Below are positions 1-64,000 of a DNA stretch of 64,000 nt, one piece after another. Location of the stretch: positions 1 to 64,000 of the forward strand of contig JAPLTF010000055.1 in NCBI GenBank assembly GCA_026398275.1. Reading direction: 5' to 3'. The first letter of the stretch is position 1; each line of letters opens with the position of its first letter. Under the pieces are notes generated by a model. It was given only the letters and a program-made list of their open reading frames with translations. It had not been told where the DNA came from and ran no database searches. Made by a program: the position numbers and the translations under genes. Source of the stretch: Verrucomicrobiota bacterium. GTDB lineage: Bacteria > Verrucomicrobiota > Verrucomicrobiia > Chthoniobacterales > Terrimicrobiaceae.

Positions 1-90
1 AACGAGTCTCCGCTCATTACGGAGTCGTTCTTGCGGATAGGCCCTCACGGGCAGCCCGCGTCTTATGAACGGCAAACACACCACCTTTTT

Positions 91-1014
91 TCAAGGCAGA
101 AGTCGCCGATCCAAGCTGGCCCAGCAACCATAAAGTCTCGGGTGGTCGGCGAGGAGCGACATCGGAACAGCCGAGTCGGGAATCCGCTTCGAGATCATCA
201 GCGCGCTTAGGCGCAGGCCGAAGGGGTTGTCGTGGTGGCCGGGATGCCAGATCGATACCTTTTCGGCTTTCCATGTTTCGCGCGGGCCGACGGTCGCCGC
301 CTCGGTCGGCACCAGCGCGACATTGCCACCGCCGCTGGTGCGGGCGTTCTGGGTAATCGTGACCGGATGGAGCTTTACGAACCGTGTGCCCAGCTTGCGG
401 TATTCGGCCGGGGACGGCGGGGCGTCTTTGTATTTTCCCGTGCGGGGCAGCGGATCGTTGAACGCCCAGTGCTTGATCTCGCCCTGGCCGCCCTGCATCA
501 CGACGCAGCGGATGGCGTCGTAGCTCTTGCTGTAGGCGTCGAGGTCACCGCTCGGAAAATGCAGGTTCTTCTCGGGGATGCGCAGCGCCTTGTCGATCCG
601 GTTGAAACAAAGGTCCTTGTCCGCCTTGGCGAACGAGAGCGGATGCGTCGTGTCCACCGTCTTCCCGTCGATGACCCATTCGTCCATGCCCCAGAAATGC
701 GAGTCGTGCTTTTTCAGGTTGATCCCTAGGGCGTTGACCATCCGCGCGACGACCGGCAACTGCTCAGTCGGTCCGATCGGGCCGCAGATGCCGGCCGGGT
801 TGTCCGGCGTGCTCTGCCGCCAAGCATCAATGTATTCCAGCGCCTCGGCGGCGTAGAACTCCTGGACCGTGTCGTAGAAATGAATGGTGAATCCCGGCCG
901 AGAGAGGCCCTTGAGCTTCTTTTCGTCGATCCGCGCTGCATCGGCGAGGAGCTCGGGTTCTAGTGTCGTGTAATCCCACCAAGCGGGGGCGAGTTTGCTG
1001 ATTGGTCTTGGCAT
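91..1014 (-). CDS. NagB-like glucosamine-6-phosphate isomerase/deaminase family protein
   Basis: A 307-residue protein of the glucosamine-6-phosphate isomerase / 6-phosphogluconolactonase superfamily. It shows a glycine-rich [15 protein letters not shown] segment near residue 75, FWGMDEW (like the FxxDEY of NagB), and [14 protein letters not shown], which resembles the catalytic GxDGHIAFNEP loop but is altered and longer. The start at 1014 (ATG) is preferred over an upstream ATG that would run into the PIG-L gene. Only 4 bases separate it from that gene, so the two are co-transcribed. Pairing with a deacetylase suggests amino-sugar handling, but the changed loop makes the reaction uncertain. 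The 90 bases downstream hold nothing I recognise. Confidence 0.75.
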
Positions 1015-1018
1015 AATT

Positions 1019-1786
1019 CTAAGGATGAAGTTTGAAGGATGAAGGATGAAGCAAATCGGAAATGGGGTCGAAGTCTTCCAGGCCGAAACCGAGGTGCGAG
1101 TGCCGGCGCCAGCCTTCGGCAAATTCATATTTTCCGCTCATGCGACCGACCTCGCGGCTCATACGCTTCATTTCGTCGAGGTAGGCGTCCATCCCCTGCG
1201 TGACACCGAGCCATTCCTTCTGGGATGCATGGCAGGCGAGCATCGCACGCTTGCGGGCGAGCACCGGGCCGATGTCGATGAAGAAATGCGGGGCGACCGG
1301 CTGGCGCAGCCCGTCGTTGAGGCCGTGGGGCAGCGCGTGATAGAGCGCGACCGGCTTGTCGTAAGTGGCGACGTCTGGTTGCGTCACGAAGTTCTTCATC
1401 GCCCTAGTGAACGCGCCCGTGACGACGAGCCTCGTCGTGTTCTGGTGGTCCTCCATGTAGTCCTGCGGCGACTGCGTGAGGATGATGTCCGGCTGGACTT
1501 GGCGAATGACCGCCGCCGCACGCGCCACCGAGGGGGCATCGTAAAAAACGCCGAGATCATCGAACAACGGCGGTTGGGCAGTTCCTCCGGCTAGCTTGGC
1601 CGAGGCTTGCGCCTCCTCCCAGCGCACGGCTGCGGCCTCCTCGCGCGAAAGCGTGGCCGACCCGCAGCAGCCATTCGCTAGGTTCCAGAGATGGATTTCA
1701 CATCCCGCGTCTTTCAGGCGCAGGAGTGTCCCGGCCATCATGAATTCAATGTCATCGGGGTGGGTGGCGGCGGCGAGGGCTATCAT
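1019..1786 (-). CDS. PIG-L family (GlcNAc-PI-type) deacetylase
   Basis: A 255-residue PIG-L (LmbE-like) deacetylase. The zinc-binding AxHPDD motif is at residues 7-12 (ATHPDDIEF), and the second metal histidine region appears as EDHQNTTRL. The family removes N-acyl groups from amino sugars or other small molecules. I chose ATG 1786 because the motif must begin close to the N terminus; longer forms have low-complexity shadow sequence upstream. It lies 50 bases after the rhamnose mutarotase gene and 4 bases before the NagB-like gene, consistent with a shared transcript. The substrate cannot be told from sequence. Confidence 0.85.
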
Positions 1787-1836
1787 GGAACCAGTAGTGG
1801 TGAGGTGATTTGCATTGGTGGTAGTCAGAAGGAGAC

Positions 1837-2178
1837 TCAGTCGGCGTGAAAAACCTCTTCCATCTCCGCCCACCATTCGCCCTCCGCGCGGTCGGGGAGT
1901 GGTTGCTGACACGGCTTGCAGAGCGCCCACCATTCCTGGGTCTTCGGGTCGGCGGCCATGCGGGCGGAGTCTGCTTCGATGTCCGCCCCGGTGTATTCAA
2001 AGTAGCTGAAGAGATAGTGGTTTCCGTCCAGACGCCTGCGCAGAAAGATTGAGTAGTTGCGAATGTTGCAGTCCTTGATTTTCTCGAGGACCTCGGGCCA
2101 GACCGCGGCGTGCAGCCGCTTGTATTCTTCGAGTTTCTCGGGGCGCAGGCCGATGACGGATCCGTAGCGTGTTTTCAT
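1837..2178 (-). CDS. rhaM: L-rhamnose mutarotase
   Basis: A 113-residue protein with the full RhaM signature: an N-terminal RYGSVIGLRPEKLEEYKRLHAAVWPEV, the FSYFEYTG strand, and a tryptophan-rich end with EWWALCKPCQQPLP. RhaM interconverts alpha and beta anomers of L-rhamnose; related enzymes act on L-fucose. Its length is close to the E. coli enzyme (about 104 residues). It lies 6 bases downstream of rhaT, so transport and anomer conversion are co-expressed. Rhamnose isomerase and kinase genes are not present nearby, which points to a different catabolic route or to genes elsewhere. Confidence 0.93.
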   Translation of the reverse strand: MKTRYGSVIGLRPEKLEEYKRLHAAVWPEVLEKIKDCNIRNYSIFLRRRLDGNHYLFSYFEYTGADIEADSARMAADPKTQEWWALCKPCQQPLPDRAEGEWWAEMEEVFHAD

Positions 2179-2184
2179 GGGTGT

Positions 2185-3243
2185 TCAGTGTGCGGCGAGG
2201 GCGGCGCCCAGATAATTCCCGTAGGCGAGGGCGAGGACGGCGGAAAGAAGGACGAGCAATGCCGCTCCGAGGGAGGACCACGTGCGCGGGCGGCAGCCCT
2301 GCCACTCGCGGAGCATAACCCCGGCAAGGCTGCTGAAGAGCACGAGCATGATCATGTGGATGCCCCAGCTCGAGAACTTGTAGTCGCCCATCCGGACGTG
2401 CCCGAGCCCGTAAAAAAAGAACTGCCCATACCAGAGGCAGCCGGTCAGGAGGGCGAGAGCGAAGTTGGCCGGCAGGGCACTCCGCTCGGGTCCGGAGGGC
2501 AGTTCCACGTATTCACCGAAGGTGCGGTGGCGCGCGTGCAGCCAGAGGCAGTAGATCCCGGTGGAAAGGAAGGCGCCGGTATTGGAAAAAATATAGATGA
2601 CGTTGCCTTGGAAGACGCCTGCCCCGTGGGCGGCGGCGACGTCGGCGACCGGCTGGCCGGCCGCGAGCGAAAACCCATACACTGCGGACAGAACGCCCGC
2701 GAGCAGGCAGAGCGGAATCCCCTTCCCCAGATTGAACCCGGTGGCATTGCTGCCGAGATCCATTTCCTTGAGCCGGCCGGCCAGTCCGGAAAGCAGGATT
2801 CCCAGCGTGCCGATCGCAATACCAGCAATCACCCAGCCCGCGCCGGGGCGACCGAAGACCGCCGCCAGCTGCCCGGAAACCAGAGGCGGCAGCAACGTGC
2901 CAAGCACGCAGGAAATCCCGATCGCGATCGCATAGGTGAGCGAAAAGCCGATGTGCCGGATCGCCAGCCCGAAGGCGGTTCCGCCGATGCCGTAAAGGGC
3001 ACCGAGGAGAAACGAATTGCGCATCGCGAACGCCGGAGCCTCCGCCAAAACGCGGGCGAGTTCCGGGATTGTCAGCCATGCCCCCACAACCGGAAGCGCC
3101 AGCCAGCACACTGAGGCTTGCGCCAGCCAATACGTCTGCCACGACCACCCGCGCGTCGCCTTCTGCGGCGTGTAGCAGAGAGCGGCGGAAATCGCGCCGA
3201 TCGCATGCAGGGCGATGCCGAGTATTGGGTTGGCGGCGATCAT
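2185..3243 (-). CDS. rhaT: L-rhamnose:proton symporter RhaT
   Basis: A 352-residue integral membrane protein with about ten hydrophobic segments. RhaT hallmarks include an N terminus NPILGIALHAIGAISAALCYTPQKATRGWSW and a GKGIPLCLLAGVLSAVYGFSLAAGQP segment. It imports L-rhamnose (sometimes related 6-deoxysugars) with a proton across the inner membrane. The ATG at 3243 overlaps the stop of the upstream UroD-like gene by four bases (ATGA), which fixes the start and suggests translational coupling. rhaM follows directly. Confidence 0.93.
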   Translation of the reverse strand: MIAANPILGIALHAIGAISAALCYTPQKATRGWSWQTYWLAQASVCWLALPVVGAWLTIPELARVLAEAPAFAMRNSFLLGALYGIGGTAFGLAIRHIGFSLTYAIAIGISCVLGTLLPPLVSGQLAAVFGRPGAGWVIAGIAIGTLGILLSGLAGRLKEMDLGSNATGFNLGKGIPLCLLAGVLSAVYGFSLAAGQPVADVAAAHGAGVFQGNVIYIFSNTGAFLSTGIYCLWLHARHRTFGEYVELPSGPERSALPANFALALLTGCLWYGQFFFYGLGHVRMGDYKFSSWGIHMIMLVLFSSLAGVMLREWQGCRPRTWSSLGAALLVLLSAVLALAYGNYLGAALAAH

Positions 3244-4283
3244 GCGGGATTTGTTTCGTTCGCCGCTTCGAAGAGTGCCTGAATATTGGCTGGCGGGATG
3301 TCGGGCAGGATCGCTTCGTGGCTGGGGGAGATGACCAGGCCGGTCGGGAAAAGCGCCCGCAGCTCGCGCACCCGCTGGCGCACGGCCTCCGGGGTTCCAT
3401 GGACCAGGAGGTTTTGCGCATCGACGCCCCCGCAGAAGGAGACTTTGCCGGGGAATGTTTTTTTCAGATGTTCGGCGTCCATATCGGCGGCGAGCGCCTG
3501 GATCGGGTGGATGGCATCCGCTCCCAGATCCACAAGATCTTGCACGATCGGGCAGATCGCGCCGCACGAGTGGTGGATGACTTTCAGACCGAAGGAATGG
3601 GCTTGCTCGATGAGCTTGCGGGTGCCGGGGAAAACGTAGCGCTTGAGCTGCTCGGCAGAAACCATTAGCGCGTTCTGACTCCCAAAATCATTGCCGATGA
3701 GCACCGCGTGAAGACGGCCATCGGCCGCGCGGTAGAAAATTTCGTTGGCCTCGAGGTAGAATTCCAGAATCCGGTCGAGCACGGCCTGGAACATCTCCGG
3801 CGACTCCATCATGGTCATAAGCGCGTTCTCCATCCCGAAGGCTGCGCATGCATCCTGGAAATGGGCCGACCACATCACGCCCAGCACGGCATAGTCCTCT
3901 GGCGCGGCTGTGATGGCTTTCCGGCACTCCTCTTCGTTCATGTGATCGTGCGGAGACGGCCACGGGAACTCGTTGATCCTTGAAGGATCGTCGATATCCT
4001 CAAAAAATCCCGGCGAGGTGAGTGTGCGTTCCGTGTAGTCCTCCGACGAGGCCTTGGCAAAATCGAACGCGCAGGCGATGTGGTTCGACGGCGGGTGGTG
4101 GTAGGGCACCTCGACGGGATAGAGATCGTCATTGAGCTTCCGCTTGAGTTCATCCAGGGAGGCGACCCCGAAGTAGGCAAACAACGCGTCGATGGCATCC
4201 GGTGTCGGAATGCCGAGCCAGCTCGCGGGGCGGTCCACCGGCTTGCGCTCAATGGTGGCATGGAATCGTTCTTTGTGTGTCAT
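3240..4283 (-). CDS. Uroporphyrinogen decarboxylase-like (URO-D/MtaA superfamily) protein
   Basis: A 347-residue TIM-barrel protein of the URO-D superfamily, closer to the methyltransferase branch (MtaA/CmuA-like) than to true HemE. The metal-ligand-type motif IHHSCGAIC is near residue 240, and HPIQALAADMDAEHLKKTFPGKVSFCGGVD is the family's C-terminal barrel region. It begins THKERFHATIERKPVDRPA, the usual start of this branch. It is translationally coupled to rhaT, and no haem-synthesis gene is nearby. Proteins of this group are frequent in PVC-bacteria sugar clusters, but their reaction is unknown to me; a sugar or methyl-transfer role is only inference. Confidence 0.8.
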   Translation of the reverse strand: MTHKERFHATIERKPVDRPASWLGIPTPDAIDALFAYFGVASLDELKRKLNDDLYPVEVPYHHPPSNHIACAFDFAKASSEDYTERTLTSPGFFEDIDDPSRINEFPWPSPHDHMNEEECRKAITAAPEDYAVLGVMWSAHFQDACAAFGMENALMTMMESPEMFQAVLDRILEFYLEANEIFYRAADGRLHAVLIGNDFGSQNALMVSAEQLKRYVFPGTRKLIEQAHSFGLKVIHHSCGAICPIVQDLVDLGADAIHPIQALAADMDAEHLKKTFPGKVSFCGGVDAQNLLVHGTPEAVRQRVRELRALFPTGLVISPSHEAILPDIPPANIQALFEAANETNPA

Positions 4284-4327
4284 GGGCTTCTTGGTTGGAG
4301 AGTATGAATCACAAGTCTCAACGGATT

Positions 4328-6346
4328 TCAGAATTGCAGCTCGACCATCTGGTGGCAGGAGAAGGTCGGAAGCCGCAAGGTGGCTAGTGCTCCGTCTTGA
4401 TCAACAACCGGCAGATCCGTCCCCTGAGGCACAAGCCGTGCGCTGCGGAAGGGAGTCGCAAGCGTGACTTCGATGTCGTGCAGCGGCGGCAGGTCCTCGA
4501 TCACTTCGACGCTGCGCCCGCCGGAGGTATTGCCTCCGGAGAGCTGGATCACGCCTCCCCGGCTCACGGTCGGTGCGTAAAGCAGGTGGAGGATATAGCG
4601 GTTCTCCGCCGGTTGGGAGGCGAGGGTGACGCGTGCGGTGGACGGGAGGTTAGTCGAGAGGGTGAGCGCGTCACCAAGGAATCCGCGAATGGCGCGCACA
4701 ATGAACTCGCGGTAGGCCACCGCCCCGAAGGCGCGGTAATGGCGGAAGACCGGGTGGGCGAAGTAGAGGATGTTCCCATAGCGCACGCCGCAGTCGAAAC
4801 CGGATGGCTCCTCGTGATTCGGCGTGTGCTGGTGGCTGCAGAAATGCTCCCAGGTCCGGTTGAAAAACGGTTCGAAGATCTGGCCGAGTGATTCGCCTTT
4901 TGTCACGCGGATGCGGTGCGAGCGTTCATACATGACCTCCGGCATGGCGACGAACGGGGCGCGCAAGTCTGGGCGCGGCAGCATGTAGTCGGGACAGAAT
5001 GGGCTGGGGCCGCCGTAATCGGCACCGAGATTGAATGCGAATTCCGCGCGGTCCTTCCACATGCCGCTTTCGCCGGAGAGGATGAGCTTGCCGCCCTGCG
5101 CGAGGTAGGTGTCGAGCTTTGCCTTCAGGTCCTCGTCTATGCGAATGTCGTCGGGCAGCACGAGCGCCTTGTAGCGGGCGAAGTCCATCGTGCGATCGAT
5201 GAGACCGAACAGAAAATGGCTTTCCAACAGGACGCGGCAAACCCCCTCGTCGGACGGGGACTCGCGCTGGGTGTGGCTCTCCGCCTCGCTGGAAAGGACG
5301 CCGAGATCGAATACCTGCTCCGCGCCACGGCACCACGGTTCCTTGCTCTCCACCTCGCGGTAAGCCTCCCCGATTATGTGGTAGGTTGAGGGATCGAGCG
5401 TTCCATTCGGGTGCAGTTGATCTCCGACGCTGCACTTCGCCCCGAAGGCCAGCATGGCCGCGCACTCGTAGCGGAGGGCGTTCGGGTGCTTGTATCCACC
5501 GAACTCGCCCCAGGTCGTATGGAACTTTCCGGTCATGCCGAGGAAGTCCAACGGCAGGTTGCAGGCATACTTGGCCGACATCGGGAAATGGTCGTAGCCC
5601 CAGCCACCGGTCGGCAGCGACTCAAGTTCGAGGTGGCTGAAATACGGGAAAATGTCGTGCCGCCCGCGCGGGATGTGCCCGGCATTGTGCAGGATCGGCA
5701 TGTCCGCGCGGAGGGACTTCGCCGCCTCGGTGGTGCGCTGATAGTAGTTTTCCAGGGCCAGACGGGACGACTCTTTGCGATCCTCCTCTTTTTCGGGATC
5801 AAGCCCGTTGGCTTTCATGAAATCGAGGCTCCAGCGACCGCAGGACTGGTTCTGGCTGATGATGTCGAGGAAGATGCCGTCGCAATCCGGGAACAGCCGC
5901 ACCGCCTCGCGGATTTGTTCGCAGAGGTAATCCAGATACGGACTGTGAAAATCCATCATGTGGAACCCGGGCTGGAGCGGGCTCTGCGCCCAGCCAGTGT
6001 AGGCGCCGTCCTTGTTGACCTCCCGCCATTCCGGATGTTCGTAGGAGGCGAGGTTGTCCACGCCGGCCGAGAGATAGACCGGCGCGTTGATCCCGGCCTC
6101 CTTGGTCGCGTCGTATTGTGCGCGCAGCAGGTCGAATCCGAGCTGCGGGTGGATTTTCCCCACGGAGGTCGGGTGGTAGCTCCACCCATGATGGCACTTG
6201 GAGAAAAGTGTGATCGAATCGACGGCAGCCGCCTGCAGCGTTTCCTTCCAGGCCGTCGCATCGAAGCTTTTTCCGACGCCCGGAACATGCTGCGAGGTGT
6301 GGAAATCTAGGTGTATCTGGCGGTAACGAAGTGCGTAATGCGTCAT
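4328..6346 (-). CDS. GHL6-type glycoside hydrolase with beta-galactosidase trimerisation-like domain
   Basis: A 672-residue protein without signal peptide. The N-terminal ~350 residues look like the hypothetical glycosyl hydrolase 6 (GHL6) TIM barrel: RQIHLDFHTS at residues 9-18, SITLFSKCHHGWSYHPT, and DGIFLDII near residue 157 supplying acidic residues. The middle part (LDTYLAQGGKLILSGESGMW) is the glutamine-amidotransferase-like fold seen as the trimerisation domain of GH42-type enzymes. It sits between a GH29 fucosidase gene (35 bases upstream) and the URO-D-like gene. A fucosidase- or galactosidase-like activity is plausible but not proven; the substrate is unknown. Confidence 0.75.
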   Translation of the reverse strand: MTHYALRYRQIHLDFHTSQHVPGVGKSFDATAWKETLQAAAVDSITLFSKCHHGWSYHPTSVGKIHPQLGFDLLRAQYDATKEAGINAPVYLSAGVDNLASYEHPEWREVNKDGAYTGWAQSPLQPGFHMMDFHSPYLDYLCEQIREAVRLFPDCDGIFLDIISQNQSCGRWSLDFMKANGLDPEKEEDRKESSRLALENYYQRTTEAAKSLRADMPILHNAGHIPRGRHDIFPYFSHLELESLPTGGWGYDHFPMSAKYACNLPLDFLGMTGKFHTTWGEFGGYKHPNALRYECAAMLAFGAKCSVGDQLHPNGTLDPSTYHIIGEAYREVESKEPWCRGAEQVFDLGVLSSEAESHTQRESPSDEGVCRVLLESHFLFGLIDRTMDFARYKALVLPDDIRIDEDLKAKLDTYLAQGGKLILSGESGMWKDRAEFAFNLGADYGGPSPFCPDYMLPRPDLRAPFVAMPEVMYERSHRIRVTKGESLGQIFEPFFNRTWEHFCSHQHTPNHEEPSGFDCGVRYGNILYFAHPVFRHYRAFGAVAYREFIVRAIRGFLGDALTLSTNLPSTARVTLASQPAENRYILHLLYAPTVSRGGVIQLSGGNTSGGRSVEVIEDLPPLHDIEVTLATPFRSARLVPQGTDLPVVDQDGALATLRLPTFSCHQMVELQF

Positions 6347-6381
6347 GGTGTGGTTGGAAGCTTGCTCTGTTGTTTACTGCC

Positions 6382-7392
6382 TCACCTCGCGAGAAGGTCG
6401 AGATTTTTCCTCAGCCGCTGGAGGGCTCCGATGTATTTTTCGGGGATGAGGCCGTGTTTGTCCGGACCGACGTCGAGGAGGAGGTTCGTGCCGCGGCTGA
6501 TGCTCACCAGATACATGCCGAGCAGTTCCTCGTCGCTGCGCGGTTGGTCTTCCTCGGTGAAGAACCATTCGCGTCCGATCGGGTCGCAGACCTCGCCGGG
6601 CATGTAGTAGCGCTTACCTTCGATTTCGCGCCATTTGACGTGACCGGTGTGGCTGTTGGGCAAGAAGCGTTCAATGGCAATGAGGTCCGCCGGCCAGGCT
6701 TTGGCGATCGGGTAGGTCGAGCCGTCGCTGATCCCGTTGTTCATCATGATGACCGCCTGCGGCTGGAGGCTGGCGATCTGGTTGTAGAGTTCCTGGCGGT
6801 AGCAACGCGGCAGAACCATGGGAATGTCGATCCAGACCTCGGCGACTTCACCGTAGTTGGTGAGGAGTTCCCCGATCTGCGCGCTTTGAAAATCCCGATA
6901 CTCACGGGTGGTGAAGGCAAGCTGCACCCGCTCGGGAAACAAGGCGCGCTCCTCAGCGGCGGTGTCGGAAAATGTTCGGGATCCGAATTTATTGTGATTG
7001 TCCCACGAGCAATAATAGAAGCCCGGCAGCACGCCGCGCTTTTCGCACGCATTCACGAAGGTCTCGACCACATCGGTTTTGTTCCCGCTGGTGCCGACGT
7101 GGTAGTCGTTGAGCTTCGTCGGCCAGAGGCAATGGCCGGCCACGTGCTTGGTCGTGAGCACGGCGTATTTCATCCCGGTATCCCGGGCGACGCAGACCCA
7201 CTGGTCCACATCGAGCTTGTCGGGCGCGTAGGCGGTGGAAGGCAGGTCGCCCTTGGATAGCTCGTCGCCATCAAACGTGCTCATCCCGAAATGGATGAAC
7301 ATGCCGAATTTCAGGGCTTCCCACTTTTGGAGCTGATCGAGGCTGAGGCGCTGGGCGCCTTCCTTGATCGTTGCACTCGTCGGGCTTTCCAT
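6382..7392 (-). CDS. GH29 alpha-L-fucosidase
   Basis: A 336-residue GH29 catalytic domain with no C-terminal module. Hallmarks are KFGMFIHFG near residue 30, YAVLTTKHVAGHCLWPT (substrate-pocket histidines), and the nucleophile aspartate in EVAEVWIDIP around residue 189. The end, SRGTNLLLDVGPDKHG, matches the family's conserved NLLLNVGP strand. No signal peptide is present, so it probably acts on imported fucosides in the cytoplasm. I prefer ATG 7392, five bases after the SDR stop; an earlier start would overlap that gene. It is the shorter of two GH29 genes in the run. Confidence 0.9.
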   Translation of the reverse strand: MESPTSATIKEGAQRLSLDQLQKWEALKFGMFIHFGMSTFDGDELSKGDLPSTAYAPDKLDVDQWVCVARDTGMKYAVLTTKHVAGHCLWPTKLNDYHVGTSGNKTDVVETFVNACEKRGVLPGFYYCSWDNHNKFGSRTFSDTAAEERALFPERVQLAFTTREYRDFQSAQIGELLTNYGEVAEVWIDIPMVLPRCYRQELYNQIASLQPQAVIMMNNGISDGSTYPIAKAWPADLIAIERFLPNSHTGHVKWREIEGKRYYMPGEVCDPIGREWFFTEEDQPRSDEELLGMYLVSISRGTNLLLDVGPDKHGLIPEKYIGALQRLRKNLDLLAR

Positions 7393-7397
7393 CGTGA

Positions 7398-8174
7398 TCA
7401 GTGCATCAAGCGCGTGGTGAGCCCGCAATCGACGACGAGGTTGATGCCGGTGATCGAACTGGCAAGCGGGGATCCGAGAAACGCGACCGTCTGGCCGATG
7501 TCCTCCGAAGTGGCGATCTTTCGCAGGGGATGGAGTCCGTTGACCCGATCCATGGTTGCCTTCGGATCCGGCGTGGAGGCCAGCCAGGCATCCAGCATGG
7601 GCGTATGCGTGAACCCGGGGCTGATCGTGTTCACCCGAATGCCCATAGGCCCGAGTTCCTGAGCCATGGAGCGGGTCATGGAGACTACGGCTCCTTTAGC
7701 AGCGCAATAGGCGGTGATTTCGGGAATGGTGAGGTCCGCATGAACACTGGCGATATGGATGATCGAGGCATCGGCGCCGAGCTTCAGCAGCGGGAGCATC
7801 CGCTTGCTCATCTCGAAAAGTCCCCGCAGATCGACTCCGATCACCTTGTCAAAATCCTCCATCGTAGAGCCCTCGAGTCCTTTGAAGAGGTTCACCCCGG
7901 CGTTGTTGACCAAGAGGTCCAGTTTGCCGTGCGTTTGCGCGATGCGATCCGCCATCCGGGCGATGTCGGCGGAGGAGGCGACATCGCCTTGAAGATACTC
8001 GGCGGAGCATCCGGAAGACCGCAGTTTATCGAGGGCTGCCAGTCCTGAGGTTTTTTCGCGGCTGTTAAGGATGACATGAGCACCGCAGCGGCCGAGGACC
8101 TGCGCGCAGCCGTAACCGATGCCCATGCTGGAGCCGGTGATGAGCACTACTTTTTTTGACCAATCGATATTCAT
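7398..8174 (-). CDS. SDR-family sugar (fucose/rhamnose-type) dehydrogenase, candidate
   Basis: A 258-residue classical short-chain dehydrogenase. The nucleotide-binding TGSSMGIG is at residues 13-20, NNAG at 90-93, and catalytic Ser143, Tyr156 and Lys160 are in place. The dinucleotide loop has NSRE, which does not settle NAD versus NADP. It resembles the SDR at 57821-58630 (both have NNAGVN and IASVHA/IASVHT). Placed between a GH29 gene and an enolase-superfamily dehydratase, it probably oxidises the released deoxysugar at C1 or a later 2-keto intermediate. Confidence 0.85.
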   Translation of the reverse strand: MNIDWSKKVVLITGSSMGIGYGCAQVLGRCGAHVILNSREKTSGLAALDKLRSSGCSAEYLQGDVASSADIARMADRIAQTHGKLDLLVNNAGVNLFKGLEGSTMEDFDKVIGVDLRGLFEMSKRMLPLLKLGADASIIHIASVHADLTIPEITAYCAAKGAVVSMTRSMAQELGPMGIRVNTISPGFTHTPMLDAWLASTPDPKATMDRVNGLHPLRKIATSEDIGQTVAFLGSPLASSITGINLVVDCGLTTRLMH

Positions 8175-8201
8175 TTTTTGTTCTGTGGGTTGAGGGTGAT
8201 T

Positions 8202-9341
8202 TTACCAGTCCCCGACGGAGCCGTCGCTGCGCCAGCTTTCGGGGATCCAGTCGGTGAAAGGATTTTTTCGGAGAAACTCTTCGTCCATATCAACGCCGAT
8301 ACCCACCCCGGCGGGAGGCGAGGCCGCGCCGTCGCTTTCCACGGCGGGCACAAACGAGCAGTAGCGCCGCATGAAATCGTGGTGCTCGTGGCGGTGTTCG
8401 AGCGCGGTGAAATTCGGCAGGTGAAAGGCGAGATGCAGGCTGGTCGCGCCCTGATACGCGCTGTTGGGATTGTGCGGGTTCAGCGTCATGCCGAAGGTTT
8501 CCGCGACGGCACCGATGCGGACCATCTCCGAGAGGCCACCGGCATTCGAAACGTCGGGCTGGATGATGTCCACGAGCTGTTTCTCAAACACCTCGCGAAA
8601 TCCCCAGCGCGTGAACAGGCGCTCGCCAGTGGCCACCGGCGTCTTGAAATGAGGACGCAGCAACGCATATTCGTGGTTCCGTTCGGGGAGAATGGGCTCC
8701 TCGATCCAGAGCGGGTGCGTGTGGCGCACCTCCGCTTCCACCCGGATGGCAAACGCCGCCGAGCAGCGTCCGTGGAAATCCATCGCAAAGTCTCCCTCCT
8801 CGCCCATCACCTCGCGAACAGCCTCGCAGCAGCGGACGATCTGCCGGAAGGTTTGCGGTCCCTCCACCGCTTGAATGGCCGGAAGGGGGTAGATCTTTAC
8901 CGTGCCATAGCCGGCCGCCTTCGCTTCCAGCGCACGCCGTTTGAATTCCTCCGGATCGTTCGACAGCCCGAGGTTCGCGTAGAGCGGCACCCGGTCTCGG
9001 ACCGCACCGCCGAGGAGTTGATAGACAGGTTGCTTCTGCACTTTTCCGAAGATGTCCCAGAGTGCCACGTCCACGCCGGAAAGCGCGGATGTGATGATCG
9101 GGCCGCCGCGCCAGTAGCTGTGACGATAACAAACCTCCCAGTTCTTACGGATCTCGAGAGGATTTCTTCCGACGAGAAGCTTCTTGAGATCCTGCACCGC
9201 CCCGAGCACGCCGCGAGGCTTGGTCGGAAGCGTCGCCTCCCCCCAGCCGAACAAGCCGGGCTCATCGGTCTCGACTTTCACATAGGTCCAGTCGGTAACC
9301 GGGCTGGCGATGCTGTAGGCTTTGATGTCGGTGATTTTCAT
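8202..9341 (-). CDS. Enolase-superfamily sugar-acid dehydratase (D-galactonate dehydratase-like)
   Basis: A 379-residue enolase-superfamily enzyme of the mandelate racemase/galactonate dehydratase subgroup. Metal ligands are visible as Asp188 (in AMDFHGR), Glu214 (in WIEEP) and Glu240 (in ATGER). His190 of the D-x-H motif and His290 of NPHNP are the expected acid/base residues. QPDVSNAGG precedes the C-terminal barrel strand. Such enzymes dehydrate an aldonate to a 2-keto-3-deoxy acid. The linked SDR and 2-hydroxyacid dehydrogenase suggest one local pathway; which sugar acid is used cannot be read from the sequence. Confidence 0.9.
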   Translation of the reverse strand: MKITDIKAYSIASPVTDWTYVKVETDEPGLFGWGEATLPTKPRGVLGAVQDLKKLLVGRNPLEIRKNWEVCYRHSYWRGGPIITSALSGVDVALWDIFGKVQKQPVYQLLGGAVRDRVPLYANLGLSNDPEEFKRRALEAKAAGYGTVKIYPLPAIQAVEGPQTFRQIVRCCEAVREVMGEEGDFAMDFHGRCSAAFAIRVEAEVRHTHPLWIEEPILPERNHEYALLRPHFKTPVATGERLFTRWGFREVFEKQLVDIIQPDVSNAGGLSEMVRIGAVAETFGMTLNPHNPNSAYQGATSLHLAFHLPNFTALEHRHEHHDFMRRYCSFVPAVESDGAASPPAGVGIGVDMDEEFLRKNPFTDWIPESWRSDGSVGDW

Positions 9342-9375
9342 GGGTGATGCGTCTGTCAGGAAAAGGCCGCTTGCT

Positions 9376-10416
9376 TCATGTCATTTGCTTCAACTTTTCC
9401 GCCGTTAAAATCCACCGTAAGGGTGCGCCGTTGCTGAACCTGCTGATATTCTCTAGGCAATTGGTTTCGGCGCGGTTCAGCAGGGGTGGATTGAGACGGT
9501 TGGACGCGCCGACGTGACACGTCAGAATGCAATTTGGAAGCTGCCGCACCGGATGTTCCGGGGGAAGATAGTCGGGTTCGGACTTGATGCCCTTGCCTAG
9601 GACATCGAGGCCTGCCCGCAACCTTCCTGTCAGCAGTTCCGCGAAAAGCGCATCCTGGTCTAGGATGCCACCACGTGCGGCATTAATCACAATGCCACCC
9701 GCAGGCAGGCAGGCGAGGAGTTCAGCCGTGACCGAGCAGCAGGTGGCCTCCGTCAGGCCGGCCATGATCACCAAAGCGTGGATGTCCTGGAAAAGTTCTT
9801 TCAAGGAACCGGCACGTTGCACGCCATCCGGCCACACTGAGGCATAGGGATCGTAACCGGTCAGCACCATGCCGAGCGGCGCTGCCATCTGGACAAAAGC
9901 CCGGCCTGCGGCACCCAGACCATAAATACCCACCCTCAATCCCCCCGACTCACCGCCATAGACATGCATGAGGTCGGAGTTGAGCAGCGACCAGCCTCCC
10001 GTCCGGACATGGTCGGATTGGGCAGGCAGATCATGGAGCAACGCCAGGAGCAGCGTCAGCGACCTCACTCCAATCGGCTGGCCCGCTGCATCGCCCCAAT
10101 TCGTAACGGTCATGCCGGCCTCGATAAGCGGTGCATAGGGAGCGGCGCCTCCGTGCGTGCACGCCACGTAGTTGAGGCGTCCCGGATTCGCCGCGAGTTC
10201 CCCGATGACATCTTTGTGCTCCCTCAGAATTGGAGTAGCATGATGGGACACCAGCACCTCGTGACGACTGATTACCGCGGCCAGATCATCAGCTTCCGGT
10301 GGGATCACCGTAAGGTCTCCCAGTTCCTGCAACTTTTGGCAAAAAGCTCCGTCCTTGGTGAACCGGTAATAGCCCACGTCGCCTTCGAAAACACAGAGCT
10401 TTGGTCTGCTTCTCAT
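9376..10416 (-). CDS. D-isomer-specific 2-hydroxyacid dehydrogenase
   Basis: A 346-residue NAD-dependent 2-hydroxyacid dehydrogenase. The Rossmann motif GIYGLGAAGRAF is near the middle. The catalytic arginine lies in NAARGGILDQDAL and the catalytic histidine in LTCHVGAS. The start at ATG 10416 is fixed by the ATGA overlap with the TIM-barrel gene. The family reduces 2-keto acids or oxidises D-2-hydroxy acids. Following a dehydratase that makes a 2-keto-3-deoxy acid, it may reduce that product or a shorter keto acid. No aldolase is found in this module. Confidence 0.88.
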   Translation of the reverse strand: MRSRPKLCVFEGDVGYYRFTKDGAFCQKLQELGDLTVIPPEADDLAAVISRHEVLVSHHATPILREHKDVIGELAANPGRLNYVACTHGGAAPYAPLIEAGMTVTNWGDAAGQPIGVRSLTLLLALLHDLPAQSDHVRTGGWSLLNSDLMHVYGGESGGLRVGIYGLGAAGRAFVQMAAPLGMVLTGYDPYASVWPDGVQRAGSLKELFQDIHALVIMAGLTEATCCSVTAELLACLPAGGIVINAARGGILDQDALFAELLTGRLRAGLDVLGKGIKSEPDYLPPEHPVRQLPNCILTCHVGASNRLNPPLLNRAETNCLENISRFSNGAPLRWILTAEKLKQMT

Positions 10417-11252
10417 TTCGCCAACTCCTCCCTCAGCATGGTCATGTCGTCCAAGGCATGCTGGTAGAGCAGATCGACATCGGGAGATGCTTTGCCCCAT
10501 TCGATGCCCTTGGTGAATTCAACGGAGAAACTCCCGGCAAACCCGAAAGACCGGAGCAAACGTATTCTGTCCGCCAAGAAGGCACGTCCCTTTTCGGTAT
10601 GGCGCCCGGCATGGACGTGGCGGATGCGGGAACCGAGGTGTTTGAACCACAACTCTAACTCCGGAAGTTCAGAATCCAGGTGGATGGTGGCCTGGTATCG
10701 ATCATCGCCGAGTTCGGCTAGAAGTTCCGCCGCCATTTCCGGCAGATCTCCACCGATATTGCCCTTGTGGCATTCGCAGAGAATTCGCACATCCGCATCT
10801 AGAAGCGCCACCCAGTCGCGCAGGTTCCGCAAACAGACATCCCGCCGCATGGGATCGGATCCAAAATTGTATTTCACGGCGCGTGCCCCCAGTCTTTTCA
10901 CCGCCCCGGCAGCCACTTCTCGCCAGACCGCATCCTGATCATCCAAACCAAAGTAGGAACTGTAAACTGCCGTGGGCGTCGCCATCCGGCATAACAGGTC
11001 GAATTCCTCGTCATCGGCGAGAAGCGCGTGATTCTCCCAGAGCTCGACGCCATCGAAACCGTCCGCCCTCGCACGCGCTGACCACTGGCTCATTTTCACG
11101 GTCGGAGGGCAGGCCCGGCACAATGAAAGTTTCGTCCCGAGGCTGAACTTTGTGCTGGGCGTGTCGGGCCACCTGTTCTTTTCCAGAAGAATGGAGCCCA
11201 GGAATATCTTGCCTGCAAAGTCCTGGGTGCTCACAAGTGTTTGCACTTTCAC
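10413..11252 (-). CDS. Sugar phosphate isomerase/epimerase-like TIM-barrel protein
   Basis: A 279-residue protein of the xylose-isomerase-like / AP endonuclease 2 TIM-barrel group. Signatures are [13 protein letters not shown] near residue 68, [38 protein letters not shown] and the final SVEFTKG strand with its glutamate. Such proteins isomerise or epimerise sugars or keto sugars using a metal ion. The start codon is GTG at 11252, overlapping the SGNH gene stop (GTGA). It is coupled to the downstream dehydrogenase by ATGA. The exact substrate is unknown. Confidence 0.8.
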
Positions 11253-11983
11253 TTTGCGAAATCCGAGTCGCCGGAGGTTGGTCGTTGAGATTTTTCGGCC
11301 AGCGCCTTCTCAATCGAGGCCGTGGCGGCTTCGGCAAGAATCTTGTAAGCGGGCGGGGTCCAGTGGGCGATGTCGCCGCGGGCGAGGTCGAGTTTGTCGG
11401 GCACCAGAAACGCGTAAAAGTCGTTCACCGGGATGTTCATTTCGGCCATGACTTTCGCGGCCATCCGGTTGTGTTCGATGATGGTGGGATTATTGATGGG
11501 ATCGAGCTGGGTCGGCTTGCCAGCGAGCATCAGTGGCGTGCTGCTCGCCCAGATGATCGCCGCGTTTGGCAACTTCTTCCGGATCACTTCGACAAATGCC
11601 TTGGTCAGCGGCTCAAAGGTCCCCTCCTTGATGCGTCCCGGCGGCCAGCCATGCAGCCCCATGTTGAAATGAACGACATCGTAGGGTCCCGCATCCAAGG
11701 CAGCGGACAGCAGGTCATTATACCCCTGCGATTGGTGGTAGGGATTGATCCAGACATCAACATATGCCTGACCCTCCAAAGCGGCGACGACATCGGCGTG
11801 GTAGCCGGTGAGGATGGAGTCGCCGATCAATAAGACGCGAGGCCGTTGTGGATCGGTGATTGTCGCCCGCTTCAGCCCCCAGCCGTCGCCGTCGGGGTGG
11901 AGGCGCGGATCGGTTTCCTGCGCGTTGGTTGATGAATGGCCCAGTGTTGTTATCATCAGGATGGCAACGGTTATAAGTTTCAA
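11249..11983 (-). CDS. Secreted SGNH/GDSL-type hydrolase
   Basis: About 244 residues. After a signal peptide ([21 protein letters not shown]) comes the SGNH block-I motif VLLIGDSIL with its catalytic serine. Block III appears as HFNMGLHGW in place of GxND. The C-terminal [10 protein letters not shown] segment carries the catalytic histidine. I favour the TTG codon at 11983, which overlaps the upstream stop as TTGA and gives a clean signal peptide; an earlier TTG at 12013 is possible. It is probably an exported carbohydrate esterase that removes acetyl or sulfate-like ester groups from glycans. Confidence 0.78.
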
Positions 11984-14088
11984 TCCCTGGTTGCCTGGTT
12001 GGTAACCCGGCAATCCTTGCTCAGGCCCGGCCAGGGGTTGAGCGACTCTCCCTCGTAGCCGAGAAGGGATTCCAGAACGACATGGGCATAAAGGGCCCCG
12101 CTGGAGATGAGCCAGTGGTTGCCTTGCGGGAAATCGTCAAACGCTTTCGCCGCGCCGCCAAATTCGGGATCAACCACATCCTCGGCAAAGTAAGCCTGGG
12201 CGAACGGCCCCTGCTTGGTGACCTCGGCCAATCCAGCCGCCCATTCGGCCACCCATTTCGGGCGGTGGTTCGCTTTGTGCAATCCCATGATGAATTGCCC
12301 GGGCCATGCCCCGAAGCATCCGGCCCATTGATGGTCGCAGCGCAGGCCACTGGCCGAGTCGGGATCGAACGCGGCGAGGCAGCGCGCCCAGGTCGGGGTC
12401 GTGAGATGCTTCTCGGTGAAGCGCGCGATTTCCTTGACCACCTTAGGGTCGAGCTCAGGCCCCATGGCGTTCAAGACAAGGCCGAGGTCGTAGAGATTCG
12501 GTGTCGGGTGACGCCGTCCATCCGGGTGGAGACAATCGAAGTAGCCCTCGCCCGGTCGGTAGAGCGACATCGCTGCCTTTTGCAGATTCTTTATCTCCGA
12601 GGCCTTCGCGATCCGGCGTCCGGTGATGGTGCCCGCGGCCTCCAGCGCCCAAGCCTGCACGGAAGTGTGGCCTGCGGTGCCATGCGCGTAGGTCGTGCAG
12701 CACTCGAGGTAGTTGCCGCGATCCCCGTAATCGACAAGGCCTGTCCGTCCGAGATGGAACCGTCGGTGAGTCGTGGCTGCCTCCACCAACGCCTCCACGC
12801 CGGTGAGATCGCGGGTTTCGTCCTCTCCATAGACCGCCTCGCCATTTTTCTTGAACGAGGTCAGAGACTTGCCCTGACGGCGAATGCGCATCGCGAGGGC
12901 ATCGCCCAGATGTCCGCGCCGCGACAACTCGACCAGCGGAGTCACGCGCGCCAAAGGGTCGGCAACGCAGGGGAAGGACGTGTGCTCTTTGTTGAAAAGA
13001 TTGAGCACCATGTGCGAGAAAAGCGGGGCCGTGCAAAGCGCCGCCCAATGGGCTTTCAGGGCCGCCGGATCGAGCCGTGCCAGCAACTGGCTGATGTATG
13101 GCAAATCCCAGGCCAGATAGATCGAGCCCTCGCCGCGCCGTGGTCCAAGGGTCAGATAGCCCGATTCGAGGAGTGAGTGGGCATAGCGCCGGCGGAGACA
13201 AAGCAGGGTGAGAACCCCCATGTAGTAAAGCTTGGCGATGAAGGCATCCGAGGATTCCACAATCGGCAGGTGCCCGCTGAAATGCGCATTGCCGGGAGTG
13301 AACGCGCTCTGCCAGAGCTCGCTCCACCATTCCTTCGCGGCCACGAACGCCTCATCGACCTTGGGAGTCCATTTCTTGGCCAGGCTGCGCACTGCGGACT
13401 TGGAGTCGCCGTAAGTCGCCACCAAATAGCCGCTCCACTCGCCGCCTGCGGCGACCTTGGCCTCCCACCGCACCGTCGTGAGGCTGACATCCAGACGGGC
13501 GCCGGAACTCACCACCTGCTCGGAAAACGCGGGCTCGTCGCCCGAGGAAAAAAGGAAGCCATTTTTCATCGCCTCGACCCCTACCCTCAGCCCGAGACGT
13601 GCCCGCAGTTGCAGCACATCGGTGGGCACCTCGGGAACCGACCAGGCATAGCCGTCGTTGCCGGAGTTTCGCCCGCGCCCGGAGAGCACAAGGCCGAAGG
13701 GAAGTTTCCTCGCTTTGCCAGAACGGTTTCTGATCTTCCAACGCACGACCACGACCGGCTCATTCGGCACGAGGCAGGTCTCGCTGGAAAAATCCCAGTC
13801 GTCATAGGAACATTGCCTCTCGATTTTCCAAGCGGTCCAGCGGATGCGGACATTCTGCGCGCGCTGGCACAGGAGCCGGTCTCCATAGACGGCCTGGCCC
13901 GTGGTTTCGCCGCTGGCACTGTAGGGCGGAAAGATCGGGTGTTTGATCGCGCACAGATCGGCCTCGGCCTGGACTGAACCCGTCTCATGCGTTAGCCCCG
14001 GCATGGCCGCGGGCACGCCGCGCCGGCGGGTCAGCCAGCCGGTGGATAAGTCGGTGAGTGGAAGCGGCGAAGCGGTTTGGTTTTTCAT
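11980..14088 (-). CDS. Six-hairpin glycosidase-like protein
   Basis: A 702-residue protein with an N-terminal beta-sandwich (residues ~1-250) and a long alpha-helical part typical of (alpha/alpha)6 six-hairpin glycosidases. [44 protein letters not shown] and [25 protein letters not shown] are the most family-like stretches. No signal peptide is present. The start (ATG 14088) is set by the ATGA overlap with the SGNH gene upstream. I cannot name a CAZy family with confidence; a role in trimming rhamno-, fuco- or glucuronyl-oligosaccharides is inferred from neighbours. Confidence 0.65.
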
Positions 14089-14690
14089 ACTTTGGAGAGG
14101 CATCGGAAGACGGCTTCGCCATACATCACGCTCGACGCGGGAGTGAGGTGGATGCCGTCCGTGTGGAGGGCGGCGCGAAAGTCCGGGCCCAACTCGGAGG
14201 GAAGATCGAGAAGAGGCACCTTGAGCCGACGAGCGAGCTTCTTTAGTTCCGCCCGATGGCCCTTGAGGTTCTCCACGATGCTGCGTCCATTTCCTTGGGT
14301 GTGCTGGTCGGGAAGGGCCAGAAGCGGGTGGTTGTTGACGAAGACGGGCGTCCCTCCCCCGGCGCGGATGAATGTCACCATCGCCTCCATTTGCGCGAGG
14401 TAACCGGCCACATCGTTCCGGGGTTTCGTTGACCAGGGGTTCACATAGGCGTCGTTGATTCCGAACTCCAACAAGACCAAGGCAGGCAGCAACGGGCCGA
14501 CATCCGTGATGATCCGATCCATGCCAATCGCGGAGGTGATTCCTCCGAGCCCTCGACAATAGACCTCAATGAGCGGCTGGCCGCCTGCGTTCAGACGCGA
14601 GGCGAGCACAGCAGGCCAATGGAAGCTGACCGGAAGATCGGCCGGATTGGTGATCGAGTCGCCGAAGCAGATGATGCGCTGATGTTTCAT
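14085..14690 (-). CDS. SGNH/GDSL-type esterase (cytoplasmic)
   Basis: A 201-residue SGNH hydrolase lacking a signal peptide. Block I is IICFGDSITNPADLP (catalytic Ser). Block II glycine lies in YCRGLGGITSA, block III is LLEFGINDAY (Gly and Asn of GxND), and block V is DGIHLTP (Asp and His). All catalytic residues are present. It overlaps both neighbours by ATGA, so it is part of one translated unit between a GH29 fucosidase and a six-hairpin protein. It probably deacetylates imported oligosaccharides. Confidence 0.88.
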   Translation of the reverse strand: MKHQRIICFGDSITNPADLPVSFHWPAVLASRLNAGGQPLIEVYCRGLGGITSAIGMDRIITDVGPLLPALVLLEFGINDAYVNPWSTKPRNDVAGYLAQMEAMVTFIRAGGGTPVFVNNHPLLALPDQHTQGNGRSIVENLKGHRAELKKLARRLKVPLLDLPSELGPDFRAALHTDGIHLTPASSVMYGEAVFRCLSKV

Positions 14691-16054
14691 GGATTCTCCC
14701 AAACCACCTTGACCACCTCACCGAGCGACGACAGCCGGCAGAGCGGGAGTTCAAATTGGAAGCCGTCGGCGGTCGGCATCCATGAGATCGTTTCACCGAA
14801 CCGCAGAAGAGTGACGTTCTGTGGGCGCCGTGGATCTTTCACTTCCACGACGCCGTCCCACACCCAGCTTAGGTGCAAATACCAGACATCGTCCCGGCAG
14901 GTGACCGGCACATTGCAGCGTTCCGGCCATGGACCCGGCGTGACATTTTCGACGGATTCCCGGCTGTGCTCCATCCAAGCCGCGAGTTCCTCCATCCGTT
15001 TGTAGGCGACGGGGGGCAGTTCTCCGTGGGCGTTCGGCGCCATGTTGAGCAGGAAATTTCCACCCCACGCACGAACCCGCGCCAGTTCGGCGAGAACCCA
15101 CCCCGTGGGTTTGTAGATTTCGCTCGTGCGATAGGCCCAACCGCCTTCGTTCCAGACGTGACACTCTTCCCACCAACCGGTCGGGCGCGTCTTCGGGAAA
15201 ATCCCCTCCGGCGTGATGTAATCCCCGAAGCCCATGCGATCGTTCATGACGATCCCGGGCTGAAGTTTCTGAATATGCGCCTTGGTGATGGCATCGGGCT
15301 CCGCGCCATCAAACCAAAGGATGTCGATCTTCCCGTATTGCGTCAGGAGTTCCTCAAGCTGGTTGCGGCAGAATGCCTTGAATCCCTGGCTCCAGGCCTG
15401 TCGTTCCTCGTCGGTCATTGTCGGCAGGACCACCTCCTCGTGGTGCACTCCGAGAAACGGCTCGTGCATGCTCTGCCCGTCAACGTGGCCGCCCTGGCCG
15501 TAGCGGAAGCTCATGTGCTCGCGGTTGTAATACCAATCGGGCATGGAGAAATAGAGCCCGACCTTCAGTCCGTGGCGGCGGCACGCCTCGACATATTCGC
15601 GGACGAGGTCGCGTCCGCCGAGGTTGGTGCGGGTGCCGAGGTCTCCATATTGGCTGGGCCACAGAGCGTAACCATCGTGATGCTTGGTGGTGAGAACCGC
15701 ATAGGTGAAACCGGCGCGCTTGGCGGCGGCGAGCCACTTGTCCGGATCGTAGCGATCGCAAGTGAACCCATCCACCTGCGCCCAGTAGTCTGCGGGTGAA
15801 AAGATCCTCCCGGGGCCCTGCGGTCCGATTTGTTCCAAACACTGACGCTGGGCGCCGCGCGGTGGACGGAGCATGCTCCAGGAGAGATCCCCCTCGCCCA
15901 GGACACTCGAAATTCCCCAACTAATGAAGAGCCCGAGTCCGGCGTTCCCGAACCATTGGGCCTCCGGATGGTTTGTCCGTTCATTGCCAGTGGCGAGGGC
16001 CTGGTTGCCGATCATCTCGTGCTGTCGGCCGACTTCGATGGTTTCCAAACTCAT
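14687..16054 (-). CDS. GH29 alpha-L-fucosidase
   Basis: A 455-residue GH29 enzyme. GLGLFISWG sits near residue 40, the pocket histidines lie in LTTKHHDGYALWPS near 122, and the nucleophile is Asp249 in KIDILWFDGAEPD. NFLLNMAPNAHGELP is the canonical late strand, followed by a short C-terminal beta domain. Between residues 170 and 215 is an insertion (DWYYNREHMSFRYGQGGHVDG) common in GH29 enzymes with extended pockets. No signal peptide is seen, so the likely site is cytoplasmic. The start ATG 16054 lies 23 bases after the heparinase-like gene. Confidence 0.92.
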   Translation of the reverse strand: MSLETIEVGRQHEMIGNQALATGNERTNHPEAQWFGNAGLGLFISWGISSVLGEGDLSWSMLRPPRGAQRQCLEQIGPQGPGRIFSPADYWAQVDGFTCDRYDPDKWLAAAKRAGFTYAVLTTKHHDGYALWPSQYGDLGTRTNLGGRDLVREYVEACRRHGLKVGLYFSMPDWYYNREHMSFRYGQGGHVDGQSMHEPFLGVHHEEVVLPTMTDEERQAWSQGFKAFCRNQLEELLTQYGKIDILWFDGAEPDAITKAHIQKLQPGIVMNDRMGFGDYITPEGIFPKTRPTGWWEECHVWNEGGWAYRTSEIYKPTGWVLAELARVRAWGGNFLLNMAPNAHGELPPVAYKRMEELAAWMEHSRESVENVTPGPWPERCNVPVTCRDDVWYLHLSWVWDGVVEVKDPRRPQNVTLLRFGETISWMPTADGFQFELPLCRLSSLGEVVKVVWENP

Positions 16055-16077
16055 ATTTTTTATCCGTTGCGGGCGTG

Positions 16078-18054
16078 TTACTTGACTTGCAGCTCCAGAT
16101 CTTGCGTCCGGGCTTTTGCTGCTTTCCTCACTGACACCTCGGCCTGTGCGGGACAAAGCGACATCGTGAGCTTGAGCGCCGCCACGGGCTGCGAACTTTG
16201 AACGACGATGCAGGGATGCAAGTGGTCGTGAACCGCCTCCGCATAGGTGCGATCCAGGATGGTGTTGTCCGGCATCTGCTCCACGCTAACTGTGATCGCT
16301 TCGGAGCCTTCCAGACCGATCGTGGCATCCGCCCAGGCCACCGTCCAACGACGGCCCTCGCCGGTGATTTTCAGCGCGCCATCCGTGCCCAGATGCCAGC
16401 GAAAGAGAACGACCTGCGGGCGGGTTTCGGGCACCAGCACCTCGTCGGTTACGGACAGATGATCGTCATTCCATGAGACGGTGCGTTCCCATTTCTTGAG
16501 ATTGTCGTAGCGACCGGTGGCGTTGAGGGTGACCTCGCCGCCCTTTGCATCGAGCCGTTTGACCGCCAAGGGAACGGTCGGACGACCACCGGCCTTCTGC
16601 CAGCCGGGAAGGGCGACGGGTGAGGAAATCGGGGCCGACGGGACGGGTTCCGTGCCGAGCTGCAGGACGTTGTGCGCGGCACCCGACTGGTAGAGCCGGG
16701 CTAGCGGGTTTTCATAATTCGGGGTGCCGGAATCGATCAGCAGGAGCCGTCCGCGATGGGTGAAGCTGACATGCCCGCGGTCGGCGTGATCGTGGGTGTC
16801 CTGCGCGTGACCGCCACGAATCCAGAGTCCGGTGGCGTCATCCGCCCAGCTATCCCGCCACTGCACACGCGTTGCTTTCTTGTAGTGGGCAAAAAGCGGG
16901 GGAGCGGCCTCGTCGCCTACGGGAGGGAGGGTGAGAAAGATCAAACCGGCAAGATCCGGGAGAGGTTCATCGAAAAGACGATCGAGAGCCCACCTCGCTG
17001 TCGGGTCCTTGGTGAGGGCGGCAAAAGCCGAGAGCATGGTGAGGACCTCGTGGGCGCTATTCGACTCGGAGGCGTTGATTTCCTGCCCATTCCTGATCCG
17101 CTCACACCGGCGGGGAATGGCTGCGGGGCCGCTGTTGAAGCAGTTGATGCTCCGGCGGCCCGGCTGGATATGGCCGACATACCATTTGGTGAAGTTCCCC
17201 AGGAACGGATGGCTGATCAAACGATCATCGCCGTGGAGTGACATCGCGTGTGCCGTGCGCAGCAGGCAATTCACGGTGAACCCGCCGTAATGGAACCCCT
17301 CGCTGAACTCGCCCTCGACTCCGCAGGCATCCAGCGTGGTGAGCAGGTGGCGCACGCCGAGTTCATATTCTTCGCGGAAGGACTCCCGTCCGCAAAGGAG
17401 ACACGCCCTGACGAGGCCCTCCAGTGGACAGGCCCATTGGTTGCTGTGCGGGTAAAGTTCGCTGACCCACCAGCTCCGCTGGGTCTTCCAGTCGTTGACC
17501 ACGCGCGGGATCTCCTTTTCAAGGACCGCCAACAAGCCGGCACGCAACTTTGGAGAAACGGATTCAGGCGGCAGTATCTCCAGCGTGTCATAAATCGCCC
17601 GCGCACCCAGGCCGGTCGCCAGCCAGACATCATAGACACCCCAGTTTCCGGCAAATGGCCGCTGCAGCGGTGACCAGGTTGTCATCTCTTCCAGTTGACC
17701 CAGGGTGCGCTCAAGAAACAAAGGATCCCCGCTGATCTGGTAAGCGCTGGCGAGCAAGGGAAGCTCCTCGGTCAAGTTCCAGCATTGGCCGAAGTCGGAC
17801 ATGGCCAGGAGTTGCTTGGCGGACTCCGCCCGATCCTCATCGGGATGATTGTCGAGATAGGCTTGGTTTAGGTGGGTGCGGTGCTGGCCGAGCTCTGCCA
17901 TGGAATAGACCCGCCGCATCACCCCTTTCGCCGCCTTGCCGCGGGCTTCCGCGAGGAGCAGCTCTTTCGGCTCGGCCAGATCCATCCGGGCTTTGAGGCC
18001 TTCCACCATTTCGCCCCAGGAGGCCAGCTCACCGTTGTTCCGTTGGTCGTGCAT
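16078..18054 (-). CDS. Heparinase II/III-like protein
   Basis: A 658-residue protein with an alpha-toroid N-terminal half (for example SDFGQCWNLTEELPLLASAYQISGD and the SELYPHSNQWACPLEGLVRA helix) and a C-terminal beta-sandwich beginning around residue 400. The heparinase II/III motif HDHADRGHVSFTHRGRLLLIDSGTPNYEN is clear. Characterised relatives are polysaccharide lyases of uronic-acid glycans, but many members are uncharacterised. No signal peptide is apparent. The start ATG 18054 is 4 bases downstream of the pseudopilin stop. A lyase acting on uronate-containing fucoglycan is possible, not shown. Confidence 0.8.
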   Translation of the reverse strand: MHDQRNNGELASWGEMVEGLKARMDLAEPKELLLAEARGKAAKGVMRRVYSMAELGQHRTHLNQAYLDNHPDEDRAESAKQLLAMSDFGQCWNLTEELPLLASAYQISGDPLFLERTLGQLEEMTTWSPLQRPFAGNWGVYDVWLATGLGARAIYDTLEILPPESVSPKLRAGLLAVLEKEIPRVVNDWKTQRSWWVSELYPHSNQWACPLEGLVRACLLCGRESFREEYELGVRHLLTTLDACGVEGEFSEGFHYGGFTVNCLLRTAHAMSLHGDDRLISHPFLGNFTKWYVGHIQPGRRSINCFNSGPAAIPRRCERIRNGQEINASESNSAHEVLTMLSAFAALTKDPTARWALDRLFDEPLPDLAGLIFLTLPPVGDEAAPPLFAHYKKATRVQWRDSWADDATGLWIRGGHAQDTHDHADRGHVSFTHRGRLLLIDSGTPNYENPLARLYQSGAAHNVLQLGTEPVPSAPISSPVALPGWQKAGGRPTVPLAVKRLDAKGGEVTLNATGRYDNLKKWERTVSWNDDHLSVTDEVLVPETRPQVVLFRWHLGTDGALKITGEGRRWTVAWADATIGLEGSEAITVSVEQMPDNTILDRTYAEAVHDHLHPCIVVQSSQPVAALKLTMSLCPAQAEVSVRKAAKARTQDLELQVK

Positions 18055-18058
18055 ATTG

Positions 18059-18763
18059 TTATGGCCTCGGCATCCAAGGCGGTATTTGCCAAGCGGTTCC
18101 GCCGGGCGGGACTTGGGCGTCATTCGTCGGATCCAGTGCCTCCACATGGCCGTCGTAAAAGAGCACGTTCGCCTTGCCATCATGTCGGCCGTGCAACCAA
18201 CCCCTTGGATTGTTCACGAACCCGGAGAGACTTCGCGCCCGGGTGGCCGGATCCGCTCCGCGACCATCGCCGATGAAGAAAACTTTGGATGGGTCGTTCA
18301 TTGTGGCAAGTTTGTAGGACGTTTGTGATTTCGCGAATCCCCACGAGTAGCTCTCCAAACCATCGTTGATCATTCCGTTGATCGCGTAATCAGAAGACCA
18401 GCTACCGACCAAGAAACTGGACTCGGAACAGGCAAGAGCCCCGGGTGGCCGCTGGCCGGCCTTGGGGGCGGAGCTTCCGAGGTAAGGAAGAAGGGCGTTC
18501 ACCCAAACGACCGTTCCGGAGGGATGAAACTGCTGGACAGCCCACCCGTTGTTGTCCTGACTCCAACCCATCGACGCGGTGTAAAGTTGCTTCAAGTTCC
18601 CTGCGCACTTGGCGGACTTCGCCTTGGCCAAGCCACCCATAACGGCCGGAACCACGAAGGCCGCGAGGACGCCGGTGATGGCCAGGACAACCAACAACTC
18701 GGTCAGCGTGAAGGCGGCCGCCCCGGGTCTGGCCGGAGAAAGTGGGCGAAGGTGGCTGTTCAT
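18059..18763 (-). CDS. Type II secretion pseudopilin-like protein (prepilin N-methylation, H-X9-DG)
   Basis: A 234-residue protein. The prepilin cleavage/methylation motif AAFTLTELLVVLAITGVLAAFVVPAV starts near residue 16 and forms the single N-terminal helix. Near the C terminus KANVLFYDGHVEALDP is the H-X9-DG signature of the PVC-specific DUF1559-type family. The products are exported and assembled or anchored by type IV pilin-like machinery; their purpose is unknown. Its ATG overlaps the stop of the upstream LamG gene by one base (TAATG). A second copy of the family lies at 48297-49022. Confidence 0.88.
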   Translation of the reverse strand: MNSHLRPLSPARPGAAAFTLTELLVVLAITGVLAAFVVPAVMGGLAKAKSAKCAGNLKQLYTASMGWSQDNNGWAVQQFHPSGTVVWVNALLPYLGSSAPKAGQRPPGALACSESSFLVGSWSSDYAINGMINDGLESYSWGFAKSQTSYKLATMNDPSKVFFIGDGRGADPATRARSLSGFVNNPRGWLHGRHDGKANVLFYDGHVEALDPTNDAQVPPGGTAWQIPPWMPRP

Positions 18764-20289
18764 TACTTGGCGGCGTCGCTGATGCCGGTATCCCGGTCGC
18801 AATGAAGAAGGAGAACAGTCTTGTCGTCCCGAACGAACGGTCCCGTTTCTTCGCCGGAGGGAGCGCGCACCACACTAGAAATCCGAATCTCGTCGAGCAG
18901 TCCCGCATAAGGGGCCACGAGTTTACCCTGGCCCACGCCGCCGATGCCGAGCGCCTTGCCCCGGCAAGTGGTGGGGGTGGTATAGGGTGCGGTTCCTTCG
19001 CTGTTGCCATCCACGAACAATTCGATCTTGCCGCCCGACACGCTGTAAGTGGCCATGACATGATGCCATCCGTCACCGATCAGGCTGGAGTTGACGCTCG
19101 CGCCGGCGGTGCCGTTGTAGACTGAATAAGAGAGCTTCCGCGTCTCTCCATCGATCATAAGGATCTGGTAGGTCCACGGGTCGGCACCATCGATGCGGAA
19201 GATGTTCGCTGTCGTATTGAAAGTTGTTGCCAGATAGATCCAGCATTCCATCGTGCCCTCGTTGTCATCCATGTCCAGATCCGGGACGAGCAGCCCATCG
19301 GCGACGCCATCGAAGCTGAGCGCCTGCCCGTGCTTGCCGGCGGAGAACTTGGGGGCACCGAGGACCTGCACGCCGCTGCCGAGGCTGATTTCGCGCGGGT
19401 TGCCCGTCCAGAGGGGCGCCGTCAGCCCGCCGTCAGCTGTCGTAGCCTTGAACAGGAGACGGTTGGGCTTGACCATCTCTCCGGTCTTCAGATTGGGCAT
19501 GAGGAGAGATTTCGCGACCAAGGTGGCGGTCCAGACTTTCTTCGAGGCGTCTGCCGCCTCCAGCGCGATGCTCGTCTGGCCATTCAGTGACACCGGGCTG
19601 AGCATATAGCTGTCAAAAAACTCGACCGTCGCGCTCGCCGCGGGCTCGGCCAGAGTCAGGGTGATGGTCAGTGGATCATTGGGCTCAAGACGTTTCTTTT
19701 CGTCGAATGCGGGGGATGTGATGGCAAGGTTGTTCTCGGGTTCCGCGACCATCCGCAGATCCTTGATGGTCAGCGCGACGTTATGGACATTCATCGAAAC
19801 AGCCACGCTGCCCGTAGCCCAATCGGGATCCTGCTGATAAGGGTTGAAGATGAAAGTGCCCTCCGGAATGGCACCGACCACTTGCAACCTTGTGACCTTC
19901 TGGGAGGCCGGTCCGACCGTCAGCTCATGGTAGCCCTGGCCCAGCACGACATCCTCGACCTTCCAGACGAGATAGGGAAAATCCGGGCTGAAAGGCACCT
20001 TGACCGCCGTGAAAACACGTTCGCCGCTGGCACTGATCCGCATGCCACCTTGATCGCCCGTGGTGATGTCGGGGTAGAGCCCACCGCTTAGCCACATCTC
20101 CCCGGCCTGCCAGCCAAGGTCGGTCCAGTAGTCGGTGCCGTCCGGTTGAACGGTCTGCACACTCTGACCGCTTTCCGCCCAAAGCGTGTTGGAATCCGGG
20201 TTTTTGGCGATCTGGGCCTGCAGGGATGCTCCCAACAACATCAAGGTGAGAGGCGTTAGGGTGAGGACGCGTTGGATGGTATTTTTCAT
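18763..20289 (-). CDS. Secreted LamG/concanavalin A-like domain protein
   Basis: A 508-residue exported protein. The signal peptide is MKNTIQRVLTLTPLTLMLLGASLQAQ. Residues ~30-190 look like a carbohydrate-binding jelly roll, and residues ~310-490 form a LamG-like fold with QALSFDGVADGLLVPD, GTMECWIYLATT, DGWHHVMATYS and LLDEIRISSVVRAPSGEE. A purine-rich GGGAGA ribosome site precedes ATG 20289. It probably binds glycans outside the cytoplasm. It is coupled to the downstream pseudopilin gene. Confidence 0.85.
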   Translation of the reverse strand: MKNTIQRVLTLTPLTLMLLGASLQAQIAKNPDSNTLWAESGQSVQTVQPDGTDYWTDLGWQAGEMWLSGGLYPDITTGDQGGMRISASGERVFTAVKVPFSPDFPYLVWKVEDVVLGQGYHELTVGPASQKVTRLQVVGAIPEGTFIFNPYQQDPDWATGSVAVSMNVHNVALTIKDLRMVAEPENNLAITSPAFDEKKRLEPNDPLTITLTLAEPAASATVEFFDSYMLSPVSLNGQTSIALEAADASKKVWTATLVAKSLLMPNLKTGEMVKPNRLLFKATTADGGLTAPLWTGNPREISLGSGVQVLGAPKFSAGKHGQALSFDGVADGLLVPDLDMDDNEGTMECWIYLATTFNTTANIFRIDGADPWTYQILMIDGETRKLSYSVYNGTAGASVNSSLIGDGWHHVMATYSVSGGKIELFVDGNSEGTAPYTTPTTCRGKALGIGGVGQGKLVAPYAGLLDEIRISSVVRAPSGEETGPFVRDDKTVLLLHCDRDTGISDAAK

Positions 20290-20321
20290 AGTTATCTCCC
20301 AGGGTTGTTGGTGGTTGGCTT

Positions 20322-22001
20322 CTAGATCTTCAAAAGGATTCCGTCGCCGAGATCGAAGCAATGCGGGACGCTCACCGGGGATTTCCCCTGAAAAGCGATT
20401 TCGCCAAAGAGCGCCTTGAACACGGCCTGCTGGGTGACCACGTTTTCGGAGTAGGCGTTGATGTAGGTGTCGGCACCGGCCACCTCGTAGAGGAAATACG
20501 GCGTGCCAAACGAAATGATGATGCGCCTCTTCATCTTGTAGTTCTCCATGAACGACCAGATCGTCGTGTCGTAAGCGCGGACGTCGTGGTAATGCGGTTG
20601 GGCGTTGCAGAGCAGGAAGACCGCATCGAAGTGCTCAATCACCGAGGCCGTGAGGTGGTAGTCTGGGAACCCCGAATAAGTGACATCAAACCCGCGAGCC
20701 ACAAACATCTTGTAGAGTGGCACCAGCTTGGCCTTGATCCGCGGTTCGTGGGGGATCACCAGCATAAGAACCTTCGCGCCTTTCTTCAGCTTGAGCGGCA
20801 GATCATTTTTTTTATTCCGCAGGAGTGTGATGCTCTTTTCCGCCATCTGCCCGGCGATCTCATTATTGCGCTTGAGCATGTCGGGGATCTTCTCCGCATC
20901 GGCGGGCTTGGCTTCCTCGCTCAAGCCCAGCAGAGCCTTGAAGATGAGGACGCGCCGGGCTGAGGCGTTCAGCCGCTCCATGGAAGCGCGCCCGTCTCGC
21001 AACGCGGGCAGCATCAACTCGAAGAACTTCTCCGTCTCCGGCCAGAGGAATACATCCGTGCCGCCATTGAACGAATCGATCATCCGCTCCTCGTAGTCGC
21101 CCCAAGCTTTGAATCCGCACATCGAAAGGGCATCCGAGAGGATGATGCCCTTGAATCCGAGCTCCCCGCGCAGAAGATCGGTCATCAGGCGCTTGCTGGC
21201 CGTGGCCGGACGGAAGATGCCCTTCTTTGCATCGACCGACTCGTAAGCGGGAAAGCCCATGTGCCCGATCATGATGGACAGGGCTCCCGCTTCGATGAGT
21301 TCCTTGAAAACCCTCCCGTGGAGGCGGTCCCAATCCTCGCGGCTGAGCAGGTTCAGACTCGTCACGAGGTGTTGGTTGCGGGAGTCCGTGCCATCGCCGG
21401 GAAAATGCTTCGGACAGGCGGAACATCCATGATCCTGCATTCCCTTCACGATCCCCTTGAGAATGGATAGACTGTGATCCGGGTCATCCCCGGCGCAGCG
21501 CGCATTAGTGATCGGGTTCTCGCGGTTGAGGTTCAAGTCGGAGACCGGGCCGAATGCCCAGCGGATGTTCAGGCTGCGGCACTCCTCCGCGATGATCCGT
21601 CCGTATTCGTAAGCCAGGCCCGGATCGAAGGTGGCGCTCAGGCCCATGATGCGTGGCATCGTGGAGTAGCCCCCGATGGCCGAACCGACGCCGTCCTCAA
21701 AGTCGCCGCAATAGAGCATGGGAATTTCCACGTTGCCATCCACCTTCGACGTGATCCTTTTCACGGCTTCCAGAGCGGCGGCATTGGTGTCGATGACCTC
21801 CGCCCCGAGAAACATGCAGCCCACCGGATACTTGGCCAACCATTCCTGGGGGTTGGCGACATGGGAAAAAGCGCCGCTTTCCTCGCAAACGATCTGTCCG
21901 AGCTTTTGCTCGACGGTGAGGCTGGCGAAGGTGCTCTCCACCCAGTCACGCTGGCTGGGATTCAGGGATTCAAACATATCGAAGGTTTTCAGATGGTTCA
22001 T
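20322..22001 (-). CDS. GH3 family glycosidase (NagZ-like)
   Basis: A 559-residue GH3 enzyme. The catalytic His/Asp loop appears as CPKHFPGDGTDSRNQH, the NagZ-type arrangement, and the nucleophile aspartate is in GIILSDALSM. GAEVIDTNAAALEAVKRITSK and PMLYCGDFEDGVGSAI belong to the first barrel. The C-terminal ~170 residues form the second GH3 alpha/beta domain. No signal peptide is present. NagZ-like GH3 enzymes act on beta-N-acetylhexosaminides, but sequence alone does not fix the specificity. The start ATG 22001 follows the beta-helix gene by 16 bases. Confidence 0.87.
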   Translation of the reverse strand: MNHLKTFDMFESLNPSQRDWVESTFASLTVEQKLGQIVCEESGAFSHVANPQEWLAKYPVGCMFLGAEVIDTNAAALEAVKRITSKVDGNVEIPMLYCGDFEDGVGSAIGGYSTMPRIMGLSATFDPGLAYEYGRIIAEECRSLNIRWAFGPVSDLNLNRENPITNARCAGDDPDHSLSILKGIVKGMQDHGCSACPKHFPGDGTDSRNQHLVTSLNLLSREDWDRLHGRVFKELIEAGALSIMIGHMGFPAYESVDAKKGIFRPATASKRLMTDLLRGELGFKGIILSDALSMCGFKAWGDYEERMIDSFNGGTDVFLWPETEKFFELMLPALRDGRASMERLNASARRVLIFKALLGLSEEAKPADAEKIPDMLKRNNEIAGQMAEKSITLLRNKKNDLPLKLKKGAKVLMLVIPHEPRIKAKLVPLYKMFVARGFDVTYSGFPDYHLTASVIEHFDAVFLLCNAQPHYHDVRAYDTTIWSFMENYKMKRRIIISFGTPYFLYEVAGADTYINAYSENVVTQQAVFKALFGEIAFQGKSPVSVPHCFDLGDGILLKI

Positions 22002-22017
22002 GATTCTAGGTGGACCG

Positions 22018-23445
22018 TCAGGATGGTTGCTGTTGATCCCGAATCCAAATGCCCCGCCCCGTGCCACCGCGCGGTTTGGACTTGGGATAGTCCGGGTTGG
22101 GTTTCTGCGTGATGATTTGAACCAGATCGTCGATGGCCATGTCGCCGCCGACATCCAGAGCCCTCACGCGAGTGACGGACAAATTGCGCACGGTGCAGTC
22201 GCGATCCGGTGAGAAAATTTCCACCCACCTCGCAGGATCCTCGGACCCGTGATCGTAGGTGAGAGATTGCGGCCCGATTTGAAGCAGGTGGTAGTCGGAA
22301 GGAACCGGAAAATTCAGGCGCACGTCACGGAGGCTCAAGCCATCAGTGTCGGCATGAACCTGAATGTTTCCCGGTCGGTTGAACGCGAGCCGCTCGAAGT
22401 GGAGGTTGCGTAGTTCGCCAATCGCCGCGCTGGCATCGTTGTCGCGACCCTGCTCAAGGTTCGGCTGGTCGTAGAGCTTGAACGCCCGGATGTCGGTCAG
22501 GTCTCGCAGCACGCAATCCGAGATCGGGCAGTCGAGCTTCGCGCCGTCGGCAAATTGCTTCAGCCCCGGCAGCAACCGCACGCTGTCGTAGGATTCCGTT
22601 TCGGAAGGCGCGCCACTGACCTTCTCGACGAGGATGTGATGGATCGGGCCGAAGCTCGCCGAATACTGCCGCCAGTCCCAGGCGAGCAGCGAGACCGGGT
22701 CATCGCCGGTCCAGCCGGAAATGTTGCGAATGATCCCATAGCAGGCGGGGCCATCGCAATGCACCCCATCGCGGCGATGCTCTTCGTAGGCAAGGTTATC
22801 GATGAGAAAATCCTTCGCCGTGCCGATGTGAACACCGAAGGGTTTGCTCGCGCGGATGGTGAGGTCGCGGACGACCACACGCTCGACGTTTTGCAGCAGG
22901 ATCACCCCGTGACAACCGGGCACAGAATCGTCAGCATCCGCGCGGCCGCGGTTGTTGCCATTCGACTCGCTTGGCATCGTGGCCAGCGTCGTCCAGATGC
23001 CGCCCTGAATTACGATGTCGTGGTCCGGCTGCAAATCCGCCGGCACCGCGCGATCTTGGAATCCGACAATCTGTTCATTGCGCACCATGCAGGTATTCGT
23101 CCCGGGCTTGAGGCGGATTTCCGCCAGCGGGTCCGCTACAAGGTGCTGCCCCGATCTGAGAATAATCGGGCGGTCGAGGTAATAAGGCTGGTCCTGTTTC
23201 GGCAACCGAACGCCGCCCGATTGATCCAGCGCCACTTGGATCGCGGCGTTCCACAGTTCGCCGACGACATCCCGCTTCTGCGGCTTCCCGTCGGCATCCG
23301 GCCAGACTTCTGTCCACTCACCGATCGTGGTGAGCGCACGGAATTCGTGGACCGACACGCACTCCCGGGCAGATGCAATGTTTGACTCCACTCGGCGCCG
23401 GATTTCCCCAGCCAAAGCCTCGCCGGGCGAGTGGGTTTCCTTCAT
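22018..23445 (-). CDS. Right-handed beta-helix (pectin-lyase-fold) protein, GH28-like
   Basis: A 475-residue protein rich in short hydrophobic strands with beta-helix spacing (HGVILLQNVERVVVRDLTIRASKPFGVHIGTAKDFLIDNLAYEEHRRDGVHCDGPACYGIIRNISGWTGDD motif region at residues ~180-255). The DGVH and GDD pairs resemble the catalytic aspartates of GH28/GH110-type enzymes. No signal peptide is seen. It may cleave a galacturonide or galactoside linkage, but a carbohydrate esterase or binding role is also possible. ATG 23445 lies 33 bases after the DUF4838 gene. Confidence 0.7.
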   Translation of the reverse strand: MKETHSPGEALAGEIRRRVESNIASARECVSVHEFRALTTIGEWTEVWPDADGKPQKRDVVGELWNAAIQVALDQSGGVRLPKQDQPYYLDRPIILRSGQHLVADPLAEIRLKPGTNTCMVRNEQIVGFQDRAVPADLQPDHDIVIQGGIWTTLATMPSESNGNNRGRADADDSVPGCHGVILLQNVERVVVRDLTIRASKPFGVHIGTAKDFLIDNLAYEEHRRDGVHCDGPACYGIIRNISGWTGDDPVSLLAWDWRQYSASFGPIHHILVEKVSGAPSETESYDSVRLLPGLKQFADGAKLDCPISDCVLRDLTDIRAFKLYDQPNLEQGRDNDASAAIGELRNLHFERLAFNRPGNIQVHADTDGLSLRDVRLNFPVPSDYHLLQIGPQSLTYDHGSEDPARWVEIFSPDRDCTVRNLSVTRVRALDVGGDMAIDDLVQIITQKPNPDYPKSKPRGGTGRGIWIRDQQQPS

Positions 23446-23478
23446 AGCCTTAGTGATCGTCGTGGGTAAATGGTTGGG

Positions 23479-26187
23479 TCATTCCAGCGTGATTTTTCCG
23501 AAGCGATCCGGCACTTGGAAGGCACGGGTGTAGGTCGGGCTCCAGGAGAGCGACTCGTCGTCGCCGGTGACGTGGCGGAACAGATTGCCGTAGAGCGTCC
23601 TGCCCGACTTGAAGCCAGACGGTGCGATCTGTTTGAGCGGGAGCGCGACGGAGACCGTCCATCCGCCACCGTCCGTCTTCGACACCGCCGTCCAGCCGTC
23701 GTTCCAAGGATCCGACCATTTCAATCCCGCATCGTCCGCGAGGATGTAATTTCCCACCTTGCGGCCGTCCGGTGCAATGGCGACGGCCGTGTAGGGCTTC
23801 GCGGTTTTTTCGCCGATCATGATCTCAAAATCATCCCCGCTGAAAACATCCACATTATTCACTAGCTTGCCTTCTTCGGCCGAGGGATCGCTCATCCGCA
23901 CATAGAGGAACTCGCCATCGTGGGCCAGTTGCGCCTCAATCTCGCGCTCGGAAGGAAATCCGGTGACACCCGACCAGGCAGGAGACTTTGTGGCTTTCGA
24001 CCAGTCCACCTTTTCCGGGTCGCCGGCCGCGCCGGCCGCGAGGCGCGGAACGTTCAGCGTCGGCGCGGGGCGGCTTTTGAGTTTGGCCATCGCCTGCTCG
24101 GTGGCCGCCTTTTTCGCGAAGGTCTCGGACCCCTTGACCATCGGCAGCCAGATCCCGCGCTCGAAGAGGGCGACGCGTTGTTTCTCGGTCTCCGTCTTGG
24201 CCGCCGCCTTGGCCGCAGCCATGAAGCCGGCGAGCTTCTCCATGCGGTCCTTCGTGCCGAGGTAAGCCCAGGCAATTTCATCCGTCTGGTGCGCCTCCTT
24301 GGTCCCGTTGCGGATTTCCTCCGGATAGTTGTTCGGGTCGGTGTAGGTTTTCTCGACCAACTCATAAAACTCGCGCATCGGCCCGGCCGCCGCGCCGTAG
24401 TAGCGGGTGAAGAACTCATCAATCAGCTTGTGCCCGTCGAGCGTGGGATCGTCGGACAGTTTTGATGCGAGGTGGAGTTCGAGTTGGTCGTGCAGGAAAC
24501 CTCCGGGAAAGATGAACTGATTCTCCATGAAAAATCCGCTGAATCCGTCGGCGTCATAGCGTTTCCAGTCCTCCGCCACCTGATCGGCGAAGAAGCCGGG
24601 AAACACATTGAAGTGCTTGTCCGCGACAAAGATTGGGAAACAGTAATACAGCCAGAGGAACATCGGTCGCTTGCCGCCCTCCTTCTTGACCCATTCGTTA
24701 TAGATCGCGGTTTCGCCGTCGCGGGTCGCCGGACACCAGAAATTGCGTGGGGAAATGCAAAGCTGGACGGCCATGTTTGGTTCGAGGTCGAAGCCGGGAT
24801 GGCGGGCGGTTTGCGCATAGGCGAGCGAGCCGACGGTTCGGCCGGGATTCGTTTTTGCGATCTCCTTCGCCAGTTTGTTGATGAAGTTGAAGTAGTAGTT
24901 GCTGGCGTATCCGTTGGAGAATCTCCCGCCGCCCTTGAAGTCGCGCCTGAGGTGCGCCTCCTCCTGGTTCATCTGCTCCTGACAAGCCGGGCATTTGCAA
25001 AAAGAGTAGTTGTCATCGAAATGGAACCCGAAATAGGGGCCGCCAATAAAAAGCCCCTGAAACCAGCGCCACCGAATGTCGTTGGAATCAAAATAATCCT
25101 TCCCGCGATCGGTGAAAAATTTCAGGGTGCCCGCTTCGGAGAGGCAGGGCTGCGGCGGGACATTCTGGCCACCGGGGAAGAAGTGCGCGAATGCGCTCTG
25201 CGCCTTGGGGTCGTTCTCGTAGCCCTTGGCGAAAAGCTCGGTGCGGCGGCCCTGGAACCAATCCTTCATCGGAGCCGATTTGCTCCAGGGATGCTCTGGT
25301 TTGATTTTGTCCCAGTGATAGAAATAAAGGTTCGCGCATGTGTGACCAATCACGAGCAGGTCGCCGCCCATGCGCATCCGGCGCATCCAGCGTCCCCACT
25401 CCTCCGGGCTCACCTTGTCATCCGGCCCGGCGATCTGGATCGGTGCCCCGGATTCGGTCTGGCCCATTGAGTAGGTGCGCGTAACCATTTTCGGCTTCCG
25501 CCGGATCTCTTCCGGGCTCCCGGTCACGACGAGCGTCGGGCGGGCGTCCGCGACCGTTCCCAGGTCACCGGGCGCATACCAGCGCACCCCGCAATCGCGC
25601 TCGAGGAAATCATAGACCGCATAACACGTCGCCATGCCCGAATAAATGTCGGGGTAGGTCTTGAAGTTCGCGTAATCCACTTTCGCCGTCTGCCCGGGCT
25701 GGTCGTAGCCCATGAGCACGATTGTCTCCGGCAGGAATTTGATGAGGTATTCCTGCGACTTGAAGTCCGCGCTCTTGAGCCCGAGGTCGCGCGTGGCTTG
25801 GCTCTCGCCGACCAAGATCCGGACGCCACTCACCTTCTCCTTGTCAGTGACAATCGGCAGCGTTGCCCCGGTGATCTTGCGGACCTGATCCTGCAGCTCC
25901 AGCGCGGCGAACTGCGCCGAGGTGTTGAGAGATTGCGAGGCAATGACGATGGACGCCGTGGGCTTGCCGTCCAGCGTCAGCGTGAGTGAGGAGGGTTGTG
26001 CCGGAGCGGCTGGGGTTGGCGCAGCAGCCACAGGAGCTGGCGCAGACTGGACCGGTTGTGCCGGGTTCGGCGAGGCATTCGAGGAAACCGCCGCTTCGGC
26101 GGGCTCGGCTGGTGCCGCGGACGCCAGGGAAAAGACGCCGAGCGACATCGCCACAATGCCAAGTGTTTTTGCCGTGGGGGTCTTCAT
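23479..26187 (-). CDS. Secreted DUF4838 protein with C-terminal CBM9-like domain
   Basis: A 902-residue exported protein. It has a signal peptide (MKTPTAKTLGIVAMSLGVFSLASA), then an Ala/Pro-rich linker, then an N-terminal GH20b/GH67-like beta domain (KITGATLPIVTDKEKVSGVRILVGES). The central DUF4838 TIM-barrel-like region contains the hallmark CKCPACQEQM. From residue ~690 comes a CBM9-like sandwich (DGEFLYVRMSDPS, VFSGDDFEIMIGEK, GGGWTVSVALPL). DUF4838 proteins are abundant in PVC bacteria and thought to be glycosidases, with no reaction I can name. It is the first gene of the minus-strand run, downstream of lacI. Confidence 0.85.
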   Translation of the reverse strand: MKTPTAKTLGIVAMSLGVFSLASAAPAEPAEAAVSSNASPNPAQPVQSAPAPVAAAPTPAAPAQPSSLTLTLDGKPTASIVIASQSLNTSAQFAALELQDQVRKITGATLPIVTDKEKVSGVRILVGESQATRDLGLKSADFKSQEYLIKFLPETIVLMGYDQPGQTAKVDYANFKTYPDIYSGMATCYAVYDFLERDCGVRWYAPGDLGTVADARPTLVVTGSPEEIRRKPKMVTRTYSMGQTESGAPIQIAGPDDKVSPEEWGRWMRRMRMGGDLLVIGHTCANLYFYHWDKIKPEHPWSKSAPMKDWFQGRRTELFAKGYENDPKAQSAFAHFFPGGQNVPPQPCLSEAGTLKFFTDRGKDYFDSNDIRWRWFQGLFIGGPYFGFHFDDNYSFCKCPACQEQMNQEEAHLRRDFKGGGRFSNGYASNYYFNFINKLAKEIAKTNPGRTVGSLAYAQTARHPGFDLEPNMAVQLCISPRNFWCPATRDGETAIYNEWVKKEGGKRPMFLWLYYCFPIFVADKHFNVFPGFFADQVAEDWKRYDADGFSGFFMENQFIFPGGFLHDQLELHLASKLSDDPTLDGHKLIDEFFTRYYGAAAGPMREFYELVEKTYTDPNNYPEEIRNGTKEAHQTDEIAWAYLGTKDRMEKLAGFMAAAKAAAKTETEKQRVALFERGIWLPMVKGSETFAKKAATEQAMAKLKSRPAPTLNVPRLAAGAAGDPEKVDWSKATKSPAWSGVTGFPSEREIEAQLAHDGEFLYVRMSDPSAEEGKLVNNVDVFSGDDFEIMIGEKTAKPYTAVAIAPDGRKVGNYILADDAGLKWSDPWNDGWTAVSKTDGGGWTVSVALPLKQIAPSGFKSGRTLYGNLFRHVTGDDESLSWSPTYTRAFQVPDRFGKITLE

Positions 26188-26190
26188 AGT

Positions 26191-26220
26191 TCTTCGTGTC
26201 CTGCGTGCTCTTCGTGGTGA
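26191..26220 (-). repeat. Copy of the TTCGTG(C/T)..CTTCGTGGTG intergenic motif
   Basis: A short motif directly upstream of the DUF4838 start codon, with TTCTTCGTG, a short spacer and CTTCGTGGTG. Similar strings occur at about 31779, 35652, 42690, 48260 and 49117, and in inverted form at about 30471, 48019 and 49045, always between genes. It may be part of a larger dispersed repeat or a leader element. Confidence 0.5.
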
Positions 26221-26236
26221 AAAAACTTCTTCTCCT

Positions 26237-27274
26237 TCATTTCCTGCCTGCCGTGGTCGCATTACCGACCGCCCCGCTGGAGTCCCGGACGACCAGCTCC
26301 GTCGGAACCTCCACCCGGGCTTGGAAGGGCTGCCCCCGGATAACCTTGATCAACTCAGCGGCAGCGGCGGCACCCATCTCTTCAAACGGCTGGCGGACGG
26401 TGGTCAGAGCCGGATAGCAGTTCTTGCAAAATCCCATGTCGGCAAAGCCCGTGACTGAAATCTCCTCCGGCACCTTGACCCCGCGCGACTGCAGGATGCT
26501 CATCACCGTGAGAGCCTCAAAATCCGTGGCAACACAGATCGCCGTCGCCAGCCTCCCGGACGCAATTCGGTCAACAAAGGCCACGAAGTCATGCGGCCGA
26601 ACCTCATAGTATCCGCTAAAAAGCAGCGACTCGTCGAAAACCAGCCCATACTTCTCCATCCCTTGAAGGAATCCCTGATAGCGGCGCGCACCATATCCCA
26701 GATCCAGGCCGTTCGACACATGCGCGATCCGCCGGTGACCGAGCCCGTGCAGATGCTCGACGACCGACTCCATCCCGAGGATGTCGTCCGAAAAAACATT
26801 CACCACCCCGCTTTCTTGATGATAATTTTCCACAAACGCAAGGGGGATGCCCCGCGTCTCCGCGCGATCAGCCAGCACCTCCATCCGTGCGGGATTGATC
26901 CCCCGCAGAATAATCCCCGCCGGACGCTGCTCCAGCAGCCGCTCCAGGGATTTTCTGAAGGTGTCGGGATGTTCCGCCGTGAACAACTTCAGAAAGTAGT
27001 GGTTCTTGTCGATGGCCTCCGCCGCGCCATCGAGCACCCGCGAGGTGTATTCCAAGGAAATGTTGTTCGACACAAAGGCAATCAAATTCGTTCTTCCGCG
27101 CCGCATGTTGGTGGCGAGGCCGTTCCGGCTGTAGCCCATCCTGGCAGCGACCGCATTGATCCTTTCCCTCGTCTCTTCACCCACCCGCCCGGGCGTGGTC
27201 CGCTTCCCCAACACAATCGACACCGCCGTGAAGCTCACATTCGCCTCGCGGGCGATATCTTTGATGGTCACCAT
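26237..27274 (-). CDS. LacI family transcriptional regulator
   Basis: A 345-residue regulator (355 if the upstream ATG at 27304 is used). The helix-turn-helix VTIKDIAREANVSFTAVSIVLGKRTTPGRVGEETRERI opens the protein, and the periplasmic-binding-protein-like sensor follows (LIAFVSNNISLEY, ISVTGFADMGFC, ALTTVRQPFEEMG). It probably senses a sugar or sugar acid made by the adjacent genes. I prefer ATG 27274 because a CAACGTTG palindrome lies at 27308-27315, just upstream of the longer start, where it could serve autoregulation. Downstream on the same strand is the large catabolic run. Confidence 0.93.
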   Translation of the reverse strand: MVTIKDIAREANVSFTAVSIVLGKRTTPGRVGEETRERINAVAARMGYSRNGLATNMRRGRTNLIAFVSNNISLEYTSRVLDGAAEAIDKNHYFLKLFTAEHPDTFRKSLERLLEQRPAGIILRGINPARMEVLADRAETRGIPLAFVENYHQESGVVNVFSDDILGMESVVEHLHGLGHRRIAHVSNGLDLGYGARRYQGFLQGMEKYGLVFDESLLFSGYYEVRPHDFVAFVDRIASGRLATAICVATDFEALTVMSILQSRGVKVPEEISVTGFADMGFCKNCYPALTTVRQPFEEMGAAAAAELIKVIRGQPFQARVEVPTELVVRDSSGAVGNATTAGRK

Positions 27275-27306
27275 ATCAGAATGAATATCAGATGTGTGCG
27301 GCATGA

Positions 27307-27318
27307 TGCAACGTTGAA
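27307..27318. promoter_or_regulatory. Candidate LacI-type operator in front of lacI
   Basis: The sequence TGCAACGTTGAA contains the perfect palindrome CAACGTTG with a central CpG, typical of LacI-family operators. It lies immediately upstream of the regulator gene and shares TGCAACGTT with sites at 30367-30382 and 32456-32471. This fits autoregulation, but the 8-base core also occurs by chance inside genes. Confidence 0.4.
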
Positions 27319-27333
27319 GCTTTTTCGGGAAAA

Positions 27334-27369
27334 GAAGAGCGGGGCACCCCCCAAGGCAACCCGCTCTTC
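27334..27369 (-). terminator. Rho-independent terminator after the PEP-CTERM gene
   Basis: A perfect 10-bp stem (GAAGAGCGGG at 27334-27343 pairing with CCCGCTCTTC at 27360-27369) with a 16-base loop. On the minus strand it is followed by a TTTT run. It is 34 bases past the stop of the large PEP-CTERM gene and ahead of lacI, so it should separate the two transcripts. Confidence 0.75.
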
Positions 27370-27403
27370 AACCCCCAAACTCAAAAGTATTAAGTGCTGC
27401 GGT

Positions 27404-30343
27404 TTAGTTGCGCCGGCGGCGGCGGAGGACCATGACGGTTGTCAGGCTGAAGGCCAAGAGTGCCCACGTCGCAGGCTCGGGGACGGCTTGGATGACGAGG
27501 TCGTTGCCGCTTCCAGAAAAGCTGTTGGTTCCAGAGTCTCCGGTGTAGCTGATTTGAAATTGCTGGCTGGAGACGGTAAACGTCGCACCCTGTGCGTAGC
27601 CATTGAGTGTGCCAATGATGGCATCCGACCCATCGTTGTTGATAAGGAAGAAGTTGGTTCCGTTGGTGGGCGTGTAGCCGAGGGTGAGTGCGAGAGCATT
27701 TCCGGTGACAAGGTTCACCGTTCCCGCAACGTTGACCTGATCATACTGAGTGCCGACCGTGGCGCCGTTGAGTTCCATCGAGAGGTTGCCAGTAATGCTG
27801 AGGTTGCCTGTGCTCAAGATGCCGGGGCTGTTGCCGGGAGCGAGTGTCGCCCCGGAGGCAATGGTCAGTGCCCCTCCAATCGTTCCATTACCCCCAACAG
27901 TGCCACCAGTCACATTGAATGCGCTGCCGGAGGCCGTAGATCCGTTGATCAGCAAGGTGCCCAAGGTCACGGTGGTCGCGCCGGTGTAGGTGTTGCTGCC
28001 GGAGAGGGTCTGCGTGCCGGTGCCGGTTTTTGTGAGGGCGACGAGACCGCCGGCGCCGGTGTTGTTCTTAATAATGCCGGCGAAGGAGGACGTGGCGTTG
28101 TTCGCCCCCAAGGTCAGGGTAACGGTGCCGCTCCCGTTGTTGTAGATCTGGGAACTGGTGGCGTTGGAAGTGCCGGAGAGACCATTGATCGTCTCGTTGA
28201 AGCCATTCATGTCGAGCTTGCCGGCGAGGGTTGTCCCGCCATTCATGATCACGTTCCCCGTATTGGCCCCGTCCGGAATCACGTTGCTGGCCCCAAGTTG
28301 AAGGTATCCTGACTCGATGGTGGTATCGCCTTGGTAGGAGTTGCCACTATTGGCAAGCTTCACTCCACCGGCGGCGGCGGCTTGAGCCGTAAAACCGCCC
28401 GATCCGGAGATGACTGCGTTCATGATGAGCGCCCCTGAACCACCGGCCCCTAACCCGAACCCTGTACTGAGGTAGTTGGTCCCGGTGTTGTTCAGGGTGA
28501 CTGGCGCAAAGAGAGTCCCGCTGCCAGAGGCACTATCGATGCGACCTCCGTTCAAGATGACACTGATATTGGTAAAGGATGGGCCGTTGCCATTGTACAA
28601 AACCAATCCTGCATTGCTGGCGTTGGCATTGACCGTGATGGTTTTCGCGGAAGTTGCGTTCCATGTGTTAATGGCGTTGAAAAAGATCGCGGCCCCCGAG
28701 GAGTTGATCACTATGTCGCCGGCAGCGGTATTGGTTACGCCATTGAACCCCAAACCCCCGTTGTTCACCGTGGTTTGGCCGGTGTAGCTGAGGTTGCCAC
28801 TTAAGTCCTGCCTGCCCGTGCCAACCTTGGTTAGCCCGCCGCTGCCGGAGATGCTGCCAGCGAAAGCCGAGGAGGCGTTGTTTCCACCGGTCGTCAATGT
28901 GCCGCTGCCCAACGTAACGTTGCCGCCCGTGGTGCCGCCGCCCGCCAGCGAGCCGATGGTCTGGCTGAAGTTGTTGAGAGCCAGCGCCACCCCTGCCGTG
29001 TTGGCGAGGGTTACCGCCGAGTTACTGCCAAATGCCTGACCGCCCGCCGCCGCTCCCGCTTGCAGCACGCCGCCGTTGATGGTCGTGGCCCCTGAGTAGC
29101 TGTTGTTGCCCGAGAGAGTTTGCGTGCCGTTGCCGGTCTTCGTCAGGGCCATGGTGCCGGAGCCGGTGAGGTTGTTCTTGATCGCCCCGGCAAAGGTCGC
29201 GGTGGCGTCGTTGGCGCCGACTGTGAGCGTGCTCGCCGTGCTGTTGACGCTGTTATAGATCTGTGCATTGACGGTGCTGGATGTCCCGGAGAGACCGTTG
29301 ATCGTCTCGTTGAAGGCATTCAGATCAAGGCTGCCGGCGAGGGTTGCCCCGCCGTTCATGATCACGTTCCCTGCGTTGGCTCCGTCCGGAATCACGTTGC
29401 TGGCCCCCAGTTGGAGCGTGCCTGTTTCGATCGTGGTGTCGCCTTGGTAGGAGTTGCTTGTATTGACAAGCCTCACTGTCCCGGCGCCGTCACTTAATTG
29501 GCCTTGAACCGTAAATCCGCCCGCTCCGGAAATGGTTCCGTTCACGGTGAAGGTCCCTGTAGTTGCGCTATATCTTCCTACGCTGATGTAGTTGGTCCCG
29601 GTATTGTTCAGTGTGACTGCCGCATTGAGAATCGAGTTGCCAGAGCCATTATCGACGCGACCTCCGTTCAAGGTAACGCCGATATTGGTAAAGGTTGGGG
29701 TGGCACCGTAGAGAACCAATCCCGCGCCGCTGGTGTTGGTATTGACCGTGATGGTCTTCGAGGAGGCTGCGCTGTAGGTCGTGTTTCTAATGATCACAGC
29801 CCCCGTGTTGATCGTCATGTTTCCCGCAACGGTATTTGAAAAGGTATTTTGGAAAAAGATTTCCCCGGCGCCGGTCTTGATAATGTCTCCGCTCACACCC
29901 CCAGTGCTGGTAACCAAGAGTCTGGTGCCGGTCCCCACATTGATCGTCGCGTTGGTGCCGACGAAATTGAGGCTGCCAACCCCGGTGATGTTGGGGGCAT
30001 TGGTGGTGCCTGAAGTCGTTAAGGTGATGCCATTCGCATAGACGCTACCGCTCAGAGTCACGTTGAATGCCCCCGTGGCGACGCCGAAGAGCGCGATATT
30101 GGTCGTGCCGTTCGACGAATCCCAAGGCGAGCCGGAAACGCCGGTCCAGTTCGTGGCCGAGCTGTCCCAGGTGCCGCTGGTGCTGGCGTTCCCGCCAACG
30201 GACCATGTGCCGTTGGCCGCCTGCGCCTCGCCGCCGAAGAGCAGGACGAGAGCGAGGAAAGCCGCAAACGGAAGCGAGCGGGAGAGAAGCGGGGAGACAA
30301 AGGAGTTTTCAGTGCGTGGAATGCAGTCTGAGAGTGTTTTCAT
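27404..30343 (-). CDS. PEP-CTERM autotransporter-type beta-strand-repeat protein
   Basis: A 979-residue secreted protein. The signal segment LPFAAFLALVLLFGGEAQA ends near residue 43. The body is low-complexity Gly/Ala/Ser/Thr/Asn sequence made of autotransporter-associated beta-strand repeats (TKTGNGTQTLSGNNSYSGATTINGGVLQAG and variants). The C terminus is a PEP-CTERM sorting signal: VPEP, a hydrophobic helix and RRRRRN. Exosortase-type processing and surface anchoring are expected. Two large blocks, each containing LQLGASNVIPDGAN and NETINGLSGTS, show an internal duplication. A TTGACA -35 box and a LacI-like site lie upstream. Confidence 0.88.
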   Translation of the reverse strand: MKTLSDCIPRTENSFVSPLLSRSLPFAAFLALVLLFGGEAQAANGTWSVGGNASTSGTWDSSATNWTGVSGSPWDSSNGTTNIALFGVATGAFNVTLSGSVYANGITLTTSGTTNAPNITGVGSLNFVGTNATINVGTGTRLLVTSTGGVSGDIIKTGAGEIFFQNTFSNTVAGNMTINTGAVIIRNTTYSAASSKTITVNTNTSGAGLVLYGATPTFTNIGVTLNGGRVDNGSGNSILNAAVTLNNTGTNYISVGRYSATTGTFTVNGTISGAGGFTVQGQLSDGAGTVRLVNTSNSYQGDTTIETGTLQLGASNVIPDGANAGNVIMNGGATLAGSLDLNAFNETINGLSGTSSTVNAQIYNSVNSTASTLTVGANDATATFAGAIKNNLTGSGTMALTKTGNGTQTLSGNNSYSGATTINGGVLQAGAAAGGQAFGSNSAVTLANTAGVALALNNFSQTIGSLAGGGTTGGNVTLGSGTLTTGGNNASSAFAGSISGSGGLTKVGTGRQDLSGNLSYTGQTTVNNGGLGFNGVTNTAAGDIVINSSGAAIFFNAINTWNATSAKTITVNANASNAGLVLYNGNGPSFTNISVILNGGRIDSASGSGTLFAPVTLNNTGTNYLSTGFGLGAGGSGALIMNAVISGSGGFTAQAAAAGGVKLANSGNSYQGDTTIESGYLQLGASNVIPDGANTGNVIMNGGTTLAGKLDMNGFNETINGLSGTSNATSSQIYNNGSGTVTLTLGANNATSSFAGIIKNNTGAGGLVALTKTGTGTQTLSGSNTYTGATTVTLGTLLINGSTASGSAFNVTGGTVGGNGTIGGALTIASGATLAPGNSPGILSTGNLSITGNLSMELNGATVGTQYDQVNVAGTVNLVTGNALALTLGYTPTNGTNFFLINNDGSDAIIGTLNGYAQGATFTVSSQQFQISYTGDSGTNSFSGSGNDLVIQAVPEPATWALLAFSLTTVMVLRRRRRN
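27960..28660 (-). repeat. Internal duplicated module B of the PEP-CTERM gene
   Basis: This stretch matches 29080-29760 at an offset of about 1.1 kb; the DNA is near-identical in the part encoding LQLGASNVIPDGAN and its flanks (about 28170-28346 versus 29284-29460). It represents a within-gene duplication of roughly 230 residues. Confidence 0.7.
29080..29760 (-). repeat. Internal duplicated module A of the PEP-CTERM gene
   Basis: Partner of the module at 27960-28660. Both encode a beta-helix block running from TITVN through NSYQGDTTIE to SGATT/TGATT. Divergence outside the core suggests an old duplication with later exchange in the core. Confidence 0.7.
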
Positions 30344-30366
30344 ATTGGAGGGTTGTTTTATGGGTT

Positions 30367-30382
30367 GATATAACGTTGCACC
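30367..30382 (-). promoter_or_regulatory. Candidate LacI-type operator upstream of the PEP-CTERM gene
   Basis: On the minus strand this reads GGTGCAACGTTATATC, 15 of 16 bases identical to GGTGCAACGTTAAATC at 32456-32471. It lies just downstream of a TTGACA-containing promoter candidate and 24 bases before the PEP-CTERM start codon, a position suited to repression. Confidence 0.5.
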
Positions 30383-30383
30383 T

Positions 30384-30412
30384 TAATTACTGCGGACGAG
30401 CTAATATGTCAA
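30384..30412 (-). promoter_or_regulatory. Candidate promoter of the PEP-CTERM gene
   Basis: A consensus -35 TTGACA (minus strand, 30412-30407) is followed after 17 bases by an AT-rich hexamer TAATTA (30389-30384), which is only a weak -10 match. AT-rich sequence lies upstream (30413-30450). The LacI-like site follows directly. Confidence 0.45.
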
Positions 30413-30575
30413 AATATATTTTTTTGTTTTTTCGATTTCTTGTTCTCACCTGTGATCAGAAAAACGGAAGTCGCACCACGAAGAGCCCGAATCCGCCAGG
30501 GAGGCGTTATTTTGCCTCCCGAACCAGCTCCTCGATTCCCTTGAGTCGATAACGCGCGCAAAGTTTCCGGACCTC

Positions 30576-30734
30576 CTGCAGGTCGAGATCCGGATTGCCT
30601 GGCGCGAATACGGCGCGACGCCGGCGGAGCTGGCGGGATTTGAGAAACGGATGGAACAGCAGATTTCCGCAGACCGGAAGCGAGGAAAAATCAAACGCTT
30701 TTCCGGAAATCTGGAAAAGGATCTGGCGGATTGA
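30576..30734 (+). pseudogene. Antitoxin remnant upstream of the ParE-like toxin
   Basis: The open frame ending at TGA 30734 reads ...WREYGATPAELAGFEKRMEQQ... to ...GNLEKDLAD and overlaps the toxin start, the position of an antitoxin. No ATG, GTG or TTG start is seen in frame before Met at 30651, so the N-terminal part seems lost. The WREYGATPAELA stretch is repeated at 31876-31926. The 230 bases before it (30344-30575) hold the PEP-CTERM promoter region and nothing else I recognise. Confidence 0.4.
30600..30650 (+). repeat. 51-bp repeat, copy 1 (encodes WREYGATPAELA)
   Basis: Matches 31876-31926 at about 47 of 51 positions with no gaps. Both copies keep the frame encoding REYGATPAELA..EKR, so this is likely a shared piece of an antitoxin family that was duplicated or recombined. 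Confidence 0.65.
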
Positions 30735-31009
30735 AGCCGCTGGATTTCAACGCGTCGTTCCGCAAGCGGGTCCGGGATTTTCCCAAGGAGACGCGAGGGA
30801 AAATCGGGGTGGCCCTGCAGGGTTTGGAACAGGATTTCGGGCACCCCCACCGGCATCGGGGATTGGGAATCCGCAGGCTGACAGGTCCTTTTTTTGAAAT
30901 CCGGGTTGGCCTGGACATCCGGCTGGTTTTTCAAAACCGCCCGGAGTGCCTTTTGCTCGTGATGGCCGGCAACCGCGATGAAGTGCAAAAGTTCCTTTGC
31001 GGGGTTTGA
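30731..31009 (+). CDS. ParE/RelE-like toxin
   Basis: A 92-residue basic protein of the RelE/ParE superfamily. FNASFRKRVRDFPKETRGKIGVALQGLEQDFG forms the N-terminal helices, followed by RRLTGPFFEIRVGLDIRLVFQNRPECLLLVMAGNRDEVQKFL, the usual beta-sheet with a central arginine. Such toxins cleave mRNA on ribosomes or inhibit gyrase. The start is TTG at 30731, overlapping the antitoxin-remnant stop as TTGA, typical coupling of an antitoxin-toxin pair. With a damaged antitoxin the toxin may be inactive or controlled by another antitoxin. Confidence 0.78.
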   Translation: MKPLDFNASFRKRVRDFPKETRGKIGVALQGLEQDFGHPHRHRGLGIRRLTGPFFEIRVGLDIRLVFQNRPECLLLVMAGNRDEVQKFLCGV

Positions 31010-31026
31010 GGCGGGAGGACCGGTTC

Positions 31027-31350
31027 CTATCGGATTTCGAGGATGGCGGAGAGCGCCCTGTTGATTGCCCCCAGGTCGTTGGCCGTCATGGCTTCAATCC
31101 TTGACTTGAGCCGATGCTTGGCGACAGCGCGAATCTGATCGATCACCGCAACCGCGGGCTGTCCCTGACAAGTCACTGGGACAGTGATCGGCGGATGCGG
31201 CTTGGCTGCCGTTGAGAGAGGCATCACGACGACTGTCTTGCGCAACCTGTTCAGGGTATCGTGTGTGAGCACCACGCACGGTCTCGTTTTCTTGATTTCC
31301 GAGCCCTGCGCCGGGTCGAGCGAAACCCACCAGACTTCCCCTCGTATCAT
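31027..31350 (-). CDS. MazF/PemK-family toxin
   Basis: A 107-residue endoribonuclease toxin of the MazF family. IRGEVWWVSLDPAQGSEIKKTRPCVVLTHDTLN is the family's N-terminal beta-barrel motif (the Arg of KTRP is the usual catalytic one), and QPAVAVIDQIRAVAKHRL is the later conserved segment. It would cleave mRNA at short motifs. ATG 31350 comes one base after the antitoxin stop, so the pair is an operon. Confidence 0.92.
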   Translation of the reverse strand: MIRGEVWWVSLDPAQGSEIKKTRPCVVLTHDTLNRLRKTVVVMPLSTAAKPHPPITVPVTCQGQPAVAVIDQIRAVAKHRLKSRIEAMTANDLGAINRALSAILEIR

Positions 31351-31351
31351 G

Positions 31352-31570
31352 TCACACGACTTCCCCGTCCTCAAACGCCTGCCAGTCCCCAATCTCGCGT
31401 TCGAGCGCCTTGTCCCGGTTGGCCGCCCGACAGGCTGCCGCGAGAGCGTCTTCGTGTTTCGACAGGGAAACCTCCAAAAGGCGGGTGACAAGACGCGACC
31501 GCTGCCGGGGCGGGACGGCTGCCTGGAACCGATAGGCCACGGCGTCAGGTATGGACAGGGTAATTCTCAT
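31352..31570 (-). CDS. MazE-like/ribbon-helix-helix antitoxin
   Basis: A 72-residue small protein. MRITLSIPDAVAYRFQAAVPPRQRSRLVTRLLEVSL is a ribbon-helix-helix DNA-binding domain, followed by an acidic C-terminal tail (ALEREIGDWQAFEDGEVV) that would wrap the toxin. It probably neutralises the adjacent MazF-like toxin and represses the pair. Confidence 0.85.
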   Translation of the reverse strand: MRITLSIPDAVAYRFQAAVPPRQRSRLVTRLLEVSLSKHEDALAAACRAANRDKALEREIGDWQAFEDGEVV

Positions 31571-31619
31571 CAGACCGAATTATGCGTTATGACTTACCAC
31601 TGTCAAAAAATATTTTTCC

Positions 31620-31820
31620 AATCCGATATATGGGACATGCCGGAGGATGTCCCTCCAAGGTCGATGCGCATGTCGTGCTCATGGAGGGTCAACCTCCGGC
31701 TTGACCCATATTTTCCGGGGACGCGCGACAAGGCAATCCGATTTGGGACCTGACCGTCCCTGCAGGTTTCTCTTTTCGTGTTCTTCGTCCCCTTCGTGGT
31801 GAATTCCTCATTCCGGATTG
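31620..31820. repeat. Dispersed palindromic intergenic repeat, copy A
   Basis: Contains two hairpins: GGGACAT/ATGTCCC (31632-31653) and GGGTCAA/TTGACCC (31686-31707). A tail with TTCCGGGGACGCGCG and a TTCTTCGT..CTTCGTGGTG motif follows. Copies lie at 48060-48300 and 50345-50445. No coding function is evident; reading frames across it are by-products. Confidence 0.8.
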
Positions 31821-31875
31821 CGGCGACCAGATTGTGATGTTGCGTCCGGTGACGGTGTCGTTGGATGATTGTGTC

Positions 31876-31926
31876 TGGCGCGAATACGGCGCGACGCCGG
31901 CGGAGTTGGCGGATCTTGAGAAACGG
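31876..31926 (+). repeat. 51-bp repeat, copy 2
   Basis: Second copy of the 30600-30650 repeat. A short frame from ATG 31837 reads MLRPVTVSLDDCVWREYGATPAEL and stops after about 56 codons. It may be another antitoxin-like fragment. Confidence 0.6.
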
Positions 31927-31974
31927 AGGCCTGCCAAGGCGAGGTGGAAGGAAATTCCCGCAAGGACGCCCCTT

Positions 31975-32299
31975 ATTTATTGCAGCTTGCAAATATGCAA
32001 ATGAAATGCATTTTTACACAAACCATGATCCCGCGTCTTCTTTCTGGCGCGACCATACGGGAAACGAGGTGGATCTTCTCGCCGGCGACGACACCAACCT
32101 CACCGGCGTCGAAATCAAATCCGGCTCCACGGTCGCCTCCGACTGGGTTCGTGGGCTAAACTTCTTTCAAAAGGTCTCCGGCACGGCGCTCGCGCATGCC
32201 GAAATCCTCCACGGAGGGGGCAATTCTCTCCCCTGTGGCATCGCCCGCGCTGTCCCCTGGACCCGGCTCGGGGAAAAGAAGTCTTTCGCCAACCTGTGA
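31975..32299 (+). pseudogene. DUF4143 ATPase C-terminal fragment
   Basis: In one frame the sequence FWRDHTGNEVDLLAGDDTNLTGVEIKSG is the nuclease-like C-terminal motif of DUF4143 AAA ATPases (FWRD..G.EVD....G....VEVKSG). The frame continues through SGTALAHAEILHGG and stops at 32299. The N-terminal ATPase part is absent, and fragments of other elements lie upstream, so this is a truncated gene remnant. Confidence 0.7.
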
Positions 32300-32455
32300 T
32301 TGGATGCCTCGCCGGGCCGTCGGTGAGTCGCGTAAAATGTCAATGCGCATGGACTTGTATCTTGAAACAAACAGAAAACTCTGATAGACAACCTCCTCCA
32401 ACCCTGAACAAAAAGCCGAATGAGAAATACCAAGTCAATCTTTGTTAGCGTGTTT

Positions 32456-32471
32456 GGTGCAACGTTAAATC
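32456..32471 (+). promoter_or_regulatory. Candidate LacI-type operator overlapping a -10 box
   Basis: GGTGCAACGTTAAATC, almost identical to the site upstream of the PEP-CTERM gene. TTGTTA at 32442-32447 and TTAAAT at 32465-32470 are spaced by 17 bases and could be -35 and -10 boxes, with the operator overlapping the -10. If so, translation of the esterase gene starts downstream (TTG 32492). Confidence 0.45.
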
Positions 32472-32491
32472 TCCTAACCTTAAGAAAACTT

Positions 32492-34816
32492 TTGGAAACA
32501 AAATCCTCCCGCTCAGAGATCTTTGCATACTGGGTTGGGTCGCTGCTTCTGACGCTCGCCAGCGGCTCAATTGCAATGGCCGAGGTGGTGCAGACCAACG
32601 AGTCGAATCCATCGGAAGTCTATTTCGCCGCCAGCACCTCCGACTTGATGAATGCCGGAGCATCGACCCTGGTCGGCGTCGCCCATAATGGCTACACGCC
32701 GTACAACGGTAGCAGCACCGCCAATCTCAACGACGGCAGTACCGGCACTGCGTCCGTACTGAACACGGCGGCCTTCGATCTTGATGGCGTCTGGACCAGC
32801 ACCTACACACTCAACACGACGCTCAACCCAAACGGATACGACATCACCTCGGTACAGACGATCTCAGGGTGGGCTGCGCCACGACGGAATCAAAGTTACG
32901 AACTATTGGTCAGGACGGTTGGCGCTTCAGTCTTCACCTCGCTGGGCACATTCAGCTACACGCCCGGCGGCAACGGCGGCGCCCGCATCACGCTGACCGA
33001 TTCGACTGGGAAGCTTGCGGGGAACGTGGCGGAGGTACAATTCAAGATCGCATCGCCCGGCGCCGGCGCCGAAACGGTCTATCGGGAGTTCGACGTGATA
33101 AGTTCCGCATCGACGAATCCGATCAATCCGCCGCCCCCGCCGCTCCAAATCGCGCCGAACGATCCGCGCATTGGCTATTCGGACTACGCCCGGCTGGTGA
33201 CGCTGAACGGGACGACAGCCCAGTTCGATCGCATCCTCGCTGGCGCCCAGGGGAGCCTTCAGAACGCCAACCCGGCCGCCCGGGTGCGATTTCGCACCGA
33301 TGCGACCAGCATCGTCGCCTTGTTATCGACCGGCTCATTGGGGGCTACCCAGGGAACGGGAGTCGTCCTGGTCGACGGTACGCGGACCGACACTTTCGAC
33401 GCTGGCGGCAACAATTCCACCCTCACCGTCAACGTGCTGGTCAGCGGCAGCGGATATCACAACGTTGAGTTGCTGCTGCCCTATTCCCAGTCGGTGCAGT
33501 TTACGGGGTTGACGCTAAACGGCGAGGCGACGTTTCAGACAATGCCGGACCGCCCAAGCACCCGCTGGATCGCCTACGGCGATTCGATCACCGAGGGTTT
33601 CAGCGCCAGCGACTCGGCGAAAAACTATCCCTCGCTCGTAGCAGCCGCCAAGAGCTGGCAAGTGGTGAACATGGGGTTCGGATGGCGGGGTCTGAAAGCC
33701 TCGGGAGCCTCTGGCTCTGATGGAACGGCTATTTCCTCGTTGAATCCGAGCGTGGTCACAGTGCTGATGGGCTATAACGACGCGTCTGCCGGTCTCTCGG
33801 CCACCGAATACCGCACGGATCTGGAAGCGCTTGTCGGCAAGATACGACAGTCCGCACCTACCGTGCCCATCTATCTCATCTCGCCTATTTTCAGCATCAA
33901 TAACCAGACGCTGCTGGGAGCCTATCGCTCTCAGATCGAAGACCTCGCAACCCACACGAGCGATGCCAATCTCTATTGGATCGATGGACTCGCCCTGGGC
34001 ATCAATGCCGGGAACTCAGCCACCTACCTGAGTGATGGGATTCATCCCACCGACGCCGGCTTCGCGCTGATCGCCCAGAACCTTGCCCCCCAGCTCCCCG
34101 CGACCCCATCGCAAAAAGTTACGTTCAATTCCGCAGCAACCGTTCCCATTACCACGACCGCGTTTACCATCATGGGATCGGCGCTCAATGTTATGCTGAA
34201 TTTTGCACCCACGGCAGGAGCGATGACCGTGATCAACAATACCGGAACGAACGGCATCAACGGTAGGTTCACCAATCTGCCAGACGGCGGCACGATCAAC
34301 GCGGACTATAATGGCGTTACCTACAGCTTTACCGCCAACTATGAAGGGGGAGACGGCAATGATCTTACCCTGAGCCTGATCAAACCCTTCACCCAATGGG
34401 AAGCGCAACCCGGCTTATTCTCACCGGCGCAAATGGCCGACACGACGGTCAGCGGCCCTTTGGTCATTCCGCAGAATGACGGCTACGCCAACCTCCTCAA
34501 ATACCTTTTCAACATCAATCCCGCGCAACCCATGACGTCCACTGATCGTGCGGCGTTACCCGTCGCGGTCATTGACACGACAACCTCTCCCGGCACGCCC
34601 TACCTCACGCTTACTTACCGTCAGAACAGCCTCTTGACCGGCATCACCCTCGCCGTGCAAACCTCCCCCGATTTGAAAACGTGGACGACAGTGAGTCCTG
34701 ATCTTTCCCAGCAGGTGGGAAAGGATGCATCCACGCGCGACCCCATCATGGAGGTCGGCGTCAAGACCAACGGCGTGCCCAAGCTGTTTATCCGACTGAA
34801 CCTGACGATGCCATAG
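32492..34816 (+). CDS. Secreted multi-domain SGNH esterase
   Basis: A 774-residue exported protein (798 if ATG 32420 is used). The signal helix is VGSLLLTLASGSIAMA. An N-terminal jelly-roll domain (to residue ~220) is followed by a second beta domain (DPRIGYSDYARL..) and an SGNH hydrolase core: IAYGDSITEGF (catalytic Ser), NMGFGWRG, LMGYNDAS, and DGIHPTDAGF (Asp/His). The C-terminal region carries PEP-CTERM-family-type filler (NNTGTNGINGRFTNLPDG, GGDGNDLTLSL). It resembles CE2/CE3-type carbohydrate deacetylases. The TTG start is chosen because the candidate operator-promoter would lie inside the longer form. It is the only long plus-strand gene in this half. Confidence 0.78.
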   Translation: METKSSRSEIFAYWVGSLLLTLASGSIAMAEVVQTNESNPSEVYFAASTSDLMNAGASTLVGVAHNGYTPYNGSSTANLNDGSTGTASVLNTAAFDLDGVWTSTYTLNTTLNPNGYDITSVQTISGWAAPRRNQSYELLVRTVGASVFTSLGTFSYTPGGNGGARITLTDSTGKLAGNVAEVQFKIASPGAGAETVYREFDVISSASTNPINPPPPPLQIAPNDPRIGYSDYARLVTLNGTTAQFDRILAGAQGSLQNANPAARVRFRTDATSIVALLSTGSLGATQGTGVVLVDGTRTDTFDAGGNNSTLTVNVLVSGSGYHNVELLLPYSQSVQFTGLTLNGEATFQTMPDRPSTRWIAYGDSITEGFSASDSAKNYPSLVAAAKSWQVVNMGFGWRGLKASGASGSDGTAISSLNPSVVTVLMGYNDASAGLSATEYRTDLEALVGKIRQSAPTVPIYLISPIFSINNQTLLGAYRSQIEDLATHTSDANLYWIDGLALGINAGNSATYLSDGIHPTDAGFALIAQNLAPQLPATPSQKVTFNSAATVPITTTAFTIMGSALNVMLNFAPTAGAMTVINNTGTNGINGRFTNLPDGGTINADYNGVTYSFTANYEGGDGNDLTLSLIKPFTQWEAQPGLFSPAQMADTTVSGPLVIPQNDGYANLLKYLFNINPAQPMTSTDRAALPVAVIDTTTSPGTPYLTLTYRQNSLLTGITLAVQTSPDLKTWTTVSPDLSQQVGKDASTRDPIMEVGVKTNGVPKLFIRLNLTMP

Positions 34817-34870
34817 GGAAAAGGGAACATGGAGGCAACAGGGGGCGAGGGAATGGGTCAGTCCGCATTG

Positions 34871-35293
34871 CTATTCCGCCCAAGGATTGTGGACGGGAAT
34901 CCCGCAGTGGCGGAAGTCATGGCTATTTCGTGTGGCAAGCGTGAGACCGTGGCATCGTGCGGTTGCTGCGATCAGACTATCCACCACTGGCAGCCTGTGA
35001 CCTTTTTTTTCTGCGTCTGCCTGAAGTGCGGCCCACTCGTTCATCTCCGCCTCGCCAAGAGGAATCACGCGGTTGGCAAATGCGGGAAGAAGTTCGGATT
35101 CCAGCCACCCCCCCAGCTTCGTCTTCTTCTTGCCTTCGGGAAGTAACAAAATGCCTTTCCGAATTTCCGCGATGGAGACGATGCTGACGAATAGAGTAAG
35201 GGCAGGCCGGGCGTTCAGCCATGCCCCGGCACGGGCGTCCGGTTGCGGCCTTGTGCCCTCGCTGAGGATGTTTGTATCGAGAAGGAAATTCAA
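34871..35293 (-). CDS. VapC-type PIN-domain toxin
   Basis: A 140-residue PIN-domain ribonuclease. NFLLDTNILSEG supplies the first acidic residue, SIVSIAEIRKGI the second (Glu), and RLPVVDSLIAATARCHGLTLATRNSHDF the remaining two aspartates. All acidic metal ligands of a VapC toxin are present. The start is TTG at 35293, overlapping the antitoxin stop as TTGA. It would cleave RNA, commonly initiator tRNA in known VapCs. Confidence 0.9.
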   Translation of the reverse strand: MNFLLDTNILSEGTRPQPDARAGAWLNARPALTLFVSIVSIAEIRKGILLLPEGKKKTKLGGWLESELLPAFANRVIPLGEAEMNEWAALQADAEKKGHRLPVVDSLIAATARCHGLTLATRNSHDFRHCGIPVHNPWAE

Positions 35294-35538
35294 AATGACA
35301 CGTTGCGCGGGAGATCCTTGTTGCGGGCTAAAGCGAGTTCGCTCAGGTCGGCAGGGCAGGCTCGCAACACGTCCCAGATTCCCCGCTCGGGCTCGTGGTC
35401 TCTGCACCAGTCCGCGGCACTCACAATGACGACGAATGGCTTCCCGTGTTTCGTCACAAGTTGCGGAATCCCTTTCGCCGCGTTCCCGGCCACGGCCGAA
35501 AAGCGCTGCTTGGCTGTCTGGAGTTGATACGTCGTCAT
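35290..35538 (-). CDS. Phd/YefM-type antitoxin
   Basis: An 82-residue protein with the Phd/YefM fold: TTYQLQTAKQRFSAVAGNAAKGIPQLVTKHGKPFVVIVSAADW. The variable tail binds the toxin. It is coupled to the VapC-like gene downstream by a TTGA overlap and should repress the operon. Confidence 0.88.
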   Translation of the reverse strand: MTTYQLQTAKQRFSAVAGNAAKGIPQLVTKHGKPFVVIVSAADWCRDHEPERGIWDVLRACPADLSELALARNKDLPRNVSF

Positions 35539-35639
35539 GACGGCAAAATACCCCGTTCTGTCCTGTCTGTCCAGAAGTCTATCCTGCGCGTCATCTTGTC
35601 ATCCCCTTCCGCTTATTTGGCCGGACTGACCAGCCTAAG

Positions 35640-35690
35640 TTCCTCCCTTCGCGTTCTTCGTGCCCTTCGCGGTGAATTCCGGATTGAGGC
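35640..35690 (+). repeat. Copy of the CTTCG(T/C)GGTGAATTCCGGATT intergenic motif
   Basis: The string around TTCTTCGTGCCCTTCGCGG followed by TGAATTCCGGATTG matches the tail of repeat copy A (31779-31820). It lies in the 159-base gap between the antitoxin and the GH36 gene, where nothing else is seen. Confidence 0.5.
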
Positions 35691-35697
35691 TATGCGT

Positions 35698-37650
35698 TCA
35701 GTCGCGTTTCCAGTGAAGCAGCGTGGCACTTTGCTTTTCTGGAAGATCAAATCCGAGGCCTTCGCGGAGCGATTCGCCGGAGATTTTCCGGGAGGTTCCG
35801 TTGCCGAGATCGGTTACCGAATAATGGGCTCCGGCGGTGGCGAAGGACAGCGGCCAGCGCGAGGTGGGGGCTCCGTGGAAACGATAGGCGGCCACGAGGC
35901 CCTCGCTGCGATCGTAGGATGACCACGCGGCGACATCCCAGTCGTCGAGGTTCTGCGGGACCGGGCTGATCTGCTGGAAATCCTGCACCAGCAGATGACG
36001 ATACTCTTTGTAACGCGAGACCCAGAACCGGCAGCGCTCGGCGGCTGCTGGATTGAGTGAGGCGATGTCGCCGTCAAAAGCGAGCTTGCCGGTCGCGCGG
36101 CTGAGGATCTCGTGGTCGATGTTCGCGAAATCGGTCTGCCCTTTGTCCACGGCGACGGAGGTGTTCGGACAATTGCCGGGCAGGAGCAACTGGCAGCGCA
36201 GTTGCATCGCGCGGCAGATGGCGGCGTTGTGCGTGTGGTCGCTGAACCAATGCGTATGCGAGCGGGCAATCGTCCCAAAGTCGATCCGGCGTCCGCCGCT
36301 GGCGCAATTCTCGATCATCCATTCCGGGTGCCGTTCACGCAGGACATCCAGCACGCGGTAGAGTCCCTGGCAGTAGGCGAACTGGATCTTGCCGGTCGGG
36401 TCCGCCGCTTCCCAGTAGGGCAACGGCGCGATGTTGTAGTCGAGCCGGCTCCAACGCAGTCCTAGACTCGTGATCCAGAAACTGATCGTCTCGATCATCC
36501 AATCCTGCGCGTCGCGGCGGGCGAGGTTAAGGTGGTAGTTGCCTTTGCGGCCCTTCCCGGCTGGCACGGGCCAGAAAAATTCTGGATGTTCCCGGAGCGC
36601 CTGGCTGCCCTCCATCGCGCGCTCGCACTCGAACCAAAGCCCGAACTGCATGCCTTTCGAACGCACGTAATCGGCCAGCGGTTCGAGTCCGTCAGGATAT
36701 TTTATCGGAATGGCCTCGTTCCAGTTGCCGACATCCTGCTCAAAGTCGCCGAACCAGCCCGCATCGTGGCAAAAAATCTCGACGCCCATTTCCGCCGCGC
36801 GATCCACCTGCCGGCGCATCACCTCGTCGTTCACTTCGTTGCCGAGCCCGAACCAGTGATCGTAGGTGACTCGCGGATAAGGCCGCTCGCCGAGATATTC
36901 CGGCTGGAGATGCTGGTAAATATAGCGGCGGAGCGAGTTGGTTCCACCGGCGAAACCACCATGGAAACCACCGAGATGAACGACCGGAAAATCCAGGGTC
37001 TCCTCCGGATCAAGCGTCAGGTTGGAGATCATGCCGTCGGGCATGAGGTGGGCAGTCACCCCGAAACAATTATCCGCCTTGCGCGCGAAACTCCGCATGA
37101 TCCAGTCGCCCGACCACTCCAAACCAAACCAGAAGCCCGGCGCATCCGCTTCGCTCCCCCGCTGCACCATGAGGATAGGCATGTTTTTTTCGCTCCCGCC
37201 CCGGCGCGCATAATCGAAGCCGCCGATGCTGTGCGAGTTGGCACCCTCTTGGAGGTGGGCATACTGGTGCACGGCATAGGCCGTCGGCGGATAGTCGTTG
37301 CAATCCGCCCCGCCGGCAGACTCACGCACCTGCCAGTCCGCCTGATCCCAGTCGAACGCCGCGTGGAATTGCACCGCAGTGAACCGCCGGACGTCGGCTC
37401 CGTCGTTGCGGATCGCTGCAGTGAAGCGCCCGGCGCCGTGGCTCTCGATGCGCTCGACCTTGATGGCCAGAGTCAGGTTGCCGCCGGTTTCGCGATAGAG
37501 CCATTCGCCGCAGGCACCGTTGATGGCTGGATCTGCCTGCAAGTCAAAACCGATGAAACGGCCTTCCACGTCCATGAGGGTGATACCGGGAACGGAGTGC
37601 GCCCGGAGCGGGGCGGCAATTTTTCCCAACAGAAAAGTCAGCGGACTCAT
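35698..37650 (-). CDS. GH36 alpha-galactosidase-like glycosidase
   Basis: A 650-residue GH36/clan GH-D enzyme. An N-terminal beta-sandwich (to residue ~255) precedes a TIM barrel with CHDAGWFGDF, GLWFECERAMEGS, the nucleophile Asp404 in WSRLDYN, ENCASGGRRIDFG and the acid/base Asp471 in HWFSDHT. A C-terminal beta domain closes the protein. No signal peptide is present. The family hydrolyses alpha-galactosides or alpha-N-acetylgalactosaminides. It is last in a minus-strand run with two six-hairpin proteins. Confidence 0.9.
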   Translation of the reverse strand: MSPLTFLLGKIAAPLRAHSVPGITLMDVEGRFIGFDLQADPAINGACGEWLYRETGGNLTLAIKVERIESHGAGRFTAAIRNDGADVRRFTAVQFHAAFDWDQADWQVRESAGGADCNDYPPTAYAVHQYAHLQEGANSHSIGGFDYARRGGSEKNMPILMVQRGSEADAPGFWFGLEWSGDWIMRSFARKADNCFGVTAHLMPDGMISNLTLDPEETLDFPVVHLGGFHGGFAGGTNSLRRYIYQHLQPEYLGERPYPRVTYDHWFGLGNEVNDEVMRRQVDRAAEMGVEIFCHDAGWFGDFEQDVGNWNEAIPIKYPDGLEPLADYVRSKGMQFGLWFECERAMEGSQALREHPEFFWPVPAGKGRKGNYHLNLARRDAQDWMIETISFWITSLGLRWSRLDYNIAPLPYWEAADPTGKIQFAYCQGLYRVLDVLRERHPEWMIENCASGGRRIDFGTIARSHTHWFSDHTHNAAICRAMQLRCQLLLPGNCPNTSVAVDKGQTDFANIDHEILSRATGKLAFDGDIASLNPAAAERCRFWVSRYKEYRHLLVQDFQQISPVPQNLDDWDVAAWSSYDRSEGLVAAYRFHGAPTSRWPLSFATAGAHYSVTDLGNGTSRKISGESLREGLGFDLPEKQSATLLHWKRD

Positions 37651-37672
37651 TTTGGATTTTCGATATCAGATT

Positions 37673-39901
37673 TCAAAGTTCAGGTTTCAGCGTTTCAGAC
37701 AGCGTTTCGCCGGGTTGGAGGGTGACGGTATGGGCTTTCAGCAAATAATTCTGTCGAAGCGGGCGAGCGGCTTGCGGGCCGTCCTCGGCGAGGATTTTGA
37801 CCGTGGCGGGGAAGGTCGTTGGGTTGTGGATGCGCAGGCTGACAGGATGGCCGTCCCGGAGGATCGGTTCGACAGCGAGGTGATCGAACACGGTGACTTC
37901 GCCGGTATCCGTCCGCACGTAGATGCCGGGGACTTCCATGACGGTGAGCATGAGGGATACCTCGACCCAGCAGGTGCCGTGGAAGACGCCCCCGAGGTTG
38001 TTGTCCCAATCGCCGGTGTTGAGGCGCTCGTTGATCCAGCCGGAGGGCATGGTCTTGCCTCCCTTCGCGACAATCGGACGGTCTTCGCGCGAGAGGTATT
38101 GGGGGAGGTTGTGCGCGAGTTCGAGCAGCAACTGGCGATAGATCGGCCGCCCGGTCGCGCGGTGGAGCTTGAGGTAGGAATTTCCGGAAAGCGTGCAGAG
38201 CGCCGGGGCACCGTGGCCGTTCTGCGAGTTGGCAAATACTCCGCCCGCGCTTCGCATGCCCAAACGTCCGAACTCGGTCTCCGCCGGAAACGCATAGTCA
38301 TACGAGAGCTGCCAGGTGGCGAGCTGGGCGGCGGCCTCCTCGGCGGCGTCGAGCCACTTCTGCTTGCCGGTGACTTCCCAGAGCGTGATGTAGCCTTCGA
38401 GTAATCCGGCGGCGGACTCGGAATCCGGACATTGCAGGATTTCGCCCGGCCCGCCGTTGGTGATCCCCTTGCGGGTGAACTCTCGGAGGTAGTAGTCTGC
38501 GATGGCCTCCGCGGTTTCGAGGTAGGAAGGCTCATTGTAAAATCCCGCCGCCAGCGCCAGCCCGGCGGGAGTGATCCCCGCGGAGGCTGAGCCGCCGACG
38601 ATGATGTCGCCGGTGTGGATGTCCACGAACTGACCGAGCTGGCCGTATTTTTTCCAGAGCGCGACAAAGGCATCCGCGCAGCGGCGCGTCCCGGAAACCC
38701 ATGCCGCCGGCGGAGCCCAACCCGGTTCCTGGCGGGTGATGAGGTCAAATTGCTTGAGTAGGAAATAGAGCATGTCCCCGCTCTTACGGACCAGATGGTA
38801 GTGGTCGCGGTCCGGGTGAGGCCGGGCCTGCGGCGTCCACTTGTCGATATCGAATCCGTCGCCCGACCAGACGCCCTTGTGATAGCAGCCGTGGAAGAAT
38901 CCCGAGGCTCCCTGGCCTCCCTTGGAAAAAACAAAATCGATCGTCTGTTTCGCCCGCTCGTGAGAAAGCGGACTGCCTTCGTGGAGCAGAGGCAGCGTGT
39001 TCATGAGCCCGCCGGTCCAGCCGGACTGGAAATCCTGGAAGCGGTTTTCCCCGAGCCCGACCCGGTAATATCCGCCCTCCGCGCTCCAGTTGTCGCGGTT
39101 GTATTTGTGTTCCTGGATCGCCCAGGCGGCGGAGAACGGAAGCTGGGGCGGCGAGAGTTCGGGGCTGCCGGTGAGCGTATAGCGCTCGTCGAGCAGACGG
39201 TCGAAGAGCTGTGGAATGTCGGCGCACGGGAACTCCACGGTCTTCACCGTAAGCGTGAGCGAGTCCCCGACGGTCAGATCCGCACCGCGGTCCGTCGAGG
39301 GCGTCTGTGTGTTGCACATCGTGTAGCGCGTGTTCTGGCGCACGCCGGGCGTCCCGATCGTGAGCGTGGCACTCTTACGGTCATCGCTCTCGACAAACTC
39401 GTATCCGGTCTCGCGCCCATTCTCGAAGGGGCGAGTGAGAACGAGAAGGCCGGATTTGCGGAGCGGGTCGAAGAGCCCAACAGTCGGCACGGCCATCGCA
39501 CCCGCGAGCAGATGAAAGCCCGAGGGACCGGAGCCATGGTTAAGCCGGAGGATGTCCGTGATCAGCGGAGGCTGGTCCGGTGAGAGATCCTTGGGGTCGC
39601 TAAGGATCGGGGGGTATTCCAACGGACGGACTTCGAACCGGTTTCCGGCGTAGGCCAAGCCCGGAAAGAGCAAATAATGCTGCGGGCTCCACTGGGGGAA
39701 CGAAAGCTCAATGAGAAGCGCCACGTTTTCCGCACGGCCTTCCAGGAGAATCAGGCGGATTTGAGATGCGTCGTTCGCGGCCTTGAGTTCCCACCGGCAT
39801 CCGGCAAAGGAGAACGGTGCGGTGTCGAGGGGAATGCGGATTTCTTCACAGAGCGACGAGCCGTCGTAGCGCTGGACTTTGGCGGTATAATGTTGGTTCA
39901 T
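37673..39901 (-). CDS. Six-hairpin glycosidase-like protein, paralogue 1
   Basis: A 742-residue protein with an N-terminal beta-rich domain (~300 residues) and an (alpha/alpha)6-type helical domain (SSAEGG-type hairpins, for example SGDMLYFLLKQFDLITRQEPGW and AGLLEGYITLWEVTGKQKWLDAAEEAAAQLATWQLSYDYAFP). The last 100 residues form a beta domain ending in VTLQPGETLSETL. It shares architecture and motifs with the next gene (40000-42366), so they are paralogues. No signal peptide. The catalytic family is not recognised; a glycoside hydrolase acting with the GH36 enzymes is inferred. Confidence 0.65.
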   Translation of the reverse strand: MNQHYTAKVQRYDGSSLCEEIRIPLDTAPFSFAGCRWELKAANDASQIRLILLEGRAENVALLIELSFPQWSPQHYLLFPGLAYAGNRFEVRPLEYPPILSDPKDLSPDQPPLITDILRLNHGSGPSGFHLLAGAMAVPTVGLFDPLRKSGLLVLTRPFENGRETGYEFVESDDRKSATLTIGTPGVRQNTRYTMCNTQTPSTDRGADLTVGDSLTLTVKTVEFPCADIPQLFDRLLDERYTLTGSPELSPPQLPFSAAWAIQEHKYNRDNWSAEGGYYRVGLGENRFQDFQSGWTGGLMNTLPLLHEGSPLSHERAKQTIDFVFSKGGQGASGFFHGCYHKGVWSGDGFDIDKWTPQARPHPDRDHYHLVRKSGDMLYFLLKQFDLITRQEPGWAPPAAWVSGTRRCADAFVALWKKYGQLGQFVDIHTGDIIVGGSASAGITPAGLALAAGFYNEPSYLETAEAIADYYLREFTRKGITNGGPGEILQCPDSESAAGLLEGYITLWEVTGKQKWLDAAEEAAAQLATWQLSYDYAFPAETEFGRLGMRSAGGVFANSQNGHGAPALCTLSGNSYLKLHRATGRPIYRQLLLELAHNLPQYLSREDRPIVAKGGKTMPSGWINERLNTGDWDNNLGGVFHGTCWVEVSLMLTVMEVPGIYVRTDTGEVTVFDHLAVEPILRDGHPVSLRIHNPTTFPATVKILAEDGPQAARPLRQNYLLKAHTVTLQPGETLSETLKPEL

Positions 39902-39999
39902 TTGGTGCTTATCTTTTCAAGTTCCTTGTATTGACCTCGATACGTCCCACATGGCATTGGCCACGCGGGACGAGACGGGGGCGGCAGAAGAGGGGGGCA

Positions 40000-42366
40000 T
40001 CATTTCACAAAAGTCCCGCCGGGCGGCAGTTGGACTTGGCATGTCTTTCCGCCGCGCACGCGGATGGTGGCTGTGGCGCTGAAGCCCGTGGGGTTGGTGA
40101 CGGAGAGCACCCCGCTCTCCATCGAGACTTCGAGGTGATCCAGGCACCATGCTTTTTCCCCGTCCACATAAACCGACGGCAACTCGACGCTTTGCTGGAG
40201 GAATGCGGAGAGAACCCAACCGGCCTCGCCCAAGTAAACGTCACCTAATTCGCTCATCGTATCGCTCTGGGACTGGCATTCGGTCACACTGCCGGGTTTC
40301 AAGCTGCCCCAGTCCTGACCCTCCCGCACCATTTGCTGAAGCCCGGCCCGGCGCCAGTCGGCAAGAAGTTCGATCCATGCGACGTCACCGGTTGCCTCGT
40401 AGAGATCGATCAGTTCGCTGGCGGAGTTGGTGCACGGGGTCGGCACACCGGTGCTGTTCTGAGTGTTGGCGATCATGGTGCCTAGGCTGCGGATGCCATT
40501 GCGCGCAAGGCGCGAGTCCGCCGGGTATCGCACATTCTCGGTGACTTGCCAGCTCAGCAGGAGATCGGCGGCCTGCACAGCGCGGTCGAGATGGACTTGC
40601 GCGCCCGTCGCGCGCCACAGGGCGAGATACGCGCAGATGAGGGCATGCGCCGTCTCGTGATCTCCCGCGCAGTAGCAATCGACCGGACGTCCCCACGGGT
40701 CGCCGGTCAGGATCATGGTTTCATGGAGTTTTTCGCCGTAGCTTGCGGCATCCTCGAGATAATCGCTCCGGTTCCAACGGCGGGCCGCCTCGCACCAAAC
40801 ATCAATGACCATCGCCCCTCCCCCGCCACCGCGCCAGACCACTTCCTCCGTGCCGGGATCAATGAAAGAAGGGATCTCGCCTTCCCTGCGATAGACCCTT
40901 TGCAGGGCATCCACCGCCTTTTTAAGCGCGTCTTCCCAACGGTCCGCAAGGACGGCCGGGCACTCGACATCATCCCGCAGCGCATCGAGCAGGCGGAAGC
41001 CATGGCGGACGGTATCCGGTGTCCGGCACGCGCAGGCGGCCATCGCGTCGAGCCAGCCGAACCACCCCCGGGCGGGCATCCAGTTCTCGCCGTCGTAGGT
41101 CCCGTTGAAAAGTCCGGTCCCGGCCTGCGCACCCGAGTCCAGGAGAAAGGAAAGCATGCGGCGCACACGTTCACGGACCACCGCATCGCCCAACCGGTAA
41201 AGTGGATTCATGACCTCCAGCCCCCAGACCCAGCCAAGTTGAAGGACCTTGTTTGGGCCTTTGCGAAGGTCGCCCGCTGTCACAAACCAATAAAAACCGC
41301 GTCCCTCGTCCCAGTTCTCGCGGTTGATTTTTTCGAGCGCGGCCCTTGCGATCTCCGAGGCCGGCGAGGTGTTCTCGACCTGCTGCCCGATTCTGCGCCT
41401 TTCCCAGGAGCGCCGGTAGGAGCGCACCAAAGTCGGCACATCGCCGCACTTTTGCACATGGAAACGCGCATTGATCGTGATCAGGTTGTCCGGCGCGGGC
41501 GGGACATTGCCTCCGCCCGGACCGCGCTGTTCGAGCGGCGGGGTAGGCAGGATGAAGCGGCAGATGTTGTAACGACGGTCGCGTGTCCCGGGCGCTTTGA
41601 GGGTGACAAGGTGCCTGTCGGAAACCGGATCGGCCGAGTAGGAAAAACCGGTGAACCCGTATTCGCACTCGCGATCAACCTGGATATGCAGCCCGGTCTC
41701 CCGTTCGCGGTCAAGGACCAGCACATCCGGCGATGCAGGATTGTGGGAGAGCACCTCGACCGTCCATCCGGTTGAGGCGTCCTGGCGGGGAATGTCGGTC
41801 ACGATCCGAAGCGGGCGCTCGTGGAGCCGGAGTTCCTGCATCTCCCGGCGGGTCATTGTTGGGCAGTAGCCGCGTGGAAGAATCATGTCCGCCTTGTTGC
41901 CTCCATACATGAGGCCGGGGATACCGTTCCATGAGGTGGCTGGGTTGGCGCAAAGACTGACCGGCAGATGCAGCGACACCATTCCCAAGGACCCCCATCC
42001 GGTCACACTCCCATCCCAGGGGTGCTGCGCTGCGTGGGTCAGGCGCAGGGAGGCGGAAGTAAAGAATCCTTCGCCCTCTTTCTCGACACGCATGTCGGCA
42101 ACCCAGATATTTCCGTAGCGGTCGGCGGCCTCGCCGGAAAGCTCGACGATCTCTTCGGACGAATGACACACACGGTTCCATGTAATGGCATCCACCTCCC
42201 AAAGACGTCCGTTCTCGCCGTAAAAGGCGACATCGGCATGGGGAATTCTCGCAACTGGAGCCTCTCTAGAGAGGAGCAGGAGTTCGAGGGTTCCGTCTGA
42301 CTGTTCAATGACTTTCAACTGGCTGGAGCCGTTGGAAAGATAGGTGTTCTGTTGGTTTTGGTTCAT
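40000..42366 (-). CDS. Six-hairpin glycosidase-like protein, paralogue 2
   Basis: A 788-residue relative of the preceding gene: an N-terminal beta domain (LSNGSSQLKVIEQSDGTLELLLLSREAPVARIPHADVAFYGENG), a helical toroid with GWFGWLDAMAACACRTPDTVRHGFRLLDALRDD and CYCAGDHETAHALICAYLALWRATGAQVHLDRAVQAADLLLSWQVTENVRYPADSRL, and a C-terminal beta domain. No ribosome site decides the start; ATG 42366 (MNQNQ) is chosen by analogy with MNQHY of the paralogue. Earlier ATGs at 42387 and 42414 are possible. Function unknown beyond the fold. Confidence 0.62.
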   Translation of the reverse strand: MNQNQQNTYLSNGSSQLKVIEQSDGTLELLLLSREAPVARIPHADVAFYGENGRLWEVDAITWNRVCHSSEEIVELSGEAADRYGNIWVADMRVEKEGEGFFTSASLRLTHAAQHPWDGSVTGWGSLGMVSLHLPVSLCANPATSWNGIPGLMYGGNKADMILPRGYCPTMTRREMQELRLHERPLRIVTDIPRQDASTGWTVEVLSHNPASPDVLVLDRERETGLHIQVDRECEYGFTGFSYSADPVSDRHLVTLKAPGTRDRRYNICRFILPTPPLEQRGPGGGNVPPAPDNLITINARFHVQKCGDVPTLVRSYRRSWERRRIGQQVENTSPASEIARAALEKINRENWDEGRGFYWFVTAGDLRKGPNKVLQLGWVWGLEVMNPLYRLGDAVVRERVRRMLSFLLDSGAQAGTGLFNGTYDGENWMPARGWFGWLDAMAACACRTPDTVRHGFRLLDALRDDVECPAVLADRWEDALKKAVDALQRVYRREGEIPSFIDPGTEEVVWRGGGGGAMVIDVWCEAARRWNRSDYLEDAASYGEKLHETMILTGDPWGRPVDCYCAGDHETAHALICAYLALWRATGAQVHLDRAVQAADLLLSWQVTENVRYPADSRLARNGIRSLGTMIANTQNSTGVPTPCTNSASELIDLYEATGDVAWIELLADWRRAGLQQMVREGQDWGSLKPGSVTECQSQSDTMSELGDVYLGEAGWVLSAFLQQSVELPSVYVDGEKAWCLDHLEVSMESGVLSVTNPTGFSATATIRVRGGKTCQVQLPPGGTFVK

Positions 42367-42419
42367 ATTGTTAAAGTTGGAAGGCATGGGGATTAACTGC
42401 ACTGGCCTAGCCATAGTTC

Positions 42420-42665
42420 TCACTTTGGCAAAGCTTTGATGATTGCCCATAAATATCGAGAAACGGTTTTCCCAAATAGCAGGAAAGAGAGCCCAAAGAT
42501 GATTGTGGATATAGGAATCGAGATCAAACCGAGTAAATAGTTATTGCTTGGAGGGCATGCGAAACCCAACCCGCAAATAATTCCAACGAGGAAGCCAGAC
42601 ATGCATCCCCACAAAAACCGCTCTTTTGCTGATAGCGTTTTGAAATCGGGCTCAAATTGGGACAT
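42420..42665 (-). CDS. Small two-helix membrane protein (hypothetical)
   Basis: An 81-residue protein with two hydrophobic segments (CMSGFLVGIICGLGFACPP and YLLGLISIPISTIIFGLSFLLFG) and a basic end. I do not recognise a family. Its start codon lies inside an intergenic repeat (GGGACATGCCC), so it may have been carried with or created by that insertion. Codon use and base composition are more AT-rich than the neighbouring glycosidase genes, suggesting foreign origin. Confidence 0.5.
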   Translation of the reverse strand: MSQFEPDFKTLSAKERFLWGCMSGFLVGIICGLGFACPPSNNYLLGLISIPISTIIFGLSFLLFGKTVSRYLWAIIKALPK

Positions 42666-42737
42666 GCCCGTCCCTCCATGGTCCTTCCTCTCTTCGTTTC
42701 CTTCGTGCATTTCGTGGTAAATTCCTAATGCCGGATT
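42655..42737. repeat. Dispersed intergenic repeat, partial copy D
   Basis: GGGACATGCCCGTCCCTCCA followed by a TTCCTCTCTTCGTTT..TTCGTGCATTTCGTGGT tail. It matches the downstream part of copy B (48218-48290). It covers most of the gap between the GH36 gene and the small membrane protein. Confidence 0.65.
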
Positions 42738-42747
42738 CTGGCTCATT

Positions 42748-44898
42748 TTATGGTTTCTGAAGGGAAAGGATGGTTGAACGAAATTCGCCCGTAAGTTCGA
42801 GATGCAGGGTTTTCCCTTTCAAAACGCCTTGGAGTCCCGATTTCGCTGGCCAGGTTTCTTCCACCTTCCATCCGGGCCCCGGCATCGGGATTGCCACGGA
42901 TTTCGGGAAGGGTTTTCCAAACGTGTGGGCCACAAGAAGCGCGCGATCCCCGCGCGACGCAGTGCGCAGCACGGCCTGCCAGCCTTGCGGGTGGCGCCAG
43001 CTTTTGCCGGCCTCGCCGTGAAAAGTGGACTGGCCGTCGCGGATAACGCGATAGACGCGTCGGTAAAGCTCCATCGCCGAGACGGCGAGTTTCCATTGGG
43101 CGGGCGATAGGTCGTGAACTTCTCCCGAGAGGCACATGCGGCCGAGAAAACAGGCGGCCAGCGAGTAGGCGAGGCGCTGGACGGAGTCAGCTTTGCGGAG
43201 GACGGCCCAGATCTGCGACTGCCGGGGGAGAATGAGGCGCTGGAGATTGGCGGCGATGATCGGGATCTCGCGCGTTTCATGCGCGTCGGAAAACGATCCC
43301 ATCGCGCAGAGGCCCATCATTGAAGGTTCGAGGCGGTGACCGCCGGACGAGCAGTTCTCGATGACGAGGTCCGGGATTTCCTCACGGAGTTTGCGAAAGA
43401 ATTTCTGCACGCCCTCGATGTGCTGGCGCAGCCCCTCTCCGGGCGACTCCGCGCCATCAACTCCGAAGCCGATCGTGTCGTTGTAATCGACCTTGAGGTA
43501 GCCGAAGCCATTGTCGCGCAGGAGGTGGATCACCTTTTTGGTGAGATAATCGAAGGTTCGCGGATCGCGGAAATCCCAGAAACGCCTGCCCGTATCCAGT
43601 ACCCGTCCATTGCGACGCAGCAGTGCGTCTTCCCTGGCCGCGCGGGCGGAGTGAATTCCCAGCGTCTCCATCTCGAACCAAAGCCCCGGAATCAATCCGC
43701 ATTCGCGTATGGCTTGGGCGGTTGCCGCAAGACCGTTGGGAAAAAGACGTTTACTCGCCTCCCAATCCCCATGCCCCAAGGCCCAGTTCGTTCCCTCCTT
43801 CTCATACCAGCCCGCATCGATCACCAGATATTTGGCAGGCGTCCCTTGCATCCGTTTGGCCAGCGCAACCAGATTTTCCTGCGTGGGAGTGCCCCAGCTT
43901 GTGCACCACTCGTTCACCACAATGGGCAGGTCGTTCTCGATCTTCGGAAGGGCGGCGAGCGGTGCCTGCTGCGCGGAGCTGAGGCGCTGCGCGAGCTGGT
44001 CGATATTTCCCTTGATGCAGCCGATCGTGGCGACGGGTGTGTCGTAGCGGTCGCCCGACTTCAAGGTCTTGAACCAATGCCCGAACTCGCGGTCGGCCTG
44101 GCCGCCGGAAAGCGCAACGAAATCATCCTTGCGGTAAACCTCCATCTGCCACGAGCCGGGACAGGCGAGCTGCGCGCCCCAGAGCACGCCGGCCTCGCGG
44201 TCCTCCAGCGCGACAAAGGGAAAAAATCCGCGGACCGGCATGGAGCCGACCTGCCCGAAGCGTTCACAGGCGACGCCATGGCCGGTCCATGATCGCTCAA
44301 GTTGCAGGTCTTCGATGCCTTGCGTGTCGAGGCGTCCTTCGGCGCTCCAGGTCGAGCGGTAGCGATGAACCAGCAAACGATTCGGGGCGTCGTCGGAGGC
44401 ATAAGGCGTCATGCCGCCCAGCGAGAAGCTGCTGAGCATCTCGATGGTCACCGGTCTTTTTCCCGGATTGCGCACGCTGACCCGGCTGGAGAAGACCGGC
44501 GTGTTGCCGACCCAGGAAAGGTGATGCTCGCAGCGCAGTCCCGACGGGTGTTTGAGCGTGGTGACAACGAGTGTGCTGCCGTTTTTTTTGTAAACCTTCT
44601 GACTGATAAATTCCAGAGCGGTCGTGGAAGGCCCCCCCCTCATCGTGCGCCCTTGGGACGAAGGGCCGTATTTGTCCTCCATGCACTTGATCTGCACGAG
44701 CGAATCGAACACCCAGGCACTCATCGGTTGCCAGCGGGCCGGCAACCCCCGGATTTCGACATCGGGTGGCAGGAACTCGCGGTGTTTTACCGTCGCAAGT
44801 CCCTTGGGAAGCAGCGAGAGCTGAGGCGCGCCTTTGCCAGCGGTGTCAAAGCGGACAATCGTATCGCCCACGGTGAATTGAGATAGTGTCTTGATCAT
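42748..44898 (-). CDS. GH36-family alpha-galactosidase-like glycosidase
   Basis: A 716-residue clan GH-D enzyme distinct from the GH36 gene at 35698. N-terminal beta-sandwich; the barrel begins near residue 325 (PIVVNEWCTSWGTPTQEN), with YLVIDAGWYEKEG, the nucleophile Asp471 in FGYLKVDYND, IENCSSGGHRLEPS and the acid/base Asp538 in GSFSDAHE. No signal peptide. Expected substrates are alpha-galactosides. It opens the glycosidase run upstream of the six-hairpin genes, separated from them by a repeat. Confidence 0.9.
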   Translation of the reverse strand: MIKTLSQFTVGDTIVRFDTAGKGAPQLSLLPKGLATVKHREFLPPDVEIRGLPARWQPMSAWVFDSLVQIKCMEDKYGPSSQGRTMRGGPSTTALEFISQKVYKKNGSTLVVTTLKHPSGLRCEHHLSWVGNTPVFSSRVSVRNPGKRPVTIEMLSSFSLGGMTPYASDDAPNRLLVHRYRSTWSAEGRLDTQGIEDLQLERSWTGHGVACERFGQVGSMPVRGFFPFVALEDREAGVLWGAQLACPGSWQMEVYRKDDFVALSGGQADREFGHWFKTLKSGDRYDTPVATIGCIKGNIDQLAQRLSSAQQAPLAALPKIENDLPIVVNEWCTSWGTPTQENLVALAKRMQGTPAKYLVIDAGWYEKEGTNWALGHGDWEASKRLFPNGLAATAQAIRECGLIPGLWFEMETLGIHSARAAREDALLRRNGRVLDTGRRFWDFRDPRTFDYLTKKVIHLLRDNGFGYLKVDYNDTIGFGVDGAESPGEGLRQHIEGVQKFFRKLREEIPDLVIENCSSGGHRLEPSMMGLCAMGSFSDAHETREIPIIAANLQRLILPRQSQIWAVLRKADSVQRLAYSLAACFLGRMCLSGEVHDLSPAQWKLAVSAMELYRRVYRVIRDGQSTFHGEAGKSWRHPQGWQAVLRTASRGDRALLVAHTFGKPFPKSVAIPMPGPGWKVEETWPAKSGLQGVLKGKTLHLELTGEFRSTILSLQKP

Positions 44899-44929
44899 TT
44901 TCTGAGTTGAGATGGGAATTTGAACTGTC

Positions 44930-44980
44930 AGCGGTCTCTTCGTGTTGGACGATTGTCAAGTGGCTGGAGCCGCCGGAAAG
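44930..44980 (-). pseudogene. N-terminal fragment of a six-hairpin paralogue
   Basis: On the minus strand this reads LSGGSSHLTIVQHEET, close to LSNGSSQLKVIEQSDG of the 40000-42366 gene, with clear DNA similarity as well. No full gene follows, so it is a relic of a duplication. It lies in the 130-base gap between the CBM-like and GH36 genes. Confidence 0.55.
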
Positions 44981-45028
44981 ACGAGGCGCCACAGCGGCGG
45001 GACTGCGATGCGTGGTTAATGCGATGGC

Positions 45029-45565
45029 TTATTCCCCGAGTTCTATGGAGACATCAGAAAACTCGATAGAGGATCCCGGGTCCACGACAAGAAGGGCTGT
45101 CATTCTTGTAATCGGAACCGCCCCGCCCAAAGCGGCTGCTGAGGGCACCTTCAACTCAACGACGATTTCTTCCCAGTCCGAGGAAGCAACGAACTTCTTG
45201 AAAGCGGGATAGGACTCGCCGTGCCAGTAAACGCCCACAGCACCGGAGCCGGTGCCTTTGACCTTGGCTTTCACGACATAGACCTGGCCTTCGCTGACAT
45301 CGATATAAATTCCGGAAAACAAATGAATCGGCTTTTCTCCGGCGGTGAGCAACAGGGAGAAGCCGTCCTTTCCCTCGATGGGATGACGTTCAGCCGTGTC
45401 GGTATCCTCCCAGTAGCCGGGGCTGTTGACGAGCCAGCCATTGGGGAATGGAGGGTTGGTGCAAAGGGCAAAGTCTCCCTTGATGTCAATGGGCTCGCCG
45501 GCATGCAAGGATGCGCAGCACGCGAGGATTATGGAGGCAACTGCGAGGAGTTTCAGGATTTTCAT
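45029..45565 (-). CDS. Secreted carbohydrate-binding-module-like protein
   Basis: A 178-residue exported protein: signal peptide MKILKLLAVASIILACCASLHA, then a single beta-jelly-roll resembling CBM4/9/16 modules (NGWLVNSPGYWEDTD, YVVKAKVKGTGSGAVGVYWHG, WEEIVVELKVPSAAA, ALLVVDPGSSIEFSDVSIELGE). It may bind glycans or act as a small adaptor. It stands between the DUF4838 lipoprotein gene and the GH36 gene. Confidence 0.72.
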   Translation of the reverse strand: MKILKLLAVASIILACCASLHAGEPIDIKGDFALCTNPPFPNGWLVNSPGYWEDTDTAERHPIEGKDGFSLLLTAGEKPIHLFSGIYIDVSEGQVYVVKAKVKGTGSGAVGVYWHGESYPAFKKFVASSDWEEIVVELKVPSAAALGGAVPITRMTALLVVDPGSSIEFSDVSIELGE

Positions 45566-45633
45566 CTGTTGGTTTGGTTTGGTGTCGGGTGTTTTGCTGA
45601 AAACTGAACACTGAAACCTGAATACTTGATCAG

Positions 45634-48012
45634 TTACTGTGAATCGTTGGCGCGGATCAGCAACACGCGATCGACCCAGAAGCCGTTTTCAGTGTCCTTG
45701 GAGCCCTTGATATACGCGGGGCCTGTAAACTTGGCCGAGACATAAATATCGTAAGTATTGTAAGCGGGGCCGGCGGGTTGATCAAAATACGGACCTAGCT
45801 CGACGGGGCCTACGTTCCAGTCTCCTGCGGCGCCGATAGAGTAGATGTAACTTTTAAAGCTATTGAGCGTCCATCGGCCGATTTTGTGGAAGTGGTATTG
45901 GCCATCCTGCGGAACATTCTTGATACTCAGCCCTGGCCCGTAGGTTTTCGAGGCGGGGTCATAGGTTCCAAACGTGGGCGGGCCAAGTGCTGCGTTAAGG
46001 GGAAAGGTCAGCTTTTTCGTGCGGCCGGTGAGCGATTCGGGGTCATCTACCTGGGCGTAGACAGCGTCAGAATAAAGGTCGAGCACCTCGGATCTCGGCA
46101 CCGCGGAAAATTCCGCAGGCAAGGGAGGCGGCGGTTTAAGTGCGTCGGCAAGCTTCTTCTCCATGATCGGACGGATCGTGTCCGAGTAGCCGGTCATCAC
46201 ATCCGCCGCGGCAACTTTGATCGACTCCACCAGTTTGGCGCGATCAAAGGGCAGCGGGCCGGACTTCTTTTCCAACGTGTCCCAGTCTGCGAGGAGCATG
46301 AAATCGGTGTGGGCGATCTCGCGCCGGACCCGCTGGAGATAGGCCTTGTTCTCCGGCCCGGCACAGGCGGCTGCGGCTGCGTCGAGCTCCGCTAGGATGC
46401 GTTGGAAGAATGGGACGGTGATGTAGGGGATCTGGCTCACATTGCCATTGTGCTTATCCCTTGACGGAAGCTGCTCCTGCTCGTGCTCCAGAAAATCATA
46501 AAGAGCGCGCATCGGTTTCGCCGCCGGCCCGTAATAGACTTCCATGAACGTCTGCACCTCGTCCGAGACGTTGAGCGTCGGGTTCGCCATCAAACGGAGC
46601 ACCATGTAGTTGTAAAGCGGCTTGAAGTTCGATTCGCACCACCACGTGTCGAGGTCTTCGCTTTCCTGGACGGCGGCGGCGATCACTCCCGCCTCGGCAA
46701 AAAGGCGATAGTCGTCGGCCAGAACGGGCACCGGGTTGAATGGCACGGAGGCCGGGGAGTTGCCGCCGAGCCCGTAGTCCCAGAGCGCGAGCCCGGGGGA
46801 GAGCTTCCCCCATGCGAGCAGGTTGTCCGCGCGCTCCTTCTGGGTGCGCAGGGGTATGGAGGGGTCGGGAGCAAGGGCAAATCCGCCCCAATCGATCCAA
46901 CGGATAATGACATTGCGGCGCGGGCGGATTGTCGCCGGGGGCTTGGTTGTCGGCATGTAGGCAAAGGTCGTGATGTAAACGTCGGGAAATTCCTTCTCAA
47001 TGTCTTCAGCGATCTGGTTGATGAAGGTGAGCAGGGTTGCGCTGTTGGCCCCTTCTTTTTTGATCAACTCCTGGCACTGCGGGCACTGGCACCAGTCGAA
47101 GTTGTCCGCCTGGCTGATATCGTAGAGCCAGGTGCGCGGGAGCCCGGCGGCATCCTTCTGCGCGTTGTCTTCACGGATGAGGGACTTGAGCTTGGCCGTA
47201 ACCACCTCGCGGGCACCTTCACTCGTATAGCACAACTGGCCTGCGGCAGGGCCAGTGAGTGTGCCGTCGAAGCGCTTCCCGTCCTTGCCCATCGCAAAAT
47301 ACTCCGGGTGTGTCGGAAAATATTCCTTATAGCTGCAGTAGAAGACATCCGCCGTGTGGGAATTCTGCGGGGGCAGCATGCTGTCGTGGGTGGCGACACC
47401 CTCGATGTTTCCATAGGCCCCGGACTTGTTGTGCAGGCGGAACCATTGCTCCGCGAGCATTTGCTTCGGGCTATACCAACCGTATCCGCTGAACGCGGTA
47501 TAGAGCTCGCGGATGCGGATGAAGGGCTTTCCGCGCAACTCACCTGCGAAGGTCGGGTTCGCGATCTTCGGAATCCTCTCGGCGTCGCGGGCGACCCACG
47601 CGCAGCCGAGCTTCTCCAGAAACTCCCACGTCGCGTAGAGCAAGCCGCGCGGCAGGCCGCCGGTGATGATCAGGTTCTCGCCGGAGGTCTTCACCAGCCA
47701 CTCCTCGGGGGCCAGTTTCCCGGGCGCGTTCGCGGCGGCGAATTTCGTCTTGCCCAGGTAAATGGCCGGCAGCGTGGCGGATGGGAATTCGCTTTCCTTG
47801 GCAATCCCATAGCCCCTCCCGGTGATTTTCTGCAAGGTCTCAGCCAACTGGCTGGCCGCGAGCTTTTCCTCAGGCACCGGCTTGTCGCTGGTCACGATCG
47901 TCTGCGGAATGGATATGGGAACCGCCACAGGCTCGGGGGCCTTGGGCTGACGGCAGCCAGTGAGTAGCAGAGCGGCGAAGGAGAGGAGGACGAGGCAGGT
48001 TGGGCGGATCAT
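45634..48012 (-). CDS. DUF4838 lipoprotein
   Basis: A 792-residue lipoprotein. MIRPTCLVLLSFAALLLTGC ends in a lipobox cysteine. An N-terminal GH20b/GH67-like domain (KLAASQLAETLQKITGRGYGI, LIITGGLPRGLLYATWEFLEKLGCAWVARDAE) precedes the DUF4838 core with WCQCPQCQELI. A C-terminal beta domain ends the protein. It is related to the DUF4838 protein at 23479-26187. I choose ATG 48012 because upstream in-frame codons come from repeat copy B. A surface-exposed glycosidase-like role is likely; the reaction is unknown. Confidence 0.86.
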   Translation of the reverse strand: MIRPTCLVLLSFAALLLTGCRQPKAPEPVAVPISIPQTIVTSDKPVPEEKLAASQLAETLQKITGRGYGIAKESEFPSATLPAIYLGKTKFAAANAPGKLAPEEWLVKTSGENLIITGGLPRGLLYATWEFLEKLGCAWVARDAERIPKIANPTFAGELRGKPFIRIRELYTAFSGYGWYSPKQMLAEQWFRLHNKSGAYGNIEGVATHDSMLPPQNSHTADVFYCSYKEYFPTHPEYFAMGKDGKRFDGTLTGPAAGQLCYTSEGAREVVTAKLKSLIREDNAQKDAAGLPRTWLYDISQADNFDWCQCPQCQELIKKEGANSATLLTFINQIAEDIEKEFPDVYITTFAYMPTTKPPATIRPRRNVIIRWIDWGGFALAPDPSIPLRTQKERADNLLAWGKLSPGLALWDYGLGGNSPASVPFNPVPVLADDYRLFAEAGVIAAAVQESEDLDTWWCESNFKPLYNYMVLRLMANPTLNVSDEVQTFMEVYYGPAAKPMRALYDFLEHEQEQLPSRDKHNGNVSQIPYITVPFFQRILAELDAAAAACAGPENKAYLQRVRREIAHTDFMLLADWDTLEKKSGPLPFDRAKLVESIKVAAADVMTGYSDTIRPIMEKKLADALKPPPPLPAEFSAVPRSEVLDLYSDAVYAQVDDPESLTGRTKKLTFPLNAALGPPTFGTYDPASKTYGPGLSIKNVPQDGQYHFHKIGRWTLNSFKSYIYSIGAAGDWNVGPVELGPYFDQPAGPAYNTYDIYVSAKFTGPAYIKGSKDTENGFWVDRVLLIRANDSQ

Positions 48013-48059
48013 AGTTTTAAAATGGAAGTTGCACCACGAAGAAAATAGGTTGCCATTAG

Positions 48060-48300
48060 GGAATTTCCCGGGGACGCGCGGTGCCCGGCAATTCGATATT
48101 TGAGACATGCCGGAGGATGTCCCTCCGGGGGCGATGCGCCCATCTTGTTCATGGAGGGTCAACCTCCGGCTTGACCCACTTGTATTCCGGGGACGCGCGG
48201 CACGTGGCAATCCGATTTGGGACATGCCCGCCCCTCCAAGGTCGTTCCTCTCTTCTTGTTCTTCGTGCACTTCGTGGTGGGTTCCTCATTCCAGATTTAG
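48060..48300. repeat. Dispersed palindromic intergenic repeat, copy B
   Basis: Fills most of the 284-base gap between the pseudopilin and the DUF4838 lipoprotein gene. Hairpins lie at 48102-48123 and 48156-48177 (GGGTCAA/TTGACCC). The TTCC(C/G)GGGGACGCGCGG unit occurs twice, at about 48064 and 48185, as a partial tandem. The TTCTTCGTGCACTTCGTGG tail is at about 48258-48277. Confidence 0.8.
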
Positions 48301-49022
48301 GGCCATAAGCTGGGGCACCACGGCCGGTAATAAGGGGCCACTCCTCCGGTCGGAACCTTGTTGGTATCCCACGGATCCAGAGCTTCCACATGCCCGTCGT
48401 AGTACATCACGTTGGCCTTTCCGGAATGGCGGGCATCCATCGTCCCGGCACCACCTGCCACATAGACGTTGATCCAGCGCCCGCGGCCCGCACGCCCTGC
48501 GGGAGTTCTCGGATCACTGCAACAATCCCCCATGAAAAAGATTTTTGATGGCACATCCAATCCAGTGGCTGGCTCCTTCATTCCAAAGGTTTTGTAGGAA
48601 TAAGGAAAGGTGATGGTCGTTCCCGGGATGTGTTCGTTGACTACAGGATTGATTCCGTAGTCATACCAGGCACTCCCAGTGACGAGGTATCTCGACGCCG
48701 GGCAGGCAAATGGCCCGGGAGGGCGCTTCCCTACAGGCGCATTGGTGATCCCCAGATAGGGACGGAGGTTGTATGCCCAGTCCGGGCCGCCGCTGCCATC
48801 AAAGGGGTCATAGGCCTGCAATTGCCAATTGTCGTGGTCCTGGCTCCAGAGGATCGAGGCTGTGTAAAGCTGCTTGAGGTTCGAGACACAACCGACGGAC
48901 TTGGATTTGGCGAGGACGCCGTTGAGCGCCGGAAACAACAATGCGGCAAGCACCGCAATGATCGCGATCACGACCAGAAGCTCGATCAACGTAAAGGCAT
49001 GCGATGCGGGGGAACGTTTCAT
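48297..49022 (-). CDS. Type II secretion pseudopilin-like protein (H-X9-DG)
   Basis: A 241-residue protein with the prepilin motif HAFTLIELLVVIAIIAVLAALLFPAL at residues ~8-33 and the C-terminal H-X9-DG signature DARHSGKANVMYYDGHVEALDP. It is clearly related to the 18059-18763 gene: both share SNLKQLYTAS(I/M).WSQD and a VPSKIFFMGD/DPSKVFFIGD segment. Exported, single N-terminal helix; role unknown. It is divergent from the downstream LacI gene, with which it shares a 232-base intergenic region. Confidence 0.88.
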   Translation of the reverse strand: MKRSPASHAFTLIELLVVIAIIAVLAALLFPALNGVLAKSKSVGCVSNLKQLYTASILWSQDHDNWQLQAYDPFDGSGGPDWAYNLRPYLGITNAPVGKRPPGPFACPASRYLVTGSAWYDYGINPVVNEHIPGTTITFPYSYKTFGMKEPATGLDVPSKIFFMGDCCSDPRTPAGRAGRGRWINVYVAGGAGTMDARHSGKANVMYYDGHVEALDPWDTNKVPTGGVAPYYRPWCPSLWP

Positions 49023-49103
49023 ACCGAATTTGGGATTAGGATTGCACCATGAAGGACGCGAAGGCTTGAAGAAGGATCGTTGCAAGGCGGGAAGACGCAA
49101 TCT

Positions 49104-49143
49104 CCAGGTTTCTCTTCTTCGTCTTCGTGCACTTCGTGGTTGG
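49104..49143 (+). repeat. Copy of the TTCTTCGT..CTTCGTGGT intergenic motif
   Basis: TCTTCTTCGTCTTCGTGCAC followed by TTCGTGGTTGG, in the gap between the divergent pseudopilin and lacI genes. An inverted copy (TTGCACCATGAAGGACGCG) is at about 49044-49062. Confidence 0.5.
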
Positions 49144-49203
49144 AATTGGTTTGATGACGTCGCGAGTATCCTTGCGATCCACGCTCTTTGCTAGAAGCAA
49201 AAT

Positions 49204-49224
49204 GCTTTACTTGTCAAGTTGAGC
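49204..49224. promoter_or_regulatory. Candidate LacI-family operator upstream of the second lacI gene
   Basis: An imperfect 21-base palindrome centred on T49214 (ACTTG T CAAGT core, 8 of 10 arm positions paired), 31 bases before the lacI start codon. Its position fits autoregulation or control of the divergent pseudopilin/glycosidase run. It is unlike the TGCAACGTT sites of the first regulator. Confidence 0.4.
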
Positions 49225-49254
49225 AGCCGCCCCTCGTCTGGTAGTGTCGCCTCC

Positions 49255-50307
49255 ATGTCGAATCGCATCACCATGCAAGATGTGGCCAAGCGCGTGGGTT
49301 GCTCGAAAAACGCCGTTTCGCTGGCCCTGCGCAACAGCCCGCAGATTGGAGCGGCGACACGAAAGCGGATCCAGGAACTGGCGAAGAAAATGGGGTATCG
49401 CCCGAATCCCATGGTTTCCGCATTGATGGCGCAGAATGCCTCCAGAGTCAGCAAGAGCAGCGCCGGGACGGTGATCGGATTTCTCACCCATTGGCCGGAA
49501 ATGAAAAACAACGGCAGGCAACACCCAAACACGATCCAATTTTTTGCGGGAATGCAGCGAAGAGCGGAGGAACTCGGCTACCGGGTTGAGGAGTTCTCGA
49601 CCTGGGCCGGGCATTTCACGCCTAAACGACTGCATCAAGTTCTGATGACCCGGGGAATTCACGGCCTCGTGCTGGCGACGCAGGAGTGCCACGAGGAGTT
49701 CCAAAAACTCCCAAGAGAGCATTACATCGCTGCGGGAAGCTGTCCGGAATTGACCGAATGCGGAGTTTCCTGCGCCATCACGGACTGCTTCGGAAACCTG
49801 GTCATGGCGATGAAAAAGCTGGAATTCCTCGGGTATCGGCGTCCGGGGTTGGTGATCAGTCACTTCCTCGATCACCACACCAACTTCCAATACCGCGGGG
49901 GCTACGACGCCAGTGCCGGAACCTCATCGCGCATGACCGGGCTGCCTATCCATTACGTCAGCCGCCCCGACCCCCGGACTTCGCTCCGCCAGTGGGTCGA
50001 GGCCAACCGCCCGGATGTGGTCCTCGGACATTTCACGACCCTTCAAATGCTTCGGGAGATTGGCTTTTCGATTCCCGGAGATCTTGGCTTTGCGATCCTC
50101 GACCGCCACCATGCCCACAAAGGCATTGCCGGTTTCGACAGCCGGTTGGATCTTCTCGGCGAAGCGTGCATCGACTTGATCACCTCCCGGCTCAACCGCA
50201 ACGAATTCGGACCGCCAAAAAATGCACGAACCATCGTCGTGCATGGGGAATGGATCGATGGGGCGAGCCTCCCGGCCCGTTTGCCCGGCACCCCAACCGG
50301 GGTCTGA
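49255..50307 (+). CDS. LacI family transcriptional regulator
   Basis: A 350-residue regulator. The helix-turn-helix is ITMQDVAKRVGCSKNAVSLALRNSPQIGAATRKRIQELAKKMGYRPNP at residues ~5-52, followed by a periplasmic-binding-like sensor (VIGFLTHWP, GIHGLVLATQE, PDVVLGHFTTLQMLREIGFSIPGDLGFAILDRH). The sensor is an atypical branch relative to the first LacI protein. It is the only plus-strand gene between two minus-strand runs and may govern the run ending at 35698, the BMC-containing operon, or both. Confidence 0.92.
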   Translation: MSNRITMQDVAKRVGCSKNAVSLALRNSPQIGAATRKRIQELAKKMGYRPNPMVSALMAQNASRVSKSSAGTVIGFLTHWPEMKNNGRQHPNTIQFFAGMQRRAEELGYRVEEFSTWAGHFTPKRLHQVLMTRGIHGLVLATQECHEEFQKLPREHYIAAGSCPELTECGVSCAITDCFGNLVMAMKKLEFLGYRRPGLVISHFLDHHTNFQYRGGYDASAGTSSRMTGLPIHYVSRPDPRTSLRQWVEANRPDVVLGHFTTLQMLREIGFSIPGDLGFAILDRHHAHKGIAGFDSRLDLLGEACIDLITSRLNRNEFGPPKNARTIVVHGEWIDGASLPARLPGTPTGV

Positions 50308-50344
50308 TCCTATTGATCCAAGACTCCAAGGACGCTCAGCGCGG

Positions 50345-50445
50345 AGCAATCAGATTGGGGACATGCCGGAGGATGTCCCTCCAAGGTTGGCACCCCCCTC
50401 GCTCACGGAGGGTCAACCTCTGGCTTGACCCACTGATTTTCCGGT
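50345..50445. repeat. Dispersed palindromic intergenic repeat, copy C
   Basis: Hairpins GGGACAT/ATGTCCC (50358-50379) and GGGTCAA/TTGACCC (50410-50431). It lies between the convergent lacI and MFS genes and extends into the MFS gene, supplying its last codons and stop. It could act as a bidirectional terminator. Confidence 0.78.
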
Positions 50446-51920
50446 TTGCTTACCAGCTCGGCAGGCTTCTCTCGATCCGGCGGCACGTAGTGATCGATTC
50501 CACCGAGCTCCTTCCAGGTGCGGTAGAGCAGGATCATGAAGACCAGACCGACGATCTGGCAGGGAAGGCTCCAGAGCGGGGCCATGCGGTAGGCGAAGTC
50601 CTTGCCCCAGACCGCGTCCGGAAAAATCCTCTTCATCCAGTCGAAGAAGAGCCCGGCGGCGACGCCGCTGACGATTCCGGTTCCGGCGGAACAGATGGCG
50701 TTGAACGAACAGAACTGGCCGAACTTGTCTTTCGGCAGGATGCGCATGAGCATCGGGAGCGTGGTCGCGCCGTAGATGAGCCCCATCGGCAGGGCAATCA
50801 CTTGAAACACGATGAAAATCTTGAAATTCACCTCGGGCGGATAGTTGGTGAACATCCAGATAAACCCGAGCGGCGCGGCGGAGACGATGGCGATGATGAT
50901 CCAAAACAGCGCCCGCAGGGGATGGAACCGGTCGGCCAGCGCCCCGGCCGGATAGGTGAGGAACATCGTGACGACTCCCACCACCGCCCCGATTTTGCCA
51001 AGTTGGTCGAGCGTCATCCCCAGCGACAAGTTGAGGAAAACCGCGAAAATGCCGACGGCGGTGGACAGTGTCCAAAAAATATTGTGCAGGAAAAGGTAGC
51101 GGTAGATTTTGTGCTGGAGGCATTCGCGGGCGTAGTTTTTCACCATCCCGAGGAAGTCGCGGCGCTTGGCGAGCTTCGACGCCGGCGGGTATTTCCCCTC
51201 CTTCACCATCAGGCACATCGCGCCGAATCCGAGAAAGTAGAGACCCGCCGCGCCGAGGAAAATCTCGCGCATGTGGCTCAGGGCAAACTGATAAATGAAC
51301 CACGCGTAGAGCGCACCAGCCCCCGCCCCCACCATGCGGAAGAGACCAAGGAACCGGGCCATGACCTGATCCGGCACCACATCGTTGAAAAAATACCAGA
51401 AGACCGTGTTGACGAACATGTCGCTGAATTTGAAAAGAATCATCGCGAAGGCAATGACGCCAATCGTGACCGCCCCTGCGCTCCATCCGGTCTGTGTGCC
51501 GATCAAGCCGTGCAGCAGCCTGCCCAAGTCGGTCGAAAACCCCATGATGTATAGGGCCAGCGCCACGAAGGGGACGGTGAAAAGCATGAACGGAACCCGC
51601 CGGCCATACTTCCCGCGATGACGGTCGCTGGCCGTGCTGATGACCGGATTCAACAGAACGTTCAGGGTGCAGGGGATGGTCGTCAGGATTGCCCCGAGGA
51701 TCCAATTCGGCGAGTCCAGCTCCCGCAACCTCAGCGGGACGATGCTGGGCACGATCGCCTCCATCATCGTGAAACAAAAGTCTCCCCAAAGCAGCCACAT
51801 GAACACCCACGCGAGCCCGGCGCGGGAATAGACGAGCGTCCCCACGTAGTAGAGCGGATGCCTCACCGTTGCACCATCCGGTGCGGGGCTTGGCGGGATT
51901 TGTGATTCCGGGTTTATCAT
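50403..51920 (-). CDS. MFS transporter (GPH/SLC45-like sugar symporter)
   Basis: A 505-residue, roughly 12-helix transporter of the major facilitator superfamily. The loop 2-3 motif region SDRHRGKYGRRVPFML and the later AGALADRFHPLRALFW are the paired MFS signatures. WLLWGDFCFTMMEAIVPSIVPLRLRELDSPNWILG is typical of PVC-bacteria sugar MFS proteins. It probably imports the sugar or oligosaccharide used by the operon. ATG 51920 follows an AAGG site; a long hairpin lies upstream. The last residues, QWVKPEVDPP, are encoded by repeat copy C. Confidence 0.87.
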   Translation of the reverse strand: MINPESQIPPSPAPDGATVRHPLYYVGTLVYSRAGLAWVFMWLLWGDFCFTMMEAIVPSIVPLRLRELDSPNWILGAILTTIPCTLNVLLNPVISTASDRHRGKYGRRVPFMLFTVPFVALALYIMGFSTDLGRLLHGLIGTQTGWSAGAVTIGVIAFAMILFKFSDMFVNTVFWYFFNDVVPDQVMARFLGLFRMVGAGAGALYAWFIYQFALSHMREIFLGAAGLYFLGFGAMCLMVKEGKYPPASKLAKRRDFLGMVKNYARECLQHKIYRYLFLHNIFWTLSTAVGIFAVFLNLSLGMTLDQLGKIGAVVGVVTMFLTYPAGALADRFHPLRALFWIIIAIVSAAPLGFIWMFTNYPPEVNFKIFIVFQVIALPMGLIYGATTLPMLMRILPKDKFGQFCSFNAICSAGTGIVSGVAAGLFFDWMKRIFPDAVWGKDFAYRMAPLWSLPCQIVGLVFMILLYRTWKELGGIDHYVPPDREKPAELVSKPENQWVKPEVDPP

Positions 51921-51951
51921 CGCCTTAAAGACCGCAGTTTCACTGATGGCC

Positions 51952-52011
51952 GGGAGGGTGAGGCTCCGTCCGAACCCATATATCACGGCTCGGACGGAGC
52001 CTCGCCCTCCC
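51952..52011. repeat. 22-bp hairpin between the GH42 and MFS genes
   Basis: Arms 51952-51973 and 51990-52011 pair over 22 bases with one mismatch, around a 16-base AT-rich loop. The arms carry GGCTCCGTCCGA / TCGGACGGAGCC. There is no U-tract after it on the minus strand, so it is more likely a REP/MITE-like palindrome or an mRNA-stabilising or processing structure than a classical terminator. Confidence 0.8.
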
Positions 52012-52038
52012 TTGCGTTATCGTTCGTTCCCCTCTCAT

Positions 52039-54111
52039 CTATTTCCTTACGCGCGGCTTGAGCAGCTTGAGCCAGAGGGTTTCGCGTCCGGGAATGCAGA
52101 ACTCCTGCCTTTCTCCCGCCGTGAGATTCCCCATCGGCTCGCCGGTGAGCATGTCAGAGACCGACCCGCTCGTTTCTGCGGTGCCGATCACCGTGACGAT
52201 CGTGTCGGCATGGGCCGCATTCGTGAGGAATAGGAACGTGGCTGCGGGGCTTTGCTGGCGTTCGCCAAAGACCTCCGGTCCCGCCTCATACCAGCGCGAG
52301 ACACCCGCCCCGTCGGCCCAATGGCGGATCCAGGCGCGCAACGATGTCCGATCTTCCACCTGGCCCGGACAGCTTGCGACATACCAGAGCTCGCCCTTTC
52401 CGTGGCGGCGGCGCGTAATCGCCGGGTGGCCATCCCATGTCCCAACCACCTCGGCACGATCCACCCGGATTTCCTCCACCGTCCAATGGCCGGCCAACGG
52501 CGGCAGATTCCCTGCGCCGGCGATGAGCTGTGGAGCAGACGGATAATGGCGGCTCAACACTCGCAGGCCGAATGCGGAACTCCATGGTTCGCGCGGAAGG
52601 ATGCGCGGCACGCAGCAGTCTTCGCCGAACATGCCGAGGTAAGCCGTGGAGACCAGCGTGCCGCCTGCGCTCACCCAGGCTAGTAGTTTCGCAATCGCCT
52701 CCTGCGTCAGGCCCGTGCGCATCGGCAGAATCAGCAATCGGCAGGCGTCGGAAAGATCCTGGTCCGCATGGAAGATGTCCGGAGAGTAGCCCGCTTCCAC
52801 GCAGGCATAGTAAAACCCGTTGGCCTCGTTTTCGGCGGAGATGCCCTGTTTGACCCAGGCCGATGTGCCGGTCTCCAGCAGACTGGATCGATGGTCCAGG
52901 AGGATGCCGATGCCGGACGCTGGACGCACGCTGCCCTCCAGCGCCTTCTCCTCGCGCTCAATCGCGGCGGTCACCTGCTGGACGGCATCCGTGCGGGAGT
53001 TCGTCGATCCGTCGAAATTGACCAGCCCCCAGCTTGAAGCTTCCTCGCCGATCCGTTCGTTGCGATACTGCCAGAAGAGCGCCGCGGCCGCTCCGTGGCT
53101 CATCGGCAGCAGGAGATTTGAGCGGATCTCCGCAGGGGTCTTGTTCGCGTGCCCATAGTGATAAAACACCGGACCGCCGGAATGCTCGCTCAGCCACCAG
53201 GGTTTGCCATTCGTCAGCGAGCGCGTCACCGCATAGTAAAGCGCGGCATAAAGGTAATCCTTACCCTCCCCATGGATCCGTTCGGTGAGATACTGGCTGG
53301 TGCCGAAGCCATCCACTTCCGCAGCAAGCTGCCAGTCATTTTGGGCGCTGCTGAAGACGTGCGTGAAAGCGGCGTGAGCGACGATCAGGTGATCGGGATC
53401 CACGCCGCGCACGAGCTCGCGGCGCCGGGCCAACTCCCGCGCCAGCCGCCAATATTGGAACTCCGCCAGCAGCACCTTCCAGTGGACGGCCCCCGGATAG
53501 CGGGCCGACGGATTGACAATCGGCACATCTTCAAATGTTGAAAACTGACCGAGCGTCCAGCGGTTGAGTTCCTCCACGGTGCCGAAACGCCCGGCGAGAA
53601 ATTCCTGCCAGAGCCGGATGGTCGCCTCGTCGTAGCTGAAGACCCCGAAGTGCGGTTGGATTTCATTCCAAACATCCCATGCATAGAGAGCCGGATGGCT
53701 GGCGTAGCGGCGTGCTGCCGCACGATAGAACTCCGCAATGCCCGCAGCAGCCGGCGGCTGGTCGTAAAAAATCCCCGGATACCCGCCAAGAGCGACCATG
53801 CCCGTGCCCGCTTGGCCGACAGCTTGTCCGCTGGCATCGCGAGGCCATAAATCGCGGTGGCGGGAAAGAAACCATTCGGGCTGGGACTCCGGCACAAGCT
53901 GAAGGACCACCTTCAGACCGTGCTTCTCCGCGAGATCCATAAACCGGTCGTAATCCTCCCAAATCCACTTCCCTTCGCGCGGCTCCACAGCCCGCCAGTA
54001 GATCCAACAGCGGACCAGCGAAAACCCGAGAGCGGCGATCTGGCGGAAATCCGCCTCCCATTCGTTCGGTTCAGGGTTGGGCGGGCGGTAGTATTGTGTG
54101 CCGATCAGCAT
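52039..54111 (-). CDS. GH42-like beta-galactosidase
   Basis: A 690-residue GH42-type enzyme. The barrel begins IGTQYYRPPNPEPNEWEADFRQIAALGFSLVRC. The acid/base is Glu150 in AWDVWNEIQPHFG and the nucleophile Glu309 in KPWWLSEHSGGP. The amidotransferase-like trimerisation domain follows (LLILPMRTGLTQEAIAKLLAWVSAGGTLVSTAYLG), then a small C-terminal beta domain. No signal peptide, so it acts on imported galactosides, fucosides or arabinosides. It is 50 bases downstream of the BMC gene, in the same direction. Confidence 0.9.
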   Translation of the reverse strand: MLIGTQYYRPPNPEPNEWEADFRQIAALGFSLVRCWIYWRAVEPREGKWIWEDYDRFMDLAEKHGLKVVLQLVPESQPEWFLSRHRDLWPRDASGQAVGQAGTGMVALGGYPGIFYDQPPAAAGIAEFYRAAARRYASHPALYAWDVWNEIQPHFGVFSYDEATIRLWQEFLAGRFGTVEELNRWTLGQFSTFEDVPIVNPSARYPGAVHWKVLLAEFQYWRLARELARRRELVRGVDPDHLIVAHAAFTHVFSSAQNDWQLAAEVDGFGTSQYLTERIHGEGKDYLYAALYYAVTRSLTNGKPWWLSEHSGGPVFYHYGHANKTPAEIRSNLLLPMSHGAAAALFWQYRNERIGEEASSWGLVNFDGSTNSRTDAVQQVTAAIEREEKALEGSVRPASGIGILLDHRSSLLETGTSAWVKQGISAENEANGFYYACVEAGYSPDIFHADQDLSDACRLLILPMRTGLTQEAIAKLLAWVSAGGTLVSTAYLGMFGEDCCVPRILPREPWSSAFGLRVLSRHYPSAPQLIAGAGNLPPLAGHWTVEEIRVDRAEVVGTWDGHPAITRRRHGKGELWYVASCPGQVEDRTSLRAWIRHWADGAGVSRWYEAGPEVFGERQQSPAATFLFLTNAAHADTIVTVIGTAETSGSVSDMLTGEPMGNLTAGERQEFCIPGRETLWLKLLKPRVRK

Positions 54112-54161
54112 GAGGGAGTTGTCTGGCTGGCTTTTGCGTTGTGGATGATTGCGATTTGCGA

Positions 54162-54788
54162 TCAGGCTGGCAGCAGTTTGAGCAGATCGTCGTGCGGGCG
54201 GGCGATCACCTGCGCGGCGATGAGCTTTCCGAGGCTGCCGACGGCCTCCGAGCCGGCATCGAGCGCAGCCTTCACGGCGGCGACGTCTCCCTTGATGATG
54301 ATCGTGACATAGGCGGCGCCGATTTTTTCCTTGCCGACGAGTTCGACATTGGCGGCTTTGAGCATGGCGTCGGTGGCGTGGAGGATGGCCGTGAGGCCCT
54401 GGGTTTCGAGGATTCCGATGGCTTGTGGTTTCATAATGGCTAGGTGGATTTTGTGGTCGGTGGGAAGCAGGTATTCGCGGCCGCCGTAGAGCGGGTTGAT
54501 GGAATTGGGCCTGGAGAGGGCGCCGGCGAGTTCGGTGGATGGAGCGTCCAGGATGGTCGAGGAGACCAGAGCGGAGCCGAGCGACTTTATGCGCGCCTCG
54601 GCGGCACCCAGGGCCGAGCGAATGGACCCGGGATCGCCTGAGAAGCGAGAGAGGATCACCTCGGTGCCAATCGGTTCTAGGCCAAGCAGGACGACATCCC
54701 CCGCCTTGAGCGCAGCGTCGCATGCCAGCGCAGTCACGCTTAGAAACGGCGTCTCCAGCAGTCCGAGGCTCTGAAGCCGATCGCTCAT
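54162..54788 (-). CDS. Bacterial microcompartment shell protein with two BMC domains
   Basis: A 208-residue protein with two BMC domains: residues ~5-90 (LGLLETPFLSVTALACDAALKAGDVVLLGLEPIG) and ~121-205 (IGILETQGLTAILHATDAMLKAANVELVGKEKIGAAYVTIIIKGDVAAVKAALDAG, ending VIARPHDDLLKLLP). They are joined by a ~28-residue linker containing NSINPLYGGREYLLP. Tandem BMC proteins form trimers (pseudohexamers) in protein shells around enzymes that make toxic aldehydes. Domain 2 looks like a complete canonical BMC-H. An internal ATG at 54434 could start it separately. The start at 54788 overlaps the aldolase stop (ATGA). No BMC-P gene is visible in the window. Confidence 0.93.
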   Translation of the reverse strand: MSDRLQSLGLLETPFLSVTALACDAALKAGDVVLLGLEPIGTEVILSRFSGDPGSIRSALGAAEARIKSLGSALVSSTILDAPSTELAGALSRPNSINPLYGGREYLLPTDHKIHLAIMKPQAIGILETQGLTAILHATDAMLKAANVELVGKEKIGAAYVTIIIKGDVAAVKAALDAGSEAVGSLGKLIAAQVIARPHDDLLKLLPA

Positions 54789-55771
54789 GGGACGCGTTTG
54801 TTGATGCGGGCGAGCATGGCAGCGACATCCGGCTTCGCGGCCTGGCAAGACTTTGCGGCCTCTTGAAAACCACACTCGGTGAGCAGGCAGGCCAGCTTGG
54901 TGCTGATGGCGTTAAAGTGCTCCATCTCGTGCGGGCTCATCGGCTGTGGGCCCCGCCCTGTGTTGAACCCGCGGAGGTTGACGCCCTCGCGAAATCCCTC
55001 GGGGAAGTTGCCCGCTGCAAACATCGTCTTGATCAGTTCGAGCAGCTTAAACTGAATGCGTTTGGCTTCGGCCAGATCTCCTTTCAGAAAGCTGTTATAG
55101 AGCTTCATGACGGCTTCCGGCGCTACGCCGCTGGTGGCGATCGTGCCGCCGTCGGCTCCCATCATCAGCACCGGCAGCAGGATTTCCTCCGTGCCGATGA
55201 GGCAGGAAAAATCCGGGCGCAACGGCTTGACCTCGTTCAGAGTGTCCATGAAACGCGGCATGTCGCGACTGCTGTCTTTGATGCCGACAATGCGCGGGCA
55301 GTCGGAGGCAAGGCGCTTGACAACCTCCAGGCTGATCTCGTTGGAGAACTGCGGGATGTTGTAGAGGACGAGGTCGATTGGCGACTTGGCGGCCAGCTCG
55401 CGGAAGTAGTGCTCGATGCTCTGCTGGCTGACTTTGAAATAATACGGCCCGGTCACCGAGACCGCCCGGCAGCCGAGATCTGCGTAGCGTTTGCAGGCTT
55501 CGAGCACCATCGCGATATTCGGCTCGGCCGCGCCGGCGAGAATCGGCACGCGACCTTTCGTTTCGTCTGCGATGATCTCGACGACCCGCAGGCGTTCCTC
55601 GAAGCTCAGGCGGATGAATTCGCCCGTGCTGCCGTTGGGATAAAGGCCGGTGACGCCTTTGTCGATCAGCCACGAGACATAGCGGCGGAGTTCGCCCTCG
55701 TTGATGCGGTGGTCGTCGTGGAATGGAACCACATTTGGCGTGTAGATGCCTTTGATGATTTCTTTTGTCAT
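54785..55771 (-). CDS. DHDPS/NAL-family 2-keto-3-deoxy-aldonate aldolase
   Basis: A 328-residue class I aldolase of the dihydrodipicolinate synthase / N-acetylneuraminate lyase family. NGSTGE (residues 46-51) binds the pyruvate carboxylate, Tyr137 lies in LYNIPQFS, and the Schiff-base Lys165 in IVGIKDSSRD. In this context it probably splits a 2-keto-3-deoxy sugar acid into pyruvate and an aldehyde; with a 6-deoxyhexonate that aldehyde is lactaldehyde. DHDPS or KDG aldolase roles are alternatives. It overlaps both neighbours by ATGA, placing aldolase and shell protein in one coupled unit. Confidence 0.88.
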   Translation of the reverse strand: MTKEIIKGIYTPNVVPFHDDHRINEGELRRYVSWLIDKGVTGLYPNGSTGEFIRLSFEERLRVVEIIADETKGRVPILAGAAEPNIAMVLEACKRYADLGCRAVSVTGPYYFKVSQQSIEHYFRELAAKSPIDLVLYNIPQFSNEISLEVVKRLASDCPRIVGIKDSSRDMPRFMDTLNEVKPLRPDFSCLIGTEEILLPVLMMGADGGTIATSGVAPEAVMKLYNSFLKGDLAEAKRIQFKLLELIKTMFAAGNFPEGFREGVNLRGFNTGRGPQPMSPHEMEHFNAISTKLACLLTECGFQEAAKSCQAAKPDVAAMLARINKRVP

Positions 55772-56634
55772 AGATTTTCTTGAACAGGCAGGTTTGTCTG
55801 CCAGCGGAAAAGTCCGCCGGATTGCGGATGCCTGGCTAGCTTGTCCTGATCGAGCCCGAGACGCGAGGTTGTGATGAAGAGATCGCCGCTGCCGCCGAAA
55901 CAACAGGAGGTCGTATGCGGGCAGCCGGTGTCGATGCACTGCAGGAGTTGCCCGTTCTTCGGGTCCCACTGGCACACGCATCCCGGGCCCCAGTGGGCGA
56001 CCCAGAGTGTGTCGTCCGCTCCGAGCGCCATGCCGTCGGGCAGGCCGAGTTCCTCCGGCACCTGCACCACCGTGCGCTTGTTGGAGATCGAGGAGTCGGC
56101 GGGATCGAAATCAAACGCCCAAACCTCGCGGGCGGCGGAGTCGGTGAAGAACATGGTCCGATTGTCGGGTGTCCAGTCCATGCCGTTGGAGATGGTGAGG
56201 TTGTCGAGCACGTGGGTGAGTTGGTTGCCTTCATCGAGACGGTAGAGGCTCCCTGCACCGGGAACGGAACCATCATTCGACATCGTGCCGATCCAGAAAC
56301 GTCCGGCTGGGTCCATCTTGCCGTCGTTGCACCGATTGCCGGGAAGGTCCGTTTCTACCGAGGCAACTTCCCGCACATCGCCCGCAGCCAGATCGACCGA
56401 GACCAGACGTTTGGCCAAGGCAATGAGGTGGCGGTCATTCCCTTCCGGCACGACCACGCAGACCGGTTCTGCAAATGGATGACTGACGACTTTGGTCGTG
56501 ACCGGATCGAAGCTGTTGACTCTGCGTTCAATCATGTCCACCCAAAGCAGGCGCTGGAGAGCGGCATCCCAACAGGGGCCTTCCCCGTGGGTGCTGCGGA
56601 TGTCGGCAACGAGTGTGGCGTTTGCTTTTTTCAT
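55768..56634 (-). CDS. SMP-30/gluconolactonase-family sugar lactonase
   Basis: A 288-residue six-bladed beta-propeller of the SMP-30/gluconolactonase/LRE family. HGEGPCWDAALQRLLWVDM carries the metal-binding Glu; NRCNDGKMDPAGRFWIGTM, the substrate and metal Asn/Asp; and SNGMDWTPDNRTMFFTDS, the last metal site. It opens sugar 1,4-lactones to aldonates. This gives the operon two lactonases of unrelated folds (see 60390-61232). The start ATG 56634 lies 11 bases after the dehydratase gene. Confidence 0.9.
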   Translation of the reverse strand: MKKANATLVADIRSTHGEGPCWDAALQRLLWVDMIERRVNSFDPVTTKVVSHPFAEPVCVVVPEGNDRHLIALAKRLVSVDLAAGDVREVASVETDLPGNRCNDGKMDPAGRFWIGTMSNDGSVPGAGSLYRLDEGNQLTHVLDNLTISNGMDWTPDNRTMFFTDSAAREVWAFDFDPADSSISNKRTVVQVPEELGLPDGMALGADDTLWVAHWGPGCVCQWDPKNGQLLQCIDTGCPHTTSCCFGGSGDLFITTSRLGLDQDKLARHPQSGGLFRWQTNLPVQENL

Positions 56635-56645
56635 CCGTGTCGATT

Positions 56646-57824
56646 TTACCAGTCGGCGACAGCGCCGTCGGGGGTAAAGCTGCGGCGCAGGATTTCTTGC
56701 TCAAAGGGATGTTTGCGCACCTCGGCCTCGTTGATCTCGATGCCAAGGCCCGGTTTGGAGCTGGGCCGGGCAATTTGACCTTTGGCTTCAATGGTGAAGC
56801 CGGCCTGGACGATGTCATCGCGCCACGGCACGTCATTGCGCACGGATTCACAAATGAGATAGCTCGGCGTGGCAAATCCGAACTCGAGCGATGCAGCCGT
56901 GCTGACTGGACCTTGCGGATTGTGCGGCGCAATCGCAACGCGATACGCCTCGGCCAGCGCGGCGATCCGGCGGGCCTCGGTGAGACCGCCGCAATGGGTG
57001 ATGTCGGGCTGAAGGATGCTGGCGGCCCCTTTTTGGAGCAAATCGCGGAATCCATGGAGTCCAGTGATGCGTTCGCCCGTGGCGATTGGGGTTCCGACGG
57101 CGCGCTGGATGTCCGCCATTGCGTCGGGCGCTTCCGGCCAGCAAACCTCCTCGAGAAAGTAGAGCCCGAAGGGTTCGAGCGCCCGGGCAAACTGCATCCC
57201 CATGCGGGGCGAGGGCCGGGCGTGGCAATCGACCATCACATCAATGTCCGGCCCAACCGCCTCGCGGATCGCCGCGACACACGAGACGGCGTAATTGATG
57301 GGGCGCAACCCCTCAATCGGCGCGGTCTCCGGCACGGCCATGCATTTGAACGCGGTGTAGCCATCTTCCACGCTTTGCAGGGCGAGTTCGGCGAAGCGTT
57401 TCGCGTCACCGGGTGCGGTCAGATAAAAATCCTCCATCTTTCCGCCGCCCAGATGGCTGTAGGTTCGGATGAAGTCGCGCACCGGCCCACCCCAGAGCCG
57501 GTGGCAGGGAACGTTGTGGATCTTGCCCATGATATCCCACAACGCGAGGTCGATGCCCGCAATCGCCGTGGCCCGCACGATGCCGTTGCCGTGCCAGAAG
57601 TGCTGCCGGAACATCATCTGCCAAAGGTGCTCCACCCGCGTCGGGTCCTCGCCCACAATGAGCTGGGAAACGTCTTCGATCGCGCCGATCACTGACCGCG
57701 TGTGCCATTCCAGCGTCGCCTCACCCCAACCGTAAAGCCCGGGCTGATCGGTCAGGACCTTGACGAAGATCCAATTGCGCATCCGTGCGTTGCAGACCAA
57801 CGTTTCAATCTTGGTAATTTTCAT
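56646..57824 (-). CDS. Enolase-superfamily sugar-acid dehydratase (D-galactonate dehydratase-like)
   Basis: A 392-residue enolase-superfamily enzyme. Metal ligands are Asp199 (VMVDCHARP), Glu225 (FLEEVCW) and Glu251 (ATGER). The acid/base residues His201 and His301 (APHNPQGP) are present. QPDITHCGG precedes the last strands. It removes water from an aldonate to give a 2-keto-3-deoxy-aldonate, the substrate of the downstream aldolase. ATG 57824 overlaps the SDR stop. It is paralogous to 8202-9341, but the two modules differ in downstream enzymes. Confidence 0.9.
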
Positions 57825-58630
57825 TGGCTGGTGATGGCCTTTGACGCATACGGCTCGCGGCTGACCAGCAGACTTGTCATGCCGAGGTCCGCAAAGATGT
57901 TCGTGCCGGTGATGCACGACGAATCTTCCGAGAGAAGGAAAACACAGCATCGGGCGACTTCTTCTGGAGTGACGAGGCGCTTGCCGGGGATGTTGGCATT
58001 CCAGTAGTCGAGACACTCCTGCTCGCTGGGAGCTGCGGCGACGATGTCCTTCCAGATTTCCGTGGCGCAGAGGCCGGGGGAGAGAATATTGACGCGGATG
58101 CCGAGCGGCGCGAGTTCGACGGCGGCCGCCTTGCTGAAGCCGACCATGCCGTGTTTGGCGGCATCGTAGGGCGCGGCACCCGCGAGCGAGGCGTGGGTGT
58201 GGACGCTGGCGATTTGAACGATGGATCCGCCCCCGCCCTGGCTCTTCATCTGGCGCGCACAAATCTGGGTGAGGAGAAATGACCCGGTGAGATCGACGTC
58301 GAGCACCCGCTGCCATTCTTTGAGGTCCACTTCGAGGAAGGGTTTCACGTAGTTGACGCCGGCGTTGTTGATAAGACCGTCAATGCGTCCGAAGCGGGCA
58401 ACCGAGCACCCGACGAGGGCCTCCAAGTGGGCGGGGTTGCTCATGTCGGTGACGACAACCTCGACCTTCCCGCCGTTGGCGGCGATGCGCTTTGCAACGG
58501 AATCGAGTTCCGGCTTCGAGCGGGCAGCAATGACGACATTCGCGCCTTCGCGGGCGCATTCTTCGGCCATGGCGACGCCGAGGCCTTTGCTGGCTCCGGT
58601 GATGATGATGACTTTGTTTTGTAGTTTCAT
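57821..58630 (-). CDS. SDR-family dehydrogenase with C-terminal SREPYASK extension
   Basis: A 269-residue classical [11 protein letters not shown] at residues 11-18, NNAG at 88-91, Ser142, Tyr155, Lys159. The usual SDR end ([11 protein letters not shown]) is followed by [16 protein letters not shown] (residues 254-269). The same extension, [14 protein letters not shown], ends the AllA-like cupin at 61397-61924, a protein of different fold. The SDR probably oxidises the deoxysugar to its lactone or acts on a 2-keto-3-deoxy acid. It overlaps both neighbours by ATGA. Confidence 0.88.
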
Positions 58631-59583
58631 GGGGTTGTGTGGTTGATCCATTGGTTTTTCCAGTCGGAGAATTCGGAGTCGGACAAAAGCATGAGCCGCG
58701 TGGTGGCGACTTCCGCGAAGCTTTGCGGTCCGATGCCGCAGCGCAGGGCAGGCGAGCGGTGTTCGAGTTCGCCGAAGCCGCCAAAGCTGCCATCGTCGCA
58801 GAAGAACTGGAGCGCGTCACCCTGCGTATCGAGGGCGTCAAGCGGAGAGTCGCAGTAGAACAATTCCGGATAAACCGGGAAGGAGCGCGCAAGAACCAGT
58901 TGGCCGCCCTGCACCGGACGTGCGTAGGCGACGCGTCCGGCCGAGTGTGCGGCAGAGATGCCGGTTTTGAAAATCGCAAGGCCGCGGATGTGGATTTCCG
59001 TGTGAGTCGGATGCACCGACAATTCGCTCGGGGGTGTGGGGCTGAAATAGTCGCGCGGCACCGCGCGGCCAACGCTCGGAATCAGCAGGCTGCCGCCTGA
59101 ACGGATTTGCAGCAGCGACCAAAAATCCACCGGCTGGCCGGGCGTGCCATCGAGGATTTCCATGCCGGTGCAAGTGCGCAGGGCGATGCCTGACCCAGGC
59201 GCGGCAAGATCCTCCACCGGCAGCAATTCGACCGAGCGCGTGAGACGGACCGTCAAATGCGCGTCGCGGTGCGGCGAGCGGACTGCGATGTCCACCGACC
59301 CGGAGAAGAATCCGTCGCGTGATTGTTCGACCGACCAGATGTCCGGGTCGAGGGCCGGCGGCACTTTGTAGTGCGCGAAGTCCGGCGTGCCGAGACGCTG
59401 CCAGTGCCAATCAGCTTCGGGACCAATCCAAAGGCGCTCGCCGCCGAGGTTCCATGCGGCGGTCACTTCCGGTGGCGACCAAAGGGCTTGGTGTCCTGCG
59501 ACCTCGATGCCGAGGACTCGTCCGCGTTCGGGGCTGATGCTCACCGAGCCCGATTCAGTTTTCCATGTGGTGGGAGTGTTCAT
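58627..59583 (-). CDS. Beta-sandwich protein, possibly aldose-1-epimerase-like (hypothetical)
   Basis: A 318-residue protein with all-beta character. GHQALWSPPEVTAAWNLGGERLWIGPEADWHWQRLG resembles the GGxRLWxxPE region of mutarotase-like domains of unknown function (DUF6786-type, from memory). No catalytic histidine pair is obvious to me. The protein may interconvert sugar anomers before dehydrogenation. Its ATG at 59583 is 6 bases after the second SDR stop. Function not established. Confidence 0.55.
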   Translation of the reverse strand: MNTPTTWKTESGSVSISPERGRVLGIEVAGHQALWSPPEVTAAWNLGGERLWIGPEADWHWQRLGTPDFAHYKVPPALDPDIWSVEQSRDGFFSGSVDIAVRSPHRDAHLTVRLTRSVELLPVEDLAAPGSGIALRTCTGMEILDGTPGQPVDFWSLLQIRSGGSLLIPSVGRAVPRDYFSPTPPSELSVHPTHTEIHIRGLAIFKTGISAAHSAGRVAYARPVQGGQLVLARSFPVYPELFYCDSPLDALDTQGDALQFFCDDGSFGGFGELEHRSPALRCGIGPQSFAEVATTRLMLLSDSEFSDWKNQWINHTTP

Positions 59584-59589
59584 GGTGAG

Positions 59590-60360
59590 CTAATCCGATC
59601 CGGCGATGACGGCCGTTTCGCCGAGGCCTTCCGGCCCCATCGAGCAATAGCCGCCATCGATCATGAGGGTCGTGCCCGTGATGAACGAGGCGTCATCGCT
59701 CAGGAGAAAAAGCGTCGGGCGGGCGACTTCGATCGCCTGGCCCATGCGGCGGAGCATGTGGTATTTCCCCCAGATCGCATCCCACTTGGCGCGGCCGCCC
59801 CCATCCATGTTCGCGGCCTTGTCGGTCTCGTTCGACCAGATCCAGCCGGGATCGACGTTGTTCACGCGGATGTTGAAGGGCGCGAGGTCGAGCGCCTGGC
59901 ATTTCGTGAGCTGGTTGACGGCGCCTTTGGCGGCGTTGTAGGTCCAGCGGTTCACCTGGGCGATGTGGCCGGAAATGCTCGACATGTTGACGATGGAACC
60001 ACCGCCGGCTTTTTGCATGGGCGGAACCACGTTTTGCACCATGCGGGCATAGGCGAGCGGACCGGCCGTGAAGCTGCGCATCCAGTCATTCGTGGTCGCG
60101 TCGAGCGCCTTGGCCGTGGCGCAGAACTCCTCGTTTGCCATGTCCCCGCGGAGAAACGTTGTGGTGTAACCGGCCGCATGGAATTCTTCCTGCGATTTCT
60201 CTCCGGCCGCGCTGATGCCGGTGAAGAGGACCTTGCCTCCTTCCTTGCAGAATTCTTCAACGATGGATCGCCCGAGACCGGAGGAGCCCCCGGTGACGAT
60301 GGCAACTTTGTTTGCAAACCGGTCTGCGACCGGCTTGTGGGATGGGATCGGTGTGTGCAT
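59590..60360 (-). CDS. SDR-family protein lacking the NNAG segment
   Basis: A 256-residue SDR with TGGSSGLG (residues 23-30), a catalytic-type serine at 127-128 (NMSSISGH), Tyr141 and Lys145, and a normal end (TGTTLMIDGGY). The segment that should hold beta-strand 4 and NNAG is missing: GDMANEEFC runs directly into ATAKALDATTNDW. About 20-25 residues appear deleted in frame. The two other SDRs in the window have NNAG. Either a real deletion has crippled it, or it works in a complex with a partner SDR. Confidence 0.8.
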   Translation of the reverse strand: MHTPIPSHKPVADRFANKVAIVTGGSSGLGRSIVEEFCKEGGKVLFTGISAAGEKSQEEFHAAGYTTTFLRGDMANEEFCATAKALDATTNDWMRSFTAGPLAYARMVQNVVPPMQKAGGGSIVNMSSISGHIAQVNRWTYNAAKGAVNQLTKCQALDLAPFNIRVNNVDPGWIWSNETDKAANMDGGGRAKWDAIWGKYHMLRRMGQAIEVARPTLFLLSDDASFITGTTLMIDGGYCSMGPEGLGETAVIAGSD

Positions 60361-60389
60361 TTTCAGTTCTTGGTTTTTGGTTCTGGGAT

Positions 60390-61232
60390 TTATAGGCGGT
60401 AAAAACGGGCTGCGTTGTCGTGGAAAATCTTCTGCTGCGAGTCCCCGCCGAGCCCTGCGGTCAGCTCACGGGCGGTCTCGAACCAGCGCTGCCACGAAGA
60501 GGCGCGCAGGGCATGCGGCCAGTCACTCGCCCAAATTATCCGATCCGGACCGAAGATTTCGATGACCGCATCCGCAAACGGACGCAGATCCTCGATCGTC
60601 CAATTTTCGAGGTCGGCATTGCAGACGAGGTTGGAGAATTTGCAAGGGTGTGGGCCCGACGCGGCGAAAGCGCGAAGGTCATCCTTCCACGGCTGGAGCC
60701 GTCCCTCCGCGATGTTTGGAGAGCCGATGTGGTCGAGGATGAACTTCGTGCCCGGGCTGGCCTCGATCAATTTCATCACGTTGGGGAAATTCCGCGGCCC
60801 GATCGTCAGTTCGCAATGCAGGCCGACTTCGCCCAGGAGTTGCACGCCGCGGACAAAGCCCGGCTGGATGCAGAAATCGATGTTTTCCTCGAACTCGATG
60901 ATACGCCGCACGCCCTTCACGCGGGGATCGGCGGCGATGGCCCGCAGCGCTTCGGCCACGGCCTCACCATCTTCAAGCGGCGCCCACGGGACGATGGCCT
61001 TGAGCCGGGGATCGCGGTCGGCCAGCGATTGCACCCAGGCCAGCTCGTCGCGGTATTGGTCCGGGCGGCATTCGCACTGGACAAAGACCACGGCCTTGAC
61101 CGCGGTGCCGCCGCGCGCTTTCTCGTAGTCGGAGAGAAGATACGTGCGGTTGATGGCCGGGACGTTGGCCAGCCAGGGGTAATCCAGCCGGTCGATATCC
61201 CAGAGGTGAATGTGGGCGTCGATGATTTTCAT
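60390..61232 (-). CDS. COG3618-type amidohydrolase, L-fuconolactonase-like
   Basis: A 280-residue amidohydrolase-superfamily barrel. MKIIDAHIHLWD gives the two metal-binding histidines (7 and 9); ILDHIG (middle) and WASDWPH (near 245) supply further ligands including the conserved Asp. The family includes L-fucono-1,5-lactonase and L-rhamnono-lactonase, which open the lactone after sugar dehydrogenation. It fits the step between SDR and dehydratase here. It is 29 bases upstream of the SDR lacking NNAG. Confidence 0.85.
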   Translation of the reverse strand: MKIIDAHIHLWDIDRLDYPWLANVPAINRTYLLSDYEKARGGTAVKAVVFVQCECRPDQYRDELAWVQSLADRDPRLKAIVPWAPLEDGEAVAEALRAIAADPRVKGVRRIIEFEENIDFCIQPGFVRGVQLLGEVGLHCELTIGPRNFPNVMKLIEASPGTKFILDHIGSPNIAEGRLQPWKDDLRAFAASGPHPCKFSNLVCNADLENWTIEDLRPFADAVIEIFGPDRIIWASDWPHALRASSWQRWFETARELTAGLGGDSQQKIFHDNAARFYRL

Positions 61233-61238
61233 GGGAGT

Positions 61239-61316
61239 TTAGTTTTGGGAGAGCAGGTGGTTCGAGTAGCCGAGGAGCGCGAAGGCGACAAAGAGGATGG
61301 CGAGTGGGAGGGACAT
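61239..61316 (-). CDS. Tiny hydrophobic peptide (25 residues)
   Basis: A 25-codon frame MSLPLAILFVAFALLGYSNHLLSQN, with one predicted membrane helix. It lies between the cupin and lactonase genes, in the operon direction, and fills the gap. It could be a small membrane regulator, a transporter accessory, or the relic of a deleted transporter gene. A ribosome site is weak (AAAATCC). The 80 bases upstream contain a short in-frame stretch (METIAVMTLAKTLSS) with no recognised function. Confidence 0.35.
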   Translation of the reverse strand: MSLPLAILFVAFALLGYSNHLLSQN

Positions 61317-61396
61317 ATTGGATTTTCAATTTTAGGAAGAAAGGGTCTTGGCCAAGGTCATGACGGCGATTGTTTCCACAAGATTTACTTCGAAGG

Positions 61397-61924
61397 TCAG
61401 GTGATGGGTTTGGAAGCGTAAGGCTCGCGGCTGATCAGCAGGCAATCGTCCCCCTCCAGGACAATGGTCCGGGTGTCATTGGCGTAGGTTCGTTCCGGCA
61501 GGGCGACCAGGATATTTGCCGGTTCGCTTCCGAGGCAGAACGGCCCGTGATGCCAGGTGCCCGGCTTGATCACGACCATGGTGCCGTTCGGAACGAGGAA
61601 TGCCCGGACTTTCTCAGCGGGGAATCCCGCGTCCGGAACGGACGCCGGAGCAAACCACATCAGCACGTCCGCATCGAGCGGCATGAGCATCTCCGCGGTG
61701 GAGGAGTGGCATTCCACCACGTTGATCACAGGTTCGCGCGGCCCGATGCGGCAGTTCGAGTAGGATGCAGCCTGGCAGTTGCCGAGCGCCTGCTGGATCA
61801 TGTCAGGAAAGAACTCGATCGGCGGCGCTCCGAGCATTTCGGACACGGGGTTCAGCATGTCACGAAAGCCGCCGAATTCCTGGAAGCTTTCGGGCGTCAA
61901 TGGCTCAACGGGAACTGTTTTCAT
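61397..61924 (-). CDS. AllA-like (ureidoglycolate lyase family) cupin with C-terminal SREPYASK extension
   Basis: A 175-residue cupin of the ureidoglycolate lyase (AllA) family: VPVEPLTPESFQEFGGF at the start, NVVECHSSTAEMLMPLDADVLMWFAPAS, and MVVIKPGTWHHGPFCLG with the metal-type histidines. No purine or allantoin genes are near, so a role with sugar-derived acids is more likely. Its last 14 residues, [14 protein letters not shown] (162-175), are shared with the SDR at 57821-58630. It overlaps glcF by ATGA. Confidence 0.82.
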   Translation of the reverse strand: MKTVPVEPLTPESFQEFGGFRDMLNPVSEMLGAPPIEFFPDMIQQALGNCQAASYSNCRIGPREPVINVVECHSSTAEMLMPLDADVLMWFAPASVPDAGFPAEKVRAFLVPNGTMVVIKPGTWHHGPFCLGSEPANILVALPERTYANDTRTIVLEGDDCLLISREPYASKPIT

Positions 61925-63102
61925 TTGGATGGTCTGCAATTGGGGTCCAGGAGTTGAATGACGTGGGCGACACGGAAGGGGCGTTTGACCAGCGACTTTG
62001 CGGAGTTCCACTGCATCATGCAGACATGGTTCGATGTGGCAAGGATGATGGGATCGCCTTCGGCTTCGTTGAGGAAGGCGGATTTCTTGGCGAGGATTTC
62101 GCGGGCGTTTTTAGGCTTTTGGATGTTGTAGATCCCGCCCGATCCGCAGCAATCCTTGGCGCATGGGGCGAGTTCCCACTGGTAACCGGTGGCATCGAGA
62201 ACAGCGGCCGGAATGCCGGGCGAGCGTTGCCCATGGACCAAATGGCAGGGGAGATCAACATAGACCCTTCCCCCCCGAGGTTCGCGTGCCTTGATGCCGA
62301 TCTCCCCAAGAAATTCGAGCACGTCGCGAACCGGCATGTCCGGCGCGAGCGTCTTTTTCAGCGCCAGCCCGCATCCCGCGGAATTGCTCACGGCCGCATC
62401 CACCGCGAGCGGCAGGAAGGCCCGGCGGTTCTGCTCGCGCAGCTCGTCCACGCCGTCCAGGCCGGTGTGCTCATGGAATGCTCCGCAGCAGCCCTGTTCA
62501 TCGGGGATCACGACCTGGATGTTGTTGTCAATGAGCACCCGCACGGTGGCGAAATTGATCTCCCGGAACATCGCCTCCATCAGGCACCCTGTCAGCAGAG
62601 CCACTCGCGGGCCGGTCGGCTTATGGAGCATCATTAAGCGCCGCGCATAAGCGGCGGTGGATTCCGTGACGTGAGGGCGTCCGGGGAAAATGAGCGGATG
62701 GGGGAAAAATCCCAGCGAGCGCAACGCCCGCGCGGGAGCCAGCGCGGCATTGAATAGCGCGGGATACCGGACCGCCTGGGCGGCAAGCCGGAGCTCGGGT
62801 TTCGGATGAAACCGTCCGGCGGAAACGTGCTCGTGGCGGGTTTGCTCGAGAATGTCTCCATACGCCACGCCTGCCGGGCAGACCGGTTCGCACGCGAGGC
62901 AGCCGACGCATTCGGATGTGTAGAAATCTGTCTCCGGGTCGCGCGCAAGCCTGCCAGCCGCCTCCTCCCTCCAGAGCCGGAGCCGTCCGCGCGGCGAATT
63001 ATTTTCATCGCCGGTGAGCCGGTAGGTCGGGCAAACCTCCAGGCAGAACCCGCAGTGGACACAGGTCGAGAGGAGATCCTTTTCAAGGAGTGGGTGACTC
63101 AT
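61921..63102 (-). CDS. glcF: Glycolate/lactate oxidase iron-sulfur subunit GlcF
   Basis: A 393-residue GlcF-type protein. Two 4Fe-4S ligand sets: C14-x2-C17-x2-C20-x3-C24 (CVHCGFCLEVCP) and C65-x2-C68-x2-C71-x3-C75 (CVGCLACEPVCP). Two CCG domains follow (EQGCCGAFHEHTG and KDCCGSGGIYNIQKP). It passes electrons from an FAD subunit oxidising 2-hydroxy acids (glycolate, lactate) to the quinone pool. ATG 63102 overlaps the glcE-like stop. In this operon it may oxidise lactate derived from lactaldehyde. Confidence 0.92.
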   Translation of the reverse strand: MSHPLLEKDLLSTCVHCGFCLEVCPTYRLTGDENNSPRGRLRLWREEAAGRLARDPETDFYTSECVGCLACEPVCPAGVAYGDILEQTRHEHVSAGRFHPKPELRLAAQAVRYPALFNAALAPARALRSLGFFPHPLIFPGRPHVTESTAAYARRLMMLHKPTGPRVALLTGCLMEAMFREINFATVRVLIDNNIQVVIPDEQGCCGAFHEHTGLDGVDELREQNRRAFLPLAVDAAVSNSAGCGLALKKTLAPDMPVRDVLEFLGEIGIKAREPRGGRVYVDLPCHLVHGQRSPGIPAAVLDATGYQWELAPCAKDCCGSGGIYNIQKPKNAREILAKKSAFLNEAEGDPIILATSNHVCMMQWNSAKSLVKRPFRVAHVIQLLDPNCRPSK

Positions 63103-64000
63103 GAGATGTTCCATTCTTTGCGCAAGGTGGAGATCCATGAGGCTTCGAGCGGCGACGGGCTGGGGCTCACATGCCGGCTCTGCCAATGGCCGCCCATGGC
63201 GTGCAGGGCGGATTCGATGGGACGGACGATTTCGCCGATGGCACCGCTGTCCGGAAGAAAAACATGAACCACCCCGCACGAGCAGAGTGCGACGCACTTT
63301 GCGCCGGGGTGCTTCGCGAGGGAGAGGGCCGTGTCGGCCACGAACTCGGGAGTGGTTTTCACGACCAGATCCGGGCAGCCGTCGAGGGCCGGGCCTGCCG
63401 CAGGTTCCAGCGCCAGAGAGAATTTCTTTGAGAATGCAGATAGGAAATCCTGATAGGCCTCGAATTCCAAGGCCGGGCAATGGACGGCAACGCGAAGGAA
63501 CGGGGAATCCCCCGCGACAAGATCCACCGAATCCAACCAATGCATCCACGTGGACTGGAGAAGTGATTTTAAGGCGGATCGCAAACAGGCGGCATCTCCG
63601 CGCAGACAAAAAACCCGCGAGGTGTCGCAGGCCGGCCGCAGGCGCAAAACGTAATCCATCGCGCGTCCGTAGCGGCTGCTGCTCGCAAGCAAAAACCGGA
63701 GGAGGTCGTATCCTGTGGTCGATTTGACCACGCGTTCGCCGACGCGCACCCGTCGTCCGTCGGGCAGCTCCCAGTTCATCCCGGTGATGTTGTCGCAATA
63801 GGGTCCGTATCGCGAGGAGGCCGGGGCAAACGGGCTGGACGCGACCTGCTCGCAGAGCGGGGTTGCACGGTCCAGGAGCAGCGGGAACCGCAGCCCGTGC
63901 GGCGATGCCTCGCGTTCGATGGCCGCCGCATCGCTCGTGGCGGACAGGCAGAGGACGCCGTCCACCGGATCCATGAAATGCTCAAAAAACCTTTCTTCCG
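63099..64000 (-). CDS. glcE: FAD-binding 2-hydroxyacid oxidase subunit (GlcE-like), partial
   Basis: The frame is open to the window edge, so the 5' end is not visible; about 300 residues are seen. DPVDGVLCLSATSDAAAIEREASPHGLRFPLLLDRATPLCEQVASSPFAPASSRYGPYCDNITGMNWELPDGRRVRVGERVVKSTTGYDLLRFLL is the FAD-binding 4 (PCMH) type motif block, and the remainder is the short cap of GlcE. An initiator ATG inside the visible part (63974) is possible but less likely. Translationally coupled to glcF by ATGA. The main GlcD-like subunit may lie upstream beyond 64000. Confidence 0.8.
   Translation of the reverse strand, partial: EERFFEHFMDPVDGVLCLSATSDAAAIEREASPHGLRFPLLLDRATPLCEQVASSPFAPASSRYGPYCDNITGMNWELPDGRRVRVGERVVKSTTGYDLLRFLLASSSRYGRAMDYVLRLRPACDTSRVFCLRGDAACLRSALKSLLQSTWMHWLDSVDLVAGDSPFLRVAVHCPALEFEAYQDFLSAFSKKFSLALEPAAGPALDGCPDLVVKTTPEFVADTALSLAKHPGAKCVALCSCGVVHVFLPDSGAIGEIVRPIESALHAMGGHWQSRHVSPSPSPLEASWISTLRKEWNIS

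Follow-up and report, generated by a model that had tools for sequence, protein, structure and literature searches.

A short-chain dehydrogenase gene with a probable recent 69-bp in-frame deletion in a presumed sugar-catabolic gene cluster of a Verrucomicrobiota bacterium

The window, the 64,000-nucleotide stretch of contig JAPLTF010000055.1 (assembly GCA_026398275.1) analysed here, carries towards its end a series of minus-strand genes among which lies that of the short-chain dehydrogenase (SDR) SDR2 (Table 1). SDR2 is encoded by a 256-codon open reading frame with an ATG start and no internal stop, and a recheck on the sequence found the coordinates, strand, intact frame and junction as the initial annotation had given them. 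The neighbouring amidohydrolase shows no gap of more than 2 residues against its homologues. The dehydratase, scored with a query lacking its first residues, reaches 310.1 bits where the cut-off is 311, and the ureidoglycolate lyase/DUF4867-like gene adjoins SDR2 in locus L057 too.

Table 1. Features of the gene cluster around SDR2 (window coordinates).
Feature	Coordinates	Strand	Remarks
Protein with two bacterial-microcompartment (BMC) shell domains	54162..54788	-	Start codon chosen here
DapA/KDG-aldolase family protein	54785..55771	-	Start codon chosen here; adjoins SDR2 in L028 and L029 too
SMP-30/gluconolactonase family protein	55768..56634	-	
Enolase-superfamily sugar-acid dehydratase, galactonate dehydratase-like	56646..57824	-	Start codon chosen here
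SDR1, second full-length SDR	57821..58651	-	NNAG present
DUF6786 protein	58627..59583	-	Begins 6 bp past the SDR2 stop codon
SDR2, NNAF/AGP short-chain dehydrogenase, presumed aldose-dehydrogenase family, internally deleted	59590..60360	-	256 aa
Junction of the 69-bp in-frame deletion, codon 81 (GCC, Ala)/codon 82 (ACG, Thr)	60117..60118	-	DNA compared with relatives
Amidohydrolase (Amidohydro_2), L-fucono-1,5-lactonase-like, presumed lactonase partner	60390..61232	-	NCBIfam 125.8 bits, cut-off 400
Ureidoglycolate lyase/DUF4867-like protein	61397..61924	-	Start codon chosen here; below NCBIfam cut-offs
GlcF-like Fe-S subunit (glycolate oxidase type)	61921..63114	-	Start codon chosen here
GlcE-like protein	63099..63974	-	Assigned by position and by a homologue that adjoins a GlcD-like gene in L029; itself without a Pfam match

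The cofactor motif TGxxxGxG is present in SDR2 as TGGSSGLG at residues 23-30, with T23, G24, G25, G28 and G30 invariant in a 20-row alignment of the family. Ser128, Tyr141 and Lys145, invariant in the same alignment, provide the catalytic Ser and the YxxxK motif, so that the earlier reading of a retained nucleotide motif and Ser-Tyr-Lys set is borne out. Pfam matches SDR2 to adh_short_C2 and to adh_short, each split over two stretches; the better stretch starts at residue 83 or 84, equivalent to profile position 87 or 92. No named family model was reached at its curated cut-off among the best 25 of 228 (intact homologue L028) or of 220 (SDR2) NCBIfam matches; against FucosDh, L028 scores 152.8 bits with a cut-off of 300.

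Between these motifs SDR2 is without the segment of strand beta4 and NNAG, at a place where its intact relatives carry NNAF. The junction reads GDMANEEFCA/TAKALDATTNDW, and 23 residues (69 bp) are gone, comprising beta4 in full, NNAFxF and the greater part of helix alphaD. In each of 18 pairwise alignments the gap is a single 23-residue block, the one with L061 having an extra 3-residue gap elsewhere; the in-frame deletion, one of two alternatives in the initial annotation, is supported. The AlphaFold2 model of L028 has a helix at residues 77-91 and a strand at 96-99, and the deletion corresponds to L028 residues 82-104, removing 10 of the 15 residues of alphaD. The absence of beta4 and NNAG reported earlier is therefore correct as to the missing segment, with the amendments that the family motif is NNAF (19/19 rows of SDR2 relatives) and that most of alphaD is lost too.

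The missing segment is retained by all 27 aligned homologous genes, which represent 26 distinct proteins (L036 is the same protein row as L035) and were compared in two multiple alignments of 15 and 12. All 24 intact rows share L, N, N, A, F and F within the 23 deleted columns. L042, a 38% partial match from outside the family, was dropped before counting. The codon and structure alignments were built without the duplicate row L036 and without L037, which contains unknown residues; L041 was excluded from the codon alignment and the pairwise gap survey, and L037 also from the latter. No homologue of the short length, such as the initial annotation had envisaged, occurs among the 27, and its suggestion of an unusual family variant does not hold. 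A family-wide short form was accordingly ruled out. That the whole family is a shorter or unusual SDR type without NNAG can be practically discounted: the motif does deviate (NNAF) and the Asn of the catalytic tetrad is Gly in all aligned rows, but every aligned homologue has the NNAF segment and the modelled intact L028 has beta4.

We also surveyed the SDR open reading frames of the compared loci with a pattern filter requiring the Gly motif and YxxxK, which 39 of 70 passed (the other 31 were left unjudged). Between the two motifs an NNA-like sequence was found in 36 of the 39 and NCAG in 2, and SDR2 alone had neither, so the gap is more than a chance feature. Nine other operon proteins, the MFS, BMC2, DapA, SMP-30, SDR1, AMH, UGL, GlcF and GlcE products, were compared with homologues matching at 1e-30, SDR1 with distant SDRs only (31-35%), and their largest gap was at most 6 residues; the dehydratase, GH42, LacI and DUF6786 proteins gave no row. 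Since all aligned homologues keep the segment and the neighbouring proteins have no comparable gaps, the lesion is best described as a private deletion and not a family variant.

The position of the tetrad Asn deserves separate description. In PMC10449147 this Asn is listed as one of four catalytic SDR residues, with the motif hNhxG, and according to PMC11926874 it takes part in a proton relay. In SDR2 the motif is lacking: alignment with 8eh2 places Gly100 at this position, and a Gly within an invariant GP is found there in 20/20 rows of the SDR2 family. It is a family-wide trait that the initial annotation missed. In SDR1 the position appears to be occupied by Asp (VLDVDLTG, read by eye). 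Presumed sugar dehydrogenases with Gly at the tetrad Asn deserve biochemistry, and we regard them as more interesting than the deletion.

With L028 as a stand-in for the ancestor, inspection by eye found no direct repeat longer than one base at the junction. With microhomology of one base at most, no repeat-mediated mechanism accounts for the deletion. The same observation bears on whether the deletion is an artefact, in which the gene is in fact full-length and assembly dropped 69 bp, or in which the assembly picked up a minority allele with the deletion from a mixed population. A skip made by the assembler is unlikely because no repeat of more than one base spans the junction, so that the flanks, judged against the L028 proxy, offer nothing to mislead a k-mer assembler; the loss is, moreover, precisely in frame and has no counterpart in the nine other operon proteins. 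On the other hand, SDR2 is the lone short copy among the aligned homologues, the rest of the gene is normally constrained (see below), and the source genome is a 98.68% complete draft in 117 contigs, its estimated contamination being 3.84%. We consider an artefact of either kind improbable, though it is the most serious of the alternatives.

Larger matches between window positions 1-20000 and other contigs of the source genome are 78-87% identical, and the same region matches the same-genus genomes G003 and G002, and not G001. A foreign or mis-binned contig thus appears unlikely from this sequence comparison, which covered only positions 1-20000. As a side observation, a GHL6-family gene at 4451-6332 has matches at four more places in the source genome (C16, C49, C47 and C106, the last in two pieces) with 79-85% DNA identity.

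The remaining part of the gene evolves as in intact relatives. The dN/dS ratio of SDR2 against L028 is 0.074, compared with 0.077-0.127 for pairs of intact genes, at a dS of about 1.08 that is near saturation. The excess of dN on the SDR2 branch over the L028 branch is 0.018 (bootstrap -0.008 to 0.049) when L029 serves as outgroup; using L043 instead gives -0.016 (-0.047 to 0.013). Of 100 sites that 90% or more of the other rows conserve, SDR2 has changed 4; its 24 relatives have changed 0-13 of 98-102 such sites. Neither the dN excess nor the conserved-site changes give a sign of relaxed selection on the SDR2 gene after the lesion. By our own estimate, which takes the upper end of the interval and places half of dS on the branch, a release from selection over more than roughly a tenth of the SDR2 branch should show. 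The lesion is therefore recent, polymorphic, an artefact or tolerated, and the lack of a dN excess implies that any loss of function in SDR2 is recent. Should the deletion be old, the SDR2 product is still useful; should it be an artefact, the gene is normal.

Structure prediction was carried out for SDR2 with an alignment including 19 relatives and for L028 with the same relatives and the SDR2 row omitted. The AlphaFold2 model of SDR2 has a mean pLDDT of 75.5 and a pTM of 0.78, compared with 86.5 and 0.86 for L028. In SDR2, pLDDT falls below 50 at the join (residues 77-87) and in the C-terminal tail (237-247 and 250-256), whereas in L028 it does so only in the C-terminal tail (262-279). Of the classical Rossmann fold with its seven-stranded sheet, the SDR2 model keeps the overall form with beta4 absent, and Foldseek still matches it to SDRs with a probability of 1.00. 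The top PDB match of both models is 2d1y_C, with a TM(target) of 0.74 and an rmsd of 4.0 for SDR2 against 0.92 and 1.9 for L028. A family alignment tends to draw a model toward the family fold, so this comparison is suggestive of, and not proof of, misfolding. According to PMC7065075, NNAG helps to stabilise the central sheet in classical SDRs.

The intact frame, the retained Ser-Tyr-Lys residues, a constraint like that of intact relatives and the presence of full-length SDR1 one gene further on would all suit a short protein retained as a functional variant, non-catalytic or regulatory, for example in a mixed oligomer with SDR1 or another SDR. We nevertheless hold this to be quite improbable. 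No other short form exists among the 27 homologous genes, the deleted block contains residues invariant in 24/24 rows, and the predicted model is poor at the join. A shift of function long ago would be expected to enrich changes at conserved sites, and those in SDR2 lie within the range of its relatives. The partner idea was further examined at the SDR2 loci, where no SDR1 orthologue was seen in the stretches of 20 of them; other SDRs, 27-34% identical to SDR1, were found at 7 of the 20. (Where matches overlapped, only the best query was kept, and the SDR1 count thus refers only to places without a better SDR2 match.) With no SDR1 orthologue at these loci, a conserved two-subunit SDR1/SDR2 enzyme is unsupported, and the proposal of the initial annotation that SDR2 partners the SDR at 57821 in a non-catalytic role gains no positive support. 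SDR1 scores 211.9 bits against the PRK07231 glucose 1-dehydrogenase model (cut-off 215); belonging to the same broad group, it could take over the first step, and a pathway relying on SDR1 alone, the other suggestion of the initial annotation, is possible.

The SDR2 family is sparsely distributed. At a threshold of 1e-60, and counting the source genome, it was found in 2 of 26 genomes of the taxonomic family, in at least 2 of 213 genomes of the order and in at least 13 of 387 sampled genomes of the phylum, the order and phylum counts being based on the first 6 or 12 candidates scored per genome. It was absent at 1e-60 from all three other genomes of the genus. This distribution suggests horizontal gain of the gene. 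No short form occurred in another genome among those with an SDR2 match. An intact second copy within the source genome was considered and rejected: no second family member was found there at an E value of 1e-60, and the next-best SDR elsewhere in the genome is 34% identical to SDR2. Separately, a Clostridiales stretch (L041, 5001-10768) contains six consecutive SDR2-related genes of 43-49% identity, the sixth truncated by the edge of the stretch.

Gene neighbours were recorded for 20 of the 27 homologous genes, leaving out L035 (the duplicate of L036), L048, L049, L050, L052, L053 and L054; several of the stretches are short, that of L055 extending 1.5 kb per side. In 13 of the 20 loci, a lactonase-like gene is found no more than 1.2 kb from the SDR2-family gene. 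The SDR of Arenibacter echinorum (L032) is flanked on one side by an amidohydrolase of this type and on the other by an IlvD/EDD dehydratase, after which comes a XylE-type transporter (735.6 bits, cut-off 608); the dehydratase is above the PRK06131 dihydroxy-acid dehydratase cut-off and reaches 846.4 bits with the L-arabinonate dehydratase model, the cut-off of which is 882. In L028 and L029 a DapA-type aldolase follows the SDR and GlcF lies upstream, L029 also having GlcD-like and GlcE-like genes, and in genome G011 a RhaT-like transporter adjoins the amidohydrolase. Lactonase, dehydratase and aldolase occur together only in the window, among loci with identified neighbours; L032 combines lactonase and dehydratase.

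The BMC gene of the window belongs to a recurring arrangement. A DapA-type aldolase gene beside a tandem-BMC-domain gene is found at 54162-55771 of the window, at 10771-12373 of L074 and at 1308-3017 of L038. The L074 cluster is on contig C116 of the source genome and also includes an SDR and a lactonase-like amidohydrolase, and L038, an Omnitrophota contig, likewise carries both the DapA-type aldolase and tandem-BMC-domain genes. Further BMC genes of the source genome are on C13 and C41. PMC8857213 describes microcompartments for fucose and rhamnose that include an AraD-like aldolase; this does not help to place SDR2. A microcompartment tied to a DapA-type aldolase may merit separate study.

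The gene neighbours allow us to propose a function for the intact enzyme. Non-phosphorylative pathways convert an aldose to a lactone, an acid, a 2-keto-3-deoxy acid and finally pyruvate and an aldehyde. Judged by its neighbours, the SDR2 family most likely consists of aldose 1-dehydrogenases. The intact enzyme would yield a lactone to be opened by the amidohydrolase, and the product could then pass through the dehydratase and the aldolase to a GlcDEF-type oxidase, as the neighbours suggest; the aldehyde or its acid might go to the oxidase and perhaps also to the microcompartment.

Taken together, these data lead us to regard SDR2 as probably the gene of a sugar (aldose) 1-dehydrogenase that has suffered a recent, lineage-private 69-bp in-frame deletion and has been inactivated by it. 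The lesion is private and removes conserved functional residues, as in a pseudogene or inactivated allele; the lack of relaxed selection agrees with this only for a recent lesion. With beta4 and NNA gone, the Rossmann core round the cofactor would probably be malformed and SDR2 unstable or inactive. The frame may have been kept by chance, as in one deletion in three; alternatively, it may have been kept because an in-frame lesion leaves the tightly spaced downstream genes translated. The source lineage would then have lost the entry step of the pathway, or another dehydrogenase may have assumed it. Two points speak against this reading: purifying selection is equally expected with a working short SDR2 or with an assembly error behind the deletion, and the SDR fold class survives the deletion in the predicted model.

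Inactivation being the preferred reading, the SDR2 gene should not be annotated as a working dehydrogenase, and the first step of the pathway is doubtful in the source genome; as a recent in-frame loss it carries little weight beyond annotation. It is very improbable that SDR2 without beta4, NNA and most of alphaD is a stable, selected subunit, non-catalytic or cofactor-sensing, of a microcompartment-linked pathway. If true, a stable and selected beta4-less form would mean that SDRs can lose the central strand of their Rossmann fold, which would be structurally surprising. A search by title in the open-licence literature found no naturally beta4-less SDR, which is no proof of absence.

Comparison with characterised SDRs places these features in context. 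With the classical SDR 8eh2_A, its best phmmer match, SDR2 shares the Gly-rich motif, the Ser, YxxxK and the C-terminal region up to GPEGL; the classical GxhDhhhNNAGh segment, as given in PMC10449147, is wholly absent from SDR2, and 8eh2 has Asn at the tetrad position where the SDR2 family has Gly. The Acinetobacter SDR of that study (8gbb/8eh2) itself deviates at NNAG, 8gbb having NLACT. Likewise, in the mycolic acid reductase Rv2509 (PMC7065075) NNAG is altered to CANAGT yet present, whereas in SDR2 it is deleted. The L-fucose, L-rhamnose and L-arabinose 1-dehydrogenases (FucosDh, RhamDHLra1) belong to the same superfamily, with 7wwx and 7do5 among the fold matches, although L028 differs from L-fucose 1-dehydrogenase in remaining below the FucosDh cut-off. 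The neighbours of the SDR2 family resemble those of non-phosphorylative sugar dehydrogenases, namely a lactonase-like amidohydrolase, a sugar-acid dehydratase, an aldolase and a sugar transporter.
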